From a virus: a stretch of DNA of 64,000 nucleotides. The notes beneath the pieces are model-generated. The model had not been told where the DNA came from and made no database searches. It saw only the letters and a program-made list of their open reading frames with translations. Of the stretch, positions 1-64,000 are shown one piece after another (the first letter of the stretch is position 1; each line of letters begins with the position of its first letter). The stretch is taken from IMG/VR virus record IMGVR_UViG_3300009418_004817, positions 1-64,000 of that record. One strand, given 5' to 3'. The position numbers and the translations under genes were made by a program.

Positions 1-169
1 CAATCCACCCTTTGCGATCACAAACCCAACATTTGTAATAACCTTTCTTTATATTAACACTTAGCTTTCTCTTGTGATGATTGCAAAAAGAGCAATGAAA
101 AAGATATTCGTTGCCCGTGTGATAACAAGAACCTAATACGTTCTTTAAAATTGTAAGCTTTTTTTCCAC
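1..169 (-). CDS. DNA primase-like zinc ribbon protein, N-terminus only (runs off window)
   Basis: This is a partial gene that leaves the window at base 1. From a GTG at 169-167 the frame stays open and reads VEKKLTILKNV and then a zinc-ribbon pattern: a CxxH-type element, F-H-C-S-F-C-N-H-H, and about 20 residues later K-C-W-V-C-D-R-K-G-W. This CxxC...CxxC arrangement with a following aromatic/basic stretch is typical of the DnaG or T7 gp4-type primase zinc-binding domain, which reads the template trinucleotide. The start lies inside the end of the RuvC-like gene (25 nt overlap), a usual arrangement in this genome. Only a weak CAGG precedes the GTG, so the start is the least certain part. The toprim and helicase parts would be outside the window. 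A different zinc-ribbon protein remains possible. Confidence 0.7.
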   Translation of the reverse strand, partial: MEKKLTILKNVLGSCYHTGNEYLFHCSFCNHHKRKLSVNIKKGYYKCWVCDRKGWI

Positions 170-672
170 AGTTTATAGCCTGCATGTGCAACAATCCAAC
201 TGTCGGCCCTATCATATGAGCCTGGCTTTGGATTTCCATGTCTAGTATACTTTATTTCATTGCCGTTGTCAAGGAAATATTGTAAGGCTACTTCTTTTGC
301 CTTTTGTCCTCGGGGAACTTTTATCCCACAGAACTTTCTCGCTGTTGTAGCAGCGATATATTCAGGCTCTCTGTTGAGATCGTGAAAGCAAATCCACGAT
401 ATTATGCCGTTGAACCTGGCCAGTGTTGAAAGTGTTTGTGCTGACGAGAAGCCAGAACGGAAGGATTGTAGTGACTGTTCAACGAAAACCCTCTTTACCG
501 GCCAACCAAGATCTAGAATCTTGTTGCGAATAAAACGTGCCTTGTGAAAAATTGTTGGGAAATATTTTTTATTTCTTGTGTCCCAAGCTTCACAAAGAAT
601 GGTGTCACCTTTTTCATTTAACAGGGTTGCCCCTGTGATACTTGTTGAGAGGTCTAATCCGAGTATAATCAT
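145..672 (-). CDS. RuvC-like Holliday junction resolvase / RNase H-fold nuclease
   Basis: The 175-residue protein has the layout of the RuvC family. The N-terminal strand IILGLDLSTS carries Asp7, VFVEQS carries Glu65, and YDRADSWIVA carries Asp154 and Asp157, giving the four acidic residues that bind two metal ions in RuvC-type junction resolvases. The length matches the family (about 150-180 residues). Such enzymes cut branched recombination or replication intermediates before packaging. It sits immediately upstream of a primase-like gene, so this end of the window begins a DNA-metabolism module after the structural genes. A general RNase H-fold nuclease with another branched substrate is the main alternative. 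Confidence 0.85.
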   Translation of the reverse strand: MIILGLDLSTSITGATLLNEKGDTILCEAWDTRNKKYFPTIFHKARFIRNKILDLGWPVKRVFVEQSLQSFRSGFSSAQTLSTLARFNGIISWICFHDLNREPEYIAATTARKFCGIKVPRGQKAKEVALQYFLDNGNEIKYTRHGNPKPGSYDRADSWIVAHAGYKLWKKSLQF

Positions 673-684
673 ATCACTATTATA

Positions 685-1845
685 CTAGAAATCTAACTTT
701 AATTTAAATGTAAAATCTCTATTTTCTGTTTTTTTGACTGGTTTTGCAACTTTGGCAATAGCAATGAGGTTTTTCTTTTCATCAAAAATACCTATCTTGC
801 TGATGAATGTCTGTTTTTTAAAAGATCCAGTAGGATCTGGATATGAAGATGAAACAGTATTTTTGATATTTAATTCTCTGTTCTCGATATAGTGTACTGA
901 ACTAGTCAACGGAGTAATGTTTTGTCCATGTTCAACATATGTCGGATTAGCAGAGTAATTGAGTTCAGCGGTTGGAGCATGAGCCAACATAGTGAGAACG
1001 GGAACATAATTTGTTCCTTTAAACTCCATTTCAAAACTAGAATATGGAACATCAACCGAACTACTTATTGATTGACCATAATAAATCCATTTCGGATTAT
1101 CGTTACCAGAACCGTCATACTGTTCTTGGTAACTGGAATCTAAATCCCAACTTCCAGTTAATAGAATAAAACCTTCATTGTATAAAACAACGCCGGCAAT
1201 ATTGCCCGTATTAGATCCTGAAACTTCAACCAATTCTCCATTTCTTTCTTTATCTTGTAATTCACCAATTAACGTACCAGTGAGATAATATCTCAAATTC
1301 ACCGAACCCTTCTTAATCGAGGAACCATAAAATATTGACGGAATACTAATCAATCCCACTGCTTGAGTAGATTTGTCTCCAAAACTAGAAGAATATGCAT
1401 AGTGCCTGCTTGAAGGCGTGTAATAATTTAAAGCGTTTCTAAGAGCATCAACCCTGCTCCTGGTTGCGCCGGCAGCATATAAATCCTTTGATATTGAAGC
1501 AGACAAAGGATAACTGCCAGTCATTGCATCCCCATATGAAAACTTTCCGGAATTGTTAAAATCCCCGACAGAAATCGTTTTAAATGAAGCCAGTGTACCG
1601 CCTTTCGTCACAAATGGATAAATTAATTCTCCAGAAGGTCGATCAACGTTTATTTCATACAAACTTATATGACCAATTGGAACATGGGGCACATTTGATG
1701 CAAAAATACCAGGTATATAAGGCTTATTGTTATAAAAAACACTGCCGGCGCCGTGGCTCCCGCTATAAATGAGAAATTTACACTGTGGATGTGTTTTTAC
1801 AACATTGTTGAATATGTCGTTTGAGCCAAATTTATAGAAAGGCAT
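685..1845 (-). CDS. Virion structural protein, paralogue of the next upstream gene
   Basis: The 386-residue protein has no recognised enzymatic motif. It is rich in Ser, Gly, Tyr and Asn, as is common in beta-rich tail or fibre proteins. Its last 120 residues align by eye with the end of the 1882-3012 protein: L/F-N-Y-S-x-N-P-T-Y, then a G-[IL]-[FY] segment, AIAKVAKP-VKK and a final K-L-K-L-D-F against R-V-R-L-D-Y. The two therefore look like tandem duplicates. It starts with ATG after an AGAGGA site. It lies at the end of the tail module, right before the resolvase, so it is probably a tail-fibre or baseplate-decoration protein. That role is inferred from position and composition only. Confidence 0.7.
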   Translation of the reverse strand: MPFYKFGSNDIFNNVVKTHPQCKFLIYSGSHGAGSVFYNNKPYIPGIFASNVPHVPIGHISLYEINVDRPSGELIYPFVTKGGTLASFKTISVGDFNNSGKFSYGDAMTGSYPLSASISKDLYAAGATRSRVDALRNALNYYTPSSRHYAYSSSFGDKSTQAVGLISIPSIFYGSSIKKGSVNLRYYLTGTLIGELQDKERNGELVEVSGSNTGNIAGVVLYNEGFILLTGSWDLDSSYQEQYDGSGNDNPKWIYYGQSISSSVDVPYSSFEMEFKGTNYVPVLTMLAHAPTAELNYSANPTYVEHGQNITPLTSSVHYIENRELNIKNTVSSSYPDPTGSFKKQTFISKIGIFDEKKNLIAIAKVAKPVKKTENRDFTFKLKLDF

Positions 1846-1881
1846 GATTAATCCTCTTTCTATAATTAGTCAACCAGTAGA

Positions 1882-3012
1882 TTAATAGTCGAGACGAACT
1901 CTAAGAGTAATTTCGTTTGTTGGATCTTTTTTGAGTGGCTCTGAAAGTTTTGCGACGGCCAGAAGCTCATTGTCTGCGGAGTATAACCCAACTGTAGTGA
2001 TATATGATACAGGAGTATCAGTCGGATTATTCTTCACTTGAATCCTACTACCAGAAATATAAGTCGGGTTCGAACTATAGTTAAATTCATTATGATTGGC
2101 TCTACAAAAATAAACAGTTGAGTTGAGTTCAACAGTATTATTGAATGAGACATTATAGATACGATTTCTAATTTGATCTGCAACAACGGCGATAGTAGAT
2201 CCGGTAACAAATTGAAAACCGGTAGCCGCAGAGGTCGAAGTCATGACACTGGTGCCGGCGTTGGAATTGTGCAAAATGCCGCCCTCGGCCGCATCATTAA
2301 AAACAGATCCCGAGATAACAGCAACGCCGGCCTGATAATATATTAAGCCACAAGCGGGGTTTGTTTCTGGGTTTCCAAGGGTCTCTCCATCAATTAGAGC
2401 TGTTCCTGTGGAAGAAGAGGCAAATAAAACACCATATTCGCCGGCCGGCGAATTAACAAAATATCCATTAGATCCACTAGTATCAGTTAACTTGATTCTT
2501 TTAGTAAAGACGGCGCCGGCTTGTTCGTATGCACTGTTTACTCCCAGTTCCAAAGAAAAAGATCCTTTCTTGATTTCATCTTTAACAAGAAGTCTTGAAA
2601 AATTAAGGAAAAAACATTCGAGTGATTTAGTTCCACCAGTTAAATTGCCATCCTTATCAAACTGTCTAATGGAACCAGTCTGATCATATCCGGCCAGCAC
2701 TTGAGCCATTTGATTGTAAATGTTGATCTTTTTAGTATTCTGTGAATTAGAGGATGCAGATAAAGCGGAATCAGAAGCATAGCCGGTAGTAATATCAAAA
2801 ATATGATTTGCCGATGAGCTTAAATACGGATAATCATAAACCGATTCAAACATACCATGTGAATAAGTTTTAATATTTGGTTCACTACCTAATGCGCCGG
2901 CTGCGCCATATGTCCCAGAAACAATTGTTCCAGTAATTGGAATAGCTTCGTTTAAAAGCGTTCTAGTTGAAGTCGTATCATTATTTGTAAGTGTTTTATA
3001 TACTGTTGCCAT
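1882..3012 (-). CDS. Virion structural protein, paralogue of the next downstream gene
   Basis: The 376-residue Ser/Thr/Gly-rich protein is without catalytic motifs. It shares the C-terminal pattern of the 685-1845 protein, including NYSSNPTY, a conserved short strand and LLAVAKLSEPLKK followed by a basic/hydrophobic last strand. An AAAGGA site precedes its ATG. The gene follows the 3028-3969 structural gene by 15 nt and precedes its paralogue by 36 nt, forming a small structural operon. The shared C-terminal domain may be a common attachment or trimerisation module, with the N-terminal parts diverged. GCCGGC palindromes are unusually dense here (seven or more copies in about 700 bases). The function is not known beyond likely virion component. 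Confidence 0.7.
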   Translation of the reverse strand: MATVYKTLTNNDTTSTRTLLNEAIPITGTIVSGTYGAAGALGSEPNIKTYSHGMFESVYDYPYLSSSANHIFDITTGYASDSALSASSNSQNTKKINIYNQMAQVLAGYDQTGSIRQFDKDGNLTGGTKSLECFFLNFSRLLVKDEIKKGSFSLELGVNSAYEQAGAVFTKRIKLTDTSGSNGYFVNSPAGEYGVLFASSSTGTALIDGETLGNPETNPACGLIYYQAGVAVISGSVFNDAAEGGILHNSNAGTSVMTSTSAATGFQFVTGSTIAVVADQIRNRIYNVSFNNTVELNSTVYFCRANHNEFNYSSNPTYISGSRIQVKNNPTDTPVSYITTVGLYSADNELLAVAKLSEPLKKDPTNEITLRVRLDY

Positions 3013-3027
3013 GTTCTTATCCTTTTA

Positions 3028-3969
3028 TTATACTTGCTTCACAAACCTTAATGGAACGTCAACTCTGTATCCAGTAGTAGCACCAGTTACTCTTACAACA
3101 GAATCCAAATATCGATAAGTTCCTGCGGCTGCACTGGTGCCAGTAATAGTTAAACCACTTGCACCCAGTTTATCAAACAAATAATTATTAGTGCTTAATT
3201 CGATTGAAGCCTTAATTGTAAATCGCAATCTAGTGCCCCGGGGTCCAGCGATTACTTGTGGCAATTCTGTACCATCTTGGTTCGGCGGCGAAAGATCTCG
3301 AATAAAAGTCGGTTTATCAGTATTATAAGATAAATAATAGCTGGCTATATTATCGTCATCGATAAAAGAAACTTTTGCAGAGGTTTTACCGTTTCTGTCC
3401 CATATAGAACCGAACCGATTATCTATTTCAATAATATATTGAGTTTCAATTAAATCTCCATCAAGCCGTTCGTTGGCTGAAATTTCTGTTGTATTTAGTC
3501 CTTGATCAAGTCTTACCCAGTGATCGGTATCTTTTGAAACGGAAAAACCATTTATAACGCCGTCGACAACAGCTCTCGACAGTGCCTTTTCCGTATCAAC
3601 ATCAACCGCAACAAGAAAAGTGTTTTGGCTGGGCGCGGTTGTGTGCATTTTAGAAGAAGCTCTTAATGTATTTAATACAATTTCCGGTAGATACATGAGA
3701 GAAGTTCTCGGAATTGAAATCAGCTTCGAATTCATTAAACTAGTGTTGTTTGTAAAAGCTTCCAAAACAGGAGTTTGCAGAATGTCCAAATCGTAATATG
3801 CAGAACCGCTAGCGTGATTCTTATCATACGATCCATAATTAATTTCATCATCGCCTAAACAAAATTTAGCAATGCGAAAACTACCATCACCCCTGGCCAA
3901 TCTCATTCTTCCCGTGTCTGTTAGCACTGCATCGAGAATTATATCACCAGAATTATCTAAAAAAGCCAT
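3028..3969 (-). CDS. Virion structural protein with the ILDAVLTDTGR-type N-terminal domain
   Basis: The 313-residue protein begins MAFLDNSGDIILDAVLTDTG and continues through a basic stretch to FCLGDDEINYGSYD. The first 50 residues resemble the start of the 9974-10837 protein (DVIDLQLTQYGKYLISQGKF, then YYAFYDDDIIYDQRY), so the two share a domain: hydrophobic strand, T-x-x-G, basic loop, aromatic/acidic DD motif, Y-D-x-x-Y. I know this start only from uncharacterised structural proteins of large marine-type myoviruses. The remainder is beta-rich with no motif. A 63 bp gap separates it from the previous gene. It is likely a tail or baseplate accessory protein. Confidence 0.7.
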   Translation of the reverse strand: MAFLDNSGDIILDAVLTDTGRMRLARGDGSFRIAKFCLGDDEINYGSYDKNHASGSAYYDLDILQTPVLEAFTNNTSLMNSKLISIPRTSLMYLPEIVLNTLRASSKMHTTAPSQNTFLVAVDVDTEKALSRAVVDGVINGFSVSKDTDHWVRLDQGLNTTEISANERLDGDLIETQYIIEIDNRFGSIWDRNGKTSAKVSFIDDDNIASYYLSYNTDKPTFIRDLSPPNQDGTELPQVIAGPRGTRLRFTIKASIELSTNNYLFDKLGASGLTITGTSAAAGTYRYLDSVVRVTGATTGYRVDVPLRFVKQV

Positions 3970-4032
3970 GTTTACCCCTCTTCATAAAACGTATTATTGT
4001 AAATAGTGTCTTATTTCGTTTTACTTCTTGTA

Positions 4033-6696
4033 TTATTTTTCACCATATTGAGAATCGTCGACACATACTGTGCCGATGGGGCAATCATCGTCCGTTGTTT
4101 CACTAAAATCCCCGGGGACACTCTTTTTGGATTTTTGTAGTGCAAAAGCTCCTGGATCAAAAAAAGCAGACGGCGCCGAGGTTCCAGCAATTGCGCCGGC
4201 AGCATATTTAGTCATAAACCTATCATAATCATATGCATATTTAAACTTCACGTTCACATCAAACTTTCTTCCTGTGTTTTTAGATATAAACCTAAATTTA
4301 AAATTTTTATCCCATACACTGCCTTCTTCAGTCAACCCTAAAACAATTTCATCTCTGCCTATTTTCGTAGCACTTTTTAAATTCCTGCCGGCATCTGTTT
4401 TATCCATATCAATAATACGATGTGGAAAAGAAGGAATAATGTAAATGTTTTTATTTATAGTTTTTGTTGGAACTTTGTGACTCGGTTCTTTCAGTTCGGG
4501 TGTATCCACTAATAAATAGACTGCTCCATCTTCTTCTACCATCTCCACTTCAAAAACTGGTGAAGGATAAGACAAATGACCATGTACGTCTGTCGTTCGA
4601 AATGTATAATAATATTTTTTATTTGACTCAATGTCATCAACGTAAGATACTGCTGATAAATTAGTGCCATTAAATTCTGTAGGAATTTGTTTAATTATGT
4701 TACCAGAAAAGTCTCTATAAGATTTGGGCATCTTTTCTAGTCGATATATTTCAAAAAGTCGCGGAGGATCATCTGAAGCATAGTTGATTGGATCGCCGCG
4801 TGAAACTTTTTGAATTTTTTCCATTTCACTTATCAGTGCCTCTTCTCCAGGTTCGATTACTTGTGGAACTAATTTATAATCACCCACATTTGCGTTTAAA
4901 TTAAAAAGTATTCGATCACTCATTCCTCGATATGGAATAATATTAACATCGGGTGCCACCGGGGGCCTATCAAGAATTTTGTTGACGCCACTTTCAAAAT
5001 AAGGAACTTTGACAAGTTTTAAATATGGTTCCAAAAAAACTTTGAATCGAGGTAGGTCATATATTATGGCCGGGTCGTCATACTTTCCTCTAAGAGTGTC
5101 GTCGAAAACATGTCCTGGTTCTTCTTTCTCATATCTATATTTTGTTCCAAAAACTAATCGATATGCATAAATCTTGTATCTATACTCAGTATTGTATTTA
5201 ACCTGTGTGTCAATAAAATTACATATTCCCAATTCATCAGAATTTGGAATGAAAAAACTTTGAATTGGTTCTACAGATCCTCTTGTAAACTTATCTATTT
5301 GATAAAAAACCGATTCCGAATAAGTGGTTTTGCCTTCTTCAAAAATTTCTTTGAGGTTTCTATTGTTTTGCCTTATTAACGTGCGTATTCGACCCAACAA
5401 AACAATTTTTAACAAATTTGCTATTTGAGGCCGGCATTCATCTAAAATTTTGGTTTCATTGCACTTGTTTCTACCAAATACCACTGTATTCTTTAAACTT
5501 GATTCCTCGGCTATCCCGCGCCACCATTCAGTTATATCCCACGTTTTATATGATTGGTTAGGGAGTATCTTTGAACCTAATAACCTTGTTCCACTTTTTC
5601 CTTTTTTTTCCGTTAAAAACTCACGTTGTTCAACAAATTTAATCTCGCCCCTTCCACTAGAAGCTTGTACGTGGTTAATAAGATTGGCACTTAGTTCCGC
5701 TTCTCTTAACATTCCAGCAGCCTGAGTGCCGGCGCCTGTAGAAAACTTTATATCCATGTGCATCGGAAATAGTTCTTTTTTAGCGCTAAACTTAGTTAAA
5801 AAATCAACATCAACTTGAGAAAAAATAAAATTTCTGAATTTCTCATTAAGTTTTGCCATTTTTTGTGGGTCATTCTTTAGTTTGTCATAGCCACTCTGCC
5901 ATGATTTAAAATAATCGGCTATTTGAGTACTTCTTTCACCAACTTTTTCACCTTTTTCATTAAGTATATCTTTGTAAACACCAATAATATTACCCATAAG
6001 AGATATATGCTTATTGTACCATGAATTATTTTCATCTAGATATCCACTTTCCTTTTCTGACAAAAAAGAATACAAACAGGGCAATAATTTTTCTTCCACG
6101 TTGTCTATCTTATTTTCATACCCATTGACATAAAAATTATATTCTGAATCAACATCGGCTACTAAAGTTAGAATATTACTAATTGCAAGATCTAGTGTTT
6201 CTTTGTATAAATACGGTACGCTGTATTCAAAAGGACAATCCTGCCAACTCTTCGAAGGGTTGGCAAGTTCAAGCTCATTATCAACGAACTCAAACCATTT
6301 TTCTAAATCGAACACCATGTCTGAGGTGTGCGCTTCTGCTCCTGTGTACCCAGGCGGGATACTTAATAAAAATCTGTGATTTTCTTTCGGTATTAGTTTT
6401 ATATATTGCGATATAACTGGAAACAAATCTCCCCCTTCTTCAATCGGTGGATCTCCATACTCAATTGAAAATGGTGAGTCTCCGGGAATATTATATCCAA
6501 AAACGATATTATCATTATGAGATGTCCATAATTTTCCAGTATACCACCTTATTGGATCTATTTGATCCGGCGGGGGCCCCATGACCTCGCTGAAGCGGTG
6601 GGGGAGCATGAGTGTTGGCTCTCCACTGCTTTCGTCGAGCGTTGTGGTGGCGTGTAATCCAAAATCTACAGCTGTTCTTTTTTTCCCTATACTCAT
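4033..6696 (-). CDS. Large virion protein with a fibronectin type III-like segment
   Basis: The protein has 887 residues and starts at an ATG overlapping the upstream stop (TAATG). No enzyme signature is visible. Around residues 650-735 there is a segment with FN3-like features: F-E-I-Y-R-L near its start, Y-V-D-D-I, then K-Y-Y-Y-T-F-R-T-T-D-V-H-G and S-Y-P-S-P-V-F-E-V, the usual order of strands C, E, F and G. FN3 domains are common in phage tail and baseplate proteins that contact cell-surface glycans. The long N-terminal part includes mixed-charge helices. It is co-transcribed with the 1089-residue protein before it, and both are likely baseplate or tail-periphery components. The FN3 call is by pattern only. 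Confidence 0.7.
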   Translation of the reverse strand: MSIGKKRTAVDFGLHATTTLDESSGEPTLMLPHRFSEVMGPPPDQIDPIRWYTGKLWTSHNDNIVFGYNIPGDSPFSIEYGDPPIEEGGDLFPVISQYIKLIPKENHRFLLSIPPGYTGAEAHTSDMVFDLEKWFEFVDNELELANPSKSWQDCPFEYSVPYLYKETLDLAISNILTLVADVDSEYNFYVNGYENKIDNVEEKLLPCLYSFLSEKESGYLDENNSWYNKHISLMGNIIGVYKDILNEKGEKVGERSTQIADYFKSWQSGYDKLKNDPQKMAKLNEKFRNFIFSQVDVDFLTKFSAKKELFPMHMDIKFSTGAGTQAAGMLREAELSANLINHVQASSGRGEIKFVEQREFLTEKKGKSGTRLLGSKILPNQSYKTWDITEWWRGIAEESSLKNTVVFGRNKCNETKILDECRPQIANLLKIVLLGRIRTLIRQNNRNLKEIFEEGKTTYSESVFYQIDKFTRGSVEPIQSFFIPNSDELGICNFIDTQVKYNTEYRYKIYAYRLVFGTKYRYEKEEPGHVFDDTLRGKYDDPAIIYDLPRFKVFLEPYLKLVKVPYFESGVNKILDRPPVAPDVNIIPYRGMSDRILFNLNANVGDYKLVPQVIEPGEEALISEMEKIQKVSRGDPINYASDDPPRLFEIYRLEKMPKSYRDFSGNIIKQIPTEFNGTNLSAVSYVDDIESNKKYYYTFRTTDVHGHLSYPSPVFEVEMVEEDGAVYLLVDTPELKEPSHKVPTKTINKNIYIIPSFPHRIIDMDKTDAGRNLKSATKIGRDEIVLGLTEEGSVWDKNFKFRFISKNTGRKFDVNVKFKYAYDYDRFMTKYAAGAIAGTSAPSAFFDPGAFALQKSKKSVPGDFSETTDDDCPIGTVCVDDSQYGEK

Positions 6697-9600
6697 TAAT
6701 ATGTTCCCATTGATCCCATCGAGCCGGCTGAACCGCCACCGCCTAGGGCACCACCTGTTGTGCCACCGACACCTTCAGTTAAATCGCCAACAGATTGCGG
6801 GGCCGCGAACTCTTCAACTATTGGAAGTTCGTCAGAGCCTGGAGGTATGAGACGATCTCTTTCTCGTGTTGCTGTTCCTGCTTCTTCTAAAGCCTGAGTT
6901 TTTTGTATTATAAAATAGTTATCATACGATGGTATATCTAGACCCTCACCAGCCCTAACGCTTGGTAAGTTCTGATGTTCAAATCTCCTAAGCCTACAAA
7001 GAATTTCTGTGTTTTTAAAATCTCTTAATTGTTGCATTGTAGCAGTTCGCCAAACTGGTCGTTTTATTAAAACCCCGTCCTCTGTAGACTTAACATATCC
7101 AGACAAAAATTCAACCTTCTGCAACAACAAATAATTGAATATGAAAGCATTTTCAGTTGCGAGATTTGTTGATAAATTTTGAAAATTGTGATTCACTTTG
7201 TCATTGTATCCAGCAGCGTCGGCAAGAATCGATTTAAGTTGCAGTGGCATAGCCTCAATAATCCGTTCGTTGATTGCTCTCGTGCGAGCCTTTTTCGGAT
7301 CCGTCGCAACGCCGGCAAGCTCAAGAAGCTTCTCTATGGTAAACCTCTCTGCATTTCCTAGACGCTGTTGTGGATTTGGTATCGATTCACCTTGATCGCC
7401 AATAAAAACCCGGGACATTGGTGCCGGCGGAATTGTCAACGCAAACCCGGAAACCAATTTTGCCAAAAATAAATTAGGATTTTGAGACTCGTTTGGATCC
7501 ATTATTTCTTCTTTATATGGTTTGGTTTGAACTTCTGCCGGCGCCGTCGCAGCCTTTAATACATCTCCGGTGTTTATAAACCTATCCTCTTCTTTATCTT
7601 TTTTTTCGTAAATTAATGATGGTTCAACCATGGTAAGATTAAAAGCTTCAAGAGTCTTCAATAAATTATATTTTATTTTTTGTTTGGCCGGCTTAAGTTT
7701 AGAAGTTGTTTTTGTTTCATACTTAGAATTATACAAACCTCCAGTGCTCTTATAGCTGAGAATTTTAGTGGCACACAGATCGTTAATCTCTTTATTCCAT
7801 AAATCAACTTCCTGATTATTAAAAGAATATTGTTTATTTCCCAAGACAGCAATCGACGGAGAGAGATGAATAGGCGTAGTAAGAATCATTGTGTTTAACG
7901 AGACCACTGGTGTGTTGACGTCGCTCGTGAGAGATATGTTGTCATCAACGTTTTTATAATATTTTAACATTTCTGTATTTAATCTTTCTCTAAAAACATT
8001 GAGTCCAATGATCTCTAGTCCAGTAGCAGCAGCACGAGATGTAGCAAACTTGGAAGTGGACAGATAATCAAACCCTACGTTTTTTGGTGTATCACTGTCA
8101 AATAATTCAGCAAAATATTTCTCTACTTTGAATGTTTTCATTGGTTTTGAGCCAACGTTGCTAGCTGTAGAGCTTCGATCTGAAGAACTGCTTACCATTC
8201 TATTACTGGAGATGTTAATCAAGCTCTCTAGTTCTTGCAAAACGTTATTTACAAGCTTTGAGAATAACAACACTCCTCTAGGATCTTTTGCACTGGGATG
8301 AGTAACCCTCTTTACAAGACTTCTAGCCCCTCGAAATTGAGATATCAAATGCTTATTGCCTCTAACAAACAAGTCATCTACTATTTCAAAATATACTTGA
8401 ATCGCCGGCACAACTTTGTCTTCCCATTCTTTTTCAAGATCCAGATTTGGTAAATTATAAACATTGGGTATGTTTAATATATTAATATATTCATCTAATC
8501 CGCCAGTCGAGAGAACTGGACTTCCAGATTTCTCTCTCAGCAATCTATTATAACGATTAACTAACAAATCGATTGATCGATCTTCAATTTCTAATTCAAT
8601 TCCATATTGAAAATGCCCATATGTCTGTTTTGAAACATCAAAATCAACACCAGTGAAGTGTCTGATGTGTTTATAGGCCCGGGGCTCGCGATTAACTACT
8701 TTCGTTTCTCTTATCGTTCCTAAATCAGTGCTAATAGTAGAAGGAAATACCGCAATTGTTTCTTCTGTTGTGTTTTTATCAAATATTTTTTCGCTAATAG
8801 AGGTCCCGCCGAGCTTATTTGTCCCGGGTAATGGAACAACTCTTCTTCTTTTTACCTTCAAAGACCTTATTATTGTATTGTTTACAATGTTGTTGAACAT
8901 GCGTTCTGAAACGTTTGAGAAGTATTTTCCAAAAACCGTATTCTCCAATATCAATTTTCGAAAATCTAAACTAAAGAAAAATCTGGCGTTGCCAATGTTA
9001 TCTCTCGTAACAAAGAAATCAGAAAAATAGGCAGAATTTCTCACAATATCCATATTGTCATTAGTTAATATATTTATTCGATGTGTGCGTGATAAAAACT
9101 TGTTTTCTGACAAATCTGGCAAAAGTTGTAAACCTTCAAGACGTTTGACTCTCCTAAAATCTTGTATAACAGTATCACCGCCACTGCCGGCTATTCCATG
9201 AATTTCAAAATTATCAACAACTTTTCGATATTCAACACGACCAGACACTTTCCTAAGACTATCTGGCAAATCAATTCCAAAATCCGCATCAGTAAAATCA
9301 TAATAAGAAAAGATAAAGTATGTTAAATGCTCATGATTAGACGTATCATCTATATTAAATTGAAATTTAAAAGGTATATTCCAGGCTGTGTTTCCATCGG
9401 AATCTATTGTCCTAAACTGAGTGCCTTCTCTTTCTTTTAAAATGTCAGTAATCGAAATTTCTTTAGTAGAAAAAAATCTTTGTTTTAGATTTAGAGTGCT
9501 CAATTTTACATCAATTGGATTTGATGGTTTGTTTGAAACATTTGGCCGATAACCGGTCCTGCGTCCTATAGGTGCCTCTGCCATTGACAAGGCCGTCATA

Positions 9601-9965
9601 ACAGGGGTATTGGGTTCATCTAGCCAATTTATTATTGCTTCGGTTGTGCCTGACTTAGTACTTTGTATAATCTTTACTTTCAAATACTTACCAAGAAGTT
9701 CATCGTTAAGCCAACCAGTTAATAAACCACCAGAATCTATTTCTCGAATAGCGGCGTCTACTGTAACAACGAGACCTGGTTCAATCTGTCTATAAGAATC
9801 GATTGCTGCAAATAACTGAACTTGTGGCGGTGTTCTTGTTGTAGTGATGTTGCTCTTTAACGCTGAACGTTTAGAAATGGATCCAGCAGAACTACCTTCT
9901 TCTAATGTTATCTTAGAGAAAGAAACAGTAGGACAAAAACTTTCCTCTTGTATGCACTCGGGCAT
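6696..9965 (-). CDS. Large virion structural protein with Gly-rich C-terminus
   Basis: The 1089-residue protein has no recognised catalytic motif. Its body is mixed alpha/beta with many basic and Asn-rich segments. The last 25 residues are a low-complexity Gly/Ser/Met tail with GGG repeats, probably flexible. The stop overlaps the start of the next gene (TAATG), so translation of the two is probably coupled. The position between the shared-N-terminal-domain protein at 9974-10837 and the 887-residue protein places it in the tail or baseplate module. The size suggests a baseplate arm or fibre-network component. This is inference from context. Codon usage and AT content match the neighbours. Confidence 0.65.
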   Translation of the reverse strand: MPECIQEESFCPTVSFSKITLEEGSSAGSISKRSALKSNITTTRTPPQVQLFAAIDSYRQIEPGLVVTVDAAIREIDSGGLLTGWLNDELLGKYLKVKIIQSTKSGTTEAIINWLDEPNTPVMTALSMAEAPIGRRTGYRPNVSNKPSNPIDVKLSTLNLKQRFFSTKEISITDILKEREGTQFRTIDSDGNTAWNIPFKFQFNIDDTSNHEHLTYFIFSYYDFTDADFGIDLPDSLRKVSGRVEYRKVVDNFEIHGIAGSGGDTVIQDFRRVKRLEGLQLLPDLSENKFLSRTHRINILTNDNMDIVRNSAYFSDFFVTRDNIGNARFFFSLDFRKLILENTVFGKYFSNVSERMFNNIVNNTIIRSLKVKRRRVVPLPGTNKLGGTSISEKIFDKNTTEETIAVFPSTISTDLGTIRETKVVNREPRAYKHIRHFTGVDFDVSKQTYGHFQYGIELEIEDRSIDLLVNRYNRLLREKSGSPVLSTGGLDEYINILNIPNVYNLPNLDLEKEWEDKVVPAIQVYFEIVDDLFVRGNKHLISQFRGARSLVKRVTHPSAKDPRGVLLFSKLVNNVLQELESLINISSNRMVSSSSDRSSTASNVGSKPMKTFKVEKYFAELFDSDTPKNVGFDYLSTSKFATSRAAATGLEIIGLNVFRERLNTEMLKYYKNVDDNISLTSDVNTPVVSLNTMILTTPIHLSPSIAVLGNKQYSFNNQEVDLWNKEINDLCATKILSYKSTGGLYNSKYETKTTSKLKPAKQKIKYNLLKTLEAFNLTMVEPSLIYEKKDKEEDRFINTGDVLKAATAPAEVQTKPYKEEIMDPNESQNPNLFLAKLVSGFALTIPPAPMSRVFIGDQGESIPNPQQRLGNAERFTIEKLLELAGVATDPKKARTRAINERIIEAMPLQLKSILADAAGYNDKVNHNFQNLSTNLATENAFIFNYLLLQKVEFLSGYVKSTEDGVLIKRPVWRTATMQQLRDFKNTEILCRLRRFEHQNLPSVRAGEGLDIPSYDNYFIIQKTQALEEAGTATRERDRLIPPGSDELPIVEEFAAPQSVGDLTEGVGGTTGGALGGGGSAGSMGSMGTY

Positions 9966-9973
9966 ATTACAAT

Positions 9974-10837
9974 TTACTCCTCTCTATCCAACAGACTTAC
10001 CATATTAGAAGAAATATCACCATCAGCCCATAAATCAAAAAAATATTCCACTTGATCGGTATCTATGGGAGGTGACGAGCTTAAATCCGGAGGATCTAAA
10101 AGAATCCCATTTTTAACTACTGGTTTTTCTTCTGAAAAATACAAAGGAAAATCAATGTTTCCATTCTGATCGGTAACATAAACTTCAATGTCGAAATTAT
10201 CCTTAGTTAGAGGCACGTTTTCTTCTTTTATCGTTAACAACAAATAATCTTCTTTCACATCTAAATATGTTCCATCTTCAAAATCGTTTGATCCTTCTTC
10301 ATCGGGGATTATATTTTCGTCCGAACTCTTTGCGGAAATATAAAAAGTAACGTCTTTTAAATTAATTTGTGGAATTTTTTGTGTAGAATAAATCTGATCG
10401 CCGGCACCACTTATCGTTGTCGTTGAACCCGAAATTGATCCCGCAGCAAATCTTATATTAAATGCAGGTGCCTTATCTCCTATCAAATATGAATTTCCCA
10501 GCGGTGCAGCAGTAGTATAGTGCTTCTCTGGCGTTTGTTGTATCTTTTCTTTATATTCAGTAAAATTTGTTCGCTGCAGCACATTTAACTCTTCAAGTTG
10601 ATCAACACTGTGAAAGAGATATTGTGTTTTGCTGCGAGGAGTTTCATCAAAAATTCTATCTTCAATATTGTTTTGTGTTTCAAGTACACTTCCTGAAGCA
10701 TATCTCTGATCATATATTATATCATCATCATAAAAAGCATAATAAACTGGTTTAAACTTGCCTTGCGAAATCAAATATTTACCATATTGCGTTAATTGAA
10801 GATCAATAACATCTTCTTTTTCATTGAAAAAAATCAT
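9974..10837 (-). CDS. Virion structural protein sharing the N-terminal domain of the 3028-3969 product
   Basis: The 287-residue acidic protein has an N-terminus (DVIDLQLTQYGKYLISQGKF, then a Y-Y-A-F-Y-D-D-D motif) that parallels the protein at 3028-3969, indicating a common domain of about 60 residues. The rest contains short beta-type segments and an acidic, Pro-rich C-terminus. Its start overlaps the stop of the 1832-residue LamG protein by 4 nt (ATGA type), so it is tightly coupled to that adhesin-like gene. A role as adaptor joining large fibre or adhesin proteins to the baseplate would fit, but nothing in the sequence proves it. Confidence 0.65.
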   Translation of the reverse strand: MIFFNEKEDVIDLQLTQYGKYLISQGKFKPVYYAFYDDDIIYDQRYASGSVLETQNNIEDRIFDETPRSKTQYLFHSVDQLEELNVLQRTNFTEYKEKIQQTPEKHYTTAAPLGNSYLIGDKAPAFNIRFAAGSISGSTTTISGAGDQIYSTQKIPQINLKDVTFYISAKSSDENIIPDEEGSNDFEDGTYLDVKEDYLLLTIKEENVPLTKDNFDIEVYVTDQNGNIDFPLYFSEEKPVVKNGILLDPPDLSSSPPIDTDQVEYFFDLWADGDISSNMVSLLDREE

Positions 10838-13800
10838 TTAGAATACCCTCGACTAAAAGTATCAATAGCTCTGATTATGGCTTTTTTACCACCGGATTGA
10901 GCAAATTTTTCAGATGACAGTGTAACAGAAGTTGTCGTCCCTGGCCGGGCCAATATTACTTCTGTTGTCTGTGGTTGTAGCGGTGAAATCTGCAATGGAG
11001 TAGCACTTCCGATTGATACATCTGTTTCCATCTTAACCAATTCAACCAATGAAAAGAAATCATATGGCCAATTATAACTATAAATAGAATCATGATCTCT
11101 CGATCCTTCAGTGTTACCATATCTAGAAAACGATTGACGTTTTTCGTGCCAAACAGATTTTCTAATTTTGTTAAAATAATTCTTTTCCGCTCTTTGTTTC
11201 ACTTTAAATACCTTCCAACGAAGTTCATCAGGAACTTCATCTTCAAATTTAAAAAATTCTTTTTCTAACATTTGATGTTGAATCGAAACGGTGTTCGCCT
11301 TAAAAGATGTGCCAATGTCTGGTGGTAGATTCTGCCACATATCAGTTAAATCTTTTCTCGTTAGCTTGTGTTCAAATTCAAAAATATACATAACGAAAGG
11401 ATCAATTCCTGATTTTCCACCATATCTTGCTTCTCCCGATCGCGAAGTTGTGTCAAAAGTTAAAAAGTCCATCTCCGGAGGAAATATATATTTTGTCATA
11501 GCATCGACCATGTTTACAATTGTATCTCCAACTTCTATATCCGATTCATAATCCACAGACATCTTTAATTTCAGTTTAGCGGCTGCAAATTGTTCTTTTG
11601 AAATTTTAAAAAACTTACGTTCTCCATTCTTTTCAATATACGGCACCGCCACTACCGCCTCTCGAACTGTAAAAGATTCGCCGGCGGTGCCAAGTCGAAT
11701 TGGGGTTTTCGCAAATCCAACCAAATCTGCCAAAGATCCAGTCAGTGTTACATTAGTTAATTCATTCTTGTCGAGATCCTGCACTTCTAAATATATTCCT
11801 TGTTGAGCCGTTGGTTCGGAGCCATATTGATGCCACATTCCCCGAGATACAGAGCCAGAACCAGATGCCGGCAAAGTAACACTAACATTTGAAAAATCCA
11901 ATATCGGTGTTTCCCACTTAGGCTGGATTGACCAAATGTTTGGTGTATTTTCATCTTGCAGAACCTCTTTTGGCCTTCCCGTCAGTGCATCAAAAACTGT
12001 ACTATCAAGCTGTGTCACTACATCAAAATTAATTGACGCGGATATGTGCATTCTTGATCCACTAGCAGGAGATGGAGAGGTAACAAACTGTGTTCCAATT
12101 CTATAATAGGAAGCAGATAATTGAGAAACGATCTCATTTAAATAATAGCGCCTGGTATCAGTTGGCTTAAAAGTTAACTCAACTTCTGAATATCCATCAT
12201 AATAAGGTGGAGTAAATGGTTCGTAGCTTTCTTGACGATGTATACCGTATGCATGTGTTGGTGGACCAAAAGCAGACGGTCTGTCATACATAGTCATAGT
12301 CGGGTTTGTCAGTTGAGAACCAGAAGACCAATCAAAAAATACAGCCGGAAGAGAATCCAAAATTTGTTTCTTTCGCGATAACTTACCAGAACGAAGAACA
12401 ACCCTCATTTTATATATTTTTGACGCGTCGGCATTAAAATGTTTTGGATCATTATCCGGATATGATACTAATGTAGTCACGTTGTTGTTATTCAGGTATA
12501 AATTAATACTTTCTGCCAAGAAATTATTCATTGCCAAACGGTATAGCGAATCTCCGTTTCCATTCCATTTTGCGATTGAGTCCAGTGAAGCAGACCGATG
12601 TGGTTCCATATCTTGTAATGGAACAGTTAAATAATTCTCAGGTTCTATTAGTGCCTCAAACGGTATTCTGACGTCAAAACTTGAACTAATTCTAGCACTA
12701 CTTGTAAGAGATCGCAAGTCTAAATCAGGTTTTAAAGAAGCAGCCGGTTGTGGAAAAAACGGCTTAGTTGAATCACAACTACCCAAACCTCCAGTTATAT
12801 TAAATGAACTGGTCATTTGAGGCCAATCGACTGCGATTCCAGATTTAATTGAATTATAGAGAACACCAGGCCCAAATAATGGCGCAATGAAAGTACGCCA
12901 CGAAGGCTGTGTTCCAAAAGTATAAGGTATTGTACCACCAAACTCGTTCACATTATCAGCATAAGACTGCGAAAACATCGTTGCCAGCTGTAATGTTCTG
13001 TCGGCCGGATAAAAGCCGTCATACGGCAAAAACTTCATCAAAGCTTTACAACGAAGAGTTAGTGTCTTATCTTTCTCAAAAGGTTTGTGATCTTCTTCTA
13101 TTACATCAAAATACTTCAAGAAATCGGAATGACTATATGTTACACAAAAATCATCATTTGCACTTGACGTTATAGATGCTCCCTCTAAAGTCAAAAACCC
13201 CGAATTGGCAGCCAAAAAGTTTTCACTCTTTTCGTTCACATAATAGTTCATGTGTTCACTTATACGAAATTCCGGAACAATCGAGTAATCCTTTCCAATT
13301 CCTCGCATATTTTCTTGATAATGGCCATATGAATCATAAAACGGTGATTTTCCAGACTGAGTGCCGGCTTCCCATAAAGTATCGCCGGCAAAATAACCAA
13401 GTTCTTGACCAGTTACAGAATTATATTCAGGCGTTCTTCTAGCATAAATGGGGCCGGCTGGGCAGGAAAGAAACCTCTTCATACAATTTGTGTTTGGTGT
13501 GTCATTTGTGTCTAACAAAGTTTGATATCGAGCAAGAGGAGTTGAAAGGAGAGAACTGCTACCATACAAGTATCCCAAAGGATATCCTCTTCCTACGTTA
13601 GTATAGGGTACTTCATTTATCCAAAGAACGCCGGAGCCGCGAGGGTTATTACGTGCTACTTCATTAATACAATAACCATTGGAACCAGCAATGATATCCA
13701 CTTGATTGAATCTAAACCATGCATCCAAACCTTCAGGGCCGTGATGAAAAACCCCGCCCGAACCAGTGACAGATTCTAGAAAACTTGCTGTAGCATGATA

Positions 13801-16332
13801 ATACGGATCGAGAGTACCAGAAACAACAGTCTTACTCATTTGATCGTGAATATAGACATTTGAAGTTGCACTGTATGTTTGGTCGCGACAATCATCACCC
13901 ATACGATACCAAGCTAACAATTGCTGGGATCCCGTACTAGACGGTACAGAATACAGAGAATGCTCGAACAAATTAGTTGGCGATCCCGAATTGTACAGTT
14001 CAAGTGCTTGAGCATCAGTGAAAGTGAGGTTCCACAATGAAACTTCATCGATGAAGCCTGTAAAGGGTGCGATCGTACCAGAACCCAAACTACTAGTAAA
14101 GGGGTCGAAGTTGGGGTGGGCACCTATGAACATCTTCGTCGAGGCGCCGGTTGTGCCAAATGTCTCATTGGTTGAACTACTAACAAGATCGCCGTCAACG
14201 TACAACCTAAACACATCAGAGCCGTCTGCAACGCGATTGGCACTAAAGAGGGCATGATGCCAGTAGTTGTCGGCGTAACCCTCACCAGTACTAAGACGAC
14301 CAGCAACAGAAGACGAAACAAACTCGGTAACAACAGAACCGGAACCGTCGACATATAAGATCATATCTTTGGCGTCAGTTGTCCAAAGAACCTGGTTTCG
14401 ATCCTCTTGAAATGGTGTGCGAAACCACAACGAAACCGATGCTGAACCAACTGTCGTCATGTCATAGTAAGATAACAAAGGCATTTTGTCTATTGTGTTG
14501 GCATCATCGATTTCTATATAAGTCGACGCGGTGTTGTTAAGACCTCTACCAAATAATATAGATCCTGAAAAATATTGTGATAAATCCGTTGGACAACTAT
14601 CATTGTATAAGTCGTATATAGGACCAGAAGATGCAGTGTGATCAGTTGTGCTAGCTGTCAGAAATGTATTCCAAAAGCTTACTTCATCGATGAGACCTGG
14701 AAAAAAACCTTCAAGTAGTTGGCTGCCGGATGCCCACGCTCCAATAATCGGATTACTAGAGGCTGTATACCCCGTCCCAACTATAGTAGAGGTGCTCTTC
14801 CATGCTCCGTCTAACCAAAGGTATTTTTGATCTCCATCGCTAGCTAAAACAGCATGGTGCCATTGATTATCTACAACACTTACACCACTATCAGCTCTCA
14901 AGACCACTGTGTCGGTACCGACAGTACCAATAAGATGGCCATTACTCTTGTTGATTGCAAGATAATATTGGGCCAATGGATAATCCGCCGTATCAACTTT
15001 AGACACTAAAACCCATTCATTATCCATTTCGGTATAATCAGAAGAGTCTGTTTTAAACCACATCGAAATTGAAAAACTCGCGCTAGCGTGATTACCTTCC
15101 GATGGATAATTAAGCCAATCAAACAAGGTTTGAGTCGGCAGTAACTCCACATATTCATCTACCCCATTTAACTTCAATGAAGCTTGATTAATTAACTGTG
15201 CAGTTGTGCAGGCAGCCCCCATGTGAAAAGTTGTGTATCCGTTCTGCAATTCTCCAGTGCCATCAGTTTGTCCCCCAATAACATTACTAGTTGTAAAACT
15301 ATCTCTGGCATCCAGCATCCACATACTGGAAGTTTCAATTGTATATCCTTGTGAATTTTGGGCATCGAATTGTTGTCTATCTTCTCTATCTTCTCTCCAG
15401 AAACTAACAGTGAAGTTTTCTCGTTGTCGTGTTCTGCCGAGAAATGTATTGATTTCTCTCGGATAAACGGTTTCTTTGTATATCAATCCAACAAATTCTT
15501 CTTCTTCGGAATCAGCATTGTTGTATACGTTAAAAAACTCATCATAAATCGTGCGCACAGATGAAGGATCAAGAGCTAATCTGTTGTTCAGTTTGACATA
15601 TGAAAACATATTCTTATTGTTTCCGTGTGTATACTGATACCAATGAGAGCTTGGAGCATCTTTTTGTTTAATGCTATGTTGAATCGGCATAAACTTGCTC
15701 GTTACCGGTGGTTCATTATAATGTGTGAAGCCGAGAGCTTTGATTCGAGGCGACTTTTCTCGACGTGGCTTTTCATTCTTTTTTGGCTGCGTCGATATAA
15801 GCGATTCATAAACCGCAGTGTCGGGCAAGCGACCTGGAACATCTTGAACAGATAATATATTGGTCGATCTGTGCTTTCTCGCAATGGGATGCTCACCGGT
15901 TCTCATTTGTTTCCAAGAAGGATGCTGATAAGGGCCATTGCGATGAAGCATTATAGCATTGAATGTTTCTGCATCAACACTCATTCCTCCAAGATCGCCA
16001 ACATATCCACTTGGAAAGCTCGAAGCACTCAATAGATTGTCGCTTGAGCTTAAACCATTAATAATGATTGTACTATATCCAGCATACGACGTAGAAATTC
16101 CATTGGTGTTAGTAACTTCGCTAGCACTGACAAAGTTATATGCCGGCACAACCCCTTCAGCAGAAGAAGATACATACCCATCTTCAGGAGCGTGCCCAAA
16201 GGTCTCTGCTTTTGCTGGATAAGGATTTGATGCATTAATGGACGCAGTTATCCAACTATATTGAAGATCACTTCTCGGAATTGGGTGAGATACCCAATAG
16301 TTATCATATACTGATGCGGTTACAAATGCCAT
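10834..16332 (-). CDS. Giant virion adhesin-like protein with two LamG/concanavalin-type domains
   Basis: The 1832-residue protein contains two jelly-roll (LamG_3 / concanavalin A-like) domains. The first spans about residues 385-555 (L-N-G-V-D-E-Y-V-E-L, then S-I-S-M-W-F-K, Q-W-H-H-A-V, and the closing G-L-I-D-E-V-S-F-W-N). The second spans about 605-770 (Y-I-E-I-D-D, V-S-L-W-F-R, Y-W-H-H-A-L, G-F-I-D-E-V-S-L-W-N). These motifs are diagnostic for the family, which commonly binds carbohydrate. The remaining 1000 residues have no clear motif. The protein is followed by an overlapping small virion gene and preceded by another LamG giant. It likely sits on the tail or baseplate and contacts host glycans. 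The LamG call is strong; the ligand is unknown. Confidence 0.8.
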   Translation of the reverse strand: MAFVTASVYDNYWVSHPIPRSDLQYSWITASINASNPYPAKAETFGHAPEDGYVSSSAEGVVPAYNFVSASEVTNTNGISTSYAGYSTIIINGLSSSDNLLSASSFPSGYVGDLGGMSVDAETFNAIMLHRNGPYQHPSWKQMRTGEHPIARKHRSTNILSVQDVPGRLPDTAVYESLISTQPKKNEKPRREKSPRIKALGFTHYNEPPVTSKFMPIQHSIKQKDAPSSHWYQYTHGNNKNMFSYVKLNNRLALDPSSVRTIYDEFFNVYNNADSEEEEFVGLIYKETVYPREINTFLGRTRQRENFTVSFWREDREDRQQFDAQNSQGYTIETSSMWMLDARDSFTTSNVIGGQTDGTGELQNGYTTFHMGAACTTAQLINQASLKLNGVDEYVELLPTQTLFDWLNYPSEGNHASASFSISMWFKTDSSDYTEMDNEWVLVSKVDTADYPLAQYYLAINKSNGHLIGTVGTDTVVLRADSGVSVVDNQWHHAVLASDGDQKYLWLDGAWKSTSTIVGTGYTASSNPIIGAWASGSQLLEGFFPGLIDEVSFWNTFLTASTTDHTASSGPIYDLYNDSCPTDLSQYFSGSILFGRGLNNTASTYIEIDDANTIDKMPLLSYYDMTTVGSASVSLWFRTPFQEDRNQVLWTTDAKDMILYVDGSGSVVTEFVSSSVAGRLSTGEGYADNYWHHALFSANRVADGSDVFRLYVDGDLVSSSTNETFGTTGASTKMFIGAHPNFDPFTSSLGSGTIAPFTGFIDEVSLWNLTFTDAQALELYNSGSPTNLFEHSLYSVPSSTGSQQLLAWYRMGDDCRDQTYSATSNVYIHDQMSKTVVSGTLDPYYHATASFLESVTGSGGVFHHGPEGLDAWFRFNQVDIIAGSNGYCINEVARNNPRGSGVLWINEVPYTNVGRGYPLGYLYGSSSLLSTPLARYQTLLDTNDTPNTNCMKRFLSCPAGPIYARRTPEYNSVTGQELGYFAGDTLWEAGTQSGKSPFYDSYGHYQENMRGIGKDYSIVPEFRISEHMNYYVNEKSENFLAANSGFLTLEGASITSSANDDFCVTYSHSDFLKYFDVIEEDHKPFEKDKTLTLRCKALMKFLPYDGFYPADRTLQLATMFSQSYADNVNEFGGTIPYTFGTQPSWRTFIAPLFGPGVLYNSIKSGIAVDWPQMTSSFNITGGLGSCDSTKPFFPQPAASLKPDLDLRSLTSSARISSSFDVRIPFEALIEPENYLTVPLQDMEPHRSASLDSIAKWNGNGDSLYRLAMNNFLAESINLYLNNNNVTTLVSYPDNDPKHFNADASKIYKMRVVLRSGKLSRKKQILDSLPAVFFDWSSGSQLTNPTMTMYDRPSAFGPPTHAYGIHRQESYEPFTPPYYDGYSEVELTFKPTDTRRYYLNEIVSQLSASYYRIGTQFVTSPSPASGSRMHISASINFDVVTQLDSTVFDALTGRPKEVLQDENTPNIWSIQPKWETPILDFSNVSVTLPASGSGSVSRGMWHQYGSEPTAQQGIYLEVQDLDKNELTNVTLTGSLADLVGFAKTPIRLGTAGESFTVREAVVAVPYIEKNGERKFFKISKEQFAAAKLKLKMSVDYESDIEVGDTIVNMVDAMTKYIFPPEMDFLTFDTTSRSGEARYGGKSGIDPFVMYIFEFEHKLTRKDLTDMWQNLPPDIGTSFKANTVSIQHQMLEKEFFKFEDEVPDELRWKVFKVKQRAEKNYFNKIRKSVWHEKRQSFSRYGNTEGSRDHDSIYSYNWPYDFFSLVELVKMETDVSIGSATPLQISPLQPQTTEVILARPGTTTSVTLSSEKFAQSGGKKAIIRAIDTFSRGYSK

Positions 16333-16353
16333 ATTAACTCTTTACTATAAATA

Positions 16354-19300
16354 TCACGCTTCTTCAATTCTCTTTAAAGGATTCCTATTTACTTTGTGAT
16401 ACGAACCTACTGGATCCGCCCATTGACTATCAAAACCAAGTTGACCGCAGTGCCTCGTCAGTCTCGTTCTTAAGCCTTCGCGATCTCTTGCTGAAGATAT
16501 TGTAGTGTTGCCCTCAATACTCATTCGAATCGTTCCTACTTCTCCACTTCCACTAGAACGCACAGAAAGGTTCCTATAAGGCAACGCATTGTGAACCGAA
16601 TACTCCTCTGCCATTATATCCAGAAAGCCCTTAGAACTGATTTCTGGGCCTCCTGGAGCAGAAAAGCGACTAACGATTACTGAGTTGGATCCCGTTAGAT
16701 CTCGACGAGGCAGTGTGAACTCAGTTCCATTCGATCCGGTATCAAAACGATTCGAAGATGTTTGACCGAACACATTGCCGGCAACCGAAGTTATAACACC
16801 AACTAGCGTATGAACATGTGTTGTTGTTGGAAGCTCCGTATCAAACCTGTTTGGCAGCGAAACACCGTTGTTATCTTTGAAATATGCATTGTTTGCTGTT
16901 CTGCCGGCGGCTGCGACCACATTCCAATTTGATTCATAGTTACCAATTCCAGAACCAGTAGTTTGCTGAATGTTTCTTATATTGATAGGGCGCTTAACAA
17001 ACTCCTCACGTATTCGTGTGGCTCGTGGAGTATCCTTGTCGTGTGAACCTGTTGAAGTATAAGTCGGGCCCACAATACCCATAGCAGGTTCCAAACCGCC
17101 CAAAAGAATATACCAAGCCTCTGTTCTAGTATCTTGGTCATGCAAGTTGTTTGTGGTCGACAATGAAGAATTATACTTGTTTATCGCAACGTGCCTGTGT
17201 TGCCGGCCTCCAACAAATTTCTCTGTGAATGGACCCTGCATTGGCACATCCTTGTCATCTCCATAAGTATCCACATGAAGATTGGTGAAATCCATTCCCC
17301 CGATAATGTTTCCAAAACTAGAAGTCGCGATTTCGCTGACATACCCAGTAGTTACAGAAGAACTGTGAATGTTAAACGGAAGCAGTAAATCACCCTTTCC
17401 ATATTCATATCCGCCGGCCGAACCAGATTCACGAGAATTTTGGACGTTGTATATATATTTTCTCTTTTGATTTGGAATCAATATGTCACTGCAACCATCA
17501 AAGTTGTTTATCCCTGAAGCGTCGACAAACAGATAATTAACCGAAGCAGTCACGCCAAGAAGAGGAAGTTCTTCTACATCACCAAATATCTCCGTTGCAA
17601 TGCTAACATATTCTATTTTCTTGTTTTTGTGAAAGTTAACGCCGCCATGGATTTGTTGACTTTCATTAACATTTAATTTATATGGTTTCGTAAATCTACG
17701 AATTGCATATGTTGAGCCGGCATAAGAAGTTCCATCTGTTTGAGAAAAATTTGGAACTGATCCACTTCTGTGTCTGTCAGCATCATTAAAAGTTTCTCTC
17801 TGAGAATCGACGGTCGAATCGCCAGAAGCTATAACCGTATTAGTTCTCTCTGTTCTTTCTCGCCACCAAAAACAGTTATCACTCTCGGCATTGGTAAGCG
17901 GTACATGAGCATATTCCCAATCATATAAAAGCTCTGTAACACCCCTTAATCCAGCTTCTGGATCTTTTTGTTTGAATTCTAATGTTGGGAACTTGGTCCA
18001 ATACTTGTTCCTCTCAAGAACATGGCTTTCTACCATATTTCGAAGTCTATCAGACATGTTAGCCGAAGCCGGCGTCAACTGAAAAACCATTTTAGAAATT
18101 GCAGAATCGATCCACTTGTAGAAATTGATATATTTTTCTAAACTTGGTACATTTCGAACTCTCTCATAAAAAAGTTGGCGTATTTTTCCCAAGTCTTTGT
18201 AATCTTGACGATATCTGTTGACCGGTTCACCAATCAAATTATTAAAATCAATAATTGTGGCAAAGAAGTTGATCATCTCTTCTGAGATGGTCTGATACAT
18301 GCTCTTTTCTACGGCAAAAAAGTGTGTAATTGGTCTGCTTTCTCTGGTAAACCTCTCATCATCTTGAGTAAGAATGTTGACCATATTGTCACTACTTATA
18401 TTTTCTGGTAATCTCTGTTTTGCAGAATAAAGAAACTCATTACTTATTGAACTTGTAGCGCTAACTGGAAAGAACTCACCTCTGCCGGCATGTTGACTTT
18501 TGACTACATTTCCGAACCAACCATATCTAGATGTCGTGGCAACAGAACCAGAAGAATAATCTTGAACTGTAAAATCACCACTTGCGTCGGATCCAGTTAC
18601 AGTGTCAAAGTCCCAATGTAAAGCCAGTGTTTCCATAGATGGAACGTGGACGCCAGATAAGCTTGTTTTTGTAAGACCTATATTTTCATAAGGATGTTCT
18701 GTTCCAAAGTTGCTGGCATCGCGGGCGTGAGCCTTAATAGCATCATTAGAGAGATAACTTTTCCAATATCTAGCTGAAGATATCTTGACATCACTCTGTT
18801 GTATCACGGAACCAGTAAAATTAGTTCTATGAGCGCCGAGATATATGCGCTTGTTGGAAGTATTCGAAGGATCAGATGAAATACCAGTAGAAGTCAATGC
18901 TCCGGAAACATAAAATTCATTAACAACTTGATCTAAAACAGAATTTACACCATAAAACTCAACATAAGAGGCAGTGGCGTTAATTGAATTAACCACTAAA
19001 TCGTTTAATTTTCCACCTTTAACTAAGCCGGCGTTATTTGTCTTGTCTATATAAAATCTAACAGCAAAATTCCATTTTTGATTTTCATAAACATCTTCAT
19101 AAAAAGAAGATGTCAATGTTGGCCAGCCAGCCAAAGAAGAAGTAAGCACGAATTTTACATTCTTTGATTCTGGTTCATCTCTAACAGAAAAAACCTGAAA
19201 ATTGTTATTGTCGTTTGCTTCCCAAGTAAAATCAGATGAATCTTCAACTGCTTCATGAACTCCAAATAAAGAAGAAGACACAAATGGCGTTACATAATAT

Positions 19301-21429
19301 CCATCTGCACCCAAGTCAGCTTTAACAGGGAATATAACTTCTGTTTCCAGTGTCCACGGCACGTATAATTCACGGGTGACATTGGCTTGATCACTACCGC
19401 TAATATAAGACAATGTGCTGTTCGCGTCAGAAGAAGCAGATTGATACACAGTGGCACTAAAACGTTCTGGGTGATTAAAAGCTATATATTTTTTTCTATA
19501 AGCCGTAGAACGATAATTATCTTTTAATTCATATGTAGTGTTGTCTGCATAGAGGTTAATTTTTATTAACTCGTCATCAACCCCAAAACACCTAATTAGA
19601 TTTCTGAAAGCTTTTTCTGTGCCCTTTGATTTATAGATATAAACTAAATTATTATAAATATTTTTATAAATAATGTTTTTTAAATCATAGAGTTTCTTGT
19701 CAAACTCTCTTACTTCATCTCGGTTGGCAAAGTTTTCTAGTATCGTTGCCTGTGTAAACACATCCGATGAAACAAAACCAGTATTAGTTAACAACTTCTC
19801 AGTAAAAGGAAAAGGTTTAAAACTAGAACTAGTATAATCCACATTCTTAAGTTTTGGTAAGTTTTCAATTTGAAGATGGAGAGTGTCAAAATAACTACCA
19901 AGAACTTGTGTCAGTTTTTTTAAAGTTTGGGCATCACTATCTTCTTCGGTAATCCACGAAGGCAAAGTATGATATATGCCGGCGTTGTTTTTTAAATCGT
20001 GCGTTGATCCAGAGCTTTTAAGCATAGTTAGCAATGCATCAACGTTTGGATGAGAAGAATAAATAATTGGATCTTTAAATTCTGTACTAGAAGCAGTGGC
20101 TAAAACTATTGCAGACCCTGTATTCCTAGAACTATCCCCGACGTATCCTGTCCAAGTACCATTTGAAACACGGCCGGAATAATCTAAAACAATTGAATCA
20201 ATCGAAGAATTTGTTGTTATACCTTCGTTAAACTTGTAATAGACCCCAAGATTAACCGGATTATCTTCATTATATTTATTAGATATCGTGCCAGAATACG
20301 CGACATCAGTGTTTGTCCCTCCTCCAACTTGTGTAAACCAGTATCTTCCAATGTCTTCAGAAGTTCTCTTCGCAGTCCAATAACGAAATTCATCCAAAGA
20401 ACCGGATAATTTTCCATATCCTTCTCCAATGCCGGTTCCAATAAAAGCATTTCCAGATGGAGAAGTCCTTAACGCTCCAATGTTTGCAATTAAAGAACCA
20501 GTAACCTCACCAATAGTACTCCCAGTGTTTAAAGTATGATCCAAAATGCCGTTTAAATAAAACTTTGTTTGAACGACACTCGAAGAATTGATAAATGTAA
20601 AAGCAAAATGGCTCCAGTCGGTTAAAGTACCGGTCGTTGGCGTAGAACCAATTAGTTTCTGATAGTATCCGCTTGTCCCCGATTGAACAGTAACTAAAAA
20701 TGGCGAACCACTAGTGGCGCCGGTTAATTCAATTGTTAAGCGACCATAATCCGCACTTGAACTAAGTTCTCCGTTCCATAAATCAAAAATGACCTCTTTT
20801 TCTGTTGAACTGGTTGTAAATGCCGGTTTTTTCAGCCAAAACTCAACCGAAACACCATTATCACCGTCAAGTGCTGTGTTTGACTTTCTTCTGGTAACTG
20901 AATCATAAAAGTTTGCTTTTCCTTTATGTACACCAGGAAACGATTTTGCTATTGTTGTGGCGTTTGGATCTAGATGGGGTCCGCCTTTAAGTTGAATATA
21001 TTCATGACCAGGTGAAGCTGATGAAGATGGTGCGCCATATCCACCAACCAAAGAACCAGATAACGTTCCCCACCCATTAACAGAAAAATTAATATAACCA
21101 TTTGTTCTTGGATATTTATTTTCAAAAATATATTTGTCGAGATAAGAAGACTCGTTGTGCCACTCTATTTTTTCTTTTAAGGATCCGTCATATGGATAGG
21201 TTTTATAGACTCTGGTTATAACATCTTCATAATATTGTTCTGCGGAACCATATCTGGCAAAATTGGAAGCGCTGGAAAAATCAACGTGAGGTATAAACCG
21301 GTCTTTTTGCTCAACATAAGTTGCAACATATTCAGGCGATTCAATTTCTCTGCCCAATTCATCAAGACTTTTGGCTGGAGTTACTGTGCTGTGGCCTTTA
21401 TCTGAGTTAAAATAATCCTTTACACTCAT
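16354..21429 (-). CDS. Giant virion protein with LamG-type domains
   Basis: The protein has 1691 residues. A LamG-like domain lies at about residues 188-350 (V-S-V-E-F-W-L-K-K, W-S-H-F-A-F-T-F, K-F-Y-L-N-G, and the closing G-S-L-D-E-F-R-Y-W). A second, more degenerate jelly roll lies at about 690-890 (L-E-T-E-V-I-F-P, W-N-F-A-V-R-F-Y, I-Y-L-G-A-H and S-S-A-R-Y-W). The stretch around 480-640 looks helical and may be the part that docks on the baseplate. The gene ends 22 bp before the start of the 1832-residue protein and starts 2 bp after the previous stop. The order baseplate wedge, DNRLRE-like protein, LamG giants suggests a layered receptor-binding apparatus. The LamG calls are by pattern; docking is inference. 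Confidence 0.75.
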   Translation of the reverse strand: MSVKDYFNSDKGHSTVTPAKSLDELGREIESPEYVATYVEQKDRFIPHVDFSSASNFARYGSAEQYYEDVITRVYKTYPYDGSLKEKIEWHNESSYLDKYIFENKYPRTNGYINFSVNGWGTLSGSLVGGYGAPSSSASPGHEYIQLKGGPHLDPNATTIAKSFPGVHKGKANFYDSVTRRKSNTALDGDNGVSVEFWLKKPAFTTSSTEKEVIFDLWNGELSSSADYGRLTIELTGATSGSPFLVTVQSGTSGYYQKLIGSTPTTGTLTDWSHFAFTFINSSSVVQTKFYLNGILDHTLNTGSTIGEVTGSLIANIGALRTSPSGNAFIGTGIGEGYGKLSGSLDEFRYWTAKRTSEDIGRYWFTQVGGGTNTDVAYSGTISNKYNEDNPVNLGVYYKFNEGITTNSSIDSIVLDYSGRVSNGTWTGYVGDSSRNTGSAIVLATASSTEFKDPIIYSSHPNVDALLTMLKSSGSTHDLKNNAGIYHTLPSWITEEDSDAQTLKKLTQVLGSYFDTLHLQIENLPKLKNVDYTSSSFKPFPFTEKLLTNTGFVSSDVFTQATILENFANRDEVREFDKKLYDLKNIIYKNIYNNLVYIYKSKGTEKAFRNLIRCFGVDDELIKINLYADNTTYELKDNYRSTAYRKKYIAFNHPERFSATVYQSASSDANSTLSYISGSDQANVTRELYVPWTLETEVIFPVKADLGADGYYVTPFVSSSLFGVHEAVEDSSDFTWEANDNNNFQVFSVRDEPESKNVKFVLTSSLAGWPTLTSSFYEDVYENQKWNFAVRFYIDKTNNAGLVKGGKLNDLVVNSINATASYVEFYGVNSVLDQVVNEFYVSGALTSTGISSDPSNTSNKRIYLGAHRTNFTGSVIQQSDVKISSARYWKSYLSNDAIKAHARDASNFGTEHPYENIGLTKTSLSGVHVPSMETLALHWDFDTVTGSDASGDFTVQDYSSGSVATTSRYGWFGNVVKSQHAGRGEFFPVSATSSISNEFLYSAKQRLPENISSDNMVNILTQDDERFTRESRPITHFFAVEKSMYQTISEEMINFFATIIDFNNLIGEPVNRYRQDYKDLGKIRQLFYERVRNVPSLEKYINFYKWIDSAISKMVFQLTPASANMSDRLRNMVESHVLERNKYWTKFPTLEFKQKDPEAGLRGVTELLYDWEYAHVPLTNAESDNCFWWRERTERTNTVIASGDSTVDSQRETFNDADRHRSGSVPNFSQTDGTSYAGSTYAIRRFTKPYKLNVNESQQIHGGVNFHKNKKIEYVSIATEIFGDVEELPLLGVTASVNYLFVDASGINNFDGCSDILIPNQKRKYIYNVQNSRESGSAGGYEYGKGDLLLPFNIHSSSVTTGYVSEIATSSFGNIIGGMDFTNLHVDTYGDDKDVPMQGPFTEKFVGGRQHRHVAINKYNSSLSTTNNLHDQDTRTEAWYILLGGLEPAMGIVGPTYTSTGSHDKDTPRATRIREEFVKRPINIRNIQQTTGSGIGNYESNWNVVAAAGRTANNAYFKDNNGVSLPNRFDTELPTTTHVHTLVGVITSVAGNVFGQTSSNRFDTGSNGTEFTLPRRDLTGSNSVIVSRFSAPGGPEISSKGFLDIMAEEYSVHNALPYRNLSVRSSGSGEVGTIRMSIEGNTTISSARDREGLRTRLTRHCGQLGFDSQWADPVGSYHKVNRNPLKRIEEA

Positions 21430-21431
21430 AT

Positions 21432-22919
21432 TTACTCAACCCTGAATTTGAATACATGTGGTTGTTCCTTATAAAAACCGTTTGGTAATTTATAAGTCAA
21501 TTTTATACCATACATGTAGTCTTTTTCTAGAAGTGAAACTGGAAGGTCAAAATAGTTTCCCGATACGTCAAACGAAAGTCTGGTATAGTTGAGAGATCCA
21601 GTTCCATACTTGACAACATCCAAATCATCAATTGTTCTAATAATTCTGTAATAAGCATCTTCTATAATCAAATTGTCAGGATCTGACTTGGCCTTTGTAT
21701 ATATGGTCGGACTCCAATCTTTCTGTCTCACATATAATCTAAATCTTGCCTCTTCATGTCGCGAATAAACACTCTTGAGGTTTGTTATCGTCGTAACATA
21801 ACTAGGACTTGGATTATAATCCGAAGAACTAATCGTATTCACTGTTATTCCAGAACCAGTATGATATGCAGTAGGGGTAGATCCACTATGCCAAACAGGA
21901 AAAATCGTTGTCGCTGAACTAGTGTATGCGAACGAAGCCGAATAAATACCCGTAGACACATAAGTACCCGTAATGTTTAAATCATTATTAGTGACAACTC
22001 CACCACCAATTGGCAGTGTATATGCAGTCCCAGAAGTAGTAGTATTACTAGTGGAACCGGAATAAACACTGACCATTATTTTTCCTTCCCCCACGCCTGG
22101 TATGTTCTTCAATTGCCCTCTTACATTATTGTATAAATAAATGGTATTAAGGTTGTCTTCTGCTGAAAATAATGAACTACTAAGATAAAAACTGCCGGCA
22201 TCATCTTTGGTTGAAGAATCCCATCTTGCTTCAAGTACGGGGCGTTTATACCAAAACTCTGTGCCTCTTGCAAAAAATTTCTTTGTGTAATAAGATCTAG
22301 TTTCAGATTCTTGAGCATCGGGAAACTTGACAATTACACCATAGTTGTCTTTTGAACCAAGAACATTTCCTGCGCTATTAACCCACTGCTCAACCAAAGG
22401 TGTAATATCAAGTTCAACGTCTTCTGTTCCATCATCAAATGAAGCAGTGAAAGAAGACGAAGAATCAGTATAATAATCACCGCCGGCAGTCGTCCAAGTT
22501 ACACCAGATGACGCATTTTCCCAGTTTGCGCCGGTCTCATCATACGTCAAATCAGTATAATTTTCCATATCCAGTCCAGTTCCCTCTTCCCAAGAGCGAG
22601 AAACCGCCGAGATAATCAAATTAAAGTTCTTTGGTAGAGTTTGGCTGTGACGAGCATTATACAATCTCAAATAGAAACTTACACTTCCACTAGCCGGGAT
22701 TGTGCCGGCAGTACGATCAGTGGAAAAGTCTGCGATCGGAAATTGAGTTAAAAACCTCATACTTTCAGTAGAAGCACTAGACGCCTGGCCGTAGATCGTA
22801 AACGCTTCAGAAACATCAGAAGCACCCATACTAGAACCGGTGCCTCTTGTAGATAGGTCTGATTTAAAAGCATTCGTTATTGTGGTATCTGCTGAAGCTA
22901 TATATCTTCTAATGGCCAT
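21432..22919 (-). CDS. Virion protein with DNRLRE/CBM96-like beta-sandwich domain
   Basis: The protein has 495 residues. Around residues 105-180 it shows the pattern of the DNRLRE (CBM96-like) beta-sandwich: S-R-S-W-E-E-G-T-G, then G-A-N-W-E-N, a W-T-T-A-G-G turn, and later L-D-I-T-P-L-V-E-Q-W-V. Such domains occur in secreted and phage surface proteins next to carbohydrate-active modules. The C-terminal half is beta-rich, ending in a KLTYKLP-type strand. The ATG overlaps the stop of the gp6-like gene by 1 nt, tying it to the baseplate operon. It may connect the baseplate wedge to the LamG giants. The domain call is moderate and the role is inferred. Confidence 0.65.
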   Translation of the reverse strand: MAIRRYIASADTTITNAFKSDLSTRGTGSSMGASDVSEAFTIYGQASSASTESMRFLTQFPIADFSTDRTAGTIPASGSVSFYLRLYNARHSQTLPKNFNLIISAVSRSWEEGTGLDMENYTDLTYDETGANWENASSGVTWTTAGGDYYTDSSSSFTASFDDGTEDVELDITPLVEQWVNSAGNVLGSKDNYGVIVKFPDAQESETRSYYTKKFFARGTEFWYKRPVLEARWDSSTKDDAGSFYLSSSLFSAEDNLNTIYLYNNVRGQLKNIPGVGEGKIMVSVYSGSTSNTTTSGTAYTLPIGGGVVTNNDLNITGTYVSTGIYSASFAYTSSATTIFPVWHSGSTPTAYHTGSGITVNTISSSDYNPSPSYVTTITNLKSVYSRHEEARFRLYVRQKDWSPTIYTKAKSDPDNLIIEDAYYRIIRTIDDLDVVKYGTGSLNYTRLSFDVSGNYFDLPVSLLEKDYMYGIKLTYKLPNGFYKEQPHVFKFRVE

Positions 22920-24712
22920 TATTTAATAGCTCCTTTAATATCTTTGAATAAATATTTTACTTCAAAAATTACATTTTCTGGTGCATATATAATATTTTCA
23001 TCTGCAGAAGTAAAATCTTCAATGTTATATACCACTGATGAATAACCAGTTCCAAGAACATTTGTGATCTTAACTTGTTCTACGTCTGATATGCCTCTAA
23101 TCTTATTAAGCTTATTATATATATCTGTAACAACCAGATTTTCTCCTATATCCATCTTTACAGAAAAATGATCCCTCAAAGTTACAATTGCTTCATTCAA
23201 AACAACAAATTTATCAAACTCTAAATTTGCCGTCGCGACAAAATCAATTTTAATATTAACAATTTTAACATCTAAAATATCAACTGTGTCATTTATCATT
23301 CTGCTTTTATTAATCCAAGTTTTTAGATTTTCTTTTAATGTACTGGTTGATGCTGCTAGTTGTCCATTTCTCAAACTTGAAACAACATATAAATTCATAT
23401 TTCTTTTAAAAGAATCATGATCTTGCATTATGTTACATCTTTTAATAGCTCCAAATTTTGGCGGCATTGAATAAACAAGCGTTTTATAATCTTGTTTAGT
23501 TACAGCGCGGTTCTGTGCTGCAAAAACATCGCCCATTCTTATTTTTAATTCATCAATACTTGGCAATGAAACATCACCAACGACAGGATTTTCGTTTTCT
23601 ACTTCTAAAGAGTTTATTACAGTATTGACCTTCGTAGAAACTAAGCTTGATTTGTTTTTAAATTTAAAATTAGAACCAACAACTTGTGTTATAGTGCCAA
23701 CAGTGGCATTTACATTACTATCTCTGTTTTTTCTATATGTAACCCTCAAAGTTGTGTTCACGGGGGCAACGCCGAATTTATCAGTTTCAATGAGCTTTGA
23801 AGGATCAAAAGAACTGTCAACGACATACGTTCTTCCATGTAAATTTAATGCAATGTCGCTTGGATCTGCTAAAACATTATCAGAAATAACATTTTCTGTT
23901 CCATAACCAAACTGTAGAAAAGTCGAACGTCTTTCGTTTATAACCGTAAACCTTCTTGGCACAACAACCGGTTTTAATATATTTGGAACTTCTGTTGAAT
24001 CAGAGCTTGTGTTCAATATCTCTTTGTAAATAACGTTTTGTGATAAAAAATCAACTTCAAAATATTCTCGACCCTCGGAATCAAAAACGGAAACAATTTC
24101 TGTAATATTGATATCACGAACTTCTACTTTTTTAAATTTTTCATATGCCCCAACGGGTATTGTTGTCTGCACAAGCTCACCAGACATAACCTTTCCGAGT
24201 GCCTTTATCGCGTAACTCGTTGGAACACCGGTATCCGAATTTACAGCAGCCACAACAATATCATTCTCTGACTTCATAAAATCGACTTCTTCCAATAGTG
24301 TAAAAATATTACCACGATTAGTGCTAAATGTGCTATTTTTTCTTAACACTGGAATATAATCGGTGTCTGGGCCCAAACCTTCGCTTAAAGCGGGAACAAT
24401 GACATAACAAGACAACGCCCCGATAGAGGCATGGGTTCGAGCATATTTATATCCCATTTGGCGCCCATGTCTAATGACATTATTGTATTCAATTGCAGTG
24501 TCTAAAAATGATTCATTTGCTTGATAGTCTAGATAAAAAGAAAGAATATCACCAATATAAGAAACCGTATCAACCATTAATGAACCAAAAGAAGCTTCAT
24601 TGAAATCTCGAAACGTATCCGGATAATATCTTTCAGCATATGCCAACAAATCTCTTCTTATTGTTGCATAGTCTCTACTGGTATATCTAATTGTCGGTTT
24701 TCTCTTTGGCAT
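22919..24712 (-). CDS. Baseplate wedge protein, T4 gp6 / P2 gpJ-like
   Basis: The protein has 597 residues. The N-terminus (IRYTSRDYATIRRDLLAYAE, followed by P-D-T-F-R-D-F-N-E-A-S-F-G and M-V-D-T-V-S-Y-I-G-D-I-L-S-F-Y-L-D) is the hallmark start of gp6/gpJ baseplate wedge proteins of contractile-tailed phages, especially T4-like marine phages. The C-terminal third (V-T-L-R-D-H-F, I-G-E-N-L-V-V-T-D-I-Y, V-E-Q-V-K-I) also fits the family. It assembles the inner ring of the baseplate with the gp25-like protein encoded just upstream (14 bp gap). This gene, with the gp25-like one, identifies the virus as a myovirus. Confidence 0.88.
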   Translation of the reverse strand: MPKRKPTIRYTSRDYATIRRDLLAYAERYYPDTFRDFNEASFGSLMVDTVSYIGDILSFYLDYQANESFLDTAIEYNNVIRHGRQMGYKYARTHASIGALSCYVIVPALSEGLGPDTDYIPVLRKNSTFSTNRGNIFTLLEEVDFMKSENDIVVAAVNSDTGVPTSYAIKALGKVMSGELVQTTIPVGAYEKFKKVEVRDINITEIVSVFDSEGREYFEVDFLSQNVIYKEILNTSSDSTEVPNILKPVVVPRRFTVINERRSTFLQFGYGTENVISDNVLADPSDIALNLHGRTYVVDSSFDPSKLIETDKFGVAPVNTTLRVTYRKNRDSNVNATVGTITQVVGSNFKFKNKSSLVSTKVNTVINSLEVENENPVVGDVSLPSIDELKIRMGDVFAAQNRAVTKQDYKTLVYSMPPKFGAIKRCNIMQDHDSFKRNMNLYVVSSLRNGQLAASTSTLKENLKTWINKSRMINDTVDILDVKIVNIKIDFVATANLEFDKFVVLNEAIVTLRDHFSVKMDIGENLVVTDIYNKLNKIRGISDVEQVKITNVLGTGYSSVVYNIEDFTSADENIIYAPENVIFEVKYLFKDIKGAIK

Positions 24713-24726
24713 GTTGATTTTCTCTC

Positions 24727-25128
24727 CTAGGCAATAAGATCTCCCATGAAATCTAATTTGAGTTCAAGTTTGTTTCGCGCTTGTAGTGTTCCAACCGCAT
24801 ATTCAATTTCTATATTCACAAAATTAAATGTATTTTCTAATTCTTTTGGTTTTTTAAAGTTTATTCTAAAAATTTTTATATATGGAAGATAAGTTTGAAC
24901 TTGATTGCGAATTTTCCCTTCAATTTGTCCATAAGTAAGTGGATTATTTTGTTCAAAAAGAAATCTTTTTAAACCCACACCAAAGTTGGGATCCATTATT
25001 CTTTCGCCCGGGCTGGTTAAAATAAGCATCTTAAGATTTTGCAAAGCTAAACCTTCATACGTTTTAATTAACTTATATCCATCAGTTTCATCTCTTCGCA
25101 GAGGAAGTTCTGGTGCCAATCCTGCCAT
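24727..25128 (-). CDS. Baseplate wedge protein, gp25/GPW-like
   Basis: The 133-residue protein matches the gp25/GPW family in size and pattern: an early E-G-L-A-L-Q-N-L-K-M-L-I-L-T-S-P-G-E-R-I-M-type strand-helix, then P-N-F-G-V-G-L-K-R-F-L-F-E and a late V-N-I-E-I-E-Y strand. In T4 the protein is the EPR-containing wedge component that contacts the sheath-initiating layer. Here the family's acidic motif is represented by S-P-G-E-R. It is directly followed by the gp6-like gene, the conserved order in contractile tails and related injection systems. It is short and well defined, so the assignment is strong. Confidence 0.87.
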   Translation of the reverse strand: MAGLAPELPLRRDETDGYKLIKTYEGLALQNLKMLILTSPGERIMDPNFGVGLKRFLFEQNNPLTYGQIEGKIRNQVQTYLPYIKIFRINFKKPKELENTFNFVNIEIEYAVGTLQARNKLELKLDFMGDLIA

Positions 25129-25150
25129 TATTACTTTCTCCCAATTTCAT

Positions 25151-28100
25151 TCATACTATTACAAACGAAGCAGTTTCATTATTATATGCTACTTTTGGTC
25201 GACCATCAGAAAATACTCTCCTCGTCCTTCCGCTAAGTAATCCTGCGTTTCCTCCTGCTGCTTCTGTATTTCTGTCGCGATAACTAAAATCATTTGTGTT
25301 TATAATGCTATCAAACATAGACTTTAACGTAGATCTTGTCTGATCAAACACACTAGTCAATCGTTCATCTCCTGCAGTAGAAAAAACCACTTCAATATAA
25401 ATAGTTATTATCGATAATATTTTTTGCAGAGGAAAACAATGCTCAAACAAAAGCTTAAATCGTTCATCTTTGATCATTTTGTTAATTAGGTTTTTTTTAT
25501 GATCTCTAAATTGAATATTTTCAATGTCTTCAAAATCAATATCCTTTGTAACAGAAATCAACGGAAGAGGATACGTCGATCGATATGTTGCACTTTCTTC
25601 CCAGCGACGACTCTCTTCGGTTTTCTGTAAACCCATAAATCTCTCTATAATACGAAAAGTTCGCTTGTTTGCAAAAACGAAACTTGAACTTATATTTTTT
25701 AAATTGGCGGCGTGGTCTTCTAAATCATCATCGTTGAGTTCTAGTTCGGGTACATAGACCAACCTTAATCCAACTTTTACATTTGAAACTAATTCTTTCA
25801 ATTCAGGCACATCGGCGTCGGCGTTCTCAAAAACGTTTATCCGATCTAATAGTGGTAAACGATTAAGTTCGTTGACAACACTTCGACACCAGGCCTGCGG
25901 GCCCGGGCCCCGGGAGACTGATGAATCGAAAGTGGCGTTGTTATCATCGTCAAGCCATATCGGACAGTTCTTAATAGCAGCTATGAAATATCTAATTTCT
26001 TGATCTTCGGTTACTAAAATTCCTTCAGAAAGAGACTTAATTTTAGTTACTCCATTAACATCATATTGGATATATTTTTCCAAGAGCAATCCACCATCTT
26101 TAAACGTCTCAAGTCCAGATCTTAGTTTTGTTTTTCTTCTTAATACATCATCCTCGAACTCGAACTCGACTTTTTTACCTTCTTCGTCGAGCAAAAAATC
26201 TTCAAACCTATCTTTATATACTTGATCTACATCTAAAAATTCGGTTATAGAATCATCTTCAAGTACGACTGCAGTTGGAACATTAAAAACCCCTTGACTT
26301 CCCTTGTTTTCAAAATACATCATATTCTTCAAAAATATTTCATACACTGAGTCTCGTGTCCCGGATCGAATCATGCTCAATTCTTCTAACGTATTAGACA
26401 TATCCAATATTGTCTTTTTGATAAAATAATCCATGGCACCCTTAAGCTCTATTTCTTCTGGAGAAGACAAGTCTACCTCGGTTATAGGATCTTTTAAACT
26501 TTTATTGTTTAAATTCCATTCCTCTTCATATAGTTCTTTTACATGATCTAAAATATTTTCATAATATCCAGGCCAAAAAGGATCCTGTCTGACACAAGCT
26601 TCCTGAACCTTTAATGCTATATACCCAACAAATTCATCGCTTATAATGCTGTCTTTTTTAAAAGTATCGAAAACAGGCAATGTTTTTAAAAATAACTCAA
26701 CTACATGTAACCTAACTGTTGCTTCTACTACAGAAGCTAGCAATGCTTTTTGAATATCATCTGTAGCTCCCTCGCTTTCTTGTGCTGTAGATTTTTCATA
26801 TCTTTCTTTTGTTTTTTCTCTTAATTCCTCTAATCCCAACAACGTTGTCTGAGTTTCTCCGCTAGTATCACTTTTGGGTTCTAATCGCCAATTCATAATA
26901 GATTCTTCGGGGTTTTCTAAATTGTCAACTTCGGCATTAAGTATTCTTTTAGATTTTAGAAGTTTATTTGTGAACATTTTTATTATATCAGTCATCGTTC
27001 TATAATAAGCAACCCCTTCTAGATATTTCACAATAGGTTCTTCATCAAATCCCGAATCTTCGTCTCTCAAATCTTGAGAAGCTATAACAGAAAACAAAAC
27101 TCGGGGATCGTGCAGGTCGTTGAAATCTTTGCCGTCCAAGATTCGTAAATCTGCAGCATCAAATATAGTTTCAGAAATGTCTTTTTGATTGGTTTTAATC
27201 TGAAACTCGTGATTCAATTTAAAAGGGGGTCGATTAGATGTCGGAATTTTTAAAATGTGTTCATAAGGGGTGCCCTCTTCAATATTCCAAATAATATCGT
27301 CGCGAATGCGTCCGAGATGTGTATTTAATACGAAACTTAATCCAGACTCTCCCTCTTCGAACTCAATTCCTTCTAAATGATTTTTAACAACGCCCATTAT
27401 TGATCCATTTATCTCAACAAAGCGCGTGGCATAACCCTCCGGAGGTGCTATGTCAAAAAGAGGAACGCCGGCAGGACCCAGGCCAAGCGGCGGTGGCATA
27501 TTCTTCATCATCTCGTCTTGCTGTTTCAACATTTCATATACTGATCTCATTCCAGATTTAAAACACAAAGTTTGAATAAATCCCAAGGGACCGTGAACCG
27601 CTTGTTCAAATACCATTATGATACTTTCAAACATTGTTTCAATTGTTCTATTCATCATATGCTGAACTGATGGTGGATTCCTGGGAATCAAAGCCGAAGA
27701 GCCGCCGATTATCGGTGGAATCGAAATTTCAGAAGCCGGCGAAGTTGGAGAAAATTGAAGAAATTTTACTGCGCGTGAACAAGCCCTCCCGGCATTTTTT
27801 TCTGTTTCCCTCTTGATATCATCAGCGCTCAATGAATAGCCATATTTATTGATTAACAATTGTTCGCGGCGTTCAGAGGCTGAAAGTCCTTCTGCTCTAT
27901 TTGAGGCTACCTCTTCTCTCCAAGATTGAGATTTGGCGAGATCAAAATACTTTCCTAAATTCTCAAAAACATCAATTATTTTTGCTAAATTTGTTGGATC
28001 TCCAAAAAATCCTCTTATATTATTATATTTTTCTGTATTCAAGGTCGTCGAAATAAGCCTTATAACACGCATTGATGATGTTCCCCTCAATAAAGAAAAT

Positions 28101-31000
28101 ATTTCATCCGGAGTTAGTTGTAGTGAAATTTCCTCCAAAAGTTCCTTTAAGTGGGCACCCAAGACACTAAGATTTGCACCGGATGGGATCTCCAAACATA
28201 TACTCATAACATGAGCAAATACATCAAATCTCGAATCAGGAGGGCCGGCAAATTGATCTGCTATGATCGATCCTATGTCTAATTCTCCATAACTTAATGA
28301 ACTTGCAACATTCAAATTCAAACTTGGATCAACACAAGAGCAAATTCCGCTTGGATCAAAGTCAATGTCAATGTCGATAACGGCTTTTATCGTTTCCAAC
28401 GCTATATCTATTATAAAAGCTCTGAATTCATCGGCCAAATTGGGCAAAACCCATCCCATAAAATCAAAAGTAGGCAATCTTCCCAACTCTATACTGGGAG
28501 TTACTGGAAGTTTGGGTATATCAAAGATATCGCCCTTCTTTGGATCACACAATTGTTCAGCGATTTTAAGCGTAGCAGTAGTTGCCCCAAGAATTACTGC
28601 TAAATCACCCTCAAACGATGATCCAGACAGACTTGGAACGATTATTTGAAGTATTTTTATATATACTATCAATGTTGCGACTGCTATTCCAAGTTCTTCA
28701 AGCAACGGCGTCGTCGTTATAGATGAATTTAACTCAGCTGAAATACAAATCTCTTGAATCAAGCCTTCTATCTTTTGTTCTTCAAAGTTAATATATGCTG
28801 TCGTAACATTTCTAAAATGTTCAATGATATCAGCCATCGGTTTATTATCTAATATATTGATATCTCGAAAAACATTCAAAGTTGTTGCGTAAGTGCTTTC
28901 CGATACCGAAGCTCTCAAGAGACCAAGTTGGTCTTCGCGGGCTGTTAGCGCGGTTAACTGCCAAGTTAGATCCAAGTTAGGTGTATTGAGCGTAGATTCA
29001 AAGAATGTTCTATTGAATTGATTAACTTTATCAAAAAACGTTTTTGTGGCGCATTCCAAAAAACTTCCTAGATTTGGAAACTCGCCCATGGTTATGGCTG
29101 CAGCAAACTGTGCGATGGTTCCAATATCAATTTTGTTTAAAATTTCTGAAAAAAGACCTTCAATATCACCTTCAAGCTGCGCCGCCAACTCCCGAAGATT
29201 CCCCAACACAATATCCCCTACATAATGTGTGTTTACCGATACATCTGAAAATGCAGTTTGAATAAAGTTCGGATCTGCAATCTTTTGATCTTCTCTTCTT
29301 CTCTCGGTAGCCGACGTGTATATATCATTAATTGTTTGTCTGGTTTCTCTTGCGGTCTCAATGCCGCGACCTACCCGACCCGTATTTGATGCTAATCCAG
29401 CAACGTCACCAATGTTTTCTATCTTTGGCCACTTTGGAAATGGCCTTTTTGGCATGCGAGTGGCATCATCAAAACGATTTTGAAACTCTTCCATGTGGTT
29501 GCCGGCCTCGCGGGCGAGACTAAAAGTTTCTTCTGGAACACCGACAATTATTTGTGGGCGCGGATACGTATACTTCAAAAGAAATTCAGTCAAACTTGGA
29601 GAATTGCTTAATGCCAGGTCTGCTTCCATTTCATTCAGCTTAGAAACATAAGCAATTGTTGTTGGGTTGCTCATTGGATAAGTTTTCTGAAATGCACTAA
29701 AACCAACACTTGCCGGTTTTTGATCAAACAAGACATAGGCTACTTCGTATCCTTCAGTAAATCCAATTTCAATTCCTGTTTCTTGAGTTGCTTGTTCCAG
29801 AAAGAAGCAGTTTTTTGCCAAAAGGTTCTTTAATGCAGTGAAAAACTCCCCCAATCGTTTGGCTTCGTTTTTAACATTAAGGCAGGTAATCCGTAAATGT
29901 TGATTTCGAGCGATTCGAGCAAAATCAATTAAACTGACCACGATATTATCTATCTGACTTCTTATCGTTAGTGCATCTAAACGAATGAATCTAAACCTTT
30001 TTTGTCCCGTGCTCGGATCAATAGAAGGATCTTCGGATATATCCGGCAAAAGCTCAAACGTTCGTGCTGGTACCTTTACTAAAACTTTAGCTCTTGCCCT
30101 TGGTCTCTCGTCAAGATAGTATTCTGTTTCTACGCTTTGTAATAAATCCAGTTGTCCAGCGCGATCGGGGGGCAATCTTTTATTATAAAATTTTGCTAAA
30201 TGTAAAATACCTCGTGCTGCAGCTTGTTCTAATTCTGGCGAGCAAGTCGTTGGCCCTTTGTTGGTATTTGGAACAAAACCTTTACAAGCTTCAACGGTTA
30301 TTGAATATTCCAAAGTGTTTTCAGCAAAAAATGGTTCTTCTTCTGTCCTCTGCGTCCAGTCAATCGGAACTACATCTGTATTGATTGAATTTGCTACTCG
30401 ACAGTTGTCTTCAGCGCTTCGAGCCGTTAGAGAAGGAATCGGTGTGCCGGCAATCACTACATTTGGATCTGCGCCATAGCGAGTAAAACCTGAAATTTCT
30501 AAAGCATCTGGATCTGATATATCAAAAAAGGCAAGATTTAGAATTAGATTACCTTCTTCATCGAATTCAGTGGCATCATCGACGTCATCTTGAATATTGA
30601 CCATGTCATCAGTGAGAGGGTCATCAGCGTCGTAATCAGTTTCAGGAACGATAACTCCACTATCTTCAAGAGTTTCTCGATCGGTCCGAGTTGCCTCTTC
30701 GTGCAGCTGCTCTTCTTTGGCTAATACAAGCTCTCCATAACCTACATCTTCATGTGTGTGTGTTTCCCAACGTATTGAAATATTGTCCCAAAGGCGCGCG
30801 GACTCGACCTTCCACTCTACAATATGATGTTCATGATCACTGGAACTTGGTGCAAAGGTTCTTTTATCGGGATGATCAACCCAACGCGAAGTTGTTCCGT
30901 TTCCGGAGCGGTCGATTTCATCCAAATATAATCTATGTTCGTGTGTACCAGTAACTAACTTAAAATATTTGCGACCATCAGTTTCAAAAAGTTCTGCCAT
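25151..31000 (-). CDS. Giant baseplate/tail protein of unknown fold (1949 aa)
   Basis: This is the largest protein of the window and I do not recognise its family. The first 110 residues are rich in His (HEHRLYL, D-H-E-H-H, ETHTHED), suggesting a metal-binding beta domain. Residues from about 100 to 170 are strongly acidic. The middle (about 560-1150) reads as long amphipathic helices, and the C-terminal 700 residues are charged and helical with a basic end. An A-G-G-A site lies upstream of the ATG. It is enclosed by the spike-like gene and the gp25-like gene, so it belongs to the baseplate. A tape-measure protein usually lies further from these genes, which makes a baseplate hub-to-wedge connector more likely. 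This is inference from position. Confidence 0.6.
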   Translation of the reverse strand: MAELFETDGRKYFKLVTGTHEHRLYLDEIDRSGNGTTSRWVDHPDKRTFAPSSSDHEHHIVEWKVESARLWDNISIRWETHTHEDVGYGELVLAKEEQLHEEATRTDRETLEDSGVIVPETDYDADDPLTDDMVNIQDDVDDATEFDEEGNLILNLAFFDISDPDALEISGFTRYGADPNVVIAGTPIPSLTARSAEDNCRVANSINTDVVPIDWTQRTEEEPFFAENTLEYSITVEACKGFVPNTNKGPTTCSPELEQAAARGILHLAKFYNKRLPPDRAGQLDLLQSVETEYYLDERPRARAKVLVKVPARTFELLPDISEDPSIDPSTGQKRFRFIRLDALTIRSQIDNIVVSLIDFARIARNQHLRITCLNVKNEAKRLGEFFTALKNLLAKNCFFLEQATQETGIEIGFTEGYEVAYVLFDQKPASVGFSAFQKTYPMSNPTTIAYVSKLNEMEADLALSNSPSLTEFLLKYTYPRPQIIVGVPEETFSLAREAGNHMEEFQNRFDDATRMPKRPFPKWPKIENIGDVAGLASNTGRVGRGIETARETRQTINDIYTSATERRREDQKIADPNFIQTAFSDVSVNTHYVGDIVLGNLRELAAQLEGDIEGLFSEILNKIDIGTIAQFAAAITMGEFPNLGSFLECATKTFFDKVNQFNRTFFESTLNTPNLDLTWQLTALTAREDQLGLLRASVSESTYATTLNVFRDINILDNKPMADIIEHFRNVTTAYINFEEQKIEGLIQEICISAELNSSITTTPLLEELGIAVATLIVYIKILQIIVPSLSGSSFEGDLAVILGATTATLKIAEQLCDPKKGDIFDIPKLPVTPSIELGRLPTFDFMGWVLPNLADEFRAFIIDIALETIKAVIDIDIDFDPSGICSCVDPSLNLNVASSLSYGELDIGSIIADQFAGPPDSRFDVFAHVMSICLEIPSGANLSVLGAHLKELLEEISLQLTPDEIFSLLRGTSSMRVIRLISTTLNTEKYNNIRGFFGDPTNLAKIIDVFENLGKYFDLAKSQSWREEVASNRAEGLSASERREQLLINKYGYSLSADDIKRETEKNAGRACSRAVKFLQFSPTSPASEISIPPIIGGSSALIPRNPPSVQHMMNRTIETMFESIIMVFEQAVHGPLGFIQTLCFKSGMRSVYEMLKQQDEMMKNMPPPLGLGPAGVPLFDIAPPEGYATRFVEINGSIMGVVKNHLEGIEFEEGESGLSFVLNTHLGRIRDDIIWNIEEGTPYEHILKIPTSNRPPFKLNHEFQIKTNQKDISETIFDAADLRILDGKDFNDLHDPRVLFSVIASQDLRDEDSGFDEEPIVKYLEGVAYYRTMTDIIKMFTNKLLKSKRILNAEVDNLENPEESIMNWRLEPKSDTSGETQTTLLGLEELREKTKERYEKSTAQESEGATDDIQKALLASVVEATVRLHVVELFLKTLPVFDTFKKDSIISDEFVGYIALKVQEACVRQDPFWPGYYENILDHVKELYEEEWNLNNKSLKDPITEVDLSSPEEIELKGAMDYFIKKTILDMSNTLEELSMIRSGTRDSVYEIFLKNMMYFENKGSQGVFNVPTAVVLEDDSITEFLDVDQVYKDRFEDFLLDEEGKKVEFEFEDDVLRRKTKLRSGLETFKDGGLLLEKYIQYDVNGVTKIKSLSEGILVTEDQEIRYFIAAIKNCPIWLDDDNNATFDSSVSRGPGPQAWCRSVVNELNRLPLLDRINVFENADADVPELKELVSNVKVGLRLVYVPELELNDDDLEDHAANLKNISSSFVFANKRTFRIIERFMGLQKTEESRRWEESATYRSTYPLPLISVTKDIDFEDIENIQFRDHKKNLINKMIKDERFKLLFEHCFPLQKILSIITIYIEVVFSTAGDERLTSVFDQTRSTLKSMFDSIINTNDFSYRDRNTEAAGGNAGLLSGRTRRVFSDGRPKVAYNNETASFVIV

Positions 31001-31008
31001 AACAAATC

Positions 31009-31965
31009 CTAATTCGTGTTGTTGTATCTGCTGTTGATGTATTTCTTCCCAATTGGATTGAGAAAGTTTATTTTATACATTGCCAAGTTCGCTTTGTGCG
31101 ATAACAAAGAAAGTTTGGTTTGAGTTAGTTGTTTTACAGCAGTTGCAACACCAGAAGACACCATTGTTGGCGAAGGTGGCGTTGGGGCACCCCAGCCTGG
31201 AGATATATGAAAATGAGTTGTTGCAAAACTGTTAAATTCCATTTGAGACATCAAAAATGAATCAACAATCCCGCTCAATGCATCAACGTGAGAAACCAAT
31301 TCTTCAATAGCAGCCACCAAATTACTCCCTTTAACCATTGGTTGTATATCCGTATCATCGTTGCCGGCAATTAAATCAATCCCAACCACACTTTCAACAG
31401 AAGCGCCCTGAGAATTCAACATATCCGTTCTCGTAATCAGCTTAATTCCATCGCGAGCAATAATTCTAATTCCATCAGCTTTTAATGCAATACCGGACTT
31501 GGTGCTTGAGATACCAACTCTTCCAGGCACCAGGCCAAAGTTTTCATCAATGTCAGTTTTTTGACTTATATAGATTCGCGCAGCATCCAGCTTGAAATCT
31601 GGATTTACCTCTGTAAATTCCCCTTGTTCGTTAACTTGTCTGGGATCTGCTCCCATTCTACCACAAACAACATCTATCATTGCACATTGTGTTTCTCCAC
31701 GACCACCATATCCACTTATACGATTATTTGGCCGATCTCTTCCTAATACAATTGAAGCATTATTTTCATTTGCAATTACTGTTTCACAATCCGCAGATAT
31801 AAATCTTGGTACTGGTTCCAAGACCCTTGCGCCGGCGATACCTCTGGCGCCAGTGTTGTTTGCCAAGTCGGGTATAGTTCCGGCTTTGGCTAAAGCCACA
31901 GGTCCCAAACCCGCTAAAGAAACAGCCTTTCTGGTTGTTCGTGGTATAAATAGATTTTCTGCCAT
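31009..31965 (-). CDS. Baseplate spike/hub-associated protein with HxH motif
   Basis: The protein has 318 residues. The start at 31965 is chosen because AAAGGAGAG stands 6-7 nt before this ATG, while an in-frame extension to 32046 overlaps the upstream gene and has no ribosome site. The centre contains short repeating beta stretches (K-S-G-I-A-L-K-A-D-G-I-R-I-I-A-R-D-G-I-K), like the beta-prism regions of phage spikes. It is followed by TTHFHISPGWGAPTPPSP, with an HxH and a Gly/Pro-rich segment that recalls the iron-binding HxH of P2 gpV-type spike tips. A helical C-terminus follows. It lies between the M23 peptidase and the 1949-residue protein. The spike role is likely but unproven. Confidence 0.6.
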   Translation of the reverse strand: MAENLFIPRTTRKAVSLAGLGPVALAKAGTIPDLANNTGARGIAGARVLEPVPRFISADCETVIANENNASIVLGRDRPNNRISGYGGRGETQCAMIDVVCGRMGADPRQVNEQGEFTEVNPDFKLDAARIYISQKTDIDENFGLVPGRVGISSTKSGIALKADGIRIIARDGIKLITRTDMLNSQGASVESVVGIDLIAGNDDTDIQPMVKGSNLVAAIEELVSHVDALSGIVDSFLMSQMEFNSFATTHFHISPGWGAPTPPSPTMVSSGVATAVKQLTQTKLSLLSHKANLAMYKINFLNPIGKKYINSRYNNTN

Positions 31966-31984
31966 TATATCTCTCCTTTGTTTT

Positions 31985-33544
31985 TTATACTTGTTGTAGT
32001 GGGCCTTGTACAACATCCACATCTGGATTGAATATCTTAGAAACATCCATTACTGTAAACGGACTTATATTGCCCCGGCCGGGTCGGGGGTTTGCAGCCA
32101 TTTCCGAAACTGAAGCCTCAAGATGAAGATGAGACGGGTCTCCACCTGGAAACTTATCCAATTGACGTGGGAGCCGCGTAGCATTCCTCGTATCATTTAA
32201 ATCAGCTACATAAGATAACCCCAAGAAATCTCCCTTACGATGCTGGCCGCTCGCGGGGACTTCTCCACTCACATGAATAAAAGTAAGATTGGGGTTTCTA
32301 GGATCAGCAGGTCGATATTTAAACATTTTTTGATAATCTCGATCGGAGGAAGCGTTGCTTATAGCATGTACTTCGCCATCCCATGGAGCATACATGCTCG
32401 TGCCTGAAGGAACATATATGTCTTCACCCCAATGAACTCTACGATTTCCTGGTGTTCCACGAACACCACCAAATTGTGCAGTACCTCTTGATTGCAGGCC
32501 TGTCCCTCGGCCGGCGCGATATCGTTCCAAAAACCACAAAGGGGTTAAAGAAATTAAAGTTTCTCCCTCAAACTGCCCAGATGGGGGTTGAAGGCCCGGG
32601 CGAGCCGCGCGGGATTCATAAGTTCCATATGTAGGAAGGTCGTTGCGTCCAAGCCCGGTAGGGGCGCTCGATATGCCAGGCGGCAAACTTGTTCCAACAA
32701 GCGGTGTATCAAGACCACCGGTCCATTGACCCACTGTCGTCGCGCAACTTGCATAAACGGCTGGTTGCGCCGTCGGCAACTGAACTTCTGGATTGACCGT
32801 AGAATTATTAATATTAATCGCGAGATTATAAGCCAAATTTTCTTGAAACTCAACCTGAGACGCGGCAGTTATCCGAAGATTAGTGCCAACCGTTGTTAAT
32901 CCACTTTCTGACAACATTTCTAAGGCAACCTCTCTAGAACTAAAACTTGAAATATATTCATATGCTGTACCTCGTTGTGATTCTTGAGAATCAGAAAAAA
33001 CAAATGCTATTGTTAAACTATGGGTAGAAGTTGGATTAGTTCTTATTGTTTCAATTGATGCTGCAGCTTCAGGATTTTGAGCAGCAAATTCTGAACCTGG
33101 GCTAATCAATTCATTTAATTCTTCTGTGGTTTCTAATCCACTGCTTGGTGTATCTTCGGATGGTTCTGGTTCGGTTGAAGTTGAATTGTCCGAAGGATTT
33201 GAAAAATTCGCCACATCTTCAATTAAAGTACTGTCATCAGTAGATGTATCAACAGATGTTCCAGCTAAAGTCACGATGGTTGCAACTAATTGAGTACCAA
33301 ACACGACAGTGCCGGTTCTTTCGTTTTCTATTCTAAACAGTCCCAACTCATTTCCACCCACAATGGTAAACAAAAGATTTGCCGGCAAAGGATGTTCTTG
33401 TCCCGCAGCAATAGCCTTTCGTTCAGCAATGGTCGACGTTTCGGCAATAAACCTCTCCATATCTGGTGTTCCTGATGTATCGACATACAGTGTAGCATTC
33501 TCTGCATCAGCGAAACTGGTATTTGTTGTTGCGTATTCAGACAT
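31985..33544 (-). CDS. Tail-associated M23 (LytM-type) metallopeptidase
   Basis: The protein has 519 residues. The C-terminal domain (about 360-500) has both M23 zinc motifs: HWGEDIYVPSGT (H-x3-D) near residue 373, followed by Y-A-P-W-D-G-E-V, and the H-L-H-L-E motif near 473. M23 enzymes cut peptide cross-links of peptidoglycan. The N-terminal 260 residues are Thr/Ser/Glu-rich, including an acidic low-complexity part around 110-140, and probably anchor the enzyme to the tail tip. Its neighbours are the amidase-bearing hub (7 bp upstream) and the spike-like protein (19 bp downstream), so it most likely acts in local wall digestion during injection rather than in lysis. Catalytic residues appear complete. 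Confidence 0.85.
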   Translation of the reverse strand: MSEYATTNTSFADAENATLYVDTSGTPDMERFIAETSTIAERKAIAAGQEHPLPANLLFTIVGGNELGLFRIENERTGTVVFGTQLVATIVTLAGTSVDTSTDDSTLIEDVANFSNPSDNSTSTEPEPSEDTPSSGLETTEELNELISPGSEFAAQNPEAAASIETIRTNPTSTHSLTIAFVFSDSQESQRGTAYEYISSFSSREVALEMLSESGLTTVGTNLRITAASQVEFQENLAYNLAININNSTVNPEVQLPTAQPAVYASCATTVGQWTGGLDTPLVGTSLPPGISSAPTGLGRNDLPTYGTYESRAARPGLQPPSGQFEGETLISLTPLWFLERYRAGRGTGLQSRGTAQFGGVRGTPGNRRVHWGEDIYVPSGTSMYAPWDGEVHAISNASSDRDYQKMFKYRPADPRNPNLTFIHVSGEVPASGQHRKGDFLGLSYVADLNDTRNATRLPRQLDKFPGGDPSHLHLEASVSEMAANPRPGRGNISPFTVMDVSKIFNPDVDVVQGPLQQV

Positions 33545-33550
33545 TATTGT

Positions 33551-34915
33551 TTATGTAAATGATCCTAAATATTCCTCAGATCCGTCATAAAAATTGTCGA
33601 GTTCACGATAAGAGCCCCTGCCTGACCGGGGATTACTCTTTAAACGTTCATGAATATTTATCAAGGGTTGGTGTCCTAGTTCCTTACCTGGGCCGACTTT
33701 TCCACGAATATCGTGTTCGGCACGTTCCGCGTTGAGAATTGCGTTCCAACTACCTTCAGCTGAACGCTCGACTCCTGATATTTCAGGTAATGTACGAAAT
33801 CGAATATCCTCATGAGCGAAGTTAAAATTCAAATTATTTGGTTCATCATCAAACTGATGGCCTGGATCACTGCGATTGCGTTTATAATGTCTATGACCAA
33901 TTACAGCAAGATTTTTAAGCTCGTTACTGCCAATTAACTCTCTTACGGCCGTAAATTGTCTTTGTGTGTGAGGATAAGATTCGCGGCCCGGATGACCGGT
34001 AAGGTCAATCCCAACACTTATCCTATTCATATGCCCGGCGTGCCATGGAGCATATCGTTCTGGAGGTGCCAAGAGAACAATTGTTCCATCCTCTAAAATC
34101 ACAAAATTGGTACCAACGCGTCTTCCTAAACCATGACTAATCCAGCGCTGTACTGCGGCCGGGCCGTCTGGATAATGTCTCCCAGCTGTGCTGTGAATCA
34201 CTATTGTTGTAGCCCCTTCTAAGCTGTTCTCACGAGTATACCACGGGCCGGCGCCGCTGCGGAGCCTAGGCAGGTTGCCTACAGGAAAAGAACCAGCACT
34301 GGTGCCCAGTGGGGCCCCTGACGGGCCTGTTGCGCCTAGGGGGGCACCACACCGAGCAGCTGCATACGCAGCGGCAGACTCTAACCCCTCTGCTCCTAGG
34401 TTTACCGATTGTTGACCAACAGCACCCAGAAAGATTGGACCTTCAAAGTTTTGTTTATCTTCAAAATCCAAATTAATAATGCTTCCAATAGCTGGAACTG
34501 GTATCGTATCGTCCATTGCAATGAACGTTGGATACAAGTCAATTATTTGTTGACTTGGACCGTGTGACGAGCCCAGTTGTTCTGGATCGGGAATCATACA
34601 GTGCAATTCTGGTATTATACATTTTATGTGTACACGTACAGGTGCCGGCAGGCCTCGAAGTTCAGAATAATTAGCTACCGGGCCGGTGGGTGGAATCGAT
34701 GGTAACTCCACTCTAAGAACCACGCCCTTCCAAGTACCCCTATTTGATAAAACATTTGCAGTATACTGCTCCCTCGCTGCATATTTTGCCGAACTTAAAA
34801 AATCAACTTTGCGACGATCAATCCTGTCTTCTATAACTGGTCTATTTATCTTATTTAAAGCACCAATTTCGGCGCCTTGCAAGGGATTGTCTGCTATGCC
34901 GTCGCGTCTACTCAC
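33551..34915 (-). CDS. Baseplate hub protein: OB-fold domain fused to N-acetylmuramoyl-L-alanine amidase
   Basis: The protein has 454 residues. Residues about 55-175 look like a gp5-type OB fold (R-G-T-W-K-G-V-V-L-R-V-E-L-P, later Y-P-T-F-I-A-M-D-D and a closing I-F-L-G-A-V). A Gly/Ala/Pro-rich linker follows (about 175-230). Residues 230-365 form an Amidase_2/PGRP domain with zinc ligands at IHSTAG (about 241), H-A-G-H (about 292) and DPGHQFD (about 351). This mirrors the T4 gp5 layout (OB fold plus cell-wall enzyme) but with an amidase in place of a lysozyme. The C-terminal 90 residues are charged and without motif. It lies next to the M23 peptidase, so the tail tip carries two different wall-cutting activities. 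Confidence 0.83.
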   Translation of the reverse strand: MSRRDGIADNPLQGAEIGALNKINRPVIEDRIDRRKVDFLSSAKYAAREQYTANVLSNRGTWKGVVLRVELPSIPPTGPVANYSELRGLPAPVRVHIKCIIPELHCMIPDPEQLGSSHGPSQQIIDLYPTFIAMDDTIPVPAIGSIINLDFEDKQNFEGPIFLGAVGQQSVNLGAEGLESAAAYAAARCGAPLGATGPSGAPLGTSAGSFPVGNLPRLRSGAGPWYTRENSLEGATTIVIHSTAGRHYPDGPAAVQRWISHGLGRRVGTNFVILEDGTIVLLAPPERYAPWHAGHMNRISVGIDLTGHPGRESYPHTQRQFTAVRELIGSNELKNLAVIGHRHYKRNRSDPGHQFDDEPNNLNFNFAHEDIRFRTLPEISGVERSAEGSWNAILNAERAEHDIRGKVGPGKELGHQPLINIHERLKSNPRSGRGSYRELDNFYDGSEEYLGSFT

Positions 34916-35208
34916 TATGCTACGTCCTTAACCTCTTTGATAATATCAAACAGTTCATCTTTGTCTTTATTGGTCAAGCCTTCGTCCTTGCCTTGTTTTT
35001 TCTGCAAGAGCGATACAATCTTCACAAGTTGTTCATTGGATCGTTGAAGAGTTTCAACGTATTTGGCTGCAACAACACCAACTTCCCTATGTTTATCATC
35101 TCCGGTAGACATATAGTTTACCAGTTCTTTAAGAAGCTTCTTTGTTGTCTTTCGATCTTCTCGAATATTGCTTATAGCTTCACCGAGATACATTTCTAGC
35201 TTTATCAT
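34915..35208 (-). CDS. Small helical protein of unknown function
   Basis: The 97-residue protein is predicted by pattern to be almost wholly helical with heptad-like hydrophobics (I-K-L-E-M-Y-L-G-E-A-I-S-N-I, L-K-E-L-V-N-Y-M, Y-V-E-T-L-Q-R-S-N-E-Q-L-V-K-I-V-S-L-L). It is very rich in Lys and Glu. No known domain is recognised. A GGAGGT site precedes the ATG. Its stop overlaps the first base of the baseplate hub gene, so it is translated together with the hub, and it follows the late sigma gene. It could be an assembly chaperone or a small tail component. I cannot choose between these. Confidence 0.6.
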   Translation of the reverse strand: MIKLEMYLGEAISNIREDRKTTKKLLKELVNYMSTGDDKHREVGVVAAKYVETLQRSNEQLVKIVSLLQKKQGKDEGLTNKDKDELFDIIKEVKDVA

Positions 35209-35239
35209 GGTTTACCTCCACGATGTAATTAGAAATGAA

Positions 35240-35935
35240 CTAAATTTCTCCCTTGTTCCATTTTTTCCTGAACTCTCTATATTTTATTCTCATTTTGTTC
35301 AAATTGTTGACAATCTGCTTTGTGTTCAAGCCGGTGATCTCTCTCATATACAAATAAACTGCTTTTTTGTTGAAAATTTCAATGTCATCCGAAGATTCGA
35401 AAAGAATTTTAATTGCCTGCAACACTTTGTATTCGTTAGGTTTTAAAGCGCCAGTGTCCCAGGATTTTACTTCTATATAAAAGCTTTCCCAAAATTCTTC
35501 TTTTTCTCTGCGAGTCTCATATTGATTATATGTGACAAGCTTTTCGTGAACTAAGCTTCTGGGTACGTCATATATGTCTATTTCTTGTCTATTCTTTTTA
35601 GCGTTCTTTTTGACTTTATGAATAAACCAGTTTTTTGTGATTACAGAAAAATAAGAAAAAGCTTTTGAGCCTTTGTTGGGGTCATATTTATCAAGAATCA
35701 TGGTGAGCCACACCTTGCATTCATCACGAAGCTCATCAATGTTTGGAAGAGACGTAAATTTATAAGTAAAAACTATTTTATCAACCATCTCATTGAAAGC
35801 CGGCTGAATAAAGTCAATATATAACCGCGTTCTTTCTTTTATACAGTCGCTATTGGCGTATTGTACTATCGCATCTTCATGAACCTGTGTAAAATAGTGC
35901 TTTTTATTCGGCTTCTTCGAATTCTTCTTCGACAT
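35240..35935 (-). CDS. Late-transcription sigma factor, T4 gp55-like
   Basis: The protein has 231 residues. The segment about 68-110 (D-E-C-K-V-W-L-T-M-I-L-D-K-Y-D, then A-F-S-Y-F-S-V-I-T-K-N-W-F-I-H-K-V-K-K) is the sigma region 2 pattern seen in gp55-type late sigma factors of T4-like phages, with the aromatic residues that open the -10 element. A basic linker and a C-terminal helix-rich part (G-L-N-T-K-Q-I-V-N-N-L-N-K-M) follow. It is expected to bind host RNA polymerase and direct it to late promoters for the virion genes. GAGAGGGG stands upstream of the ATG. The first 32 nt overlap the preceding gene. The sliding-clamp co-activator genes are not in this window. Confidence 0.82.
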   Translation of the reverse strand: MSKKNSKKPNKKHYFTQVHEDAIVQYANSDCIKERTRLYIDFIQPAFNEMVDKIVFTYKFTSLPNIDELRDECKVWLTMILDKYDPNKGSKAFSYFSVITKNWFIHKVKKNAKKNRQEIDIYDVPRSLVHEKLVTYNQYETRREKEEFWESFYIEVKSWDTGALKPNEYKVLQAIKILFESSDDIEIFNKKAVYLYMREITGLNTKQIVNNLNKMRIKYREFRKKWNKGEI

Positions 35936-36254
35936 ATAACCCCTCTCTTTCGAACAATTTTTCCAAACTTACATCTTCATCATCATGAAACAGAGTGTAG
36001 ATATCCTTATATATCTCGACATCTTTTACAATTTGTTGTGAATGATTGATTAAATTCTTTAACGTTGCATCGCCATAAAAAGTTTCAAGTTCATGTACAG
36101 ATTCCAAATGTTTAGAAAATCCAGTGACAGAAGACAACAAATCTCCTATATTTTCAGATAAAAATGCAAATTTTCTGAGAAGCCATCGAAGATAAACCAT
36201 CAAAAAGATGTTTAATGCAACAGACAGTGCTAATAATATTGTTATAATAATCAT
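35904..36254 (-). CDS. Small membrane-anchored protein
   Basis: The 116-residue protein has one N-terminal hydrophobic segment (about residues 2-24, IIITILLALSVALNIFLMVY) followed by a basic W-L-L-R-K and a long acidic cytoplasmic-type region that ends in a run of Glu. By the positive-inside rule the C-terminal part would be cytoplasmic. The helical body may form a coiled coil. The start overlaps the stop of the zinc-ribbon gene (ATGA), and its 3' end runs 32 nt into the sigma gene. No family is recognised. It is possibly a host-membrane effector or a structural anchor, which is speculation. Confidence 0.6.
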   Translation of the reverse strand: MIIITILLALSVALNIFLMVYLRWLLRKFAFLSENIGDLLSSVTGFSKHLESVHELETFYGDATLKNLINHSQQIVKDVEIYKDIYTLFHDDEDVSLEKLFEREGLYVEEEFEEAE

Positions 36255-36496
36255 TTGTATTCTACCTTCTTTAACCTTTTCTTTTCTGCGGCAACCTCTG
36301 TTTTAGTCTCTTCGATATGTTTATCGACAAGTTTGCCGGCGCGTTCTTTCTCGGAGAACACAAAGGGCATCGAAGGAACACGTTTTAAAGTTCCTTCCGA
36401 CTTACACTCTTTACAGTCGGTTAGCTTTTCTTTGATTGAATGAACCGTTTGATATGATTTGTTGCACTTCTCACACAAATAAACATATCTAGGCAT
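36251..36496 (-). CDS. FmdB-type zinc ribbon protein
   Basis: The 81-residue protein starts MPRYVYLCEKCNKSYQTVHS and carries a second pair in TDCKECKSEGTLKRVPSMP. The CxxC...CxxC spacing and the R-V-P-S-M-P motif are those of the FmdB family (CxxC_CxxC_SSSS zinc ribbon), small proteins of unknown biochemical role found in many bacteria and large phages. The C-terminal 35 residues are highly charged and helical. The ATG overlaps the stop of the 58-residue gene by 8 nt (ATGCCTAG), and the stop overlaps the next gene, so the three small genes form one coupled unit upstream of the late sigma factor. Confidence 0.78.
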   Translation of the reverse strand: MPRYVYLCEKCNKSYQTVHSIKEKLTDCKECKSEGTLKRVPSMPFVFSEKERAGKLVDKHIEETKTEVAAEKKRLKKVEYK

Positions 36497-36665
36497 CTTG
36501 CTTAACTTCCACTAGTGGTGGATTTATAATAATTAGCTCACTTTGTGACGGACCCGTGACTGCAAAATCGAATCCCCTAAGAACTTCGGTAATGTCGCTC
36601 TGCTCCATTAACGATTTTTGTAGAGCCATCATAATAGCCCCCATTGCTTGATTAGATAATTTCAT
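36489..36665 (-). CDS. Small conserved-looking protein (58 aa)
   Basis: This short ORF reads MKLSNQAMGAIMMALQKSLM, then E-Q-S-D-I-T-E-V-L-R-G-F-D-F and ends in N-P-P-L-V-E-V-K-Q-D-A. AAAAAGGAGA lies 7 nt before its ATG, a near-perfect ribosome site, and the stop overlaps the ATG of the zinc-ribbon gene by 8 nt. I recall similar short proteins beginning with an M-[KR]-L-S-N-x-A-[LM]-G-A-[IV]-M-M-A-L pattern in T4-like marine phages, where they are uncharacterised. Its place just before the sigma gene suggests, without proof, a small transcription or assembly accessory factor. Confidence 0.7.
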   Translation of the reverse strand: MKLSNQAMGAIMMALQKSLMEQSDITEVLRGFDFAVTGPSQSELIIINPPLVEVKQDA

Positions 36666-36678
36666 TTCATTCTCCTTT

Positions 36679-37620
36679 TTATCTTAAAATATTTTTTGCA
36701 TTAGTATAGGGATCTTGAAAATCAACGATTTTAAGGGCCCGTACAATTTCGTCTATGCCCTCCTCAATTGTTATTGTCGTCTTGAACCCTAATTTGTTTA
36801 TCTTCTCATAGCTCACTATATAATCTCTCTTATCTGCATCAGAACCAATCTCCTCGTAATGCACAAACGCATTGGTTCTCTCCGCAATCATGTTACACAC
36901 AGCCTCCTTGCTGTAATTCATTGATGCATCACCAACATTGTAGACATTATTGATCATCTTATCCAGATTCTGCAAGGCGAATATAAACGAATTTGCCATA
37001 TCTGCAACATGTATAAATGTTCTCATAAAGTCTTTTTCATAAACTACCAAATAACCATCCTTCATGCACTTGTTGGTGAAATCGTTTATAAGTAAATCCA
37101 ATCTAAGCCTTGGAGATATACCAAACGCAGTGGCGAATCGATAAGCTATGGAGTTGTTCCTCTCCAGCAACATCTTCTCTGCTTCGGTTTTTGTATAACC
37201 ATACAAGCTCAGAGGATTAAGTGGCGTTTCCTCTGTGCAAACGCCATCGACTGTGCCATAGTTACTGCCCGTCGAGCCATATAAGATCACCTGATCGGGC
37301 GTGCAGGCTTCTATCAAGTTGACGGTGCCTTGGACATTAACTTCTTTGGTTAGTTGGGGATTGTTCTTGCAAGCCGGAAACCCGACAATCGCTGCCAAGT
37401 GTATTACAACATCGTTTCCTTCGACAGCCGACTTTAGTTCTGGGGCCATTCTAATGTCCCCTCTCACAAAATTAAAGTTTTTAAATCTAAAAAATGGAAG
37501 AAGTTGATTCCCCCCAAACATTAAATTATCAAACACTGTCACTTCATGCCCAGCTTCCAAAAGCTTAGGCATTAGTGTGGTACCAACATACCCGGCGCCG
37601 CCGGTTACTAAAATTTTCAT
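36679..37620 (-). CDS. NAD-dependent epimerase/dehydratase (extended SDR)
   Basis: The 313-residue protein has the extended SDR layout. The Rossmann motif TGGAGYVG is at residues 6-13, the acidic ribose-binding D31 at the end of strand 2, the L-A-A-x-V-G nucleotide-binding segment near 75-80, and the active-site YGYTK with Y140 and K144, preceded by Y-G-S-T-G-S. Substrates of this class are nucleotide sugars. The C-terminal domain (F-M-R-T-F-I-H-V-A-D-M) is typical for UDP- or dTDP-sugar epimerases and dehydratases. It is the last gene of the glycan island in transcription order and starts with an ATGA overlap to the preceding sugar gene. The exact substrate cannot be read from the sequence. 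Confidence 0.85.
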   Translation of the reverse strand: MKILVTGGAGYVGTTLMPKLLEAGHEVTVFDNLMFGGNQLLPFFRFKNFNFVRGDIRMAPELKSAVEGNDVVIHLAAIVGFPACKNNPQLTKEVNVQGTVNLIEACTPDQVILYGSTGSNYGTVDGVCTEETPLNPLSLYGYTKTEAEKMLLERNNSIAYRFATAFGISPRLRLDLLINDFTNKCMKDGYLVVYEKDFMRTFIHVADMANSFIFALQNLDKMINNVYNVGDASMNYSKEAVCNMIAERTNAFVHYEEIGSDADKRDYIVSYEKINKLGFKTTITIEEGIDEIVRALKIVDFQDPYTNAKNILR

Positions 37621-38393
37621 GTAAGGTTGCCCCTCTCGCGCTCTGTCTTTACAAAATTTGACAAATCTTCAACTATTTCTTGTTCGCTGTAGAGATAATC
37701 TGATTGTAAATCCCAATATTTGGAATGTTTCGTTTTCATGTTGTAATGCACCAAGTTTGCTGCCGGCAATTCTTCCGGATCTTTCGAGAAAACCTCTCTA
37801 GTCAGGTCCCCTATCTTTATGGGAGATGACGAAATGTTTAATATTCTCAACCCATTGCTTAGTGCTATTTCTATATCTTTTGACAAATTATCTAAATTAT
37901 AAAACTGCATATAACTAAGCTTATTTGGGGCGTAACCATATCCCCCCCTTATCGCATCATATATGAAATTCTTTTTAAGACCTTTGCCAAATATCGATGG
38001 CAACCTAACTACCAAAGAGTCAAACTTTTTCAACGCATGTAACTCTAACATCCGGCGGTGGCGACCATATGGTCTTAAGTTATCAATTTCTATATCACAA
38101 TCTTCATCAACAGAGTCCAAATTATCGTAGACCCCTATTGTTGATATTAGAACCAACTTTTTAAACCTAGTATTATTTAAACTATCTATCAAACTCTCAA
38201 CAGAAGATAAGTCTTGTTTGGGGTTTTGATTGGCATACCACTTTACTCCAGGGGTGCCGGCACAGTATAAAGTGTCAATGCGTTCTCCTCGAATATCGTC
38301 AATGTTTTCAGAATTATAATGAGAACTAAAATCCACTTGATTCATTAAATTGGAGCCGACGAACCCTGTATGTCCAATAAGTGCCCTATCCAT
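37617..38393 (-). CDS. NAD(P)-binding sugar-modifying protein (SDR-like, degenerate)
   Basis: The 258-residue form starts at the ATG at 38393, where the overlap ATGGATAG with the aminotransferase stop and an upstream TTAGGA fit coupled translation. A longer in-frame start would lie inside the aminotransferase. The N-terminus has the SDR-like glycine motif ALIGHTGFVGSNL, then L-Y-C-A-G-T-P-G, L-I-S-T-I-G-V-Y and P-Y-G-R-H-R-R, where the usual YxxxK catalytic pair is replaced by Y-G-R-H-R. This suggests an atypical or reductase-like member rather than a classical epimerase. It lies among genes for nucleotide-sugar synthesis. The substrate is unknown. Confidence 0.75.
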   Translation of the reverse strand: MDRALIGHTGFVGSNLMNQVDFSSHYNSENIDDIRGERIDTLYCAGTPGVKWYANQNPKQDLSSVESLIDSLNNTRFKKLVLISTIGVYDNLDSVDEDCDIEIDNLRPYGRHRRMLELHALKKFDSLVVRLPSIFGKGLKKNFIYDAIRGGYGYAPNKLSYMQFYNLDNLSKDIEIALSNGLRILNISSSPIKIGDLTREVFSKDPEELPAANLVHYNMKTKHSKYWDLQSDYLYSEQEIVEDLSNFVKTERERGNLT

Positions 38394-39516
38394 AGTTCCT
38401 AACCACGTCAATAATCCTAGAAAACCCCCCATCCGTTAAATCTAAATGTAGTGGGAGCAATATTGTGTCCTTGTCTGCTCTTTCCAAATTGGGCAAATCC
38501 GTTCTTAACCCCCCAAATATATCATATATGTCATTTCGCCTGTTGTTCACATTTACTTGAATACCGTTTTCCCACATGTAGTGAGCAAATTTCCTCCGTT
38601 TATGTACATGCACAGGAAATATCTGATAATTTGGAACCCTGTCGTCCTTATAATTTATTAATTTGATATTGGACAAGTCAGACAGCCCTTTTCTATAAGC
38701 CTCTCCTATCTCTCTTCTCCTAAAGAGTGCTGTGTCTAATTCTTCCATAGCAACGCACGCTAATGTAGCTGTTATGTCGTTCATGTTCATTTTAAACCCC
38801 AAACCATCCGGATGGGCAGGAAGTGGATCCAAAATGTCCGTTTTCTTGGCGTCCCTGTCGATACCATACCACACCTTTTTCTTTAATGAATTATAAATAT
38901 CTTCTCTTGTGGTCGTAACGACTCCACCGTCACCACATGTGACAATCTTAACACACTGAAAAGAAAAACAGGCAACATCGCCTGTAGAACCAATTGGGTG
39001 GCCCCTGTATTCTGTGCCCATAGCGTGGGCGCTATCTTCAATAATGGGCAAATTATATTTTTGACCAACTTGGCGGATTTCCTCCAGATCTGCAGAGTTC
39101 CCAGCATAATGTACACACATAATCGCTTTTGTCTTATCAGTTATCTGTTTTTCAATGCTGATCGGATCAATGTTCAGTGTATCGTATTGGATATCTGCAA
39201 ATTTTGGAATTGCCCCCATTTCTAAAATGGATGTATTCGTCGCGATGAAGGTATAGGGAGTACTCACTACCTCGTCACCATAGCCAACGCCCAAAGCCGC
39301 AAGGGCTGCCTTTAGAGCACTTGTACCGCTTGTACATGCAACAGCATATGGGGCCTTAAATTTTTCACAGATTTTTTGTCTGAACTCTTTTTCTTTTTTG
39401 CCGGTATTAATCCATGTAGATTTTAGTGTTTTTTCTACTTCTTTCGCTGCACGTTCTGGTACATTAACAGACCATGTTCTTATTTCTTGGCCTATTACAT
39501 AGTCCTTATTTGCCAT
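38386..39516 (-). CDS. DegT/DnrJ/EryC1/StrS-family PLP sugar aminotransferase
   Basis: The 376-residue length is normal for the family. Seen motifs are C-T-S-G-T-S-A (62-67, phosphate binding), T-P-Y-T-F-I-A-T-N (86-94), E-D-S-A-H-A (160-165, with the Asp that contacts the pyridine nitrogen), and the PLP-binding lysine K190 in Q-C-V-K-I-V-T-C-G-D-G-G. These enzymes transfer an amino group to keto-sugars bound to UDP, dTDP, GDP or CDP. It is preceded by an SDR (11 nt overlap) and followed by another SDR, a usual trio for making amino-deoxy sugars. GGGAGGTG is found before the ATG. It probably feeds an amino sugar into the island's glycan. Confidence 0.9.
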   Translation of the reverse strand: MANKDYVIGQEIRTWSVNVPERAAKEVEKTLKSTWINTGKKEKEFRQKICEKFKAPYAVACTSGTSALKAALAALGVGYGDEVVSTPYTFIATNTSILEMGAIPKFADIQYDTLNIDPISIEKQITDKTKAIMCVHYAGNSADLEEIRQVGQKYNLPIIEDSAHAMGTEYRGHPIGSTGDVACFSFQCVKIVTCGDGGVVTTTREDIYNSLKKKVWYGIDRDAKKTDILDPLPAHPDGLGFKMNMNDITATLACVAMEELDTALFRRREIGEAYRKGLSDLSNIKLINYKDDRVPNYQIFPVHVHKRRKFAHYMWENGIQVNVNNRRNDIYDIFGGLRTDLPNLERADKDTILLPLHLDLTDGGFSRIIDVVRNYG

Positions 39517-40435
39517 GCAACACCTCCCTATAGTACTTGACTGTTTCTTCTATTCCCTTCTCATGGTTGTAAAACTGAAAATCACCCACAATTTCATCCA
39601 TTTTCCCAACCTTTAAAATTTTAATTGCGGCGCCGTCTTGATAATCAGTGTTAAATACCAAATCCCCTTCAAACCCAACTGCTTTGGAAATATATTGAGC
39701 GGTTTCTTTAATAGAATATCCTTTACCTTGAGCTAGATTGATAGGTTCAATTAATTCTTGATTATTCTCTGCTGCCTTGAGCATAATCTCACAAACGTCA
39801 TCGATAAAGATCCACTCCCTTATGGGACTTCCTGTACCCCAAATCTCAAACTCCGATGCAGACTCTTTTTGACAATCTAACATTCTTATAATCATTCCAT
39901 TCAATGCATGCACCTTGTTGGGATCCGTACTATCGCCCGGGCCATAGATCCCGGGCAACATCAGATTCACGCTCTTAACCCCATATTGCATACTGTAACA
40001 TCTTGATAGAAAATACAAGATTCTCTTAAAATTTCCAAATGAAAACACAGAGGGATGAACAGGACCAGATAGCCACTCATCTTCGTCTTGTAAAGTTGAT
40101 CCGTCGGCATAACAACAATTTGAAATAGGATTGATTATTATAGCTTTTGGAAAAACACGATTAACTACCTTATACAAGTTTATCGCCATGAGGCTGTTAT
40201 CAGTTATAACCTCGGCAGCTTTAGCGGTAACATAGTGTACACTGCCAACGTTGGCTGCAAGGTTATAAATTACACCCACATTGCCAATGTCACCTACAGC
40301 CTGAAGAAAACTATCATAGTCTCTCAAATCACACTCAGCAGTAGACAAACCCACCACATCGTGTCCCCTATCAGCTAAAAACTTAGATAAGCTCTTCCCA
40401 ACGAAGCCGGTATGGCCCAAAATTAAAGATTTCAT
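39506..40435 (-). CDS. SDR-family GDP-fucose-synthase-like epimerase/reductase
   Basis: The start is set at 40435, where GGAGGAG precedes the ATG by 4-5 nt. The 309-residue protein begins MKSLILGHTGFVGKSLSKFL (Rossmann glycine motif). It then has Y-N-L-A-A-N-V-G-S, I-S-N-C-C-Y-A-D-G and L-P-G-I-Y-G-P-G-D and closes with a W-G-T-G-S-P-I-R-E-W-I-F-I-D-D-V segment. The P-I-R-E-[FW]-[IL]-[FY]-x-D-D motif and the G-P-G/N-D loop are typical of GDP-4-keto-6-deoxymannose epimerase/reductase (fcl/WcaG) and close relatives. It may make GDP-fucose-like or related 6-deoxy sugars, consistent with the fucosyltransferase-like gene in the island. The exact product is uncertain. Confidence 0.78.
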   Translation of the reverse strand: MKSLILGHTGFVGKSLSKFLADRGHDVVGLSTAECDLRDYDSFLQAVGDIGNVGVIYNLAANVGSVHYVTAKAAEVITDNSLMAINLYKVVNRVFPKAIIINPISNCCYADGSTLQDEDEWLSGPVHPSVFSFGNFKRILYFLSRCYSMQYGVKSVNLMLPGIYGPGDSTDPNKVHALNGMIIRMLDCQKESASEFEIWGTGSPIREWIFIDDVCEIMLKAAENNQELIEPINLAQGKGYSIKETAQYISKAVGFEGDLVFNTDYQDGAAIKILKVGKMDEIVGDFQFYNHEKGIEETVKYYREVLHGK

Positions 40436-40728
40436 TCTCCTCCTCTCAATCTTCCAGTTAAAATGTCCTTTAACATAATCCAATCACAAGCTTTTGCCCA
40501 CAGCGGATTCCCAAAGGCAGCTGGCCTATTCTTTTCAAAAAAATAATGACCAGACCATGCAAATGGATAAACCACAAATGGGATCAATGGGATCAAAAGC
40601 CAATGTGAATTATAAAATACAAAAACTGTGAACATAATTGTGAATAGCTGCCCTAGAACGTGCAGCCTACGACACCACTTGTTTTGATGCAATGTTAAAT
40701 AATATTGATAATATTGTCTAAATGTCAT
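40432..40728 (-). CDS. Mpo1-like / DUF962 small membrane protein
   Basis: The 98-residue protein has conserved features of DUF962 (yeast Mpo1): Y-L-T-L-H near residue 14, L-H-V-L-G near 23, two hydrophobic segments (about 27-39 and 43-58), then A-W-S-G-H-Y-F-F-E-K-N-R-P-A (His61) and P-L-W-A-K-A-C-D-W-I-M. In yeast, Mpo1 is an iron-dependent dioxygenase acting on 2-hydroxy fatty acids, with membrane location and these His residues in the active site. The gene overlaps the sugar reductase by 4 nt and a 22-residue ORF by 11 nt, so it belongs to the island's operon. The family call is strong; activity in this virus is unknown. Confidence 0.82.
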   Translation of the reverse strand: MTFRQYYQYYLTLHQNKWCRRLHVLGQLFTIMFTVFVFYNSHWLLIPLIPFVVYPFAWSGHYFFEKNRPAAFGNPLWAKACDWIMLKDILTGRLRGGE

Positions 40729-40786
40729 TCCAATCCACTAATTGTTCCACCCATTTGTGTATTTTATAAATCTCACGAGATTTCAT
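40718..40786 (-). CDS. 22-residue miniprotein ORF
   Basis: This is a very short ORF (MKSREIYKIHKWVEQLVDWN plus D-I). Its start has an AAGGAGG site 5 nt upstream and overlaps the stop of the HAD gene as ATGA. Its stop falls 8-11 nt inside the Mpo1-like gene. This is the same coupling pattern as for true genes in this operon. The peptide is amphipathic with two Trp. It may be a true miniprotein or a ribosome-delivery leader for the Mpo1-like gene, whose own ribosome site is weak. Confidence 0.5.
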   Translation of the reverse strand: MKSREIYKIHKWVEQLVDWNDI

Positions 40787-41091
40787 TTTTCCTCCTTAAA
40801 AAAAACTTCTGTATTCATGACTTTATCACATATAAACAAATCATATATTGGCTTTCCAAGCTCAAGTTTATGATACTTGACTCCCCACTCTTTAAATTGA
40901 TTTTCCGTCACACTTCTCCAATCTAAACCGGTACCAGTTCCGCGGGCGGTCCAATAAACAATAGTGTTGCCCTCGTCATATAGTTCATTTATCTTGCCAA
41001 TTCGATCAAAATTTGGTTTTGCCTTAGAATAATTTCTATCTGGCGAAGAAATGCAGATTGTTTCATCGATGTCAACATATATTATCATCAA
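40783..41091 (-). CDS. HAD-superfamily phosphatase-like protein
   Basis: The 102-residue protein starts MMIIYVDIDETICISSPDRN and shows the HAD nucleophile motif DxDET near residues 7-11. Motif II is Y-W-T-A-R-G near 46-51, and a Lys follows in G-K-P-I-Y-D-L-F-I-C-D. It is small and lacks a cap domain, as in KDO-8-P-type or capsule-associated phosphatases. Its ATG overlaps the stop of the NeuB-like gene (TGATG). Next to NeuB and NeuA, removal of the phosphate from a 9-phosphate nonulosonic acid (the NanP/KdsC step) is the natural hypothesis, although this has not been proven for such a short form. Confidence 0.7.
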   Translation of the reverse strand: MMIIYVDIDETICISSPDRNYSKAKPNFDRIGKINELYDEGNTIVYWTARGTGTGLDWRSVTENQFKEWGVKYHKLELGKPIYDLFICDKVMNTEVFFKEEK

Positions 41092-41909
41092 ACACCTCGC
41101 AAGCTTTTTCGCTTTTCTAACTCAGAACCAAAAACCTCTCTCGGGCCCTTCTCTCCAATTGATTTTTCAACGTTTCGTATTCCATTTACCAGTTTCATCA
41201 ATCCAATTGGCTCAACTGATGCCAACTGATCACTACCCCACATTGTCCTATCCAAGGTAATGTGTCTTTCTATCCAAGAAGCTCCCAAAGCTGCAGCAGC
41301 AAATGTCGTAACTAGTCCATATTCGTGGCCGCTATATCCAATTTCTTTATTTGGATATTTTTCTTTTAAATGCTGTATGTAAGATAAGTTTAATTCTTCT
41401 ATATTGGAGGGGTAGGACGAATTAGTGTGCATAATGACGTCTGGATTGCAAGCCTCGACGCATTTTTCTATTTCTTCCTCTGTGCTCATACCAGTAGAAA
41501 TTATAAGAGTTTCACTATGCTCTCTCGCATATTTGCAAAGCTCTAAATTAGTTATTAGTGCAGATGGAATTTTCATAATTGATTCTTTATATTCACTGCA
41601 GAAATCCACCGAAGGCAAATCCCACACAGAAGAAAACCATTTAATATTTTTAGATTTACAATGTTTGTCTATTGCAACAAAGCCGGCGTTTCCAAACTCA
41701 ATCTTTTTTTTATAATTAATATATTTCATCTCTCCCCAAGGAGTCTGACGTAACAGATCTTGTTGTTTTTTTGGAACACATAAATCCGGAGAGCGCTTTT
41801 GAAACTTAACATAATCACAGCCGGCAATAGCTGCGACATCGATTAGTTTTTTTACAATGGGTAATGAACCATTGTGGTTGATTCCAATTTCTGCAACAAT
41901 GTTTATCAC
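41088..41909 (-). CDS. neuB: NeuB-family nonulosonic acid synthase, without C-terminal SAF domain
   Basis: The 273-residue protein starts at a GTG overlapping the previous stop (GTGA). It carries the NeuB TIM-barrel motifs: A-E-I-G-I-N-H-N-G-S at the N-terminus, Y-V-K-F-Q-K, M-K-I-P-S, I-S-T-G-M-S-T-E-E-E-I, G-Y-S-G-H-E and I-E-R-H-I-T-L-D-R. These enzymes condense phosphoenolpyruvate with an N-acetyl-hexosamine to form sialic, legionaminic or pseudaminic acid. Typical NeuB is about 340 residues with an antifreeze-like SAF domain, but this protein ends at K-R-K-S-L-R-G-V, exactly where that domain would begin. It lies between NeuA-like and HAD genes, forming a synthesis-activation set. The substrate sugar is unknown. 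Confidence 0.88.
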   Translation of the reverse strand: MINIVAEIGINHNGSLPIVKKLIDVAAIAGCDYVKFQKRSPDLCVPKKQQDLLRQTPWGEMKYINYKKKIEFGNAGFVAIDKHCKSKNIKWFSSVWDLPSVDFCSEYKESIMKIPSALITNLELCKYAREHSETLIISTGMSTEEEIEKCVEACNPDVIMHTNSSYPSNIEELNLSYIQHLKEKYPNKEIGYSGHEYGLVTTFAAAALGASWIERHITLDRTMWGSDQLASVEPIGLMKLVNGIRNVEKSIGEKGPREVFGSELEKRKSLRGV

Positions 41910-42556
41910 CTTCTATTTTCTCCTTTAAAGTTATTGAAATCCTTTAAATAATCCACATCAAATATCTTATTTTCCAGTGAATAAAAGAGTGTATCTTCGC
42001 AGTATAAATTCTTATCTAACTCGTCCACCGCTTTGGATTTTACAATCACCACATAGTGACACACTTCGAAACACGCTGGGTAGTCCTGTCTTCTGTAAAG
42101 TTTATGATTGACCACTTTTGCGCCTCTATAATTATCCAGCGTATAATAACTCATATAAGGGTGGTTTCCAATACTTTTTCCACAGAGCAAAGAATTGGCT
42201 TGATTTTCCAAATAAAAATCATATATTCTTTCAACTTCTTCAAACTTTCTCTGTGGATACGTTAGATACAAAGTAATCAGATCTTGATCGGATGTAATAT
42301 TGAAGTTTTGTATCACATCCTTTATGACAAACTTCATACTGGTGTCATCTCTTGATAGTTCAGGACCCCTTTGCAGGGTCTTAAAACCGTACTCTTCTGC
42401 ACGATGTATCAATTCCTCATCATCAGTAGTAACAATTGTACGATCACATAAGTATTTAGGTATTTGCCGAGCAGTATAATCAAATAGGTATCTATTCTTA
42501 TTAGGAAACCCCTTTGAATTTTTGCGAGCAGGTATTGTTATCCAAAAATTTTTCAC
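41906..42556 (-). CDS. neuA: NeuA-like CMP-nonulosonate cytidylyltransferase
   Basis: The 216-residue protein begins MKNFWITIPARKNSKGFPNK, the CTP-binding IPAR-x-x-S-K-x-x-x-x-K-N signature of CMP-sialic acid (and CMP-KDO) synthetases. It also has I-V-T-T-D-D-E-E-L, R-G-P-E-L-S-R-D-D-T-S (close to the family R-P-x-x-L-x-x-D) and L-Y-L-T-Y-P-Q-R (family L-Q-P-T-S-P-x-R). It would activate the NeuB product as a CMP sugar for a transferase. GTG start with GTGA overlap to the radical SAM gene. The product is slightly shorter than classical NeuA (about 225). KDO activation is the main alternative, but NeuB next door favours a nonulosonic acid. Confidence 0.85.
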   Translation of the reverse strand: MKNFWITIPARKNSKGFPNKNRYLFDYTARQIPKYLCDRTIVTTDDEELIHRAEEYGFKTLQRGPELSRDDTSMKFVIKDVIQNFNITSDQDLITLYLTYPQRKFEEVERIYDFYLENQANSLLCGKSIGNHPYMSYYTLDNYRGAKVVNHKLYRRQDYPACFEVCHYVVIVKSKAVDELDKNLYCEDTLFYSLENKIFDVDYLKDFNNFKGENRR

Positions 42557-44265
42557 ATTTCAAGAACCTTTTCTATTCTATTGGTATCTATATACTCTCT
42601 GGCTTGTAAAAACGTTTCTAGTGGCATGTTACCAAAATTTACAGGATTTCCATTCTTATCGTTCAGTACTTTCGTTGCATCATCTAATTCTAACACATAT
42701 TTATGAAAGTTTTCATCACAATTTGGTTGACCAAGCTTATCAAAAGAAATATCAAAATACTCCGTCAAATTGGGGCGCACAGTATTCCACATTTCTGTCC
42801 CGGGATATGCGGTCGCCGTAAACATTTTTGAATTAACGCTGGCCGCGGCGCTATTATACTCTTCTGTATCGGGGAGCGTTCCTTCTGTCCAAAACTCTTG
42901 TTGCCACTTTATAAAAGCAACACTGGTTTTAAGATGTTCCAAATCCTCACCAGGATAGCCCATAATCCAGGTACAATTGCCATGAATATTCGTCGTTTTG
43001 CAATTCTGTACTGCGTTTACCATTGTGGTAGGAAATTCATGAACAACTCCATTAATTTTCTTTTGAGTTAAACCATTTTTTAAAATAAAACCGCCCTTCT
43101 TCATCAAAGTTAAGGTGTGAGCCGAAGCAGATTCAGCCCCAAAGCCAATATAGACGCAACCAGACTCTGCCATATCATGCAATCTTTCATCAGCTTCGTC
43201 CATTCTTGTATGTGTTCCCCACCTAACTTTATCCAAACCGTATTCTTTGAATACCGGGACCATTCTTTTTATTCTTCTTTTGTCAACTGCAAAATTATCA
43301 TCCGGAAAGCCGATAAAATCTAAACCATATTTATCAACATACTCCCTCACTTGCTTTGCTATATGCTCGCTGGAGCGCATTCCATAGTTTCTTTCCCCTT
43401 GGGCGCCTCGATAACAAAAGGCGCACGCATACGGGCAGCCGCGGCTACTAACAGTGGTAAGGCTCCTCTCCATCTTAAATGGAGTTGCTGAACTATTGTT
43501 AGCCGCTAGGCCCCAAACTGGCACATTGATATAATCTTCCAATAAATTATGCCCATAAGGATCCGACTCCAATAAGTCAAAAGCCGGATACGGCAGATCA
43601 TCTAGGTTCCTTGGCCTATTGCCTTCGTATTGAAATCTAGGTTTATTATCAATCTCTCCAATGTAATATGGGCTCAACTTGGTTGACTTAACCGCTTTCT
43701 TAATGCCGTGATCTTTAATTACTTTTGCATCATTCAGTATTAAAAGAACTATATCATCGCCCTCAGAGCGACCAATTGCATCAAGCTCCGGTATCCATTT
43801 AAATAAACCTGTCTTAATCTCTGTTGCCAAGCCGTTACCAGTGACCAAAAAACAACCTGGCTGGTGTTTTCTAACCAATTTGGCCATTTCTTCTTGCCAC
43901 CTCAACGTAGTGATCTTACCTGAGAAAGCAATCACATCCTGATCTCCAACCTTTCTTATATGTTGAATAAGAAAATTTTCTGCTTCCTCATATGAGAAGT
44001 GCCGGCCAATGGGTAAATTCCTTTTTTCAGATATCTCATCTTTTATTCGATAACCATTTAAATCAAGTATGTGGGCCTCCGCACCATACCTTCTTGATAT
44101 GGCCGCCAATATCGCAGGACCCTCGGGAGGTACATTGGGCATGGCTGTTTCTCGAAGTGGCATGTTTATAAATGTAATCTTCATTCCCGCAAAAGAGTTG
44201 AAATTCAAATTCAGTTCTTTTATAAAATCACTGGGGTGTCTTATGAGTCTTTTATTCTTGGTCAC
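42553..44265 (-). CDS. Radical SAM enzyme with N-terminal B12-binding-like domain
   Basis: The 570-residue protein has an N-terminal B12-binding-type domain (M-K-I-T-F-I-N-M-P-L near residue 28, P-P-E-G-P-A-I-L-A-A, later D-A-I-G-R-S-E-G-D). The radical SAM core has V-S-S-R-G-C-P-Y-A-C-A-F-C-Y near residues 275-287, giving the CxxxCxxC cluster ligands, and G-F-G-A-E-S-A-S downstream. A longer C-terminal part includes Y-P-G-T-E-M. Such proteins make hard C-H changes, often methylation or rearrangement. The first start (GTG at 44265) has no ribosome site; an inner ATG at 44184 is an alternative and would begin at the B12 domain. It lies directly before NeuA in the operon. The substrate is unknown. 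Confidence 0.8.
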   Translation of the reverse strand: MTKNKRLIRHPSDFIKELNLNFNSFAGMKITFINMPLRETAMPNVPPEGPAILAAISRRYGAEAHILDLNGYRIKDEISEKRNLPIGRHFSYEEAENFLIQHIRKVGDQDVIAFSGKITTLRWQEEMAKLVRKHQPGCFLVTGNGLATEIKTGLFKWIPELDAIGRSEGDDIVLLILNDAKVIKDHGIKKAVKSTKLSPYYIGEIDNKPRFQYEGNRPRNLDDLPYPAFDLLESDPYGHNLLEDYINVPVWGLAANNSSATPFKMERSLTTVSSRGCPYACAFCYRGAQGERNYGMRSSEHIAKQVREYVDKYGLDFIGFPDDNFAVDKRRIKRMVPVFKEYGLDKVRWGTHTRMDEADERLHDMAESGCVYIGFGAESASAHTLTLMKKGGFILKNGLTQKKINGVVHEFPTTMVNAVQNCKTTNIHGNCTWIMGYPGEDLEHLKTSVAFIKWQQEFWTEGTLPDTEEYNSAAASVNSKMFTATAYPGTEMWNTVRPNLTEYFDISFDKLGQPNCDENFHKYVLELDDATKVLNDKNGNPVNFGNMPLETFLQAREYIDTNRIEKVLEM

Positions 44266-44347
44266 TGCGATTATCTATCATATAATAACACACATGAAGG
44301 CAGTTTTTAATGCTTTTAATTTCTCTATCATACTTGGCTGCACCCCC

Positions 44348-45187
44348 TCATATCTGGTGATCGCTCGCATACCATGTTCGTTTTGAAACAGCTTCATCCA
44401 CTTGAATACTATTGCAGATTATATTATTGCTCTTAAAATCATGTTCCATTGTTGTGAAAAACTCAAAAGTCACTTCCGGGAAGAATTTAGCAAGATAGTT
44501 CTTATATAAGTGCTTCATATGTTCGCCCTCATATCTTATTCTCATTGACCACCACTCCCGTGTATTGTATTCGGGTGGAGTTAGATACCAAGCTTTTTTA
44601 ATATCTAAATTATTGTAAAAATCTATACCATAATAAACTATGTGTTCTGCTTGTAATTCTAGAATCGCATATAAAGTGGTATAATAAGAACTATTGCACA
44701 AGAGCTTATCTTCATACACCGGAATTATATATTTCTCTGCCTCTTCGGGCATGTGTTCAATCGGGCGGCCATCATATGTATACATTTTATCCAGATTCCT
44801 GTTTGTGGGCCCTCTCCATCGATGAACATAGGGTTCATCTTCTGATATATATGGCAAATAACCAAGGTTGTTTAATGTCCCCCCTTCAAAATGTTTTTTC
44901 TGTTCTTCCTTAGCCTTTTGCCATAAAAGCCAATCAGGTTTAAACTTATTGGTTAAACATTTTTTGATTTTAATTTTATTAAACACAGAGGCGTTAAAAC
45001 CGGTGTCGGCGCTCACTGAATTGCACATAAGATAAATGTCTTTTTCTTGGAATTTATGCAAAATTTCTGGATTTTTGACCGTGTTTCTGTGATCATTAAT
45101 CAACAAAATATCTTTAATATTCTCATGATCCTGTTTGCCAAACATAGTCAGCGATGGGCCGGCGCCCAAAATACAAACTTTTTTCAC
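44348..45187 (-). CDS. GT42/DUF115-like transferase, candidate sialyltransferase
   Basis: The 279-residue protein begins MKKVCILGAGPSL, the glycine-rich strand-loop of the CstII-type (GT42) and MAF/DUF115 folds. At residues 164-192 it has L-C-N-S-S-Y-Y-T-T-L-Y-A-I-L-E-L, then A-E-H-I-V-Y-Y-G-I-D-F-Y-N-N, very close in shape to the GT42 segment with T-S-G-V-Y-x-x-x-x-A-x-x-L-G-x-x-x-I-Y-L-x-G-I-D-F-Y. GT42 enzymes transfer sialic acid from CMP-sugar. The CMP-sugar synthetase and NeuB in the same operon support such a role. A GTG start overlaps the upstream stop (GTGA). The match is by motif; another DUF115-type enzyme is possible. After its stop, 82 bp without a clear gene precede the radical SAM ORF. 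Confidence 0.65.
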   Translation of the reverse strand: MKKVCILGAGPSLTMFGKQDHENIKDILLINDHRNTVKNPEILHKFQEKDIYLMCNSVSADTGFNASVFNKIKIKKCLTNKFKPDWLLWQKAKEEQKKHFEGGTLNNLGYLPYISEDEPYVHRWRGPTNRNLDKMYTYDGRPIEHMPEEAEKYIIPVYEDKLLCNSSYYTTLYAILELQAEHIVYYGIDFYNNLDIKKAWYLTPPEYNTREWWSMRIRYEGEHMKHLYKNYLAKFFPEVTFEFFTTMEHDFKSNNIICNSIQVDEAVSKRTWYASDHQI

Positions 45188-45963
45188 TTTAAACTCTCAA
45201 TCTTTATTGTTTTTAAGCTAGGATCTGCTCTTAGAAATCTGATATCTCCAGCCCAAGTTTTCGAGGGTCCCCATGGGCGCTCAAATAAACATTCAGTTTT
45301 TGCAAAAAGGCTTTCATTGATAAAATGGTTTGTGATAACCTCGTGCGAACTAACGTGTTCTAGTGGCCACATTTTATTCATCCCCATGGCAATGTCTTCA
45401 TAGGTGTCAAACACTCTTGTCACCTTTAGCAAATTTTCACTATTTCCCATAAAATATATATCGTTTATTTGATGTGGCATGATGGTTCCATTTTCCGTGC
45501 GAACTCCTGTTATAGGGCCGGCTATGTAAAGCTTAGAAGAATCGTATTTTTCAAATTCAAACTTTTTAAACAAAGCAATATCGAATCTTGTCAAGACTAT
45601 TTGATCGTATTTGAAATTGTTCCTTTTTTCATGCTCTTCGGCTAGTTGCACTACTTTTTGTCTAGAATACCACATGCTCTTGAGACAATAAGCATATGGG
45701 ACCGGTAGCTTTTCTTTCTTTATATGACCCCTAAGCTTGAAATCTCTATTTGGTTCAAACACGCTTTTAATCGGTTTATATAGATTTTTAATTCCCTCTT
45801 CGTGAGGGATGCTCCAACTATGGATAAAGACATCAACATTACCATGAAACAAGATAGAGGGGTAGATGTACTTGTCATAGCCATAGTGGTAATCTATTTC
45901 TTCACCCTTGATCCACTTATCGACATTTCCTATAAATCCGGAAAGGCATAAAGCTACTCTCAT
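45184..45963 (-). CDS. Putative glycosyltransferase-like protein (DVFIHSW family)
   Basis: The 259-residue protein begins MRVALCLSGFIGNVDKW, followed by N-V-D-V-F-I-H-S-W-S, a pattern seen in a widespread family of glycosyltransferase-like proteins of bacteria and large viruses (L-C-L-S-G-x-x-R and D-V-F-I-H-T-W). A later R-F-D-I-A-L-F is a candidate metal- or nucleotide-binding element, and N-D-I-Y-F-M-G-N-S may be part of the acceptor site. A GTAGGTG site precedes the ATG. It is directly before the GT42-like gene (4 nt overlap) and after a methyltransferase. The biochemical activity is not known; transferase is inferred from family and context. Confidence 0.65.
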   Translation of the reverse strand: MRVALCLSGFIGNVDKWIKGEEIDYHYGYDKYIYPSILFHGNVDVFIHSWSIPHEEGIKNLYKPIKSVFEPNRDFKLRGHIKKEKLPVPYAYCLKSMWYSRQKVVQLAEEHEKRNNFKYDQIVLTRFDIALFKKFEFEKYDSSKLYIAGPITGVRTENGTIMPHQINDIYFMGNSENLLKVTRVFDTYEDIAMGMNKMWPLEHVSSHEVITNHFINESLFAKTECLFERPWGPSKTWAGDIRFLRADPSLKTIKIESLK

Positions 45964-45970
45964 TTTTCAC

Positions 45971-46705
45971 CTACCTATTAATATAAACTAAAATATTACT
46001 ATCTTTATCCATTATGTCTGTGCCCGGGCGGCGGTGAATATGTTCGCTTAGTCCACAGTGACGAAACAAATTCTCTTTATTTCCGATAAAATTATTATAT
46101 AAATCATCCACCACTTCGCGGGAATATATATCTTCTATAAATAATGCCCCATTTTTATTTAAATTCTTATAAAACTTATTTAAAACATACATCTGCTGCT
46201 CAGGAATATGTGACCCATCATCGATAATAACATCAAATTTTTTCTCATCTAGTCCTGTATATTTAAGTATATCGCATTCTATAAGGGATATATTATTCGG
46301 CAGATTAACTAGAAAAGCTGCGCGGCCGAAGGGGCGGCTGTCGACCGGTTTGTGGTTTTTAGCTAAAAGTATATCAACACCAATAATCTCAGGGCTACCA
46401 AACCACACATCCCAAATGCACAAAGAATGACCATATTTTATACCGATCTCCAGAACAGAATTGACATTCATATCCCTCCCTTTTGTGTATTGCCAATAAG
46501 TTTCTAAATAATTATGCGCCGAATCCTTATCGGACCAGCCACCGCACTGGTCCATTGCTAGGTCTCGGAAATAACGCCATTTTTTAAGAGAATGAACTTC
46601 TTTTGGCCATTTGAAATATTCCCAATCAAAGGCCCTAAGACCACTGCTCAATATGTGCATTCCGCTCTTAGACGCCATAATTCTATTATTTTTTCCAATA
46701 TCCAT
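45971..46705 (-). CDS. Class I SAM-dependent methyltransferase
   Basis: The start is placed at 46705, where GAAGGA precedes the ATG and the gene overlaps the epimerase stop by about 20 nt; the 46801 start of the open frame would overlap far more. The 244-residue protein has motif I S-V-L-E-I-G-I-K-Y-G-H-S, then I-I-G-V-D-I-L-L (post I), F-D-V-I-I-D-D-G-S-H (motif II, IDDGSH) and G-A-L-F-I-E-D-I-Y. This set resembles the CmcI/macrocin O-methyltransferase type that acts on sugars and small molecules. In the glycan island it could O-methylate a sugar residue. The metal-binding D-D-G-S-H is intact. Confidence 0.8.
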   Translation of the reverse strand: MDIGKNNRIMASKSGMHILSSGLRAFDWEYFKWPKEVHSLKKWRYFRDLAMDQCGGWSDKDSAHNYLETYWQYTKGRDMNVNSVLEIGIKYGHSLCIWDVWFGSPEIIGVDILLAKNHKPVDSRPFGRAAFLVNLPNNISLIECDILKYTGLDEKKFDVIIDDGSHIPEQQMYVLNKFYKNLNKNGALFIEDIYSREVVDDLYNNFIGNKENLFRHCGLSEHIHRRPGTDIMDKDSNILVYINR

Positions 46706-47678
46706 ATATTCCTTCATTAATTTCATAATATGGCCAAACAAATCTTTCTCTGTTCGGCTGCTTAACAGCCCAGCTCCACATTCTAGTAAGACCTTCTTCA
46801 AGATCGGTTAAATGTTTAAAGTCAAGCAATTCAACTGATTTTTGCCAAGTGCTCCAAGCATGTTTTGCTTCATGTCTTTTTTCCAAATAAATTGGTTCTA
46901 AATTGGTACCAGAAATTTTTATTAAAGTTTCACAGGTTTCTTTTATGGTCGACTCTCTTGTTCCGCCTAAATTTATAGTTTGATCAACACAAGAATCCCT
47001 CTGAGAGGCATTCCAAAATGGCTCTAACGAATCATCAACATAACTAAAGGCTCTTGTCTGCAATCCGTCTCCAAAAATAGTTGGGGCTTGCTCATTTAAA
47101 ATTTGAAACATCCAAATACCTAAAACATTTCTATACTTATCCCAAATATTTTGCTTAATGCCGTAAAAATTATGTGGCCTAATGATGGTATATTTTAGCC
47201 CATGTTGTTCATAGGCTATTTTCAAATCTTGCTCAACAGAAAATTTCGCAACACCATAAGGATCAATCGGAGCCTGTTGCATATCTTCATGGAAAGGCGG
47301 ATCATGTCTATTTCCATATACTGACATTGAACTGGCAAACACAAACCGCTCAACATTGTACATTATACTGCAGTTGATCAAGTTAACAGAAGCAATTAAA
47401 TTATTTTCATAATTAAACTTTCTAACAAATGGACTCAGCCCCTCGGCGGCGTATGCAGCAAAGTGATAAACTATATCAGGCTTGTATTTTTCAAAAACTT
47501 TCGAAATATCATCATATACCAAATCCAAACAATAAAAAACAACTTCTTTATTAATGTTTTCTTTATATCCGCCAGATAAATTATCAATACCGACAACCTT
47601 ATGATCGGTGTTATCAATTATCCAATCGGCCAGGCGGGAACCTAAAAGTCCAGCTACTCCAGTAATTAATATATTCAT
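46686..47678 (-). CDS. UDP-glucose 4-epimerase-like SDR
   Basis: The 330-residue protein starts MNILITGVAGLLGSRLADWI (Rossmann TGxxGxxG). It has H-F-A-A-Y-A-A-E, F-A-S-S-M-S-V-Y-G and the Y-G-V-A-K active site. These are the GalE/WbpP-type features, as is the N-L-G-G-T-R-E segment in the C-terminal domain. It probably interconverts UDP-sugars for the island. TAATG overlap with the fucosyltransferase-like gene. The substrate (UDP-Glc, UDP-GlcNAc or uronate) cannot be decided; a UDP-uronate is attractive because a sugar dehydrogenase is encoded two genes upstream. Length is typical. Confidence 0.85.
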   Translation of the reverse strand: MNILITGVAGLLGSRLADWIIDNTDHKVVGIDNLSGGYKENINKEVVFYCLDLVYDDISKVFEKYKPDIVYHFAAYAAEGLSPFVRKFNYENNLIASVNLINCSIMYNVERFVFASSMSVYGNRHDPPFHEDMQQAPIDPYGVAKFSVEQDLKIAYEQHGLKYTIIRPHNFYGIKQNIWDKYRNVLGIWMFQILNEQAPTIFGDGLQTRAFSYVDDSLEPFWNASQRDSCVDQTINLGGTRESTIKETCETLIKISGTNLEPIYLEKRHEAKHAWSTWQKSVELLDFKHLTDLEEGLTRMWSWAVKQPNRERFVWPYYEINEGIYGYWKK

Positions 47679-48607
47679 TAGATTTCATTCCTATCTATTC
47701 CATATTTTTTAAAATATAGATCATCAGCGCTGCCCCACGAAAACCAGCCCGGATAATTTGTTTCGCCCAAGTTCCTACGATCTTTAGGTGCTTTAGCGAT
47801 TTTCCACGGACTAAAAATAGCCACCTTTTCTGCTCCGCTAAGTGTAGCCGCCCACCAAGAGAACGTGCTATTAAATATTATAACCTGATTGAAGCTTCTT
47901 ATTAAGTTAAAATCGTCCATAAAATCATCACGCAATCCTCCAGAGCCGTCAATTGTTTCTTTTCCATTGCAATGCACAACAGGTTCCAGATCGGAAAAAC
48001 CTTCCACAAGGTGATTTATATATTCTAACGATTGCTCTGGCTCAACCCATGGAGAATTTGAAGGAGGGTTCGGGCCGATAGAAATTTCGTGCCTAATTCT
48101 CTCTATATCTTCAAGAGTGTAAGGGGACCATTTCTCCGCATCAGTAACAATATGAAGCCTATCATATTCAAACGATTGCAAAGCTTCCTTGAACGAATCA
48201 GCTGTGATATGATTCTTGTTGTGGCTAACTTGAACAAGCCTGTTCTGAAGTCTTAAATGCAATATTACATCCTTCTTATTCGTAATTGAAATCGAAGGAA
48301 ACCACCGCCTTATCTCAGACAAAAATGTCTTAAACACCTTAAAATCTTCAAAATAGCCATTAACCACTATATTACAATCCGGCAAATCGGAAAACAACAC
48401 TTTTTTATAATTTTCATCACTTATAACAAGGCTAGACAACGGAACAGGGTTGGGATTAACCGACTGGGATATGCCCATCTCGGGAATTGCTCGATGCTCT
48501 AAAAACAAGCCATGACGCTCGGCTAACAGCCTGGCCATGCAATACTGAAACAGGTTATTTCCGAACCCAATTGTCAGATTTGCTCTAACTGTTCCCTGTT
48601 TCTTCAT
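47678..48607 (-). CDS. GT11-like fucosyltransferase family protein
   Basis: The 309-residue form (start 48607) has G-F-G-N-N-L-F-Q-Y-C-M-A-R near the N-terminus, the GxGNxxFQYAxA signature of GT11 alpha-1,2-fucosyltransferases. It also has the strand I-L-H-L-R-L-Q (family H-x-R-x-x-D/G) and F-N-S-T-F-S-W-W-A-A-T-L-S, matching the S-x-F-S-W-W-A-A-x-L donor-site motif. An 8-codon longer start at 48631 is possible. It overlaps the sugar dehydrogenase by 23 nt. With the GDP-fucose-synthase-like SDR further along, fucose or a related 6-deoxyhexose is a plausible donor. The H-x-R motif is slightly off consensus, so activity is likely but not certain. Confidence 0.75.
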   Translation of the reverse strand: MKKQGTVRANLTIGFGNNLFQYCMARLLAERHGLFLEHRAIPEMGISQSVNPNPVPLSSLVISDENYKKVLFSDLPDCNIVVNGYFEDFKVFKTFLSEIRRWFPSISITNKKDVILHLRLQNRLVQVSHNKNHITADSFKEALQSFEYDRLHIVTDAEKWSPYTLEDIERIRHEISIGPNPPSNSPWVEPEQSLEYINHLVEGFSDLEPVVHCNGKETIDGSGGLRDDFMDDFNLIRSFNQVIIFNSTFSWWAATLSGAEKVAIFSPWKIAKAPKDRRNLGETNYPGWFSWGSADDLYFKKYGIDRNEI

Positions 48608-49694
48608 ATCTAAATAAGTCCCCGTATGCATTTCTCAATTTGTCTATAACTTCTGTACTCTCTCTCACAACGACATCAAAGCCGCACTCTGCCAAGGCAA
48701 CCGCATATTTCAACTGTTGTGATTCTTCAAGAGAAGCAACGCCCTTTTTATATGTAACGCCGTCAATCTCGACCGGTACGGCTTTATCATTCTTATCAAT
48801 GAAGTCTTTTACTTGAAAGTCTAAATGCTTGGTGTTAATCGCGTTAGATGCCTGGCAAATGTCTGCCGGCAGATCATTTAATTCGCAGCACCTGATAAAG
48901 GCTCTTGTGTCTCTTGGGAAACAGGGGCCGCCGAATCCAAAACCGTAGCCCAAATATTTTGAATTAACTCTGCTATCTCCCGCAACAGCAGCCAACACCT
49001 TATGGGGATCAGCCCCCATTTTTACTGCCAAATCGCCGACCATGTTGGCATAAGAGATTTTAACAATAAGAATACAATTAAGAGAGATTTTTATTAATTC
49101 GGTCTCCAATCTAGAGTTTTTAAAAATGCTAGGTTGGTTCAGGCACATCTTGGCATAAACCTCTTCCACTTCATTTGCTGCCTGTTCATTGTCTGCTCCA
49201 ATGTAGACACAATCAGGATATGCTTGATTTCTCATAATTGTGCCTTGTGCAATCATCTCGGGGTTGTAAGTTACAATCCAATTATAAGGCTGCAGCCTAT
49301 CAGATACAGTATCTGAATAACCTGGATTTACATTTGAAGAGATGACAAGATGTTTTTGGTCGCTTTGGTGTCCCAGTTCAATCAAGGAGCTTACAACAGC
49401 CTCCACTTGAGAAACATCATATTTGCCATCTGGGTCCGACGTGGTTCTGACTAATACAAAAACAAGCTCCGCATGTTCTATTGTTTTTACTAAATCTGTT
49501 GTTGCAATAAAATTTTTACTAGTGGAGAGATGTTCATTAACGCCGGGCTCATATGATATCAGAGTCTTATTGTTGATTAAGTCAACATAGTCCTGATTAA
49601 TATCACAACCAACTACGTTATATCCCGCACCTTCAAGCGAAAGAGAGAAACACAACCCCAATCTTCCTATACCGATTACAGATAAATTATTCAT
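48585..49694 (-). CDS. UDP-glucose/GDP-mannose dehydrogenase family protein
   Basis: The 369-residue protein has an N-terminal Rossmann segment (S-V-I-G-I-G-R-L-G-L). It also has S-N-V-N-P-G-Y and Y-N-P-E-M-I-A-Q-G, the helix E-L-I-K-I-S-L-N-C with Lys202, and the active-site G-G-P-C-F-P-R-D with Cys258. The family oxidises a nucleotide sugar twice to the uronate using NAD. It is about 60 residues shorter than typical UGDs (about 430), with a reduced C-terminal nucleotide-binding domain. GGAGGTTGC precedes the ATG, which overlaps the next stop (ATGA). A uronic acid in the glycan would make it acidic, in line with the nonulosonic acid genes. Confidence 0.85.
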   Translation of the reverse strand: MNNLSVIGIGRLGLCFSLSLEGAGYNVVGCDINQDYVDLINNKTLISYEPGVNEHLSTSKNFIATTDLVKTIEHAELVFVLVRTTSDPDGKYDVSQVEAVVSSLIELGHQSDQKHLVISSNVNPGYSDTVSDRLQPYNWIVTYNPEMIAQGTIMRNQAYPDCVYIGADNEQAANEVEEVYAKMCLNQPSIFKNSRLETELIKISLNCILIVKISYANMVGDLAVKMGADPHKVLAAVAGDSRVNSKYLGYGFGFGGPCFPRDTRAFIRCCELNDLPADICQASNAINTKHLDFQVKDFIDKNDKAVPVEIDGVTYKKGVASLEESQQLKYAVALAECGFDVVVRESTEVIDKLRNAYGDLFRYEETGNS

Positions 49695-50590
49695 CTTGCA
49701 ACCTCCTTAAAGAATTTCTCGTAATTTTTAGCTGCCTTGACCATTGAAATGGGTGACTCGATCTCGTTATTGCAGGTTTTACCATAGTCTAGTTGGGGAG
49801 GGCGAGGGTCCTCTAAAAAAGAAAAATCCCACTCTTCTTCTTGAACTATAGTTGCATCTTTTCCGGCTATTTCTTTTGTGCCGCCAGACGATGAACAAAC
49901 AATTTGACAACCACACGCTCTTGCATCGATCACTACATTCGGACAATGATCCAGATAAGCCAAATGTATAAAATATTTTGATGCCTTGAATAGCGACAAC
50001 AAAATATCCGAATCCAAGTTCCCAACATAAAATATCCTAGGATGCTCTACAATCTCATCTGGGTTCGGGCCAGCTACAATCAAACAGTCCTCTTCGTGTG
50101 AGAAGTTTAAAAAATATTCTATATTTGACTTTAACCTTTTAAACACATGCCAGTGTGACGCGCAGGACCAAATGTTGTTATATTTCTCGCGATATTCTTG
50201 AAATCCGGGACTAACTGTCTGTATGTTCAGCATATCGGCCCCATTATTGACAATGCAATAATTATCGTGTTTCCCAAACCACTTAAAAATCAAATCCTTG
50301 TTAAACTGTGTTTGGAAAACAATGCCGTTTGCTCTGTCATAAGTTTTTCGAATATTGTAATTCATCTTATCACAATCAAAATTAGCATTAAAATATATCC
50401 CGTCCAACCGCTGAATCATTGGAAGATCCGGCCTAATGCCAATGGATTCAATAAAAGTTAGTTTTAAATCATACGGAAAACAAGATTTAAAAGTCGTTCC
50501 GCGTAATTCAAGATATTTCATTAATTTCTGAGCAAAATAGTTGGGCCCAGAATTAGAATTTAAATTAACGTTCTCTAAAAAGACATTCAC
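49691..50590 (-). CDS. Glycosyltransferase, GT4-like
   Basis: The 299-residue protein has an N-terminal N-S-G-P-N-Y-F-A-Q-K-L, the glycine-rich acceptor-side loop of GT-B enzymes, then I-V-N-N-G-A-D and the C-terminal donor domain. That domain includes C-L-I-V-A-G-P-N-P, I-F-Y-V-G-N-L, H-L-A-Y-L-D-H-C-P-N-V-V-I-D-A-R-A-C-G-C and S-S-S-G-G-T-K-E-I-A-G, which is the typical E/D-x7-E-like donor site in a shortened form. A GTG start overlaps the upstream stop (GTGA). The fold is clear; donor and acceptor are not predictable. It is shorter than most GT4 enzymes (about 360-400). Confidence 0.78.
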   Translation of the reverse strand: MNVFLENVNLNSNSGPNYFAQKLMKYLELRGTTFKSCFPYDLKLTFIESIGIRPDLPMIQRLDGIYFNANFDCDKMNYNIRKTYDRANGIVFQTQFNKDLIFKWFGKHDNYCIVNNGADMLNIQTVSPGFQEYREKYNNIWSCASHWHVFKRLKSNIEYFLNFSHEEDCLIVAGPNPDEIVEHPRIFYVGNLDSDILLSLFKASKYFIHLAYLDHCPNVVIDARACGCQIVCSSSGGTKEIAGKDATIVQEEEWDFSFLEDPRPPQLDYGKTCNNEIESPISMVKAAKNYEKFFKEVAR

Positions 50591-51333
50591 AGCGAAGCCA
50601 GCCTTTGATAAGGCTTCAGGCTGCGTATGGTTTGCTCAGTCATAAGCTGATCTGTTCTGTTGACTCGATCATCAGACAGTGGGTTCAATCGATTATAAAC
50701 ATATAAAACTTCACCAATAGCCTTAAAATGCGCTGGACCAGACATCTCAGCCATTGGCCACATCATGGCTTGATCGCCAGTCGTTGACCAAAACTCGCCC
50801 GTCTTGTTCATCAGATCTTTTCTTTTTATGTTGCAAAACAATTGTTTCCGAAACGTTCCCAAATGAGAAAATTCCCAAGTTTTACTCCTAATTGAACCGG
50901 CCCAATAATGTGAATTAATTTTAGGATTTACCACTTCTCCAGTTGGCTCAACAACATAAGAGCCGTTTGTCATCCAGATTTTAGATGATTCATAAACCTC
51001 ATTTAGTTTACTTAACACATTTGAATTGTACAACCAATCGTCTCCATCCAATATAACAACAATTGTATCATCTCGTAGTGAATGAATTACATTATATAAA
51101 TTTTCCATCTTTCCCTTGTTAAAAGGATTAATTTTAAATTCAAATTTTCCCCGAATCAAAGAATTGTTTTCAATATATTCCTCAACAATAGAAGCGGTAC
51201 CATCTGTTGAATGATCATCTATATATACAATATCATATTCATCATAATTCTGATTAATAACAGAAGACAAATTTCTACTAACCCAAGCTTCACAATTAAA
51301 GGCCGGAATGACAATTGTAAAATGTTCTTTCAT
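50587..51333 (-). CDS. Glycosyltransferase family 2
   Basis: The 248-residue protein starts MKEHFTIVIPAFNCEAWVSR and has the GT-A marks of family 2: V-I-P-A-F-N near residue 10, the Y-I-D-D-H-S-T-D-G-T nucleotide-binding acidic pair near 37-46, and V-I-L-D-G-D-D-W (DxD) near 93-100. A later G-D-Q-A-M-M-W is in the position of the ED catalytic helix. It is expected to make an inverting transfer from an activated sugar at the cytoplasmic face; no membrane segment is seen. ATGA overlap with the preceding GT and GTGA overlap with the next, so it is part of a block of four transferase genes. Confidence 0.87.
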   Translation of the reverse strand: MKEHFTIVIPAFNCEAWVSRNLSSVINQNYDEYDIVYIDDHSTDGTASIVEEYIENNSLIRGKFEFKINPFNKGKMENLYNVIHSLRDDTIVVILDGDDWLYNSNVLSKLNEVYESSKIWMTNGSYVVEPTGEVVNPKINSHYWAGSIRSKTWEFSHLGTFRKQLFCNIKRKDLMNKTGEFWSTTGDQAMMWPMAEMSGPAHFKAIGEVLYVYNRLNPLSDDRVNRTDQLMTEQTIRSLKPYQRLASL

Positions 51334-53426
51334 TGTTTACTAACACGATTCCAAAATACACCCCTCCTAGACTTAAGATAATCAATAATACTGTCTACAT
51401 CGTCAGTATTAAACCATTCTTCATCAAGATGTTGTACGTTTTCATTAAGCTCCAGCTCGCATCCCAATAATTTAGCCTCTATAACATAACGAGGACAAGT
51501 ATCCAACCCAGAAGGTTTAAAACAAATTCCCTTAGCAGTTGCAAGCTTTTCTAAAACTTCTAAATGGGTGATATCACTAATAACGTCATATTCTATATTA
51601 TTTTCAGTACACCACTTTTCAGAATCCGCAAAGCCCTTTACCCAAGAACGAGAACCCAAAACAAGATATTTCTTCCTGTCCGCTGGCAATTGGTTTCTTA
51701 AGTTTTTTATTTGATCAAAAAATTCGCCATCAAAAATAGAACCCAAAACAAACAACTTGCTCTCATCTAAACCATTGAGACTGTTTTTATAAATCTCCAT
51801 TTGTTTTTGAGACATAAAATGCGTCATAACAGAGCGATTAACAAAGTTGGCAATTATTTTTCCCTTATCGGTCTCTGCATAGTCACATTCTTTCTCTTCT
51901 AGCATTTGATACAAGAATGGGTTCCTATATTCACAGAATTTATAATCAAATTCAATAAAATGATATTTAACCTTACTGTCAATAACATATTGGAGAATCT
52001 CATCGCTCATCTGTGAAATATTTCCAAAAATCCAAGTTGATTCTTTGTTAGAATCAATGAAGGTATTCGAAAGCTGGGCACAATTGATGGTTGATTTTGT
52101 CCCGGGGCTATCATCTATTAGAGCCTGCAAGCTTAACTCTGCCCCACCTAAAACCTGATGAGAAAAGAAATCGCTGACAAAAATAAAATCTTTTTGTTCT
52201 GCCACTGCAGGCTTATTATTAAGAAATATACTATTAACAAATTTCTTATATAGAACCTCTTTTGTAAAATTCTTGCGAATCCACTTATTCAGCTTTTTTG
52301 CTTGACTTTTAAATCGATTATAATCTTTATATACTTCGCGGAGCCTCTTCTTATATGAAATCTCGTTGGCATAACACCACAGAGAATCCTTTTGTAAGAC
52401 ACCATCCCAATGAGCTTCTTCTTGAATAGGCTGTAGAGTATATTCAACTTTCGCGAAATGCGCTTTATTCTTTGTCTTTCCTGTTTTCTTGTTCTTTATA
52501 GGAACATACAAAAAGTCAACATGCCCGCTCCAATCAGGAGCGACAACAGGAAGCTCATTATAAGCAGCTTCAAAAATAGGTAAACCAAATCCTTCTCCGT
52601 GTGTTAAACTAACCAATGATTTAATTTTTGAATGTTGATATAGTGCAGTTATCTCGTTCTCGGTCATTGATCCATGAAGAAGATACACTTTACATTTTCT
52701 ATCTTTGTTCTCATTCAATAATTGTGTTATTGCTTTCTCTGTTTCCAGACGATCTTGAGTTGAATCACATTTGATATTACACTTAACAACCAAACCAACT
52801 TCATCGTTTTTAAATTCCTCAACAAACCACTTAATTGTGTTATGCATGTTTTTTCTCGGAGAAATTTGTGCAACAGTCAGAAAATTAAAATTATGATCCA
52901 AATTTAAATCCAATTTTGCCGGCTCAAAGTCTCTGACGGGATAGTGAACTACCTCAATAGGAGTTGTGCATCGAAAATCCTGAATAACTTCTCCTGTTTC
53001 TTTGTTTTGAGCCTGATAAGATGAATTCTCATAAACCTGCTTGGAATGTTCAGAAACAGTAATGATTTTATCCACCAATATAGACTTTTCAATCCACTGT
53101 GGGGCGACTTTGGTAGTTTCAATGCCAGCAGTTACGCCAATATTGACTGGGGCCATTTTCTCCCATTCATTCGGAATAGTTACTTGAACAGATATATCGA
53201 ATTGACCTCCGGAGTTAATATAGGCATATGTTTTATCTAATGTTGCATCAATCCAACGTCTTTCTTCGTTGTCTTCCCATGTCCAACCGGTTTGGCCCCA
53301 ATTGATATTTATGAGATAAATATCGAATAGATCTTCACGACTTCTCAGCGAACGAAGAACAAAACGACCGTGTTCACCATATCCAGAACGACTTAATACC
53401 GGCGCTCTAACAATAATCTTTTTCAT
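51330..53426 (-). CDS. Double glycosyltransferase (GT4-like module plus second GT-B-like module)
   Basis: The 698-residue protein starts at 53426, where GGTGGA and the ATGA overlap with the previous gene support this ATG. The first 390 residues are a GT-B enzyme with S-G-Y-G-E-H-G-R-F, F-L-T-V-A-Q-I-S-P-R-K-N and H-G-E-G-F-G-L-P-I-F-E-A-A, the donor-binding E-x7-E site. Residues 420-698 look like a second, reduced GT-B half (L-G-G-A-E-L-S-L, L-V-L-G-S-R-S-W-V-K-G, C-F-K-P-S-G-L-D-T-C-P-R-Y-V-I-E-A-K-L-L-G-C) that lacks a complete acceptor domain. This suggests a bifunctional or self-regulated transferase. Substrates are unknown. Confidence 0.8.
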   Translation of the reverse strand: MKKIIVRAPVLSRSGYGEHGRFVLRSLRSREDLFDIYLININWGQTGWTWEDNEERRWIDATLDKTYAYINSGGQFDISVQVTIPNEWEKMAPVNIGVTAGIETTKVAPQWIEKSILVDKIITVSEHSKQVYENSSYQAQNKETGEVIQDFRCTTPIEVVHYPVRDFEPAKLDLNLDHNFNFLTVAQISPRKNMHNTIKWFVEEFKNDEVGLVVKCNIKCDSTQDRLETEKAITQLLNENKDRKCKVYLLHGSMTENEITALYQHSKIKSLVSLTHGEGFGLPIFEAAYNELPVVAPDWSGHVDFLYVPIKNKKTGKTKNKAHFAKVEYTLQPIQEEAHWDGVLQKDSLWCYANEISYKKRLREVYKDYNRFKSQAKKLNKWIRKNFTKEVLYKKFVNSIFLNNKPAVAEQKDFIFVSDFFSHQVLGGAELSLQALIDDSPGTKSTINCAQLSNTFIDSNKESTWIFGNISQMSDEILQYVIDSKVKYHFIEFDYKFCEYRNPFLYQMLEEKECDYAETDKGKIIANFVNRSVMTHFMSQKQMEIYKNSLNGLDESKLFVLGSIFDGEFFDQIKNLRNQLPADRKKYLVLGSRSWVKGFADSEKWCTENNIEYDVISDITHLEVLEKLATAKGICFKPSGLDTCPRYVIEAKLLGCELELNENVQHLDEEWFNTDDVDSIIDYLKSRRGVFWNRVSKQ

Positions 53427-54682
53427 TGTATTTCCACCATCTTCCAAGCTTGATAATGTTTTCTAGTGTCCCAAGAGCCATATTTTTCACATATGTCATC
53501 AATAGTTTTAACCCATTGATCTTGAAAATTATCAAAATTGTAATTCATCAAAACGTGCTGCAGACCCCTTTCTCCGAGACGCTCTCTTTCTTCTTTGGAT
53601 TTCTCAAACATCTTGACCATCGCAGCCACAACATCGTCTCCGTTGAGTCGATCTTCATAAATCCAAGGAATTTCCTGAGATCCGATAATTGATTTGGAAA
53701 CCGGTTCTAATCCAATACCAAACCACTCCTCGCCATTAGTAACCTGTTCTTGCAAGCCACCAGTCATAGTCACTATGATCGGTGTTTGACATGCTAGTGA
53801 TTCTAGTGTTGCAAGACCAAATCCTTCAGCATCGGAAACATTTATTGTACAATCTGCAATATTATACATCATAGCTAATTGTTGAGGAGGGTATTTTTGA
53901 GTTGATAATAAAACTTGCCCATCGGACATCTCCAATTTTTCAATAATAGCTGTCAAATCTTGACCATTCGGATCTTTTGGATCTGTATGCATAATAAGGC
54001 AAGCTTCGTCGCGACCCACTTTATCAAGAAATTCTTTAAACCAAAAAATCAAACTGCCAGACTGTTTTCTTCTAGCATTTCGATTGTTCCACAAAAATAC
54101 GAATTTATCTTTTGCATCACTACTCAAAGTTTGAATTTTTGAATTCATAATATCGATTTGTGAAAGTTTCTTAAAAATGTTTGTATTAACTGCATGTGGA
54201 ATATAGTGTCTCTCCACTTCTGGAGCAACATTTGCGACAATATCATCTGTGACTTTCGATATTGTGCAGACAACATCATTTGATATATACCATTTTCTAT
54301 TATATGTTGGATATGGGTAGTTATCCCAGACATGATAATAAACCATTGGACACAGTGCTCTAATTTCATGCTCTATTTGCCACAACCAGCCCCAAAAGCG
54401 AGGATCTGTCATAAACCATACCATATCTGGTTTCTCTTTTCTGACAGCAGATCTTATGATGTCTGCGTTTCCATATCCCTCAACTGGATGGATGATCCAA
54501 TCATCTTTCCATTCTTCTGTTCTAATGGGGTCGCTATTTTGGTGTTGAATGGCGCCGCCTAAGCTGACAATTTGATAACGGCCAGACTTTAACAGAGCTT
54601 CAATAACATATTTTGTTTGAGTTCCAACTCCAGAAGGTGCCAGAGGGTGATCAGAGATGGTTAAAATTTTTCTTTTTTTCAT
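53423..54682 (-). CDS. Glycosyltransferase, GT4-like
   Basis: The 419-residue protein starts at 54682, where GAGGTAAT precedes the ATG; the open frame extends 45 nt further without a site. The N-terminal domain shows S-D-H-P-L-A-P-S-G-V-G-T-Q-T. The C-terminal domain has F-L-W-N-N-R-N-A-R-R-K-Q, L-L-S-T-Q-K-Y and the donor site S-D-A-E-G-F-G-L-A-T-L-E-S-L-A-C, a full E-x7-E motif. This is the first gene of the glycan island in transcription order and directly follows the Cas4-type nuclease gene, whose stop it abuts. It is a retaining GT-B enzyme with unknown donor. Confidence 0.86.
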   Translation of the reverse strand: MKKRKILTISDHPLAPSGVGTQTKYVIEALLKSGRYQIVSLGGAIQHQNSDPIRTEEWKDDWIIHPVEGYGNADIIRSAVRKEKPDMVWFMTDPRFWGWLWQIEHEIRALCPMVYYHVWDNYPYPTYNRKWYISNDVVCTISKVTDDIVANVAPEVERHYIPHAVNTNIFKKLSQIDIMNSKIQTLSSDAKDKFVFLWNNRNARRKQSGSLIFWFKEFLDKVGRDEACLIMHTDPKDPNGQDLTAIIEKLEMSDGQVLLSTQKYPPQQLAMMYNIADCTINVSDAEGFGLATLESLACQTPIIVTMTGGLQEQVTNGEEWFGIGLEPVSKSIIGSQEIPWIYEDRLNGDDVVAAMVKMFEKSKEERERLGERGLQHVLMNYNFDNFQDQWVKTIDDICEKYGSWDTRKHYQAWKMVEIQ

Positions 54683-54683
54683 A

Positions 54684-55463
54684 TTACCTCGTACAATGTT
54701 CTGTATTATTAAATTCACACCTTCCACAAGAAAGCCTGTTTTTGATGTATCTTTTTCTTGAAATACTATATAATGCTTTGTTTAATAATTTTAGAGCATT
54801 GTCTGTTTTTTTTGGACCACTAGTGACTCTGAAAATCTCAACATTGTCTTTTTTTGCTGTTCTCTTCAATAAAGCAAAATGAGTCTCAATGTTTTTGGGA
54901 TCAACACCGTGCTTTTTAGCAAAATAGTGCTTATACAGTGTTAACTGGTAAGTTACCATTGGTTCCGCTTTTTTTCGAGCATCCCAACCCCATCCACAAG
55001 TCTTCCAGTCGATAATGTGATATTTTCCATCAGACGTTTTAACAACCAAATCAATAAAGCCTTTAAAAGAATAATCGTCTAAATTCTGTAAATCAACTGG
55101 TACCTTAAGCAATTCTTCAGAAGAAATTACAGTGTAGTCTCCCAAATACTCTGAAACTGCCGGCAAAATCAAATCAACTATTTTAGTTCCTTGTGTTTCC
55201 ATGGAACTGACCAGATCTTGCTTTAATTCGACTTTTTTATCAATAAGCTCGGTTAGTTCTTTCTCGAATTGTTCAAAAAAGTATTGCTCCGCTCCGTTAT
55301 TTTTCTTTTCGGCAAGAAGCTTTTCACAGGTCGAATGAATTGCTTTACCAAAAGCAGTGAATTCATTGCCCTCAAACTTTGTAACTCTGTCAACATATGT
55401 TAATTTGTGATAATAAGGACATTGAACCCAATTGCGCAGTTCCGAAAATGATATGTGTGGCAT
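54684..55463 (-). CDS. PD-(D/E)XK nuclease, Cas4/RecB-type with Fe-S cysteines
   Basis: The 259-residue protein has the Cas4/AddB-like nuclease layout: an early V-Q-C-P-Y-Y (Cys15), G-F-I-D-L-V with Asp138, I-I-D-W-K-T with Asp152 and Lys154, and Q-L-T-L-Y (motif QxxxY). The C-terminal C-G-R-C-E-F-N-N-T-E-H-C adds three more cysteines. Four Cys in this order usually bind a 4Fe-4S cluster that closes the nuclease fold. Phage versions act as 5'-3' exonucleases in recombination or end processing. GAGGTC precedes the ATG. The gene is not near other replication genes, so its place at the edge of the glycan island is notable. Confidence 0.86.
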   Translation of the reverse strand: MPHISFSELRNWVQCPYYHKLTYVDRVTKFEGNEFTAFGKAIHSTCEKLLAEKKNNGAEQYFFEQFEKELTELIDKKVELKQDLVSSMETQGTKIVDLILPAVSEYLGDYTVISSEELLKVPVDLQNLDDYSFKGFIDLVVKTSDGKYHIIDWKTCGWGWDARKKAEPMVTYQLTLYKHYFAKKHGVDPKNIETHFALLKRTAKKDNVEIFRVTSGPKKTDNALKLLNKALYSISRKRYIKNRLSCGRCEFNNTEHCTR

Positions 55464-55498
55464 TAAGACCTCTTAAATGCAGCTATAGACATTATAAC

Positions 55499-56170
55499 CT
55501 ATTCTTCGTATTCTTTAAAGACTAAATTTTCAATTTTTTCATAAAGTTTGGGACTGATCTTGGATAAGTACCCAGGATCTTTGAGAAAATAAAAATCAAA
55601 GCCGTCTGCAAAGTATTCTCTCAGCGATGTTGCTCCATATGGAGAAGAAAATAATCCCATAGTCATATAAGTGAGTTTGTCGTATCCAATATGTTGATAT
55701 AAATATTCATCAAAATCTTCATTATAATCTAATTCATCAAAATATTCTTTTGAAACACCGTATTCCTCGGCTTTCATTATTTCATAAAGTCTGTTTCTTT
55801 TTCCGAGAAACTCTTTAATAATTGTTTGATCAGAATAGATGTACTCAGCTAGTCTTTCTTCGACCAAGTGAGCTATCTCATGAACAAGGTCTTCAACCAT
55901 GTTATCTTCATCACTTTGGTAATTGGTAATATATATTGTTCCATCTTTATAAATCGAATTTAGACTTCTTTCATCCAGTTCATCAAATTGACCAATAAAG
56001 ATAGTTTCTAAGCCGTATATCAAATGCTCCGGAACTATTTTTTTTATGAAATTCAGTACATAGTCCAAATTAAAACCATTTGGCAATGAATCCTTGATAT
56101 AGGTATAGATATTGTTAATTAATACTTTTTGTTTTGACTCTTTGAGTGTATTTTCGATATACTCGTTCAC
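55499..56170 (-). CDS. Zinc metallopeptidase, anthrax-lethal-factor-like (HExxH)
   Basis: The 223-residue protein has D-L-V-H-E-I-A-H-L-V-E-E with the zinc-binding HExxH at residues 97-101 and a downstream S-L-R-E-Y-F-A-D-G-F-D-F-Y-F with Glu185 as the candidate third ligand. This spacing (about 85 residues) and the E-Y-F-A-[DE]-[GA]-F motif resemble the lethal-factor-like (ATLF/M34-type) gluzincins. No signal peptide is seen, so it should act in the cytoplasm of the infected cell or in the virion. A GTG start is used. It lies between the small acidic 95-residue protein and the nuclease. The substrate is unknown. A role in processing a phage or host protein is inference. Confidence 0.75.
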   Translation of the reverse strand: MNEYIENTLKESKQKVLINNIYTYIKDSLPNGFNLDYVLNFIKKIVPEHLIYGLETIFIGQFDELDERSLNSIYKDGTIYITNYQSDEDNMVEDLVHEIAHLVEERLAEYIYSDQTIIKEFLGKRNRLYEIMKAEEYGVSKEYFDELDYNEDFDEYLYQHIGYDKLTYMTMGLFSSPYGATSLREYFADGFDFYFLKDPGYLSKISPKLYEKIENLVFKEYEE

Positions 56171-56175
56171 AATTC

Positions 56176-56463
56176 TTACACTTTATGTTCTTTGTTACCT
56201 GTGTCATCAAGTTCGTGTTTCATCGCTTTTTCTCCCGCTGCAACATCAGCGAGTGCTTGATGGTATCCTCTAACCCAGTTTTCTTCGGCAACAACCATAA
56301 GAAATTCCGGAAATTCTTTTGATATTGTATCAACAATCATTTCAACAGTAATTTTTCCATCTTCGGGGCTGTGTTCTTCGCCAACATAATCAACGAGCCA
56401 ATTTTTAAGCTCGGTGTCGGGCACTACTTCTTCAGTTAAAGCTGGATTTTCTCCTAAATTCAT
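56176..56463 (-). CDS. Small acidic protein of unknown function (95 aa)
   Basis: The start at 56463 follows GGAG by 7 nt; an in-frame ATG four codons earlier lacks a site. The protein is acidic with motifs E-E-N-W-V-R-G-Y-H-Q-A-L-A-D-V and E-F-P-E-F-L-M-V-V. I do not recognise a domain. It is placed between the PhoH-like ATPase and the metallopeptidase (gap of 5 nt to the latter), so it is co-transcribed with both. The short, helical, acidic form would fit a protein-protein adaptor or an inhibitor, but there is no direct evidence. Confidence 0.6.
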   Translation of the reverse strand: MNLGENPALTEEVVPDTELKNWLVDYVGEEHSPEDGKITVEMIVDTISKEFPEFLMVVAEENWVRGYHQALADVAAGEKAMKHELDDTGNKEHKV

Positions 56464-56477
56464 CTTATTCTCCATGT

Positions 56478-57815
56478 TTATAGTAATTTAGCTGCAAGAG
56501 ACGCAACTTTTGAGCGTTCGCCTTTCTGCAAAGTTATGTGGCCGGCCAAAGCCTCATTTTTGAACTTTTCTACTGCATAAGTGAGACCGTTGGTGGTTTC
56601 ATTGATATAAGTATTGTCGATTTGTTCAATATCGCCAGTCAAAATAATCTTTGTGTTTTCACCCACTCTTGTTATTATAGTCTTTAATTCGTGAGTTGTT
56701 AAATTTTGTGCTTCATCAATCATAATAAAAGCGTTCGATATAGAGCGGCCTCTAATGTAGGTTATTGCCTCCATCTCTATTATACCATCTTTCATGTAAC
56801 TTTCCAAGGTTAATTTGTCATTTCCCATTAAATATTGCAAATTATCTTGAATTGGCAGCAGCCATGGCATCATTTTGTCTTCCATTGATCCAGGCAAAAA
56901 ACCGATGTCTCTCCCAACGGGCTGTATTGGCCGAGATATGACCATTTTCTTATATAGAGGCTCTTGTAGTCCTCCTTTCCTTCCACGCTGTTCTAGGGTC
57001 TGTGAGAGGCCCGCAGCGATGGCACAGAGGGTCTTACCGCTGCCGGCACGGCCGACGAGGGTGATAATCTTAATTTCCGGATCCATCAGCAGATCAAAAG
57101 CAAATGTTTGTTCTTTATTTCGTGGCTTTATTCCCCAAATCCCTGATTTAAACTCGGGAACCTTATAGAGAGGGCTTTCATAACTCTCAAATCTCGCGAG
57201 GGCAGATTTTTTCTCGTTAGAGTTCGAAACTAACATAACATACTCATGAGCATGCAACACAATCTCATCTTTATCTAGAAATATTTCTTCTTTTTCATAA
57301 AATCTATCAATGATCTCTTCATCGATCAAGTGAGTCGAAAATCCGGTAAATATTTCAGTTCTGTCTTTTACAACTTGTTCTGTTCTATAATCTTCACACA
57401 ACAAACCAAGTGCATCACATTTAACTCTCATATTAATGTCACGAGAGACAACAATGATCTTCTTATTGGGGTTATTTTGCTTTTCCGTTAAAGCTGTGAT
57501 AATAATTTGAGTATCTGAATTTTCTATATCCAATCCAGGTGGACATAATAGAGGATCGTAACCTCTTACGAATAACAGGCCTTTTCCTTTTTCGATTCGA
57601 ACACCCTTCTGAAGACTGCCCTTTATACGCAAGTTATCAAGGATACGAATCGCACCTCTGGCGTGGGCACCAACAGTGTCCTGTCGTTTCTTGTTATTGT
57701 CGATTTCCTCTAAAACTTTTAAAGGAACAAGAATATCGTTTCTACCAAAAGAGAAAATCGAACTGCGATCTGTTAAGATAGCGCTAGTGTCTAGCAAATA
57801 GGTCTTTTTCTTCAT
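56478..57815 (-). CDS. phoH: PIN-PhoH fusion ATPase
   Basis: The 445-residue protein (start 57815) is a full PIN-PhoH fusion. The PIN ribonuclease domain occupies about residues 1-140 with acidic residues in Y-L-L-D-T-S-A-I-L, L-E-E-I-D, D-T-Q-I-I-I-T-A and V-V-S-R-D-I-N-M. The PhoH ATPase follows, with Walker A G-R-A-G-S-G-K-T near residue 253 and Walker B F-I-M-I-D-E-A-Q-N near 367, then I-L-T-G-D-I-E-Q-I. PhoH2-type proteins couple RNA cleavage to ATP-driven unwinding. Many marine phages carry only the ATPase part, so the complete fusion is less usual. A GTG three codons upstream is an alternative start. Confidence 0.9.
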   Translation of the reverse strand: MKKKTYLLDTSAILTDRSSIFSFGRNDILVPLKVLEEIDNNKKRQDTVGAHARGAIRILDNLRIKGSLQKGVRIEKGKGLLFVRGYDPLLCPPGLDIENSDTQIIITALTEKQNNPNKKIIVVSRDINMRVKCDALGLLCEDYRTEQVVKDRTEIFTGFSTHLIDEEIIDRFYEKEEIFLDKDEIVLHAHEYVMLVSNSNEKKSALARFESYESPLYKVPEFKSGIWGIKPRNKEQTFAFDLLMDPEIKIITLVGRAGSGKTLCAIAAGLSQTLEQRGRKGGLQEPLYKKMVISRPIQPVGRDIGFLPGSMEDKMMPWLLPIQDNLQYLMGNDKLTLESYMKDGIIEMEAITYIRGRSISNAFIMIDEAQNLTTHELKTIITRVGENTKIILTGDIEQIDNTYINETTNGLTYAVEKFKNEALAGHITLQKGERSKVASLAAKLL

Positions 57816-57841
57816 TGTGCCCACTATAAATAGTTTTTATA

Positions 57842-58129
57842 CTAATATCGCTTATTAATATTCAAAAGAAAAAATATAAACCCAAAGAAAAAATATAAAG
57901 GCCACAATAAACCACAACCCAAAGAAAAAACAAAAACTTTGCTGTCGGTGCTTAAAAATTTTTCAAAAGTAAATATTTTATAACAAGCTCTGTATACTAT
58001 TAAAGCCATAATTGTGTATGCTGCAGCAGTCAAGACAGGTGGAAAAAACAACAAAATATAAAAATACCCTAGCATAAACAAACAAAACAGAGAATATGCA
58101 AGACCTATATTTTTTTTCGTGATTATCAT
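57842..58129 (-). CDS. Small membrane protein, holin candidate
   Basis: The 95-residue protein has three hydrophobic segments (about residues 10-25, 26-48 and 66-90), an aromatic-rich end (L-Y-F-F-F-G-F-I-F-F-L-L) and a short basic C-terminus (N-K-R-Y). Size and topology match class I holins. Its ATG overlaps the stop of an exported protein (ATGA), which is also the usual place for a holin next to a lysis enzyme. However, many small phage membrane proteins look alike, so holin is a hypothesis from topology and position. Confidence 0.6.
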   Translation of the reverse strand: MIITKKNIGLAYSLFCLFMLGYFYILLFFPPVLTAAAYTIMALIVYRACYKIFTFEKFLSTDSKVFVFSLGCGLLWPLYFFFGFIFFLLNINKRY

Positions 58130-58845
58130 AGCGCCCTTAACATATTTGCTCTTTGTTGTCTGTGATTGCTTTCGGGTCGTTGTGCTACGTAAAGATCCAA
58201 CGTTTTTTCTGGATCTTCTCTCAAAATACGTCTAAATCCACTAACACCGGTAGAATTAGCAATTGCAAGTGCCCAAGATAACCTTTCTGATGGCCAACCA
58301 GCATCTCTGGCATAGTATGCTGCAGCTAATACTCTGTCTCTCCACTCCAGCAATTGATAACCTGCTCCATAAGGGTATATATGTAGCGTTAGATCGACTA
58401 AGTTGACCCATTGACGGGTGTAGTATGGACAAGAGCCGGCGGCTTGTATGACGCTGCTAGCGTCCCATGGGGACCACTCTAAAATACCCTCCGGAGGTTG
58501 AAAATGGAAGAGTCCATGAGCGCCACAATCTGTCCGGACAATATCATAGGGTCTTTTGCCAATTCGATCGGGCGCAGCTATAATTTGTATAGCTTCAAGC
58601 TCAAATCTTCTGAGGCGTGTGACTCGCGAGTCGAAATCGTGAGAATTTCCCATAAATTCAATATATTGTTCTAAATCCATATAACAAAATTCGAATTCAG
58701 CTGGACAATAATCATAATTTATGGGCAAACACGAAGGATAACTCATCAAATATTCGAATTCGTGTATTTCAGTGTTAGTAATTGAAGCGAGAGAAATATT
58801 GGAGCTGCACAAAACAATTAAAGCAATTAAATTAAATAATTTCAT
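58126..58845 (-). CDS. Exported protein, possible muralytic enzyme
   Basis: The 239-residue protein starts MKLFNLIALIVLCSSNISLA, a clear signal peptide (basic n-region, hydrophobic core, A-S-x-A type end near residue 20). The mature part has several Cys, compatible with a periplasmic, disulfide-bonded protein. The segment D-C-G-A-H-G-L-F-H-F-Q-P-P-E-G, then W-D-A-S-S and a downstream helix E-W-R-D-R-V-L-A-A-A-Y-Y-A-R recall transglycosylase-like folds (A-x-G-L-x-Q), but the catalytic Glu is not certain. It overlaps ClpP by 14 nt and the holin-like gene by 4 nt. A secreted endolysin is a reasonable but unproven assignment. Confidence 0.6.
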   Translation of the reverse strand: MKLFNLIALIVLCSSNISLASITNTEIHEFEYLMSYPSCLPINYDYCPAEFEFCYMDLEQYIEFMGNSHDFDSRVTRLRRFELEAIQIIAAPDRIGKRPYDIVRTDCGAHGLFHFQPPEGILEWSPWDASSVIQAAGSCPYYTRQWVNLVDLTLHIYPYGAGYQLLEWRDRVLAAAYYARDAGWPSERLSWALAIANSTGVSGFRRILREDPEKTLDLYVAQRPESNHRQQRANMLRAL

Positions 58846-59434
58846 CTACCAGGCCATATTCTAGACATTGTTCAGCATTAAACCATAAATCGTGCTTAAG
58901 AATTTCTTCTAGCTTCTTTTTAGGTATTTTTGTATATTTCGTATAAATATCTTTGATCATTTTCATAAATCGATCACAATTTTTCATATCATCTTTGATT
59001 TCTTCGTATTTTCCCCAAATTCCACTTGAAAGCTGGTGAATTAGCATGTAAGAATGTGCTGTGATATATCTTTCTTCCGCAACAACGCTCATGAGTGTCG
59101 CTGCAGAAGCAGCACAGCCCTCAACTATGCTATGTACCGGTGTTACTGATTTTCGTATGTAATCAATTGTCGAAAAAGCAGCAAAAACACTGCCTCCAAA
59201 GCTTTGTATGTGAAGATGTATATTTGGAACAGCTGCATCAAGTGTGTTCGATCGATTTATGAGTTCTTTGTCTAGCTTTCGAAGTGATTTGTTTAAAGTT
59301 AGGATTTTTGTTCTTTTTACTTCGGAATAAAAATAGATTCTGTTTTGTTCTATTATTATGGTGTCATCATCAGTAGATGAAGAATCTTCTTCATTTGATT
59401 GTGACGCAGCCCAAAATAAATCGACTTTTTTCAT
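58832..59434 (-). CDS. clpP: ClpP-type serine protease
   Basis: The 200-residue length is normal for ClpP. The nucleophile is Ser110 in E-G-C-A-A-S-A-A-T, the catalytic His is His133 in Y-M-L-I-H-Q-L-S-S-G, and the Asp is Asp182 in K-H-D-L-W-F-N-A-E-Q-C-L-E-Y-G-L-V-D. The oxyanion loop is Q-S-F-G-G-S-V-F, with the ClpP-like Gly-Gly. No AAA+ partner is visible in the window, so it would rely on host ClpX/ClpA or work alone. An alternative is a head-maturation protease, which in some phages is a ClpP fold, but no capsid genes are near. The tmRNA lies 1.5 kb upstream on the same strand, which fits a tag-and-degrade branch. An acidic, Ser-rich N-terminal extension precedes the core. Confidence 0.88.
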   Translation of the reverse strand: MKKVDLFWAASQSNEEDSSSTDDDTIIIEQNRIYFYSEVKRTKILTLNKSLRKLDKELINRSNTLDAAVPNIHLHIQSFGGSVFAAFSTIDYIRKSVTPVHSIVEGCAASAATLMSVVAEERYITAHSYMLIHQLSSGIWGKYEEIKDDMKNCDRFMKMIKDIYTKYTKIPKKKLEEILKHDLWFNAEQCLEYGLVDEII

Positions 59435-59670
59435 TATTTTCTCTTCTTATTCTTCTTCTTTTCCACTAAATCTGATCTGAGGCGTTTTTTTACACGAAAA
59501 TTGCTTTCACATCGTTTAATCTTGTAATCGTAATCGTTTTTTATCTCTTTTTCTTCTTCTACCTTCGCAACGGCCTCATTATAAGTAGAAAGGTGAGCAA
59601 TTACTGTCCAAGGTCGGCCCGTTTTGACGGTTTTTTCATTTTTTATGTTAAATTTTTCACTTTTTTTCAT
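59434..59670 (-). CDS. Small, very basic protein (78 aa)
   Basis: The protein is Lys/Arg-rich (about one third of residues), with a central T-G-R-P-W-T-V-I-A-H-L-S-T-Y-N-E-A segment and a C-terminal run of Lys/Arg. AGAAGGAGG stands before the ATG, one of the strongest ribosome sites of the window, so it is probably highly made. Its stop overlaps the ClpP start (TAATG). The basic tails suggest RNA or ribosome contact; given the nearby tmRNA this might be an RNA-binding helper, but it does not show the SmpB pattern. No family recognised. Confidence 0.65.
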   Translation of the reverse strand: MKKSEKFNIKNEKTVKTGRPWTVIAHLSTYNEAVAKVEEEKEIKNDYDYKIKRCESNFRVKKRLRSDLVEKKKNKKRK

Positions 59671-59800
59671 TTCTTGTCCTCCTTCTTATATACCTAAGTT
59701 TTAATTCTTTGTATATCATACAAATTGAAACTATCAAAAAACATATGTACATCACAACAATAGACGATATCAAAGCCATAAATAACCAATGTTTTTCCAT
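59657..59800 (-). CDS. 47-residue single-pass membrane protein
   Basis: This short ORF reads MEKHWLFMALISSIVVMYIC, continues with a hydrophobic run to about residue 30, then basic R-Y-I-R-R-R-T-R-N-E-K-K. It overlaps the stop of the FtsZ-like gene (TAATG) and ends 14 nt inside the 78-residue gene. One membrane helix followed by a strongly basic tail gives an N-out/C-in topology. It has no good ribosome site of its own and would depend on translational coupling with the FtsZ-like gene. It could be a membrane tether for that GTPase, by analogy with small FtsZ anchors; this is inference. Confidence 0.5.
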   Translation of the reverse strand: MEKHWLFMALISSIVVMYICFLIVSICMIYKELKLRYIRRRTRNEKK

Positions 59801-60951
59801 TATCTGATTTTTAAAAACCTTTTAAGCTCTTCTAGACGTTTTTCGGGTGCAGCGAGGCCGCCAATCATCGTATAAGCCGTCAATTTCTCTCTTTTGGAGT
59901 CTTCGTAGATGCCACGATGAATAATTGCTCCATCTGTCAAAGATCCGAGCGTGTCAAAGCCATATTCGATGTAATCCATCAATCCAGCGACCTCTTCATA
60001 CATCGTAGTACCTCCAACAACGATTGAAGCAGCTGCTGTGGCTGTTTTTAGGTCAAATCCTCCGGCTAAAAGCGTTTTTTCGAGGTTTGCCTTCAATGCG
60101 TTGGCAATAGAGGTCTCGTGATCGACCTCCCTGACTGTTGTAACACCCATGATCATGCACCCCTGGCTCTTCATGACCGAGTCATAGTCCATAGGGTCAA
60201 AGGACGTATAGTCGCTATTTTGGGCACATAGGACGTTAAATACGTGAAACAGGCCGGCAACTGTGTTGTTTAGTGTCGGCCAGAACTTCTTGACGGTCAA
60301 AGATGGGTATAATTTCTTGATCTTGTCATTATCAACCATAATAAGCGGTGCAAAATCACCATTTGCAGCCCGAACACACAGTTCTGATACCTTATTGAAG
60401 GCATTTTTGGCCACAATAGACGATGCACACTCACCATTTGTCGGCAAAGACACAATAACACCCACTCTTTCGCTGGCATCTTCTCTTCCGACGTATGTAA
60501 AGTAGCGTTTTGCAATATCAACTAGTGCATTTACGCTTCCGCCGCCTGTACCGCCGGCCGCGCCGACACAAACAAGGATTCGATCGATGTTTTCACCGAA
60601 AATTTCCCTTAATTTGTTAAAAATCTCTTGACTTCTGCCTTCAAAAGCCTCTCTGCCTCTTTCCTGATTCTTGCCGGCGCCTTGTCCACTAAAATAGTCC
60701 ACAAAAAACTTGTGTTCTTCTGGAAGTTCCAATAAATTAAGGTCAGATTGCGCTGTGTTGAACGCAATAGTCTTCTTATAGCCGAGATCATAGAAAGCTT
60801 TGGCAATTCTACCTCCTCCTTGGCCAGATCCAATGACAGCATAAGTCAAAGCACCTCCGGATTCGTCTTCGACACCGTTTTTTTGAGTTTGTTCCTCTAA
60901 ATTTGGGTCAAGATCTTCAATATCTAATGTTGGAATGTCTAATTCAATCAT
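59800..60951 (-). CDS. FtsZ/tubulin-like GTPase
   Basis: The 383-residue form starts at 60951; the longer open frame would run into the tmRNA. Features are V-I-G-S-G-Q-G-G-G-R-I near residues 39-49 (T1 loop), A-F-N-T-A-Q-S-D-L (T2/T3 region), V-G-A-A-G-G-T-G-G-G-S near 129-139 (the tubulin/FtsZ GTP signature, usual GGGTGxG), and F-D-P-M-D-Y-D-S-V-M near 251-260, the T7-type catalytic loop that hydrolyses GTP of the next subunit. Together they indicate an assembling GTPase, similar to phage PhuZ/TubZ or archaeal FtsZ-like proteins. GAGGAG lies 12 nt before the ATG, inside a 14 bp palindrome. The role could be positioning phage replication or interfering with host division. Confidence 0.85.
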   Translation of the reverse strand: MIELDIPTLDIEDLDPNLEEQTQKNGVEDESGGALTYAVIGSGQGGGRIAKAFYDLGYKKTIAFNTAQSDLNLLELPEEHKFFVDYFSGQGAGKNQERGREAFEGRSQEIFNKLREIFGENIDRILVCVGAAGGTGGGSVNALVDIAKRYFTYVGREDASERVGVIVSLPTNGECASSIVAKNAFNKVSELCVRAANGDFAPLIMVDNDKIKKLYPSLTVKKFWPTLNNTVAGLFHVFNVLCAQNSDYTSFDPMDYDSVMKSQGCMIMGVTTVREVDHETSIANALKANLEKTLLAGGFDLKTATAAASIVVGGTTMYEEVAGLMDYIEYGFDTLGSLTDGAIIHRGIYEDSKREKLTAYTMIGGLAAPEKRLEELKRFLKIR

Positions 60952-60963
60952 AATTATAATTTT

Positions 60964-60977
60964 CTCCTCTAGAGGAG
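60964..60977. promoter_or_regulatory. 14 bp palindrome joining tmRNA 3' end and FtsZ-like ribosome site
   Basis: The perfect palindrome CTCCTCTAGAGGAG spans the last bases of the tmRNA acceptor stem and the GAGGAG ribosome site of the FtsZ-like gene. On the minus strand the tmRNA end (CCTCCT) could pair with GAGGAG. When the tmRNA folds, its 3' bases pair instead with its own 5' end (GGGGGTG), leaving the ribosome site free. This gives a possible switch in which tmRNA folding or processing allows translation of the GTPase. The pairing is directly visible; the regulatory reading is inference. Confidence 0.45.
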
Positions 60978-61318
60978 GTGGCGAGAATCGAACTCGCGTC
61001 CTAAATGCTTCAGTTAATTTTTCGTTCACAAGGTTAGTTAGATTTTAGCCTCTAACAAGCGTTTTATGAAAAAAAGAGACCCAACCACTCTTTCAAAACC
61101 ACCTACTACCTGTAGGGTAACTTCATTTTTGATCTTGACTTTGGTTTACAGGGTGTCAAGCTCAAAAAAACCCTGTTCTTACACTCTAGGCTGCTAGTGC
61201 GTAAGAATTGTCGTAAATACCATCATTGGCAATTATCATTTGAGCGTTTTTAATGTGCCGCGCTCCCCACATCCTTGCAAAATTAACTTCTTTCACTCAG
61301 TCGAACCCTTTCACCCCC
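60973..61318 (-). ncRNA. ssrA: tmRNA (transfer-messenger RNA), phage-encoded
   Basis: The RNA is one-piece, about 346 nt. The 5' end GGGGGTGAAAGGGTTCGACT has the conserved GGxTTCGAC of the tmRNA D-loop region. The 3' end has the T arm GCGAGTTCGATTCTCGC and the acceptor strand CACCTCC, which pairs with GGGGGTG over 7 bp (one G-U). CCA is not encoded. The tag frame begins near GCC at 61230-61228 and reads ANDGIYDNSYALAA before TAG at 61188-61186, ending in the usual YALAA that ClpXP recognises. The RNA frees stalled ribosomes and tags nascent proteins for proteolysis. The strong promoter and leader RNA upstream are on the same strand. A partner smpB is not in the window. Confidence 0.93.
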
Positions 61319-61562
61319 TAATAATATAAATAGTTTGTTAAAATAGAATCCGAAAACAACTTCATGAGGGGTCGATCTCTCGCTCCACGACCATACTAGC
61401 CTACCTTCACGCCTCGTTGTAGACATTGAGGAGAAACTCATTGTATAATGCGGTCGGTTCCGCGCATCCTCATGAAGCCGTTGGTCAAAGCTACGAAAAA
61501 CCGTTGTTTAACAACATTTGACCGCCTCCTTTATTAAAAAAATGATCCATGATATACATAAT
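61319..61562 (-). ncRNA. Structured leader RNA upstream of the tmRNA
   Basis: The transcript from the promoter at 61569-61596 would begin near 61562 and pass this 240 nt region before the tmRNA. Helices seen on the minus strand: 61517-61523 with 61483-61489 (7 bp), a long-range helix 61468-61477 with 61360-61369 (10 bp, CTTCATGAGG/CCTCATGAAG), a hairpin 61448-61467 flush with one end of that helix, and a hairpin 61370-61392 flush with its other end. This is a compact multi-helix junction with no spacer bases at the helix ends, unlikely by chance. No match to a known class comes to mind (not RNase P, 6S or hammerhead). It may be a cis-regulator or an independent sRNA freed by tmRNA processing. 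Confidence 0.65.
61491..61517 (-). CDS. Leader ORF of 8 codons
   Basis: Just after the promoter an AAAGGAGG site stands 7 nt before ATG. The frame reads M-L-L-N-N-G-F-S and stops at TAG. The ORF lies in the loop of the 7 bp helix 61517-61523/61483-61489, so a ribosome translating it would open this helix. Strong ribosome site, short peptide and overlap with RNA structure are the hallmarks of attenuation-type leader peptides. It could report ribosome availability to the downstream RNA, a logical input for a tmRNA locus. Regulation is inference. Confidence 0.45.
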   Translation of the reverse strand: MLLNNGFS

Positions 61563-61568
61563 ACTAGT

Positions 61569-61596
61569 ATTATAACACATTTGACCAAAAAGTCAA
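61569..61596 (-). promoter_or_regulatory. Strong sigma70-type promoter for leader RNA, tmRNA and downstream genes
   Basis: On the minus strand TTGACT (61596-61591) and TATAAT (61574-61569) are separated by 16 bp, with TGT right before the -10 (extended -10). This is the best housekeeping-type promoter I found in the window. The -35 overlaps the stop codon (TGA at 61595-61593) of the upstream gene, and TTGAC with GTCAA forms a 5 bp inverted repeat that could also be an operator or a weak hairpin. It would let host RNA polymerase express the tmRNA locus early, without the phage late sigma factor. Confidence 0.8.
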
Positions 61597-61967
61597 GGAA
61601 TAATTTCACTTTCATCAAAATAATAATTTATCTTATATCGTCTGCTAAATTTATTCATATCTTGTATACTAATACCCAGAAATCGAGCGGCTTCGCCCTT
61701 TGTTTTGGTTGCCGTGGAAGTAAATTTTAATATTGCATCTCTTACAAGATCTGGAATTGCCAGCCATATCGGCAATCCATAAAGATAACCGCCCGCAGCC
61801 CGATTTGCAAGTTCTAGTTTAAGCCCAATAACTTCTTCAAGGGTAAGTTTATTCAACATTACCTCAAATTCTTCTGTTGATTTGCCTTTTTTGCGAAGTT
61901 GTGTTATTATGCTGTGATTTTTGGTAGATTTTTTTCTTCTACCGGTGAGTTTTCGTTCCCAGGCCAT
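61593..61967 (-). CDS. Small basic protein with HTH-like C-terminal segment
   Basis: The 124-residue protein has a very basic N-terminus (W-E-R-K-L-T-G-R-R-K-K-S) and a helical middle (L-T-L-E-E-V-I-G-L-K-L-E-L-A-N-R). The C-terminal part, T-K-T-K-G-E-A-A-R-F-L-G-I-S-I-Q-D-M-N-K-F-S-R-R-Y, has the form of a Fis-type helix-turn-helix, with A-A-x-x-L-G-I and a basic second helix. A DNA-binding regulator is likely; it is encoded directly before the tmRNA promoter and its stop codon lies in the -35 box, so it might regulate that promoter. This last step is inference. Confidence 0.65.
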   Translation of the reverse strand: MAWERKLTGRRKKSTKNHSIITQLRKKGKSTEEFEVMLNKLTLEEVIGLKLELANRAAGGYLYGLPIWLAIPDLVRDAILKFTSTATKTKGEAARFLGISIQDMNKFSRRYKINYYFDESEIIP

Positions 61968-61968
61968 A

Positions 61969-62772
61969 TTAAAGCTCTAGTTCTAGTTCCTCTTCGCCTT
62001 CTGGAGCGCCGAATTCCTCGGGACTCTCTGCAGTTGCCTCATCATATTCTGGCGTAGTGGGCTCTTCTAAGCCCATCTTCATTTCATCATCAAATTTATC
62101 AAAATAAAGTTTAATATTGGTGATCAAATAATCGTAAAATAACTCTCGATCTTCACTATTGGCAAGAAGCTCATATGAATCCAAAATATTCTTTTCAATT
62201 TTCTTGAAAGTGGATGCAGCCATGTTTCTTCCGGTTTCATCTTCGCCTTCAATCGAAAAATCGTCCTCTTCATCTTCTGGTTTTGGGTCTGGGTCAATAT
62301 CAATAAATGCTTCATCGCCCAAATCTGGGCCTTCGTCATCACCAATAGTGATATCAATATCTTCATCTTCTTCTTCCAGTGAGCGCAATTCTGCTTCTTT
62401 AATACTACCTCTCAGATTTGCTACAGCTCTTGATGGAGCAAGTGCGTTCTTAATCCCTTTTACAACATGGGCCCGAAAGGATTGTTTTTGTTCTTCTGCT
62501 GTTGTAAGAATTTTATAATCAGTTTCAATAACTGGAATTATTTTCTTCAACAAATCTTCCAATACGTTAATACCGGTGTTTTCATGAGGCGTTTCATCTG
62601 AAATTTCGGCAGCTTCAGTTATAATAAGCTTTCGAATAATACTTCGAAGCTCCTTTTCCTCATTAAGCTGTTGTTTTTCCTCTCTTTTACGTTTTTCTAA
62701 AACGATGTTAATAATTTTTCGTATAGATTCTCGCAAAACGAGTTCTTCAGCAAATTCTTGACGATCGATCAT
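61969..62772 (-). CDS. Highly acidic helical protein, scaffold-like
   Basis: The 267-residue protein has an N-terminal part with two similar helices (L-R-E-S-I-R-K-I-I-N-I-V-L-E-K and L-R-S-I-I-R-K-L-I-I-T-E-A), a very acidic middle (about residues 130-180, D/E-rich, including I-D-I-D-P-D-P-K-P) and an acidic C-terminal tail. A good GGAGAC site precedes the ATG. The high charge and helix content recall scaffolding or chaperone proteins of T4-like phages, where similar R-x-I-I-R-x-L-I helices are found. No capsid genes are in the window to confirm this. It overlaps the nucleotidyltransferase gene by 4 nt. Confidence 0.6.
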   Translation of the reverse strand: MIDRQEFAEELVLRESIRKIINIVLEKRKREEKQQLNEEKELRSIIRKLIITEAAEISDETPHENTGINVLEDLLKKIIPVIETDYKILTTAEEQKQSFRAHVVKGIKNALAPSRAVANLRGSIKEAELRSLEEEDEDIDITIGDDEGPDLGDEAFIDIDPDPKPEDEEDDFSIEGEDETGRNMAASTFKKIEKNILDSYELLANSEDRELFYDYLITNIKLYFDKFDDEMKMGLEEPTTPEYDEATAESPEEFGAPEGEEELELEL

Positions 62773-64000
62773 TGTTGTGTCTCCATTATACTACTTCTCA
62801 CTAAATAGTTTAATACTTCGCGAATAAGTGTATCTTGTTTCTTTTTCTTTTTCCTAGGACCTGGGCCGACTGAACCTTCAACTGCGCCGGCAGCCATGGC
62901 TGAAACTTCATCCAAGTCACCCTCTTCTTCCATAGAATAGGCAATTGCTGCAGCCTGTTCTTTACTTTTTCCCTCGTCATCGATCAAGTGAGCAATTTTT
63001 TTTGATACCCTCTTTTGACCGGTTTTAGAAACCTTAGTTTTCTTTCTTTCTTCATCGAGAATCTCTTCAACCAAAGAATATAGTAGGGAAATAGTTTTTT
63101 TTTCTTCTTGGATAGGCTTAATACTAAATATGCTTTTGATCCATTCTGGATCAACTTCTGGTGGAATATAAGAACTTATATCTTTTCCCAATAAAGCTTC
63201 ACGAAAATCAGTGGCACTAATAGCACCTTCGCTGGTCTGAAAACAGCCGGCGACGTGATCTGAGATTATGACACCTTCTCTTGCATATTTTTGAAAGGTA
63301 CCCGGGTTTCCAAAACGCTCAAAATCAGGTTTACCTTTCTTGTCTGGTTTATTGCTGCAGCCTAAAATAATCTCATCTCCAGGTTGTGCAAAATCTAATT
63401 CATCATTTTTATTCTCAATGAATTCAACTACTTGACCTATAGGTGAATTAGATTCAGATGGTTTATCATAAATAATAACATTGTTCAAAGCCGATGAATC
63501 AATGTAAATATTCCAAATCTTTCTAGAGTCGTCAAAAGTAACTTCAGCTTCGTTGTCTCTTCCTACTCCTCTAGGAAGTGGAGAAATAAGAACATATACG
63601 TATCCATCTGAACCGACCAAATCACTGTAGTGGCGAACCATTTCAAAGTGGCCGATATGAGGAGGCTTAAATGCTCCAGGGACGAGTACTATTACTCTTC
63701 CTTCACCGAAACGTGGTTCGACAATCGGCTCGTCTTCTAGAGCTTCTTCCAAGCCTTCTTTTTTTGGTGTTCGATCATATTTACCCAAACCCAACATTTG
63801 ATTGACAGGAGCAAATTGGCCAGTGAACTTATAAGTTTCACCCTCATAATCAAATACGAGACCTTCAATGACTGTCGTTATTTTTTCTAATGCTGACTGT
63901 ACTGCTTCATCACTCAACACATCGCCTACGTCTTCGCCGCCGTGAATCTTGGCCAATGAAGTTTTTAGAAGTGTCAAGCTGCCTTCATCAGCCAATACTT
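62769..64000 (-). CDS. HIGH-motif nucleotidyltransferase-like protein, 5' end outside window
   Basis: The frame stays open to base 64000, so the true start is probably outside; the first in-window candidate, TTG at 63995, has no ribosome site. Near residues 100-112 from that TTG, V-P-G-A-F-K-P-P-H-I-G-H-F-E-M-V is the nucleotidyltransferase HxGH motif, and I-S-A-T-D-F-R-E-A-L is the second (ISxTxxR-like) motif. The C-terminal part has R-V-S-K-K-I-A-H-L-I-D-D-E-G-K-S, a Q-A-A-A-I-A-Y-S-M segment known from many phage structural-associated proteins, and D-L-D-E-V-S-A-M-A-A-G-A-V-E-G. It may use NMN, CTP or another nucleotide. Similar genes are frequent in large T4-like phages. Confidence 0.75.
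   Translation of the reverse strand, partial: VLADEGSLTLLKTSLAKIHGGEDVGDVLSDEAVQSALEKITTVIEGLVFDYEGETYKFTGQFAPVNQMLGLGKYDRTPKKEGLEEALEDEPIVEPRFGEGRVIVLVPGAFKPPHIGHFEMVRHYSDLVGSDGYVYVLISPLPRGVGRDNEAEVTFDDSRKIWNIYIDSSALNNVIIYDKPSESNSPIGQVVEFIENKNDELDFAQPGDEIILGCSNKPDKKGKPDFERFGNPGTFQKYAREGVIISDHVAGCFQTSEGAISATDFREALLGKDISSYIPPEVDPEWIKSIFSIKPIQEEKKTISLLYSLVEEILDEERKKTKVSKTGQKRVSKKIAHLIDDEGKSKEQAAAIAYSMEEEGDLDEVSAMAAGAVEGSVGPGPRKKKKKQDTLIREVLNYLVRSSIMETQQ

Follow-up and report, generated by a model that had tools for sequence, protein, structure and literature searches.

A covariation-supported structured RNA beside the tmRNA gene of an uncultivated marine phage clade

Introduction

Transfer-messenger RNA (tmRNA) genes have been counted in 402 of 18,146 phage genomes (PMC9004378). 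The tmRNA of phage Melnitz is a two-piece molecule, said to be preceded by an early promoter and a glutamine riboswitch (PMC9004378), and huge phages have been found to encode both tmRNA and SmpB (PMC7162821). In phages, tmRNAs tend to be recorded as sporadic curiosities; in the uncultivated marine lineage described here, by contrast, a tmRNA is maintained at a constant site. We analysed this site in a window of 64,000 nucleotides (IMGVR_UViG_3300009418_004817:1-64000), taken from a virus record of 75,777 bases. The new part is a structured RNA beside the tmRNA. The open-licence literature yielded no description of this RNA, of a locus combining tmRNA, TubZ and ClpP, or of the fixed tmRNA site of the clade.

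Results

Parts of the locus

In the order of minus-strand transcription, the locus comprises p267, p124, a promoter, a leader, tmRNA, a GTPase, two small ORFs and ClpP (Table 1), all of these parts and positions being computed. An earlier note on this DNA had proposed a compact rescue-and-proteolysis unit; the promoter, leader, tmRNA, GTPase, two small ORFs and intact-triad ClpP that it named are all where it placed them, and its leader RNA proved to be a new structured RNA.

Table 1. Features of the locus in order of minus-strand transcription (window positions)
Feature	Position	Strand	Basis or remark
p267, protein, clade marker used for synteny count	61969..62772	minus	
p124, protein kept immediately 5' of structured RNA	61593..61967	minus	
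Sigma-70-type promoter TTGACT-16-TATAAT, TG ahead of -10, 11/12 consensus matches	61569..61596	minus	
Tiny leader ORF MLLNNGFS	61491..61517	minus	GGAGG Shine-Dalgarno at 61525-61529
Structured RNA	61358..61479	minus	Model core 61370-61432; closing stem P1, hairpins P2, P3
tmRNA (ssrA), tag ANDGIYDNSYALAA	60970..61318	minus	Rfam RF00023, ARAGORN
TubZ-like tubulin-family GTPase, 383 aa	59800..60951	minus	Pfam, fold match
47-aa ORF, single hydrophobic stretch, probable small membrane protein	59657..59800	minus	By eye
78-aa lysine-rich protein	59434..59670	minus	Similar protein 5' of ClpP in L007
ClpP-family protease, intact catalytic triad, optional neighbour	58832..59434	minus	Pfam

The promoter overlaps the stop codon of p124. 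Pfam and PHROG searches with p124 gave no match; by eye, its C-terminus resembles a Fis-type helix-turn-helix. Baseplate wedge protein genes lie among the neighbours, and the phage is therefore taken to be contractile-tailed. No cultured relatives of the clade were found, and p267 has no relative among cultured phages. Elsewhere in the window (55499-56170) lies a gene for a putative zinc metallopeptidase with an HEIAH motif and a weak Pfam ATLF match under the cut-off; it adjoins PhoH, an arrangement conserved in 82 loci.

Fold and covariation of the structured RNA

The leader of the window is weakly similar to the gap between p124 and tmRNA in other phages, and reading these gaps revealed one common architecture: the closing stem, P1, encloses two hairpins, P2 and P3, which are separated by a linker, and the loop of P2 pairs with this linker to form a pseudoknot. 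In the window, P1 pairs 61479-61468 with 61369-61358. P1, P2 and P3 are fully paired in 23 hand-parsed instances, partly by choice, as stems were selected sequence by sequence; such selection is absent only from the pseudoknot test and the model searches. Of the 138 pseudoknot cells in these instances, 129 are paired, whereas shuffling the partners gives 75%, with a maximum of 83%. Furthermore, a covariance model built from eight other sequences, without the pseudoknot, recovered the window at E = 7e-8.

In a 24-sequence alignment, 92.6% of cells are paired, a share that falls to 32-49% once the partners are shifted by 1-3 columns, and two-sided changes number 70, compared to 22.8 in shuffles. 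All six pseudoknot pairs display two-sided changes, the pseudoknot having been left out of alignment building. The alignment employed in the structure test (A10) was fitted to model R1, itself seeded by alignment A9; the MAFFT alignments A5-A8 were excluded because they misalign the second hairpin. The structured RNA is thus strongly supported by covariation. Single-sequence folding is unremarkable (z of -1.1 for the 226-nt leader of the window, -2.3 for the 122-nt motif, and a mean of -2.1 for the 23 instances), and folding energy alone was not used as evidence, since the value for the 226-nt leader is not significant.

The RNA itself has no match at gathering score in Rfam 15 (window, L054 and eight loci), and when Rfam was searched to E 5 all matches fell under the gathering scores of their own families. 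A permuted-tmRNA identity (RF04321, just above threshold in L016 and L017) was rejected, as the match covers, along with part of the RNA, the 5' half of the complete tmRNA next to it.

Distribution and surroundings of the structured RNA

Run over 2.1 Mb of sequence, the refined model produced 34 matches, representing 33 records since L016 and L135 are the same contig, and all matches up to E 0.002 lie within the p124/tmRNA neighbourhood. Across 143 genomes of one bacterial class, the single match falls on a phage contig that had been assigned to a bacterial MAG, and on this contig the order p124-RNA-tmRNA-ClpP is repeated. This lone match, together with the absence of the RNA from Rfam 15, makes it look like a phage RNA family.

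At 22 loci, the RNA shares its strand with tmRNA and precedes it by 19-889 nt. A whole-record search placed 12 RNA matches 19-844 nt 5' of a tmRNA on the same strand, and a whole-record tmRNA search added one more RNA upstream of tmRNA (L091, approximately 16 nt). Upstream of the RNA (within 180 nt), TTGAC[AT]-16..18-TATAAT occurs at 12 of 26 loci, compared to 1.4% of random windows, and a GGAGG-led ORF of 2-8 codons occurs at five of 26, compared to 0.3%, although the nominal p-values of both comparisons exaggerate the enrichment, since they assume independence among loci that are related. The strict consensus promoter is thus found at only about half of the RNA loci. The peptides of the tiny ORFs are MLLNNGFS, MYS, MLVI, VLIS and MH.

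These surroundings leave several readings of the RNA, the foremost alternative to a small RNA co-expressed with tmRNA being that it belongs to the 3' end of p124, as an untranslated region or terminator set free as a small RNA, and is close to tmRNA by chance. The RNA lies 7-180 nt 3' of p124 in most loci. This reading would agree with the near-constant 41-42 nt between p124 and the RNA in many of them, and with the U-tract (at least six T in eight bases) that follows P1 in 12 of 21 cases, as against 3.8% in random sequence and 6% after genes. It would also agree with five RNA-bearing loci at which tmRNA was not detected (L048, L099, L101, L108 and L165), owing to which the RNA is not strictly tied to tmRNA. 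However, a strict promoter of its own stands between p124 and the RNA at the 12 loci mentioned, and the RNA directly abuts tmRNA in L016 (24 nt), L017, L064 and L124 (19-24 nt in all four), the distance in the window being 39 nt. We therefore regard an origin as a p124 3' end as unlikely, though it is the alternative to be taken most seriously.

A further reading is that of an attenuator, in which P1 and the U-tract would stop transcription ahead of tmRNA unless a ribosome on the tiny ORF, or a ligand, held P1 open. The five loci with tiny Shine-Dalgarno-led ORFs between promoter and RNA are consistent with such a device, as are the stop codon of the window's tiny ORF, located 12 nt ahead of P1, the U-tracts after P1, and the conservation of pseudoknot and loops. 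Yet the tiny ORFs are confined to those five loci of 26, the U-tract is weak or absent at several loci where the RNA abuts tmRNA (L016, L017 and L124), and no alternative antiterminator helix was identified. Attenuation is consequently less likely than the small-RNA reading, and we consider it improbable. The same low standing is given to its bolder form, a self-tuning rescue switch in which the pseudoknotted RNA would sense translation through the 2-8 codon leader ORF, such that stalled ribosomes would release tmRNA synthesis.

The tmRNA

The tmRNA of the window matches RF00023 with 109.3 bits (cut-off 47), with model positions 1-374 covered, and is a complete, one-piece molecule. In the alignment, its acceptor stem is full (GGGGGUG with CACCUCC) and the alanine identity pair G3-U70 is present in the tRNA-like domain. 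The tag ORF identified by ARAGORN, ANDGIYDNSYALAA, terminates in a ClpX-type LAA followed by a stop codon, and nearly all tmRNAs of the clade possess complete LAA-type tags. The 3' CCA is absent from the DNA of the window and would therefore need to be added, whereas L066 encodes its CCA. A search of 49 related records, which may be incomplete, gave no SmpB, whereas it was positive in ten of ten control bacteria. Since only some 18 nt separate tmRNA from the GTPase gene in the window, the latter is almost certainly transcribed through tmRNA.

Several observations concern the sequence around the tmRNA in relatives. In L131, L137, L145, L161 and L164, the 5' end of tmRNA overlaps the called end of p124 by approximately 30-40 nt, and tmRNA processing would therefore cut the p124 message. 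A conserved ORF of approximately 70 aa (MWK-YKWNGHYIQGDLISKHSSE type) lies immediately 5' of tmRNA in many relatives, among them L090, L104, L110, L115, L136 and L148, and highly cysteine-rich mini-proteins (CCCCCGCC type) occupy this place in L087, L096 and L125. In L007, the interval from tmRNA to the small protein-ClpP pair (9247-9690) consists of approximately 440 nt without long ORFs, with a second promoter-like TTGACA at its start, and is possibly another structured RNA.

The tubulin-family GTPase

The GTPase matches Pfam Tubulin (1.8e-10, 41.8 bits, cut-off 33) and TubZ-like_C (5.7e-7, 30.1 bits, cut-off 26), and its closest solved relative by sequence is RepX/TubZ. Fold comparison of an AlphaFold model (mean pLDDT 72.6) ranked TubZ highest (Z 31.1 for 4ei7 and 30.5 for 2xka), ahead of CetZ (28.9) and FtsZ (~25), and Foldseek likewise placed TubZ first. 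The C-terminal linker and tail peptide of FtsZ are absent, as the protein stops right past the last predicted helix (370-381). The GTPase is closer to TubZ than to FtsZ and should be called TubZ-like. Of the FtsZ/tubulin-like label in the earlier note, the tubulin family thus stands, with TubZ rather than FtsZ as the nearer relation; the argument that FtsZ is a ClpXP substrate is weakened accordingly, the protein being TubZ-like and without the FtsZ tail.

GTPase relatives of 64-74% identity are located near ClpP in L052, L066, L080, L081, L082 and L086, and a more distant version lies immediately 3' of tmRNA in L131, L137, L138, L151, L153 and L154. In many other relatives the tubulin-like gene is tens of kb away, and it is no fixed member of the unit. 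These relatives were collected via the ClpP and p267 searches; a one-sequence search of viral contigs returned none. Another ClpP-bearing group (L003, L004, L006, L008, L023 and others) encodes highly divergent tubulin-like proteins of 280-284 aa with a GLGQAGCNI-type motif.

The ClpP-family protease

The protease matches Pfam ClpP at 6.1e-29, and the S/H/D catalytic triad is invariant in all 66 aligned phage ClpP sequences. For the docking of ClpX we considered the positions that form the hydrophobic IGF-loop pocket of E. coli ClpP (Y60, Y62, F82, M92 and L114). Polar or charged residues replace it: Y62 is H in 63 of 66 sequences, M92 is D or E in all 66, and L114 is mostly H, R or N. As judged from these residues, the phage ClpP would lack the hydrophobic ClpX-docking pocket. 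Its best PHROG is a head maturation protease family, and the ClpP of the window may have a role in head maturation.

An AAA_2 domain (unfoldase) scores above the cut-off in three of 49 related records. One such gene, of ClpX-like size (428 aa), lies at 663-1253 of G002, the record of L015, in which ClpP is present and tmRNA was not detected. A second ClpP is encoded at another site in many of the larger records; in the two relatives examined it adjoins a 419-440 aa protein and GroEL, and its catalytic Asp position is aligned to Asn. In these (L167 3761-7251 and L169 6981-10596), the second ClpP is followed by the 419-440 aa protein and then by a phage GroEL of 525-526 aa.

Synteny across the clade

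The bait p267, which is independent of both tmRNA and ClpP, yielded 57 clusters at 90% identity, 51 of them with at least 5 kb downstream. In 38 of these 51 a tmRNA is present, always on the p267 strand and 0.4-2.7 kb 3' of p267; within the fetched flank, ClpP is nearby in only four and a tubulin-like gene in three. With ClpP as bait, a tmRNA was found 0.24-7.4 kb away in 15 of 26 clade clusters with enough upstream sequence (14 of the 15 on the same strand), compared to none of the 16 ClpP clusters that lack clade markers. The tmRNA side is flipped in L081 and L086, where it lies on the strand opposite to GTPase-ClpP. The bait counts and this inversion indicate two separable units: p124, the structured RNA and tmRNA are conserved, and the TubZ-like GTPase and ClpP are optional. 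The grouping of tmRNA with ClpP, which the earlier note proposed to look for in related contigs, recurs when viewed from ClpP and is mostly missing when viewed from p267.

This bears on the model of the earlier note, a single operon in which tmRNA would tag proteins, phage ClpP with host ClpX would degrade them, and the turnover of an FtsZ-like polymer would be controlled. The shared strand and tight spacing in the window and the proximity of tmRNA to ClpP in clade ClpP clusters are in its favor, and the recurrence of the neighbourhood is the part of the proposed programme that stood. However, most of the clade has tmRNA without nearby ClpP, ClpP clusters without the marker genes have no tmRNA, the 49 related records gave no SmpB and an AAA_2 unfoldase in only three, the two units lie on opposite strands in L081 and L086, the ClpX pocket is altered, and the GTPase is TubZ rather than FtsZ; such an operon is very unlikely. 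Least credible of all is a tmRNA captured from hosts as passive cargo without a selected role, for although phage tmRNAs are scattered in other groups, as the genome count cited above illustrates, 38 of 51 clusters of the clade retain theirs in the same position and orientation, nearly all with complete LAA-type tags.

Discussion

The covariation, the clade-wide association and the promoter and U-tract enrichments were computed; what we infer is that the RNAs are expressed and processed, that the tmRNA is active, and whatever function the structured RNA may have. Our preferred reading, in which we place about even confidence, is that this clade of contractile-tailed marine phages possesses a noncoding-RNA locus rather than a tight rescue-and-proteolysis operon, the RNA being likeliest a discrete small RNA and the tmRNA functional. 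From the end of p124, a promoter of host type would drive the pseudoknotted RNA and then the phage tmRNA. The latter most likely works normally with host alanyl-tRNA synthetase, EF-Tu and SmpB (the host SmpB being presumed), and would free ribosomes stalled on broken mRNAs during infection, with the LAA-ended tag directing the tagged fragments to ClpXP of the host. For the structured RNA, the likeliest identity is a small noncoding RNA expressed together with tmRNA. Where it abuts tmRNA, at 24 nt in L016 and at 39 nt in the window, it would be included in the precursor of tmRNA and is probably removed by cleavage; at loci where it stands farther upstream, its end is often P1 and a U-tract, in the manner of a stand-alone small RNA. 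In the phage of the window, the TubZ-like GTPase would be read through from the tmRNA transcript, and ClpP would be an optional neighbour with a role of its own.

As the tmRNA is kept at a fixed place across the lineage, ribosome rescue looks to be part of normal infection in these phages. Furthermore, separating the conserved from the optional parts corrects an appealing operon story.

The tmRNA described here belongs to the same RNA family as bacterial and phage tmRNAs, shares their tag logic and, like that of Melnitz, is phage-borne. Unlike the Melnitz molecule it is in one piece, and the structured RNA next to it matches no Rfam riboswitch. It is also far more frequent: about three quarters of the clade carry it, as against 2.3% of phage genomes (PMC9004378). 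With leader-peptide attenuators and riboswitches the locus shares a promoter, sometimes a tiny Shine-Dalgarno-led ORF, a structured element, and a stem with a U-tract; in contrast to these, its architecture varies among loci. The GTPase finds its best fold match in the TubZ/RepX segregation tubulins of plasmids and phages and shares their TubZ-like C-terminal Pfam domain, yet identity is approximately 20% and the gene stands behind a tmRNA. Finally, the protease shares its fold family and catalytic triad with ClpP (S14) and the ClpP-like head maturation proteases of phages, but it differs from canonical ClpP in the residues of the ClpX-docking pocket and in that larger relatives often possess a second ClpP.

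Follow-up and report, generated by a model that had tools for sequence, protein, structure and literature searches.

The window, the 64,000-nt stretch of viral DNA analyzed here, carries on its minus strand (61318-60973) what is, with near certainty, a complete one-piece tmRNA gene (ssrA) of the RF00023 family. We consider it probable that this is a vertically inherited phage gene performing ordinary trans-translation with the SmpB protein of the host. ARAGORN places the gene at 60972-61318 with the tag ANDGIYDNSYALAA* and finds no other tRNA-type gene in the 64-kb window, while an Rfam cmscan of the whole window returns a 109.3-bit match to RF00023 (E 8e-42; cut-off 47 bits) spanning the full model, positions 1-374, and no other family at gathering score. 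The first-pass annotation had called a one-piece phage tmRNA here and named ARAGORN and a tmRNA covariance model as the searches to run; both give significant matches, and the call is borne out. That annotation left the minus-strand orientation of the gene unstated.

The two ends of the RNA (60973-61318, from G1 to the discriminator U73 according to ARAGORN, Rfam and a script) fold as had been proposed, into a tRNA-like domain made of an acceptor stem and a T arm with no anticodon arm. By eye and by script, the acceptor stem is 7 bp long (GGGGGUG/CACCUCC) and includes a G3.U70 pair, the T arm (60981-60997, also within the Rfam match) reads GCGAG-UUCGAUU-CUCGC, and GGGUUCGAC is present. The tag reading frame (61186-61230, GCC to GCC UAG; ARAGORN, by eye and script) is the one noticed in the first reading: it opens with the alanine resume codon GCC, has a single UAG stop and encodes a hydrophobic AA end. 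The pseudoknots that had been left to check are there as well, PK1 upstream of the resume codon (61242-61272) and PK2 downstream of the tag (61132-61176); both form crossing helices supported by a shuffle test, in which 9 and 2 of 300 shuffles, respectively, were equally good. The best PK3/PK4 candidate was matched by 52 of 300 shuffles and is not above chance; PK3 and PK4 are missing from some tmRNAs. The three nucleotides after U73 (60970-60972) are CTA rather than CCA, so the CCA of the tmRNA is not encoded. A perfect palindrome, CTCCTCTAGAGGAG (60964-60977), links the 3′ end of the tmRNA to the ribosome-binding site of the adjacent TubZ-like gene by pairing the tmRNA end with the GAGGAG that precedes that gene. 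The ribosome-binding site could therefore be hidden in the unprocessed transcript; complementarity between acceptor ends and ribosome-binding sites is expected anyway, and we thus record this as an observation.

The window comes from a viral record of 75.8 kb that lacks end repeats and is probably a fragment; no SmpB gene was found in it. It belongs to a contractile-tailed phage that encodes baseplate wedge proteins, PhoH, a late-sigma-like factor and an endolysin of the amidase type, together with a large cluster of surface-sugar genes. The nearest named phages in a baseplate comparison are Flavobacterium phage immuto, Microcystis phage Mel-JY01 and the huge phage LR756508, at 29-32% identity; many uncultured contigs are closer (43-54% identity), and the phage collection holds no relatives at the DNA level. 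The sugar cluster (36679-55463) comprises sugar epimerases, glycosyltransferases, an aminotransferase and a radical SAM protein, a content that suggests surface-glycan or modification functions. Next to it, 55499-56170 encodes a protein of 223 aa that has an HEIAH motif and matches PF07737, a zinc metallopeptidase domain in Pfam, below threshold (24.9 bits, cut-off 27.4). Directly downstream of the tmRNA lies a TubZ/FtsZ-like gene (59800-60951, minus strand; PF00091, PF22453). A gene of this kind occurs in the tmRNA neighborhood of just one relative, its protein has no close relatives in viral contigs, and the only relative obtained is the distant phage G gp138 (23.6% identity).

When the other side of the tmRNA is considered, a conserved phage locus becomes apparent. 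It is anchored by a 124-aa HTH-like protein (61593-61967, minus strand), which is 36-55% identical to relatives adjoining tmRNAs, and is preceded by the gene for a 267-aa protein starting MIDRQEF (61969-62772, minus strand). With the HTH family as bait we collected 80 IMG/VR viral loci: the 267-aa gene accompanies the HTH gene in 67, and a PhoH-like gene (56478-57824, minus strand, in the window) is found within 4 kb of it in 43. A tagged one-piece tmRNA lies nearby in 50 of the 80 loci (49 detected by ARAGORN, one by Rfam) and a tag-less tRNA-like form of 82-83 nt in eight; no tmRNA was found in 22, which include short contigs and so offer no proof of absence. The order 267-aa gene, HTH gene, tmRNA is kept in related uncultured phages, and the same pair stands upstream of tmRNAs in contigs found independently, through a tmRNA pattern or baseplate homology. 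A complete gene at the same position among phage genes in many contigs argues for an established phage gene and not a stray host fragment, and on this comparison we take the window tmRNA to be real and established. It could otherwise be a captured host ssrA, or the remnant of integration into one, with no role of its own, given that ssrA is a common integration site and that our scan also yielded contigs with ANDENYALAA genes, probably prophages. Such an origin is disfavored by the conserved phage gene order; moreover, the gene is complete, many contigs have it alongside these same phage genes, no integrase occurs among the neighbors scanned and the tag patterns matched no bacterial genome contig. 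We regard it as very improbable.

The tmRNAs of this lineage differ from contig to contig. The eight tag-less forms (L332:46-127, L333:1501-1582, L334, L335, L336, L337, L233:1501-1583 and L338) score 54.6-72.9 bits against RF00023, have an encoded CCA and A73, share a nearly constant internal stretch, ATTAAAACCTGCAATGG, and sit directly after the HTH gene, where other relatives have a full tmRNA. Four tmRNAs are 471-482 nt long (L263:1622-2102, L264:4644-5114, L265:1500-1973 and L260, the last 482 nt from the start of GGGGGTGAACTGG) and contain a complete frame of 63-69 codons behind AGGAGG (MSEN...YEIR...FVQKKD); ARAGORN misreads the tag in all four. The lengths of the embedded protein vary by whole codons among these contigs, it matches no PHROGs family and nothing in the phage collection, and in a sister contig, L262, the tmRNA is only 243 nt. 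Three further tmRNAs of 381-434 nt (L259:4635-5015, L292:4435-4817 and L312:4372-4805) have in common an extra stretch, GGTAGCCAACACCTTAAGTTGGTAAATGGATTCCCTGA..., in their 3′ halves. On a tree of the HTH protein, which is short and poorly resolved, the three tmRNA states require 11 changes, against 26 with shuffled labels, a clustering that near-identical contigs inflate; the tag-less forms fall among the tagged ones.

The chief doubt about the function of the window tmRNA is its discriminator base. A73 aids alanyl-tRNA synthetase and is usual for alanine charging, without being a defining trait of the RF00023 family; here the base is U73. A73 is present in 36 of 38 distinct one-piece phage tmRNA genes, the other two being the window gene and a false prediction, and by the same test in 48 of 49 lineage tmRNAs, the lone exception being doubtful, with an apparently misplaced stem. 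G3.U70, by comparison, is found in the window tmRNA and in all 49. Alanine charging may therefore be weak, if U73 is a real change that carries a cost, or the record sequence may contain an error. The former case leads to an alternative in which the RNA no longer tags: poorly charged, it would mainly occupy SmpB or ribosomes and so damp trans-translation in the host. This is in keeping with U73 being unique among the tmRNAs checked and with the eight relatives that have just the tRNA-like domain at the same locus, and a molecule similar to that form is a strong inhibitor of tmRNA, perhaps because it titrates SmpB, according to a passage in PMC4131195 that cites Mao et al. 2009. However, an RNA acting in this way would not need the tag frame, the -YALAA end, PK1 and PK2, all of which are intact, and the single base in question could be an assembly error. 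We therefore judge the alternative unlikely and retain ordinary trans-translation as the preferred reading.

The tag itself had been described as novel-looking, and this stands: the exact tag ANDGIYDNSYALAA, searched as degenerate patterns, has no match in the viral or genome contigs, nor do the wider patterns ANDxxYDxxYALAA and ANDG...YALAA in either collection. Such patterns require an exact degenerate match, so near variants may escape, and sequences nearly identical to the record of the window may be missing from the contig collections. Its length was also remarked upon, correctly in so far as 14 aa exceeds the commonest length of 10; within the lineage, where tags run from 10 to 14 aa and many end in YALAA, it stands at the long end yet is not odd. 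Lineage tags differ from one another (for example ANDNVEVDYALAA, ANDADYGLALAA, ANNADYDLALTA and DESQFEYAMAA), and nearly all have a hydrophobic -ALAA, -AMAA or -SLAA end; the tag sequence changes in the lineage while the frame and its end persist. The suggestion that the tag might point to the host did not hold, since no tag pattern matched a genome contig and the host is not inferable from it. Elsewhere in the record (67911-69779), the only large plus-strand gene of its region encodes a protein of 622 aa with a start like that of a lipoprotein, in which MopE-type metal-binding motifs (PF11617) recur. MopE-type motifs are common in Myxococcota, and those of this protein give a weak hint toward such a host.

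A ClpP-like peptidase of 200 aa (58832-59434, minus strand; PF00574, and ClpP structures with a best E of 2e-17) is encoded 1.5 kb downstream of the tmRNA, and the two could be envisaged as a single phage module for tagging and degradation. One relative, L232, has the same order of tmRNA, small ORF and ClpP-like gene. Nevertheless, a ClpP-like gene is present in 9 of the 50 tagged-tmRNA loci against 8 of the 22 loci where no tmRNA was found, and PHROGs places the protein first with head maturation proteases. Since the occurrence of the gene does not follow that of the tmRNA, the loci give no support to a joint module, which we think quite improbable.

The first-pass annotation had also given the gene its own promoter. 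A sigma70-type promoter is indeed present (61569-61596, minus strand; TTGACT-16-TATAAT with TG, 11 of 12 matches, with a transcript start predicted near 61562), but some 250 nt separate it from the tmRNA downstream, and it would give rise to a longer transcript beginning with a conserved structured RNA. Promoter-like or consensus sites also precede this leader RNA in several relatives. The leader (61355-61482, minus strand; core 61370-61433) has a fold common to the intergenic regions of relatives: a closing stem P1, AACGGCUUCAUGAGG / CCUCAUGAAGUUGUU with G-U pairs, encloses a P2 hairpin whose loop GUCUAC pairs with a downstream GUAGGC to form a pseudoknot, then CUAG or CUGG, then a P3 hairpin with a G-rich loop (GCGAGAGA in the window). 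Compensatory changes are evident across 13 sequences: pairing at the P2 and pseudoknot helices amounts to 88.8%, double changes number 17 and the covariation score is 0.416, whereas slid-partner controls reached at most 55% pairing and a score of 0.149. As the structure was drawn from the same 13 sequences, we made an independent test with a model that excluded the window sequence, and the leader was its best hit and only significant match in the 64 kb (31.5 bits, E 3.6e-6; next hit E 1). In several relatives the P1 stem is wholly different in sequence while its pairing is kept (GGCAAGAU/AUCUUGCC, UUGUUAAGAU/AUCUUAACAA, UAUAGGCUGUGU/ACGCAGCCUAUA); in L268, L261, L273, L269 and L247 the best P1 stem given by the script is not clearly the same helix. 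Strong structure by energy alone was considered and rejected (z -1.27, not significant), so the RNA is revealed by comparison only. We hold it very likely that this family, defined by P1, a pseudoknotted P2 and a P3 with a G(C/U)GA(A/G)GA-type loop, is real.

The leader RNA has no match in Rfam 15, whether in the window at gathering score, in 3 kb at E<=5 or in eight relatives at E<=1. Besides tmRNA and tRNA models, these searches gave a single sub-threshold wcaG match, inside the tmRNA and outside the leader element. Permuted-tmRNA matches, below or just over threshold, stretch from the 5′ half of the tmRNA into the leader and reflect shared tmRNA sequence. The leader is probably an undescribed phage small RNA, whose gene we take to share a transcript with the tmRNA here. 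A pattern scan for the element gave 24 contigs, and in 21 of 22 examined it comes immediately behind the HTH gene, in many cases with tRNA-Gly and then the tmRNA after it; in one contig (L356/L372) it sits elsewhere, between small genes. This placement, together with an HTH locus that has the element without a tmRNA (L275), ties the element more to the HTH gene than to the tmRNA. It is possible, though on balance doubtful, that the family acts with the phage tmRNA in the control of ribosome rescue; such a functional link would fall within a lineage whose tmRNAs are tagged, tag-less or bear an embedded protein gene. In any case the leader is a separate lead, for which models and many examples are at hand. 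The leader also contains an 8-codon mini frame, MLLNNGFS* (61491-61517, minus strand), preceded by GGAGG, a strong ribosome-binding site. Inspection of relatives did not show this frame there. Pairing is possible between GGUCAAA, ahead of its AUG, and UUUGACC, immediately past its stop.

Taken with these observations, ordinary trans-translation is favored by the full-length family match, the ARAGORN frame, PK1 and PK2, G3.U70, the gene order and the tag ends, and is opposed by U73, the lack of SmpB in the fragment and a PK3/PK4 candidate at chance level. We infer expression, charging, SmpB use, degradation and a benefit to the phage as follows. A transcript would begin at the promoter near 61569, pass through the conserved leader RNA and enter the tmRNA, whose 5′ end host RNase P would free and whose 3′ end would be trimmed and receive CCA. 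Charged with alanine and bound to host SmpB, the tmRNA would, in the course of infection, rescue ribosomes that have stalled on broken mRNAs, adding ANDGIYDNSYALAA to truncated proteins and so directing them to a Clp protease.

One further phage tmRNA would by itself be minor. Of greater consequence is that a single orthologous locus offers a natural series in which the tag varies or disappears entirely, or the RNA acquires an internal protein gene, so that what a phage gains from a tmRNA becomes testable by comparison, with degradation tagging, ribosome release and interference with the host as the alternatives. In the open-access literature searched, we did not find descriptions of the syntenic series, its tag-less forms, the embedded-frame tmRNAs or the leader RNA.

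Phage tmRNAs are already known, and the window gene joins them. The statement that they are rare in viral genomes needs qualification: they occur in 402 of 18,146 phage genomes (2.3%; PMC9004378), one of our tmRNA pattern scans gave at least 120 matches, and the gene is present in four of the six large relatives examined (LR756508, LR756500, LR756504 and Bacillus phage G). The authors of that survey suggest that phage tmRNAs maintain the hijacked translation machinery or recycle host proteins (PMC9004378). Huge phages can carry tmRNA along with SmpB (PMC7162821), as does LR756504, with a tmRNA and an SmpB gene (LR756504.1:540105-540527; PF01668, E 6e-51); SmpB is absent from the 18 other phage records examined. 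LR756508 has, besides a longer tmRNA, a second, tag-less tmRNA-like RNA of 112 nt (LR756508.1:414804-414915).

The window gene shares with the bacterial one-piece tmRNA (RF00023) the tRNA-like domain, the G3.U70 acceptor stem, PK1, PK2, an alanine-start tag frame and -YALAA, and differs in its 14-aa tag (commonest 10), U73, unencoded CCA, single UAG and phage location. Bacillus phage G, mycobacteriophages such as Bxz1, Streptomyces BE phages and huge phages also have complete ssrA genes, mostly without a phage SmpB (PMC4131195, PMC7162821, PMC11237712); the window gene belongs to another lineage and neighborhood, with a syntenic series of tagged, tag-less and ORF-bearing forms. In the OM43 phage Melnitz, too, an ssrA close to a promoter is associated with a structured RNA (PMC9004378), but there the tmRNA is two-piece and permuted and the structured RNA is a glutamine riboswitch, whereas here the tmRNA is one-piece and the leader has no Rfam family. 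Finally, a 2014 list of phage tmRNAs includes phage G and mycobacteriophages, among them DS6A with a tRNA-like domain only (PMC4131195); DS6A resembles the 82-83-nt tag-less forms of the relatives, whereas the window tmRNA retains its tag and pseudoknots.

Follow-up and report, generated by a model that had tools for sequence, protein, structure and literature searches.

The RNA locus and its neighbours

The window analysed here is a stretch of 64,000 nucleotides, positions 1 to 64,000 of a 75.8-kb virus record (IMGVR_UViG_3300009418_004817). Inspection of its minus strand reveals, in order of transcription, a gene for a 124-aa protein, a sigma-70-like promoter that overlaps the end of this gene, an RNA region, and a complete tmRNA whose tag is ANDGIYDNSYALAA (Table 1). 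The promoter position would place the start of transcription at about 61562. An earlier note, made from the letters alone, had described a promoter, a tmRNA, helices and hairpins at this site, and each of these features is present in the sequence.

Table 1 Features of the locus and copies of a second motif, by position (window unless a locus is named)
Feature	Position	Strand	Detail
Fis-like helix-turn-helix protein	61593..61967	minus	124 aa; upstream; usual genomic anchor of the RNA
Sigma-70 promoter	61596..61569	minus	TTGACT-N16-TATAAT, TG before -10; 11/12 consensus; position conserved in relatives
Leader hairpin	61483..61523	minus	GGTCAAA/TTTGACC, 7 bp, 61483-61489/61517-61523; weakly supported; outside conserved fold
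Structured RNA domain, P1 to P1'	61359..61478	minus	homologues and covariation
P1 5' strand	61468..61478	minus	pairs with 61359-61369; six inner pairs all doubly changed; pairs in held-out members
Joint hairpin between P1 and P2	61448..61467	minus	lineage-specific; absent in relatives
Hairpin P2	61411..61432	minus	TCCTC/GAGGC, 4-bp core CCTC/GAGG; 12-nt loop 61416-61427; covaries
Pseudoknot (PK) 5' strand	61419..61424	minus	GUCUAC in P2 loop; pairs with 61399-61404
PK 3' strand	61399..61404	minus	GUAGGC, then conserved UAG (CUAG motif 61396-61399)
Hairpin P3	61370..61392	minus	GGUCG-UGGAGCGAGAGAU-CGACC; 5/5 pairs doubly changed
P1 3' strand	61359..61369	minus	flush after P3; covariation and held-out members
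tmRNA, downstream	60972-61318 (ARAGORN); 60970-61318 (Rfam RF00023, 109 bits)	minus
Second motif copies	L051:4325-4470, L057:4322-4460, L005:4600-4740, L008:4590-4740, L010:820-950

The 124-aa protein belongs to a Fis-like family that is conserved in many phage contigs directly 5' of tRNA or tmRNA genes. Some family members match Fis-type HTH models, and the AlphaFold model of the protein resembles E. coli Fis, with weak E-values and a probability of up to 0.96. A role as a packaging RNA tied to a small terminase was also weighed and rejected: the neighbour is Fis-like, and packaging is without support.

Several further features surround the RNA. A palindrome, TTGACTTTTTGGTCAA (61581-61596, minus), spans the promoter -35 box and spacer and is a possible operator. 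In the leader before P1 (61491-61532, minus), an 8-codon ORF (MLLNNGFS, stop) is preceded by a Shine-Dalgarno-like AAAGGAGG; very short leader ORFs also occur at loci L008, L010, L080 and L113, and none was seen in the short-leader type-2 members described below. On the far side of the tmRNA, the protein encoded at 59800-60951 (minus) is distantly similar to a Bacillus phage G protein (24% identity), and its GSGQGGGRIA and GGTGGGSV motifs, read as motifs only, suggest a tubulin/FtsZ-type GTPase.

Homologues share a single architecture

With the 124-aa protein as the starting point, a homologue search identified 73 virus loci, in 36 of which a recognisable homologue of the RNA lies directly after the 124-aa gene. 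Pattern searches at the DNA level and another protein search supplied further members, which brought the total to about 50 IMG/VR contigs by our own count, with one convincing copy of the RNA per record. All members follow one architecture of about 105-175 nt, and two sequence subtypes can be told apart. In both subtypes the P1 5' strand is followed by a joint of variable length, by P2 with its 12-nt loop, by an optional variable hairpin, and then by UGAA(G/A), the second pseudoknot strand, CUAG and P3; the P1 3' strand follows P3 directly or within 1-2 nt. The conserved fold therefore comprises four helices (P1, P2, PK and P3), where P1 clamps the ends of the domain and P3 abuts P1.

Type 1, which includes the window, has the P2 loop AUG-YCUCU-AAC, followed by UGAAG-AGAGR-CUAGUAU; its P3 loop is built around GGAGCGAGA. 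The pseudoknot of the window itself is the variant GUCUAC/GUAGGC. Type 2 has the loop AAUG-RCUC-U, followed by GAAA-Y-GAGY-CUAG, and its P3 loop carries GYGAA. Four pattern matches (L121, L122, L125 and L126) were rejected because the surrounding conserved elements are missing, and a candidate second copy in the window at 42202-42277 (weak model match, E 0.013-0.027) was rejected as lying inside predicted coding sequence.

Searches beyond this collection returned no relatives. BLASTN with the window region and two member RNAs, together with TBLASTN with the upstream gene, identified no phage record, and none is similar at the DNA level. A strict DNA pattern for each subtype gave 0 matches in 84,980 GTDB bacterial and archaeal species genomes, a search that divergent copies could escape. 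Rfam 15 holds no family that reaches its gathering score, or anything above chance, for the window or for members of either subtype, and searches of the open-access literature yielded no description of the RNA.

The pairing of strands inside the fold can also be drawn differently in some members. In L012:4365-4500, in L031:4361-4494 and in the window domain, the 5' strands of P1 and P2 are complementary to each other, such that two exclusive folds can be drawn; inspection of L002 and L003 did not reveal this alternative pairing.

Another conserved intergenic motif, ACGAATNGG..CCCYA..GGGTGG....GGTGGTTGGAC, lies 3' of the Fis-like gene at other loci (Table 1) and may likewise be a structured RNA; its L051 copy has no Rfam match.

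Compensatory changes support four helices

Covariation was analysed with two alignments. In the first (A3), a MAFFT alignment of nine type-1 sequences, 97.8% of cells pair across P2, PK and P3. The second (A5) is a gapless core of 26 sequences that includes P1. It contains 546 cells, of which 97.8% pair, and changes on both sides are seen in 17 of the 21 pairs. These percentages lean towards structure because pairing itself guided the placement of P1 and P3 by eye, the joints and the P3 loop were left out, and a bulged base of L039 was dropped. A covariation of 0.750 was obtained for A5, as against 0.195 for shuffled alignments (0/500 reach the observed value) and 0.08-0.17 with the partners slid. 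Structureless alignments simulated on the inferred tree (n=200) gave a mean of 0.12 and a maximum of 0.22, and for 12 of the 21 pairs the score was matched in at most one of these 200 simulations. The top 14 covarying column pairs of the whole A5 alignment are all proposed pairs (14/14), and one pseudoknot pair is seen as G-C, A-U, C-G, U-A and U-G across members. Four of the 21 pairs never covary and are uninformative in either direction. Compensatory change above a phylogenetic null, the mark of a conserved structured noncoding RNA, is thus present here.

Eight members that were identified later, through the protein or through patterns for the P2 loop and PK, and cut into segments by hand, served as a held-out set. 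Pairing in these members was nearly complete (P1 46/48, P2 39/40, PK 40/40, P3 38/40); P1 and P3 carry the weight of this comparison, since P2 and PK were in part dictated by the search patterns. When strands were exchanged between different members, only 3.1 of 6 pairs formed in P1 and 2.1 of 5 in P3. The held-out analysis also counted 16 G-U pairs versus 1 A-C pair, an excess indicating that the RNA is encoded on the same strand as the tmRNA. A protein-coding reading of the region was rejected because the joints range in length between 5 and 80 nt, which is incompatible with a conserved reading frame.

Viewed against these results, the earlier note was right about two of the four helices that it named and missed two others. 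Its 10-bp long-range helix is P1, of 10-11 bp in the window, and one of its two flanking hairpins is P3, with the flush contact between the two correctly seen; both helices covary across dozens of relatives. The second flanking hairpin, in contrast, falls in the joint between P1 and P2, which varies in length and is not conserved. The further 7-bp helix nearer the promoter is not conserved either, and short-leader type-2 members have no room for it, while L008 and L010 carry a comparable leader hairpin with a compensatory difference. The note did not contain P2 or the pseudoknot, where conservation of the fold is highest. Its broader claim of a real three-dimensional and undescribed RNA stands: homologues were gathered and tested for covariation, P1, P2, PK and P3 are supported, the covariation passes the shuffle, slide and phylogenetic controls, and the suggested Rfam comparison found nothing above chance.

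Folding energy, which the note had also proposed as a check, did not set the 244-nt region apart (z = -1.29; 19/200 shuffles fold as well). The domain closed by P1 gave z = -2.55, and 4/200 shuffles fold as well. Folding of single sequences often returns the pseudoknot strands as a plain helix that replaces P2, as expected of a pseudoknot that the folding program cannot represent.

Promoters and downstream genes

When scored against shuffled sequence, a sigma-70 promoter upstream of the RNA was significant (p < 0.05) at 17 of 25 loci, many with the form TTGACA-N17-TAnnnT; this scoring omitted six members including the window, whose promoter was scored separately. In eight type-2 loci the distance between the end of the -10 box and P1 is 10-20 nt, and P1 would therefore be the RNA's own 5' end. 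A promoter of its own at the 5' end of the RNA is expected of a free-standing sRNA gene, and these loci have one.

At the other end, many copies have a U-rich tract 3' of P1, and L037 and L041 extend P1 by GAAGUAC/GUACUUC before a U-run. A scan of the window found no terminator-like site between the RNA and tmRNA, and several other copies are without a clear terminator separating the two. The flanks beyond P1 are not conserved.

Most copies sit immediately 5' of a tmRNA or tRNA, and the gene that follows differs by locus: tmRNA directly, tRNA-Gly, or an unrelated protein gene. The genes around the RNA at L105 and L113 are unrelated, and the 124-aa gene, tRNA and tmRNA are all missing from these loci; the L113 record has its tmRNA elsewhere. 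The two RNAs also separate in both directions. The 167-kb record G007 (L073) has the RNA, and tmRNA was not detected in it; the 184-kb record G002 (L009) has tmRNA and lacks the RNA; these records may be fragments. At L032 the promoter is followed directly by tmRNA, whereas in its relative L019 the RNA separates these two elements.

Discussion

Beyond the observed fold, strand, conservation, promoter and pattern of presence and absence, we read this RNA as the product of a free-standing gene in a clade of large uncultured phages, structured and noncoding, trans-acting and often co-transcribed with tRNA or tmRNA, and assign this reading a probability of roughly 0.6. It draws on the variable downstream genes, the two-way separability from tmRNA, the presence of a promoter that belongs to the RNA, and the pairing of the RNA's ends by P1. 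Two observations count against it, namely the position of most copies before tmRNA or tRNA, as for a leader, and the lack of a clear terminator before tmRNA in the window and several other copies. The earlier note had offered a regulatory leader, a separate sRNA or a riboswitch; the separate sRNA fits best, and the other two are unsupported as a general role because the downstream gene varies, L105 and L113 stand apart, tmRNA occurs without the RNA in close relatives, and P1 in several copies starts 10-20 nt after the -10 box, as the RNA's own 5' end.

A cis-acting leader would be a riboswitch or attenuator in which a P1 stabilised by ligand or protein, together with the U-rich tract 3' of it, controls read-through into the downstream gene. 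The location of most copies between promoter and tmRNA or tRNA is what such a leader would show, as are the U-rich tract itself, conserved loop bases like those of aptamers, and the two exclusive folds allowed by P1/P2 5'-strand pairing in L012, L031 and the window. We nevertheless consider it unlikely, since the genes that follow are unrelated between loci and do not form the single class expected behind a riboswitch, no terminator was found between the window RNA and tmRNA, the close relative L032 has tmRNA behind the same kind of promoter without the RNA, and L002 and L003, when inspected, did not show the alternative pairing.

A self-cleaving or RNase-guiding element that separates the transcript from the tRNA or tmRNA behind it is very unlikely. 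Pistol self-cleaving ribozymes combine stems with a pseudoknot in which a hairpin loop pairs with the strand before the next stem, and the compact pseudoknotted junction of this RNA, with its conserved unpaired bases, shares that topology and lies just 5' of mature tRNA and tmRNA ends. In contrast to pistol, the domain is enclosed by a long P1, with no shared conserved bases recognised and no match to this or any other Rfam ribozyme; moreover, the flanks outside P1 are not conserved, the RNA also precedes protein genes and stands alone, and RNase P already makes the 5' ends of tRNA and tmRNA. That the region is a chance foldable spacer without a functional RNA, as the unremarkable folding energy of the 244-nt region might suggest, has next to no chance of being correct given covariation far above every control, its confirmation in held-out members, the G-U over A-C asymmetry and joints that exclude a conserved reading frame.

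For the free-standing RNA gene that we favour, the following course is probable. A strong host-type (sigma-70) promoter would produce a transcript with the structured RNA first, usually followed by tRNA-Gly and/or tmRNA. The RNA folds compactly, with P1 clamping the ends, P3 abutting P1, and the P2 loop pairing back to the strand before P3, an arrangement predicted to place the conserved UGAA(G/A), CUAG and P3-loop bases near the junction. It would then be released from, or terminated before, the downstream tRNA or tmRNA, and would act in trans, offering its conserved loops for contact with a partner, whether protein, ribosome or another RNA.

Within the known kind of structured phage noncoding RNA, we rate this RNA as a new family, nearest by habit to GOLLD and ROOL. 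These are structured noncoding RNAs of phages and prophages that contain pseudoknots, often lie near tRNA islands and form nanocages, and GOLLD members can exceed 800 nt (PMC12286853). The likeness is that of a structured, pseudoknotted phage noncoding RNA beside tRNA genes; the RNA described here, at its ~105-175 nt, differs from both in fold and has no Rfam match that would make it a member. The manA and wcaG motifs are structured RNAs from marine metagenomes and T4-like cyanophages (PMC2864571); they are cis elements in the 5' UTRs of metabolic genes, whereas the present RNA has neither a consistent downstream gene nor an Rfam match to them. The tmRNA (RF00023) or permuted tmRNA (RF04321) is a neighbour on the same strand and probably shares the transcript. 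Unlike tmRNA, the RNA has no tRNA-like domain or tag frame, and the Rfam tmRNA matches start after it.

The findings add a well-supported family, absent from Rfam 15, to the few structured phage noncoding RNAs that lie beside tRNA and tmRNA genes. The fold, the consensus and the ~50 members make the RNA directly testable, and L019, with the RNA, and L032, without it, offer a natural comparison. A role in the tuning of host translation by the phage is perhaps indicated, a suggestion that comes only from the neighbouring genes. Taken further, and only tentatively, the RNA might represent a new trans-acting class that is made with phage tmRNA and tRNAs and acts on host translation or RNA machinery, where targets may include, for example, the ribosome, SmpB or an RNase. 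If true, this would constitute a new mechanism of phage control, beyond a new sequence family.
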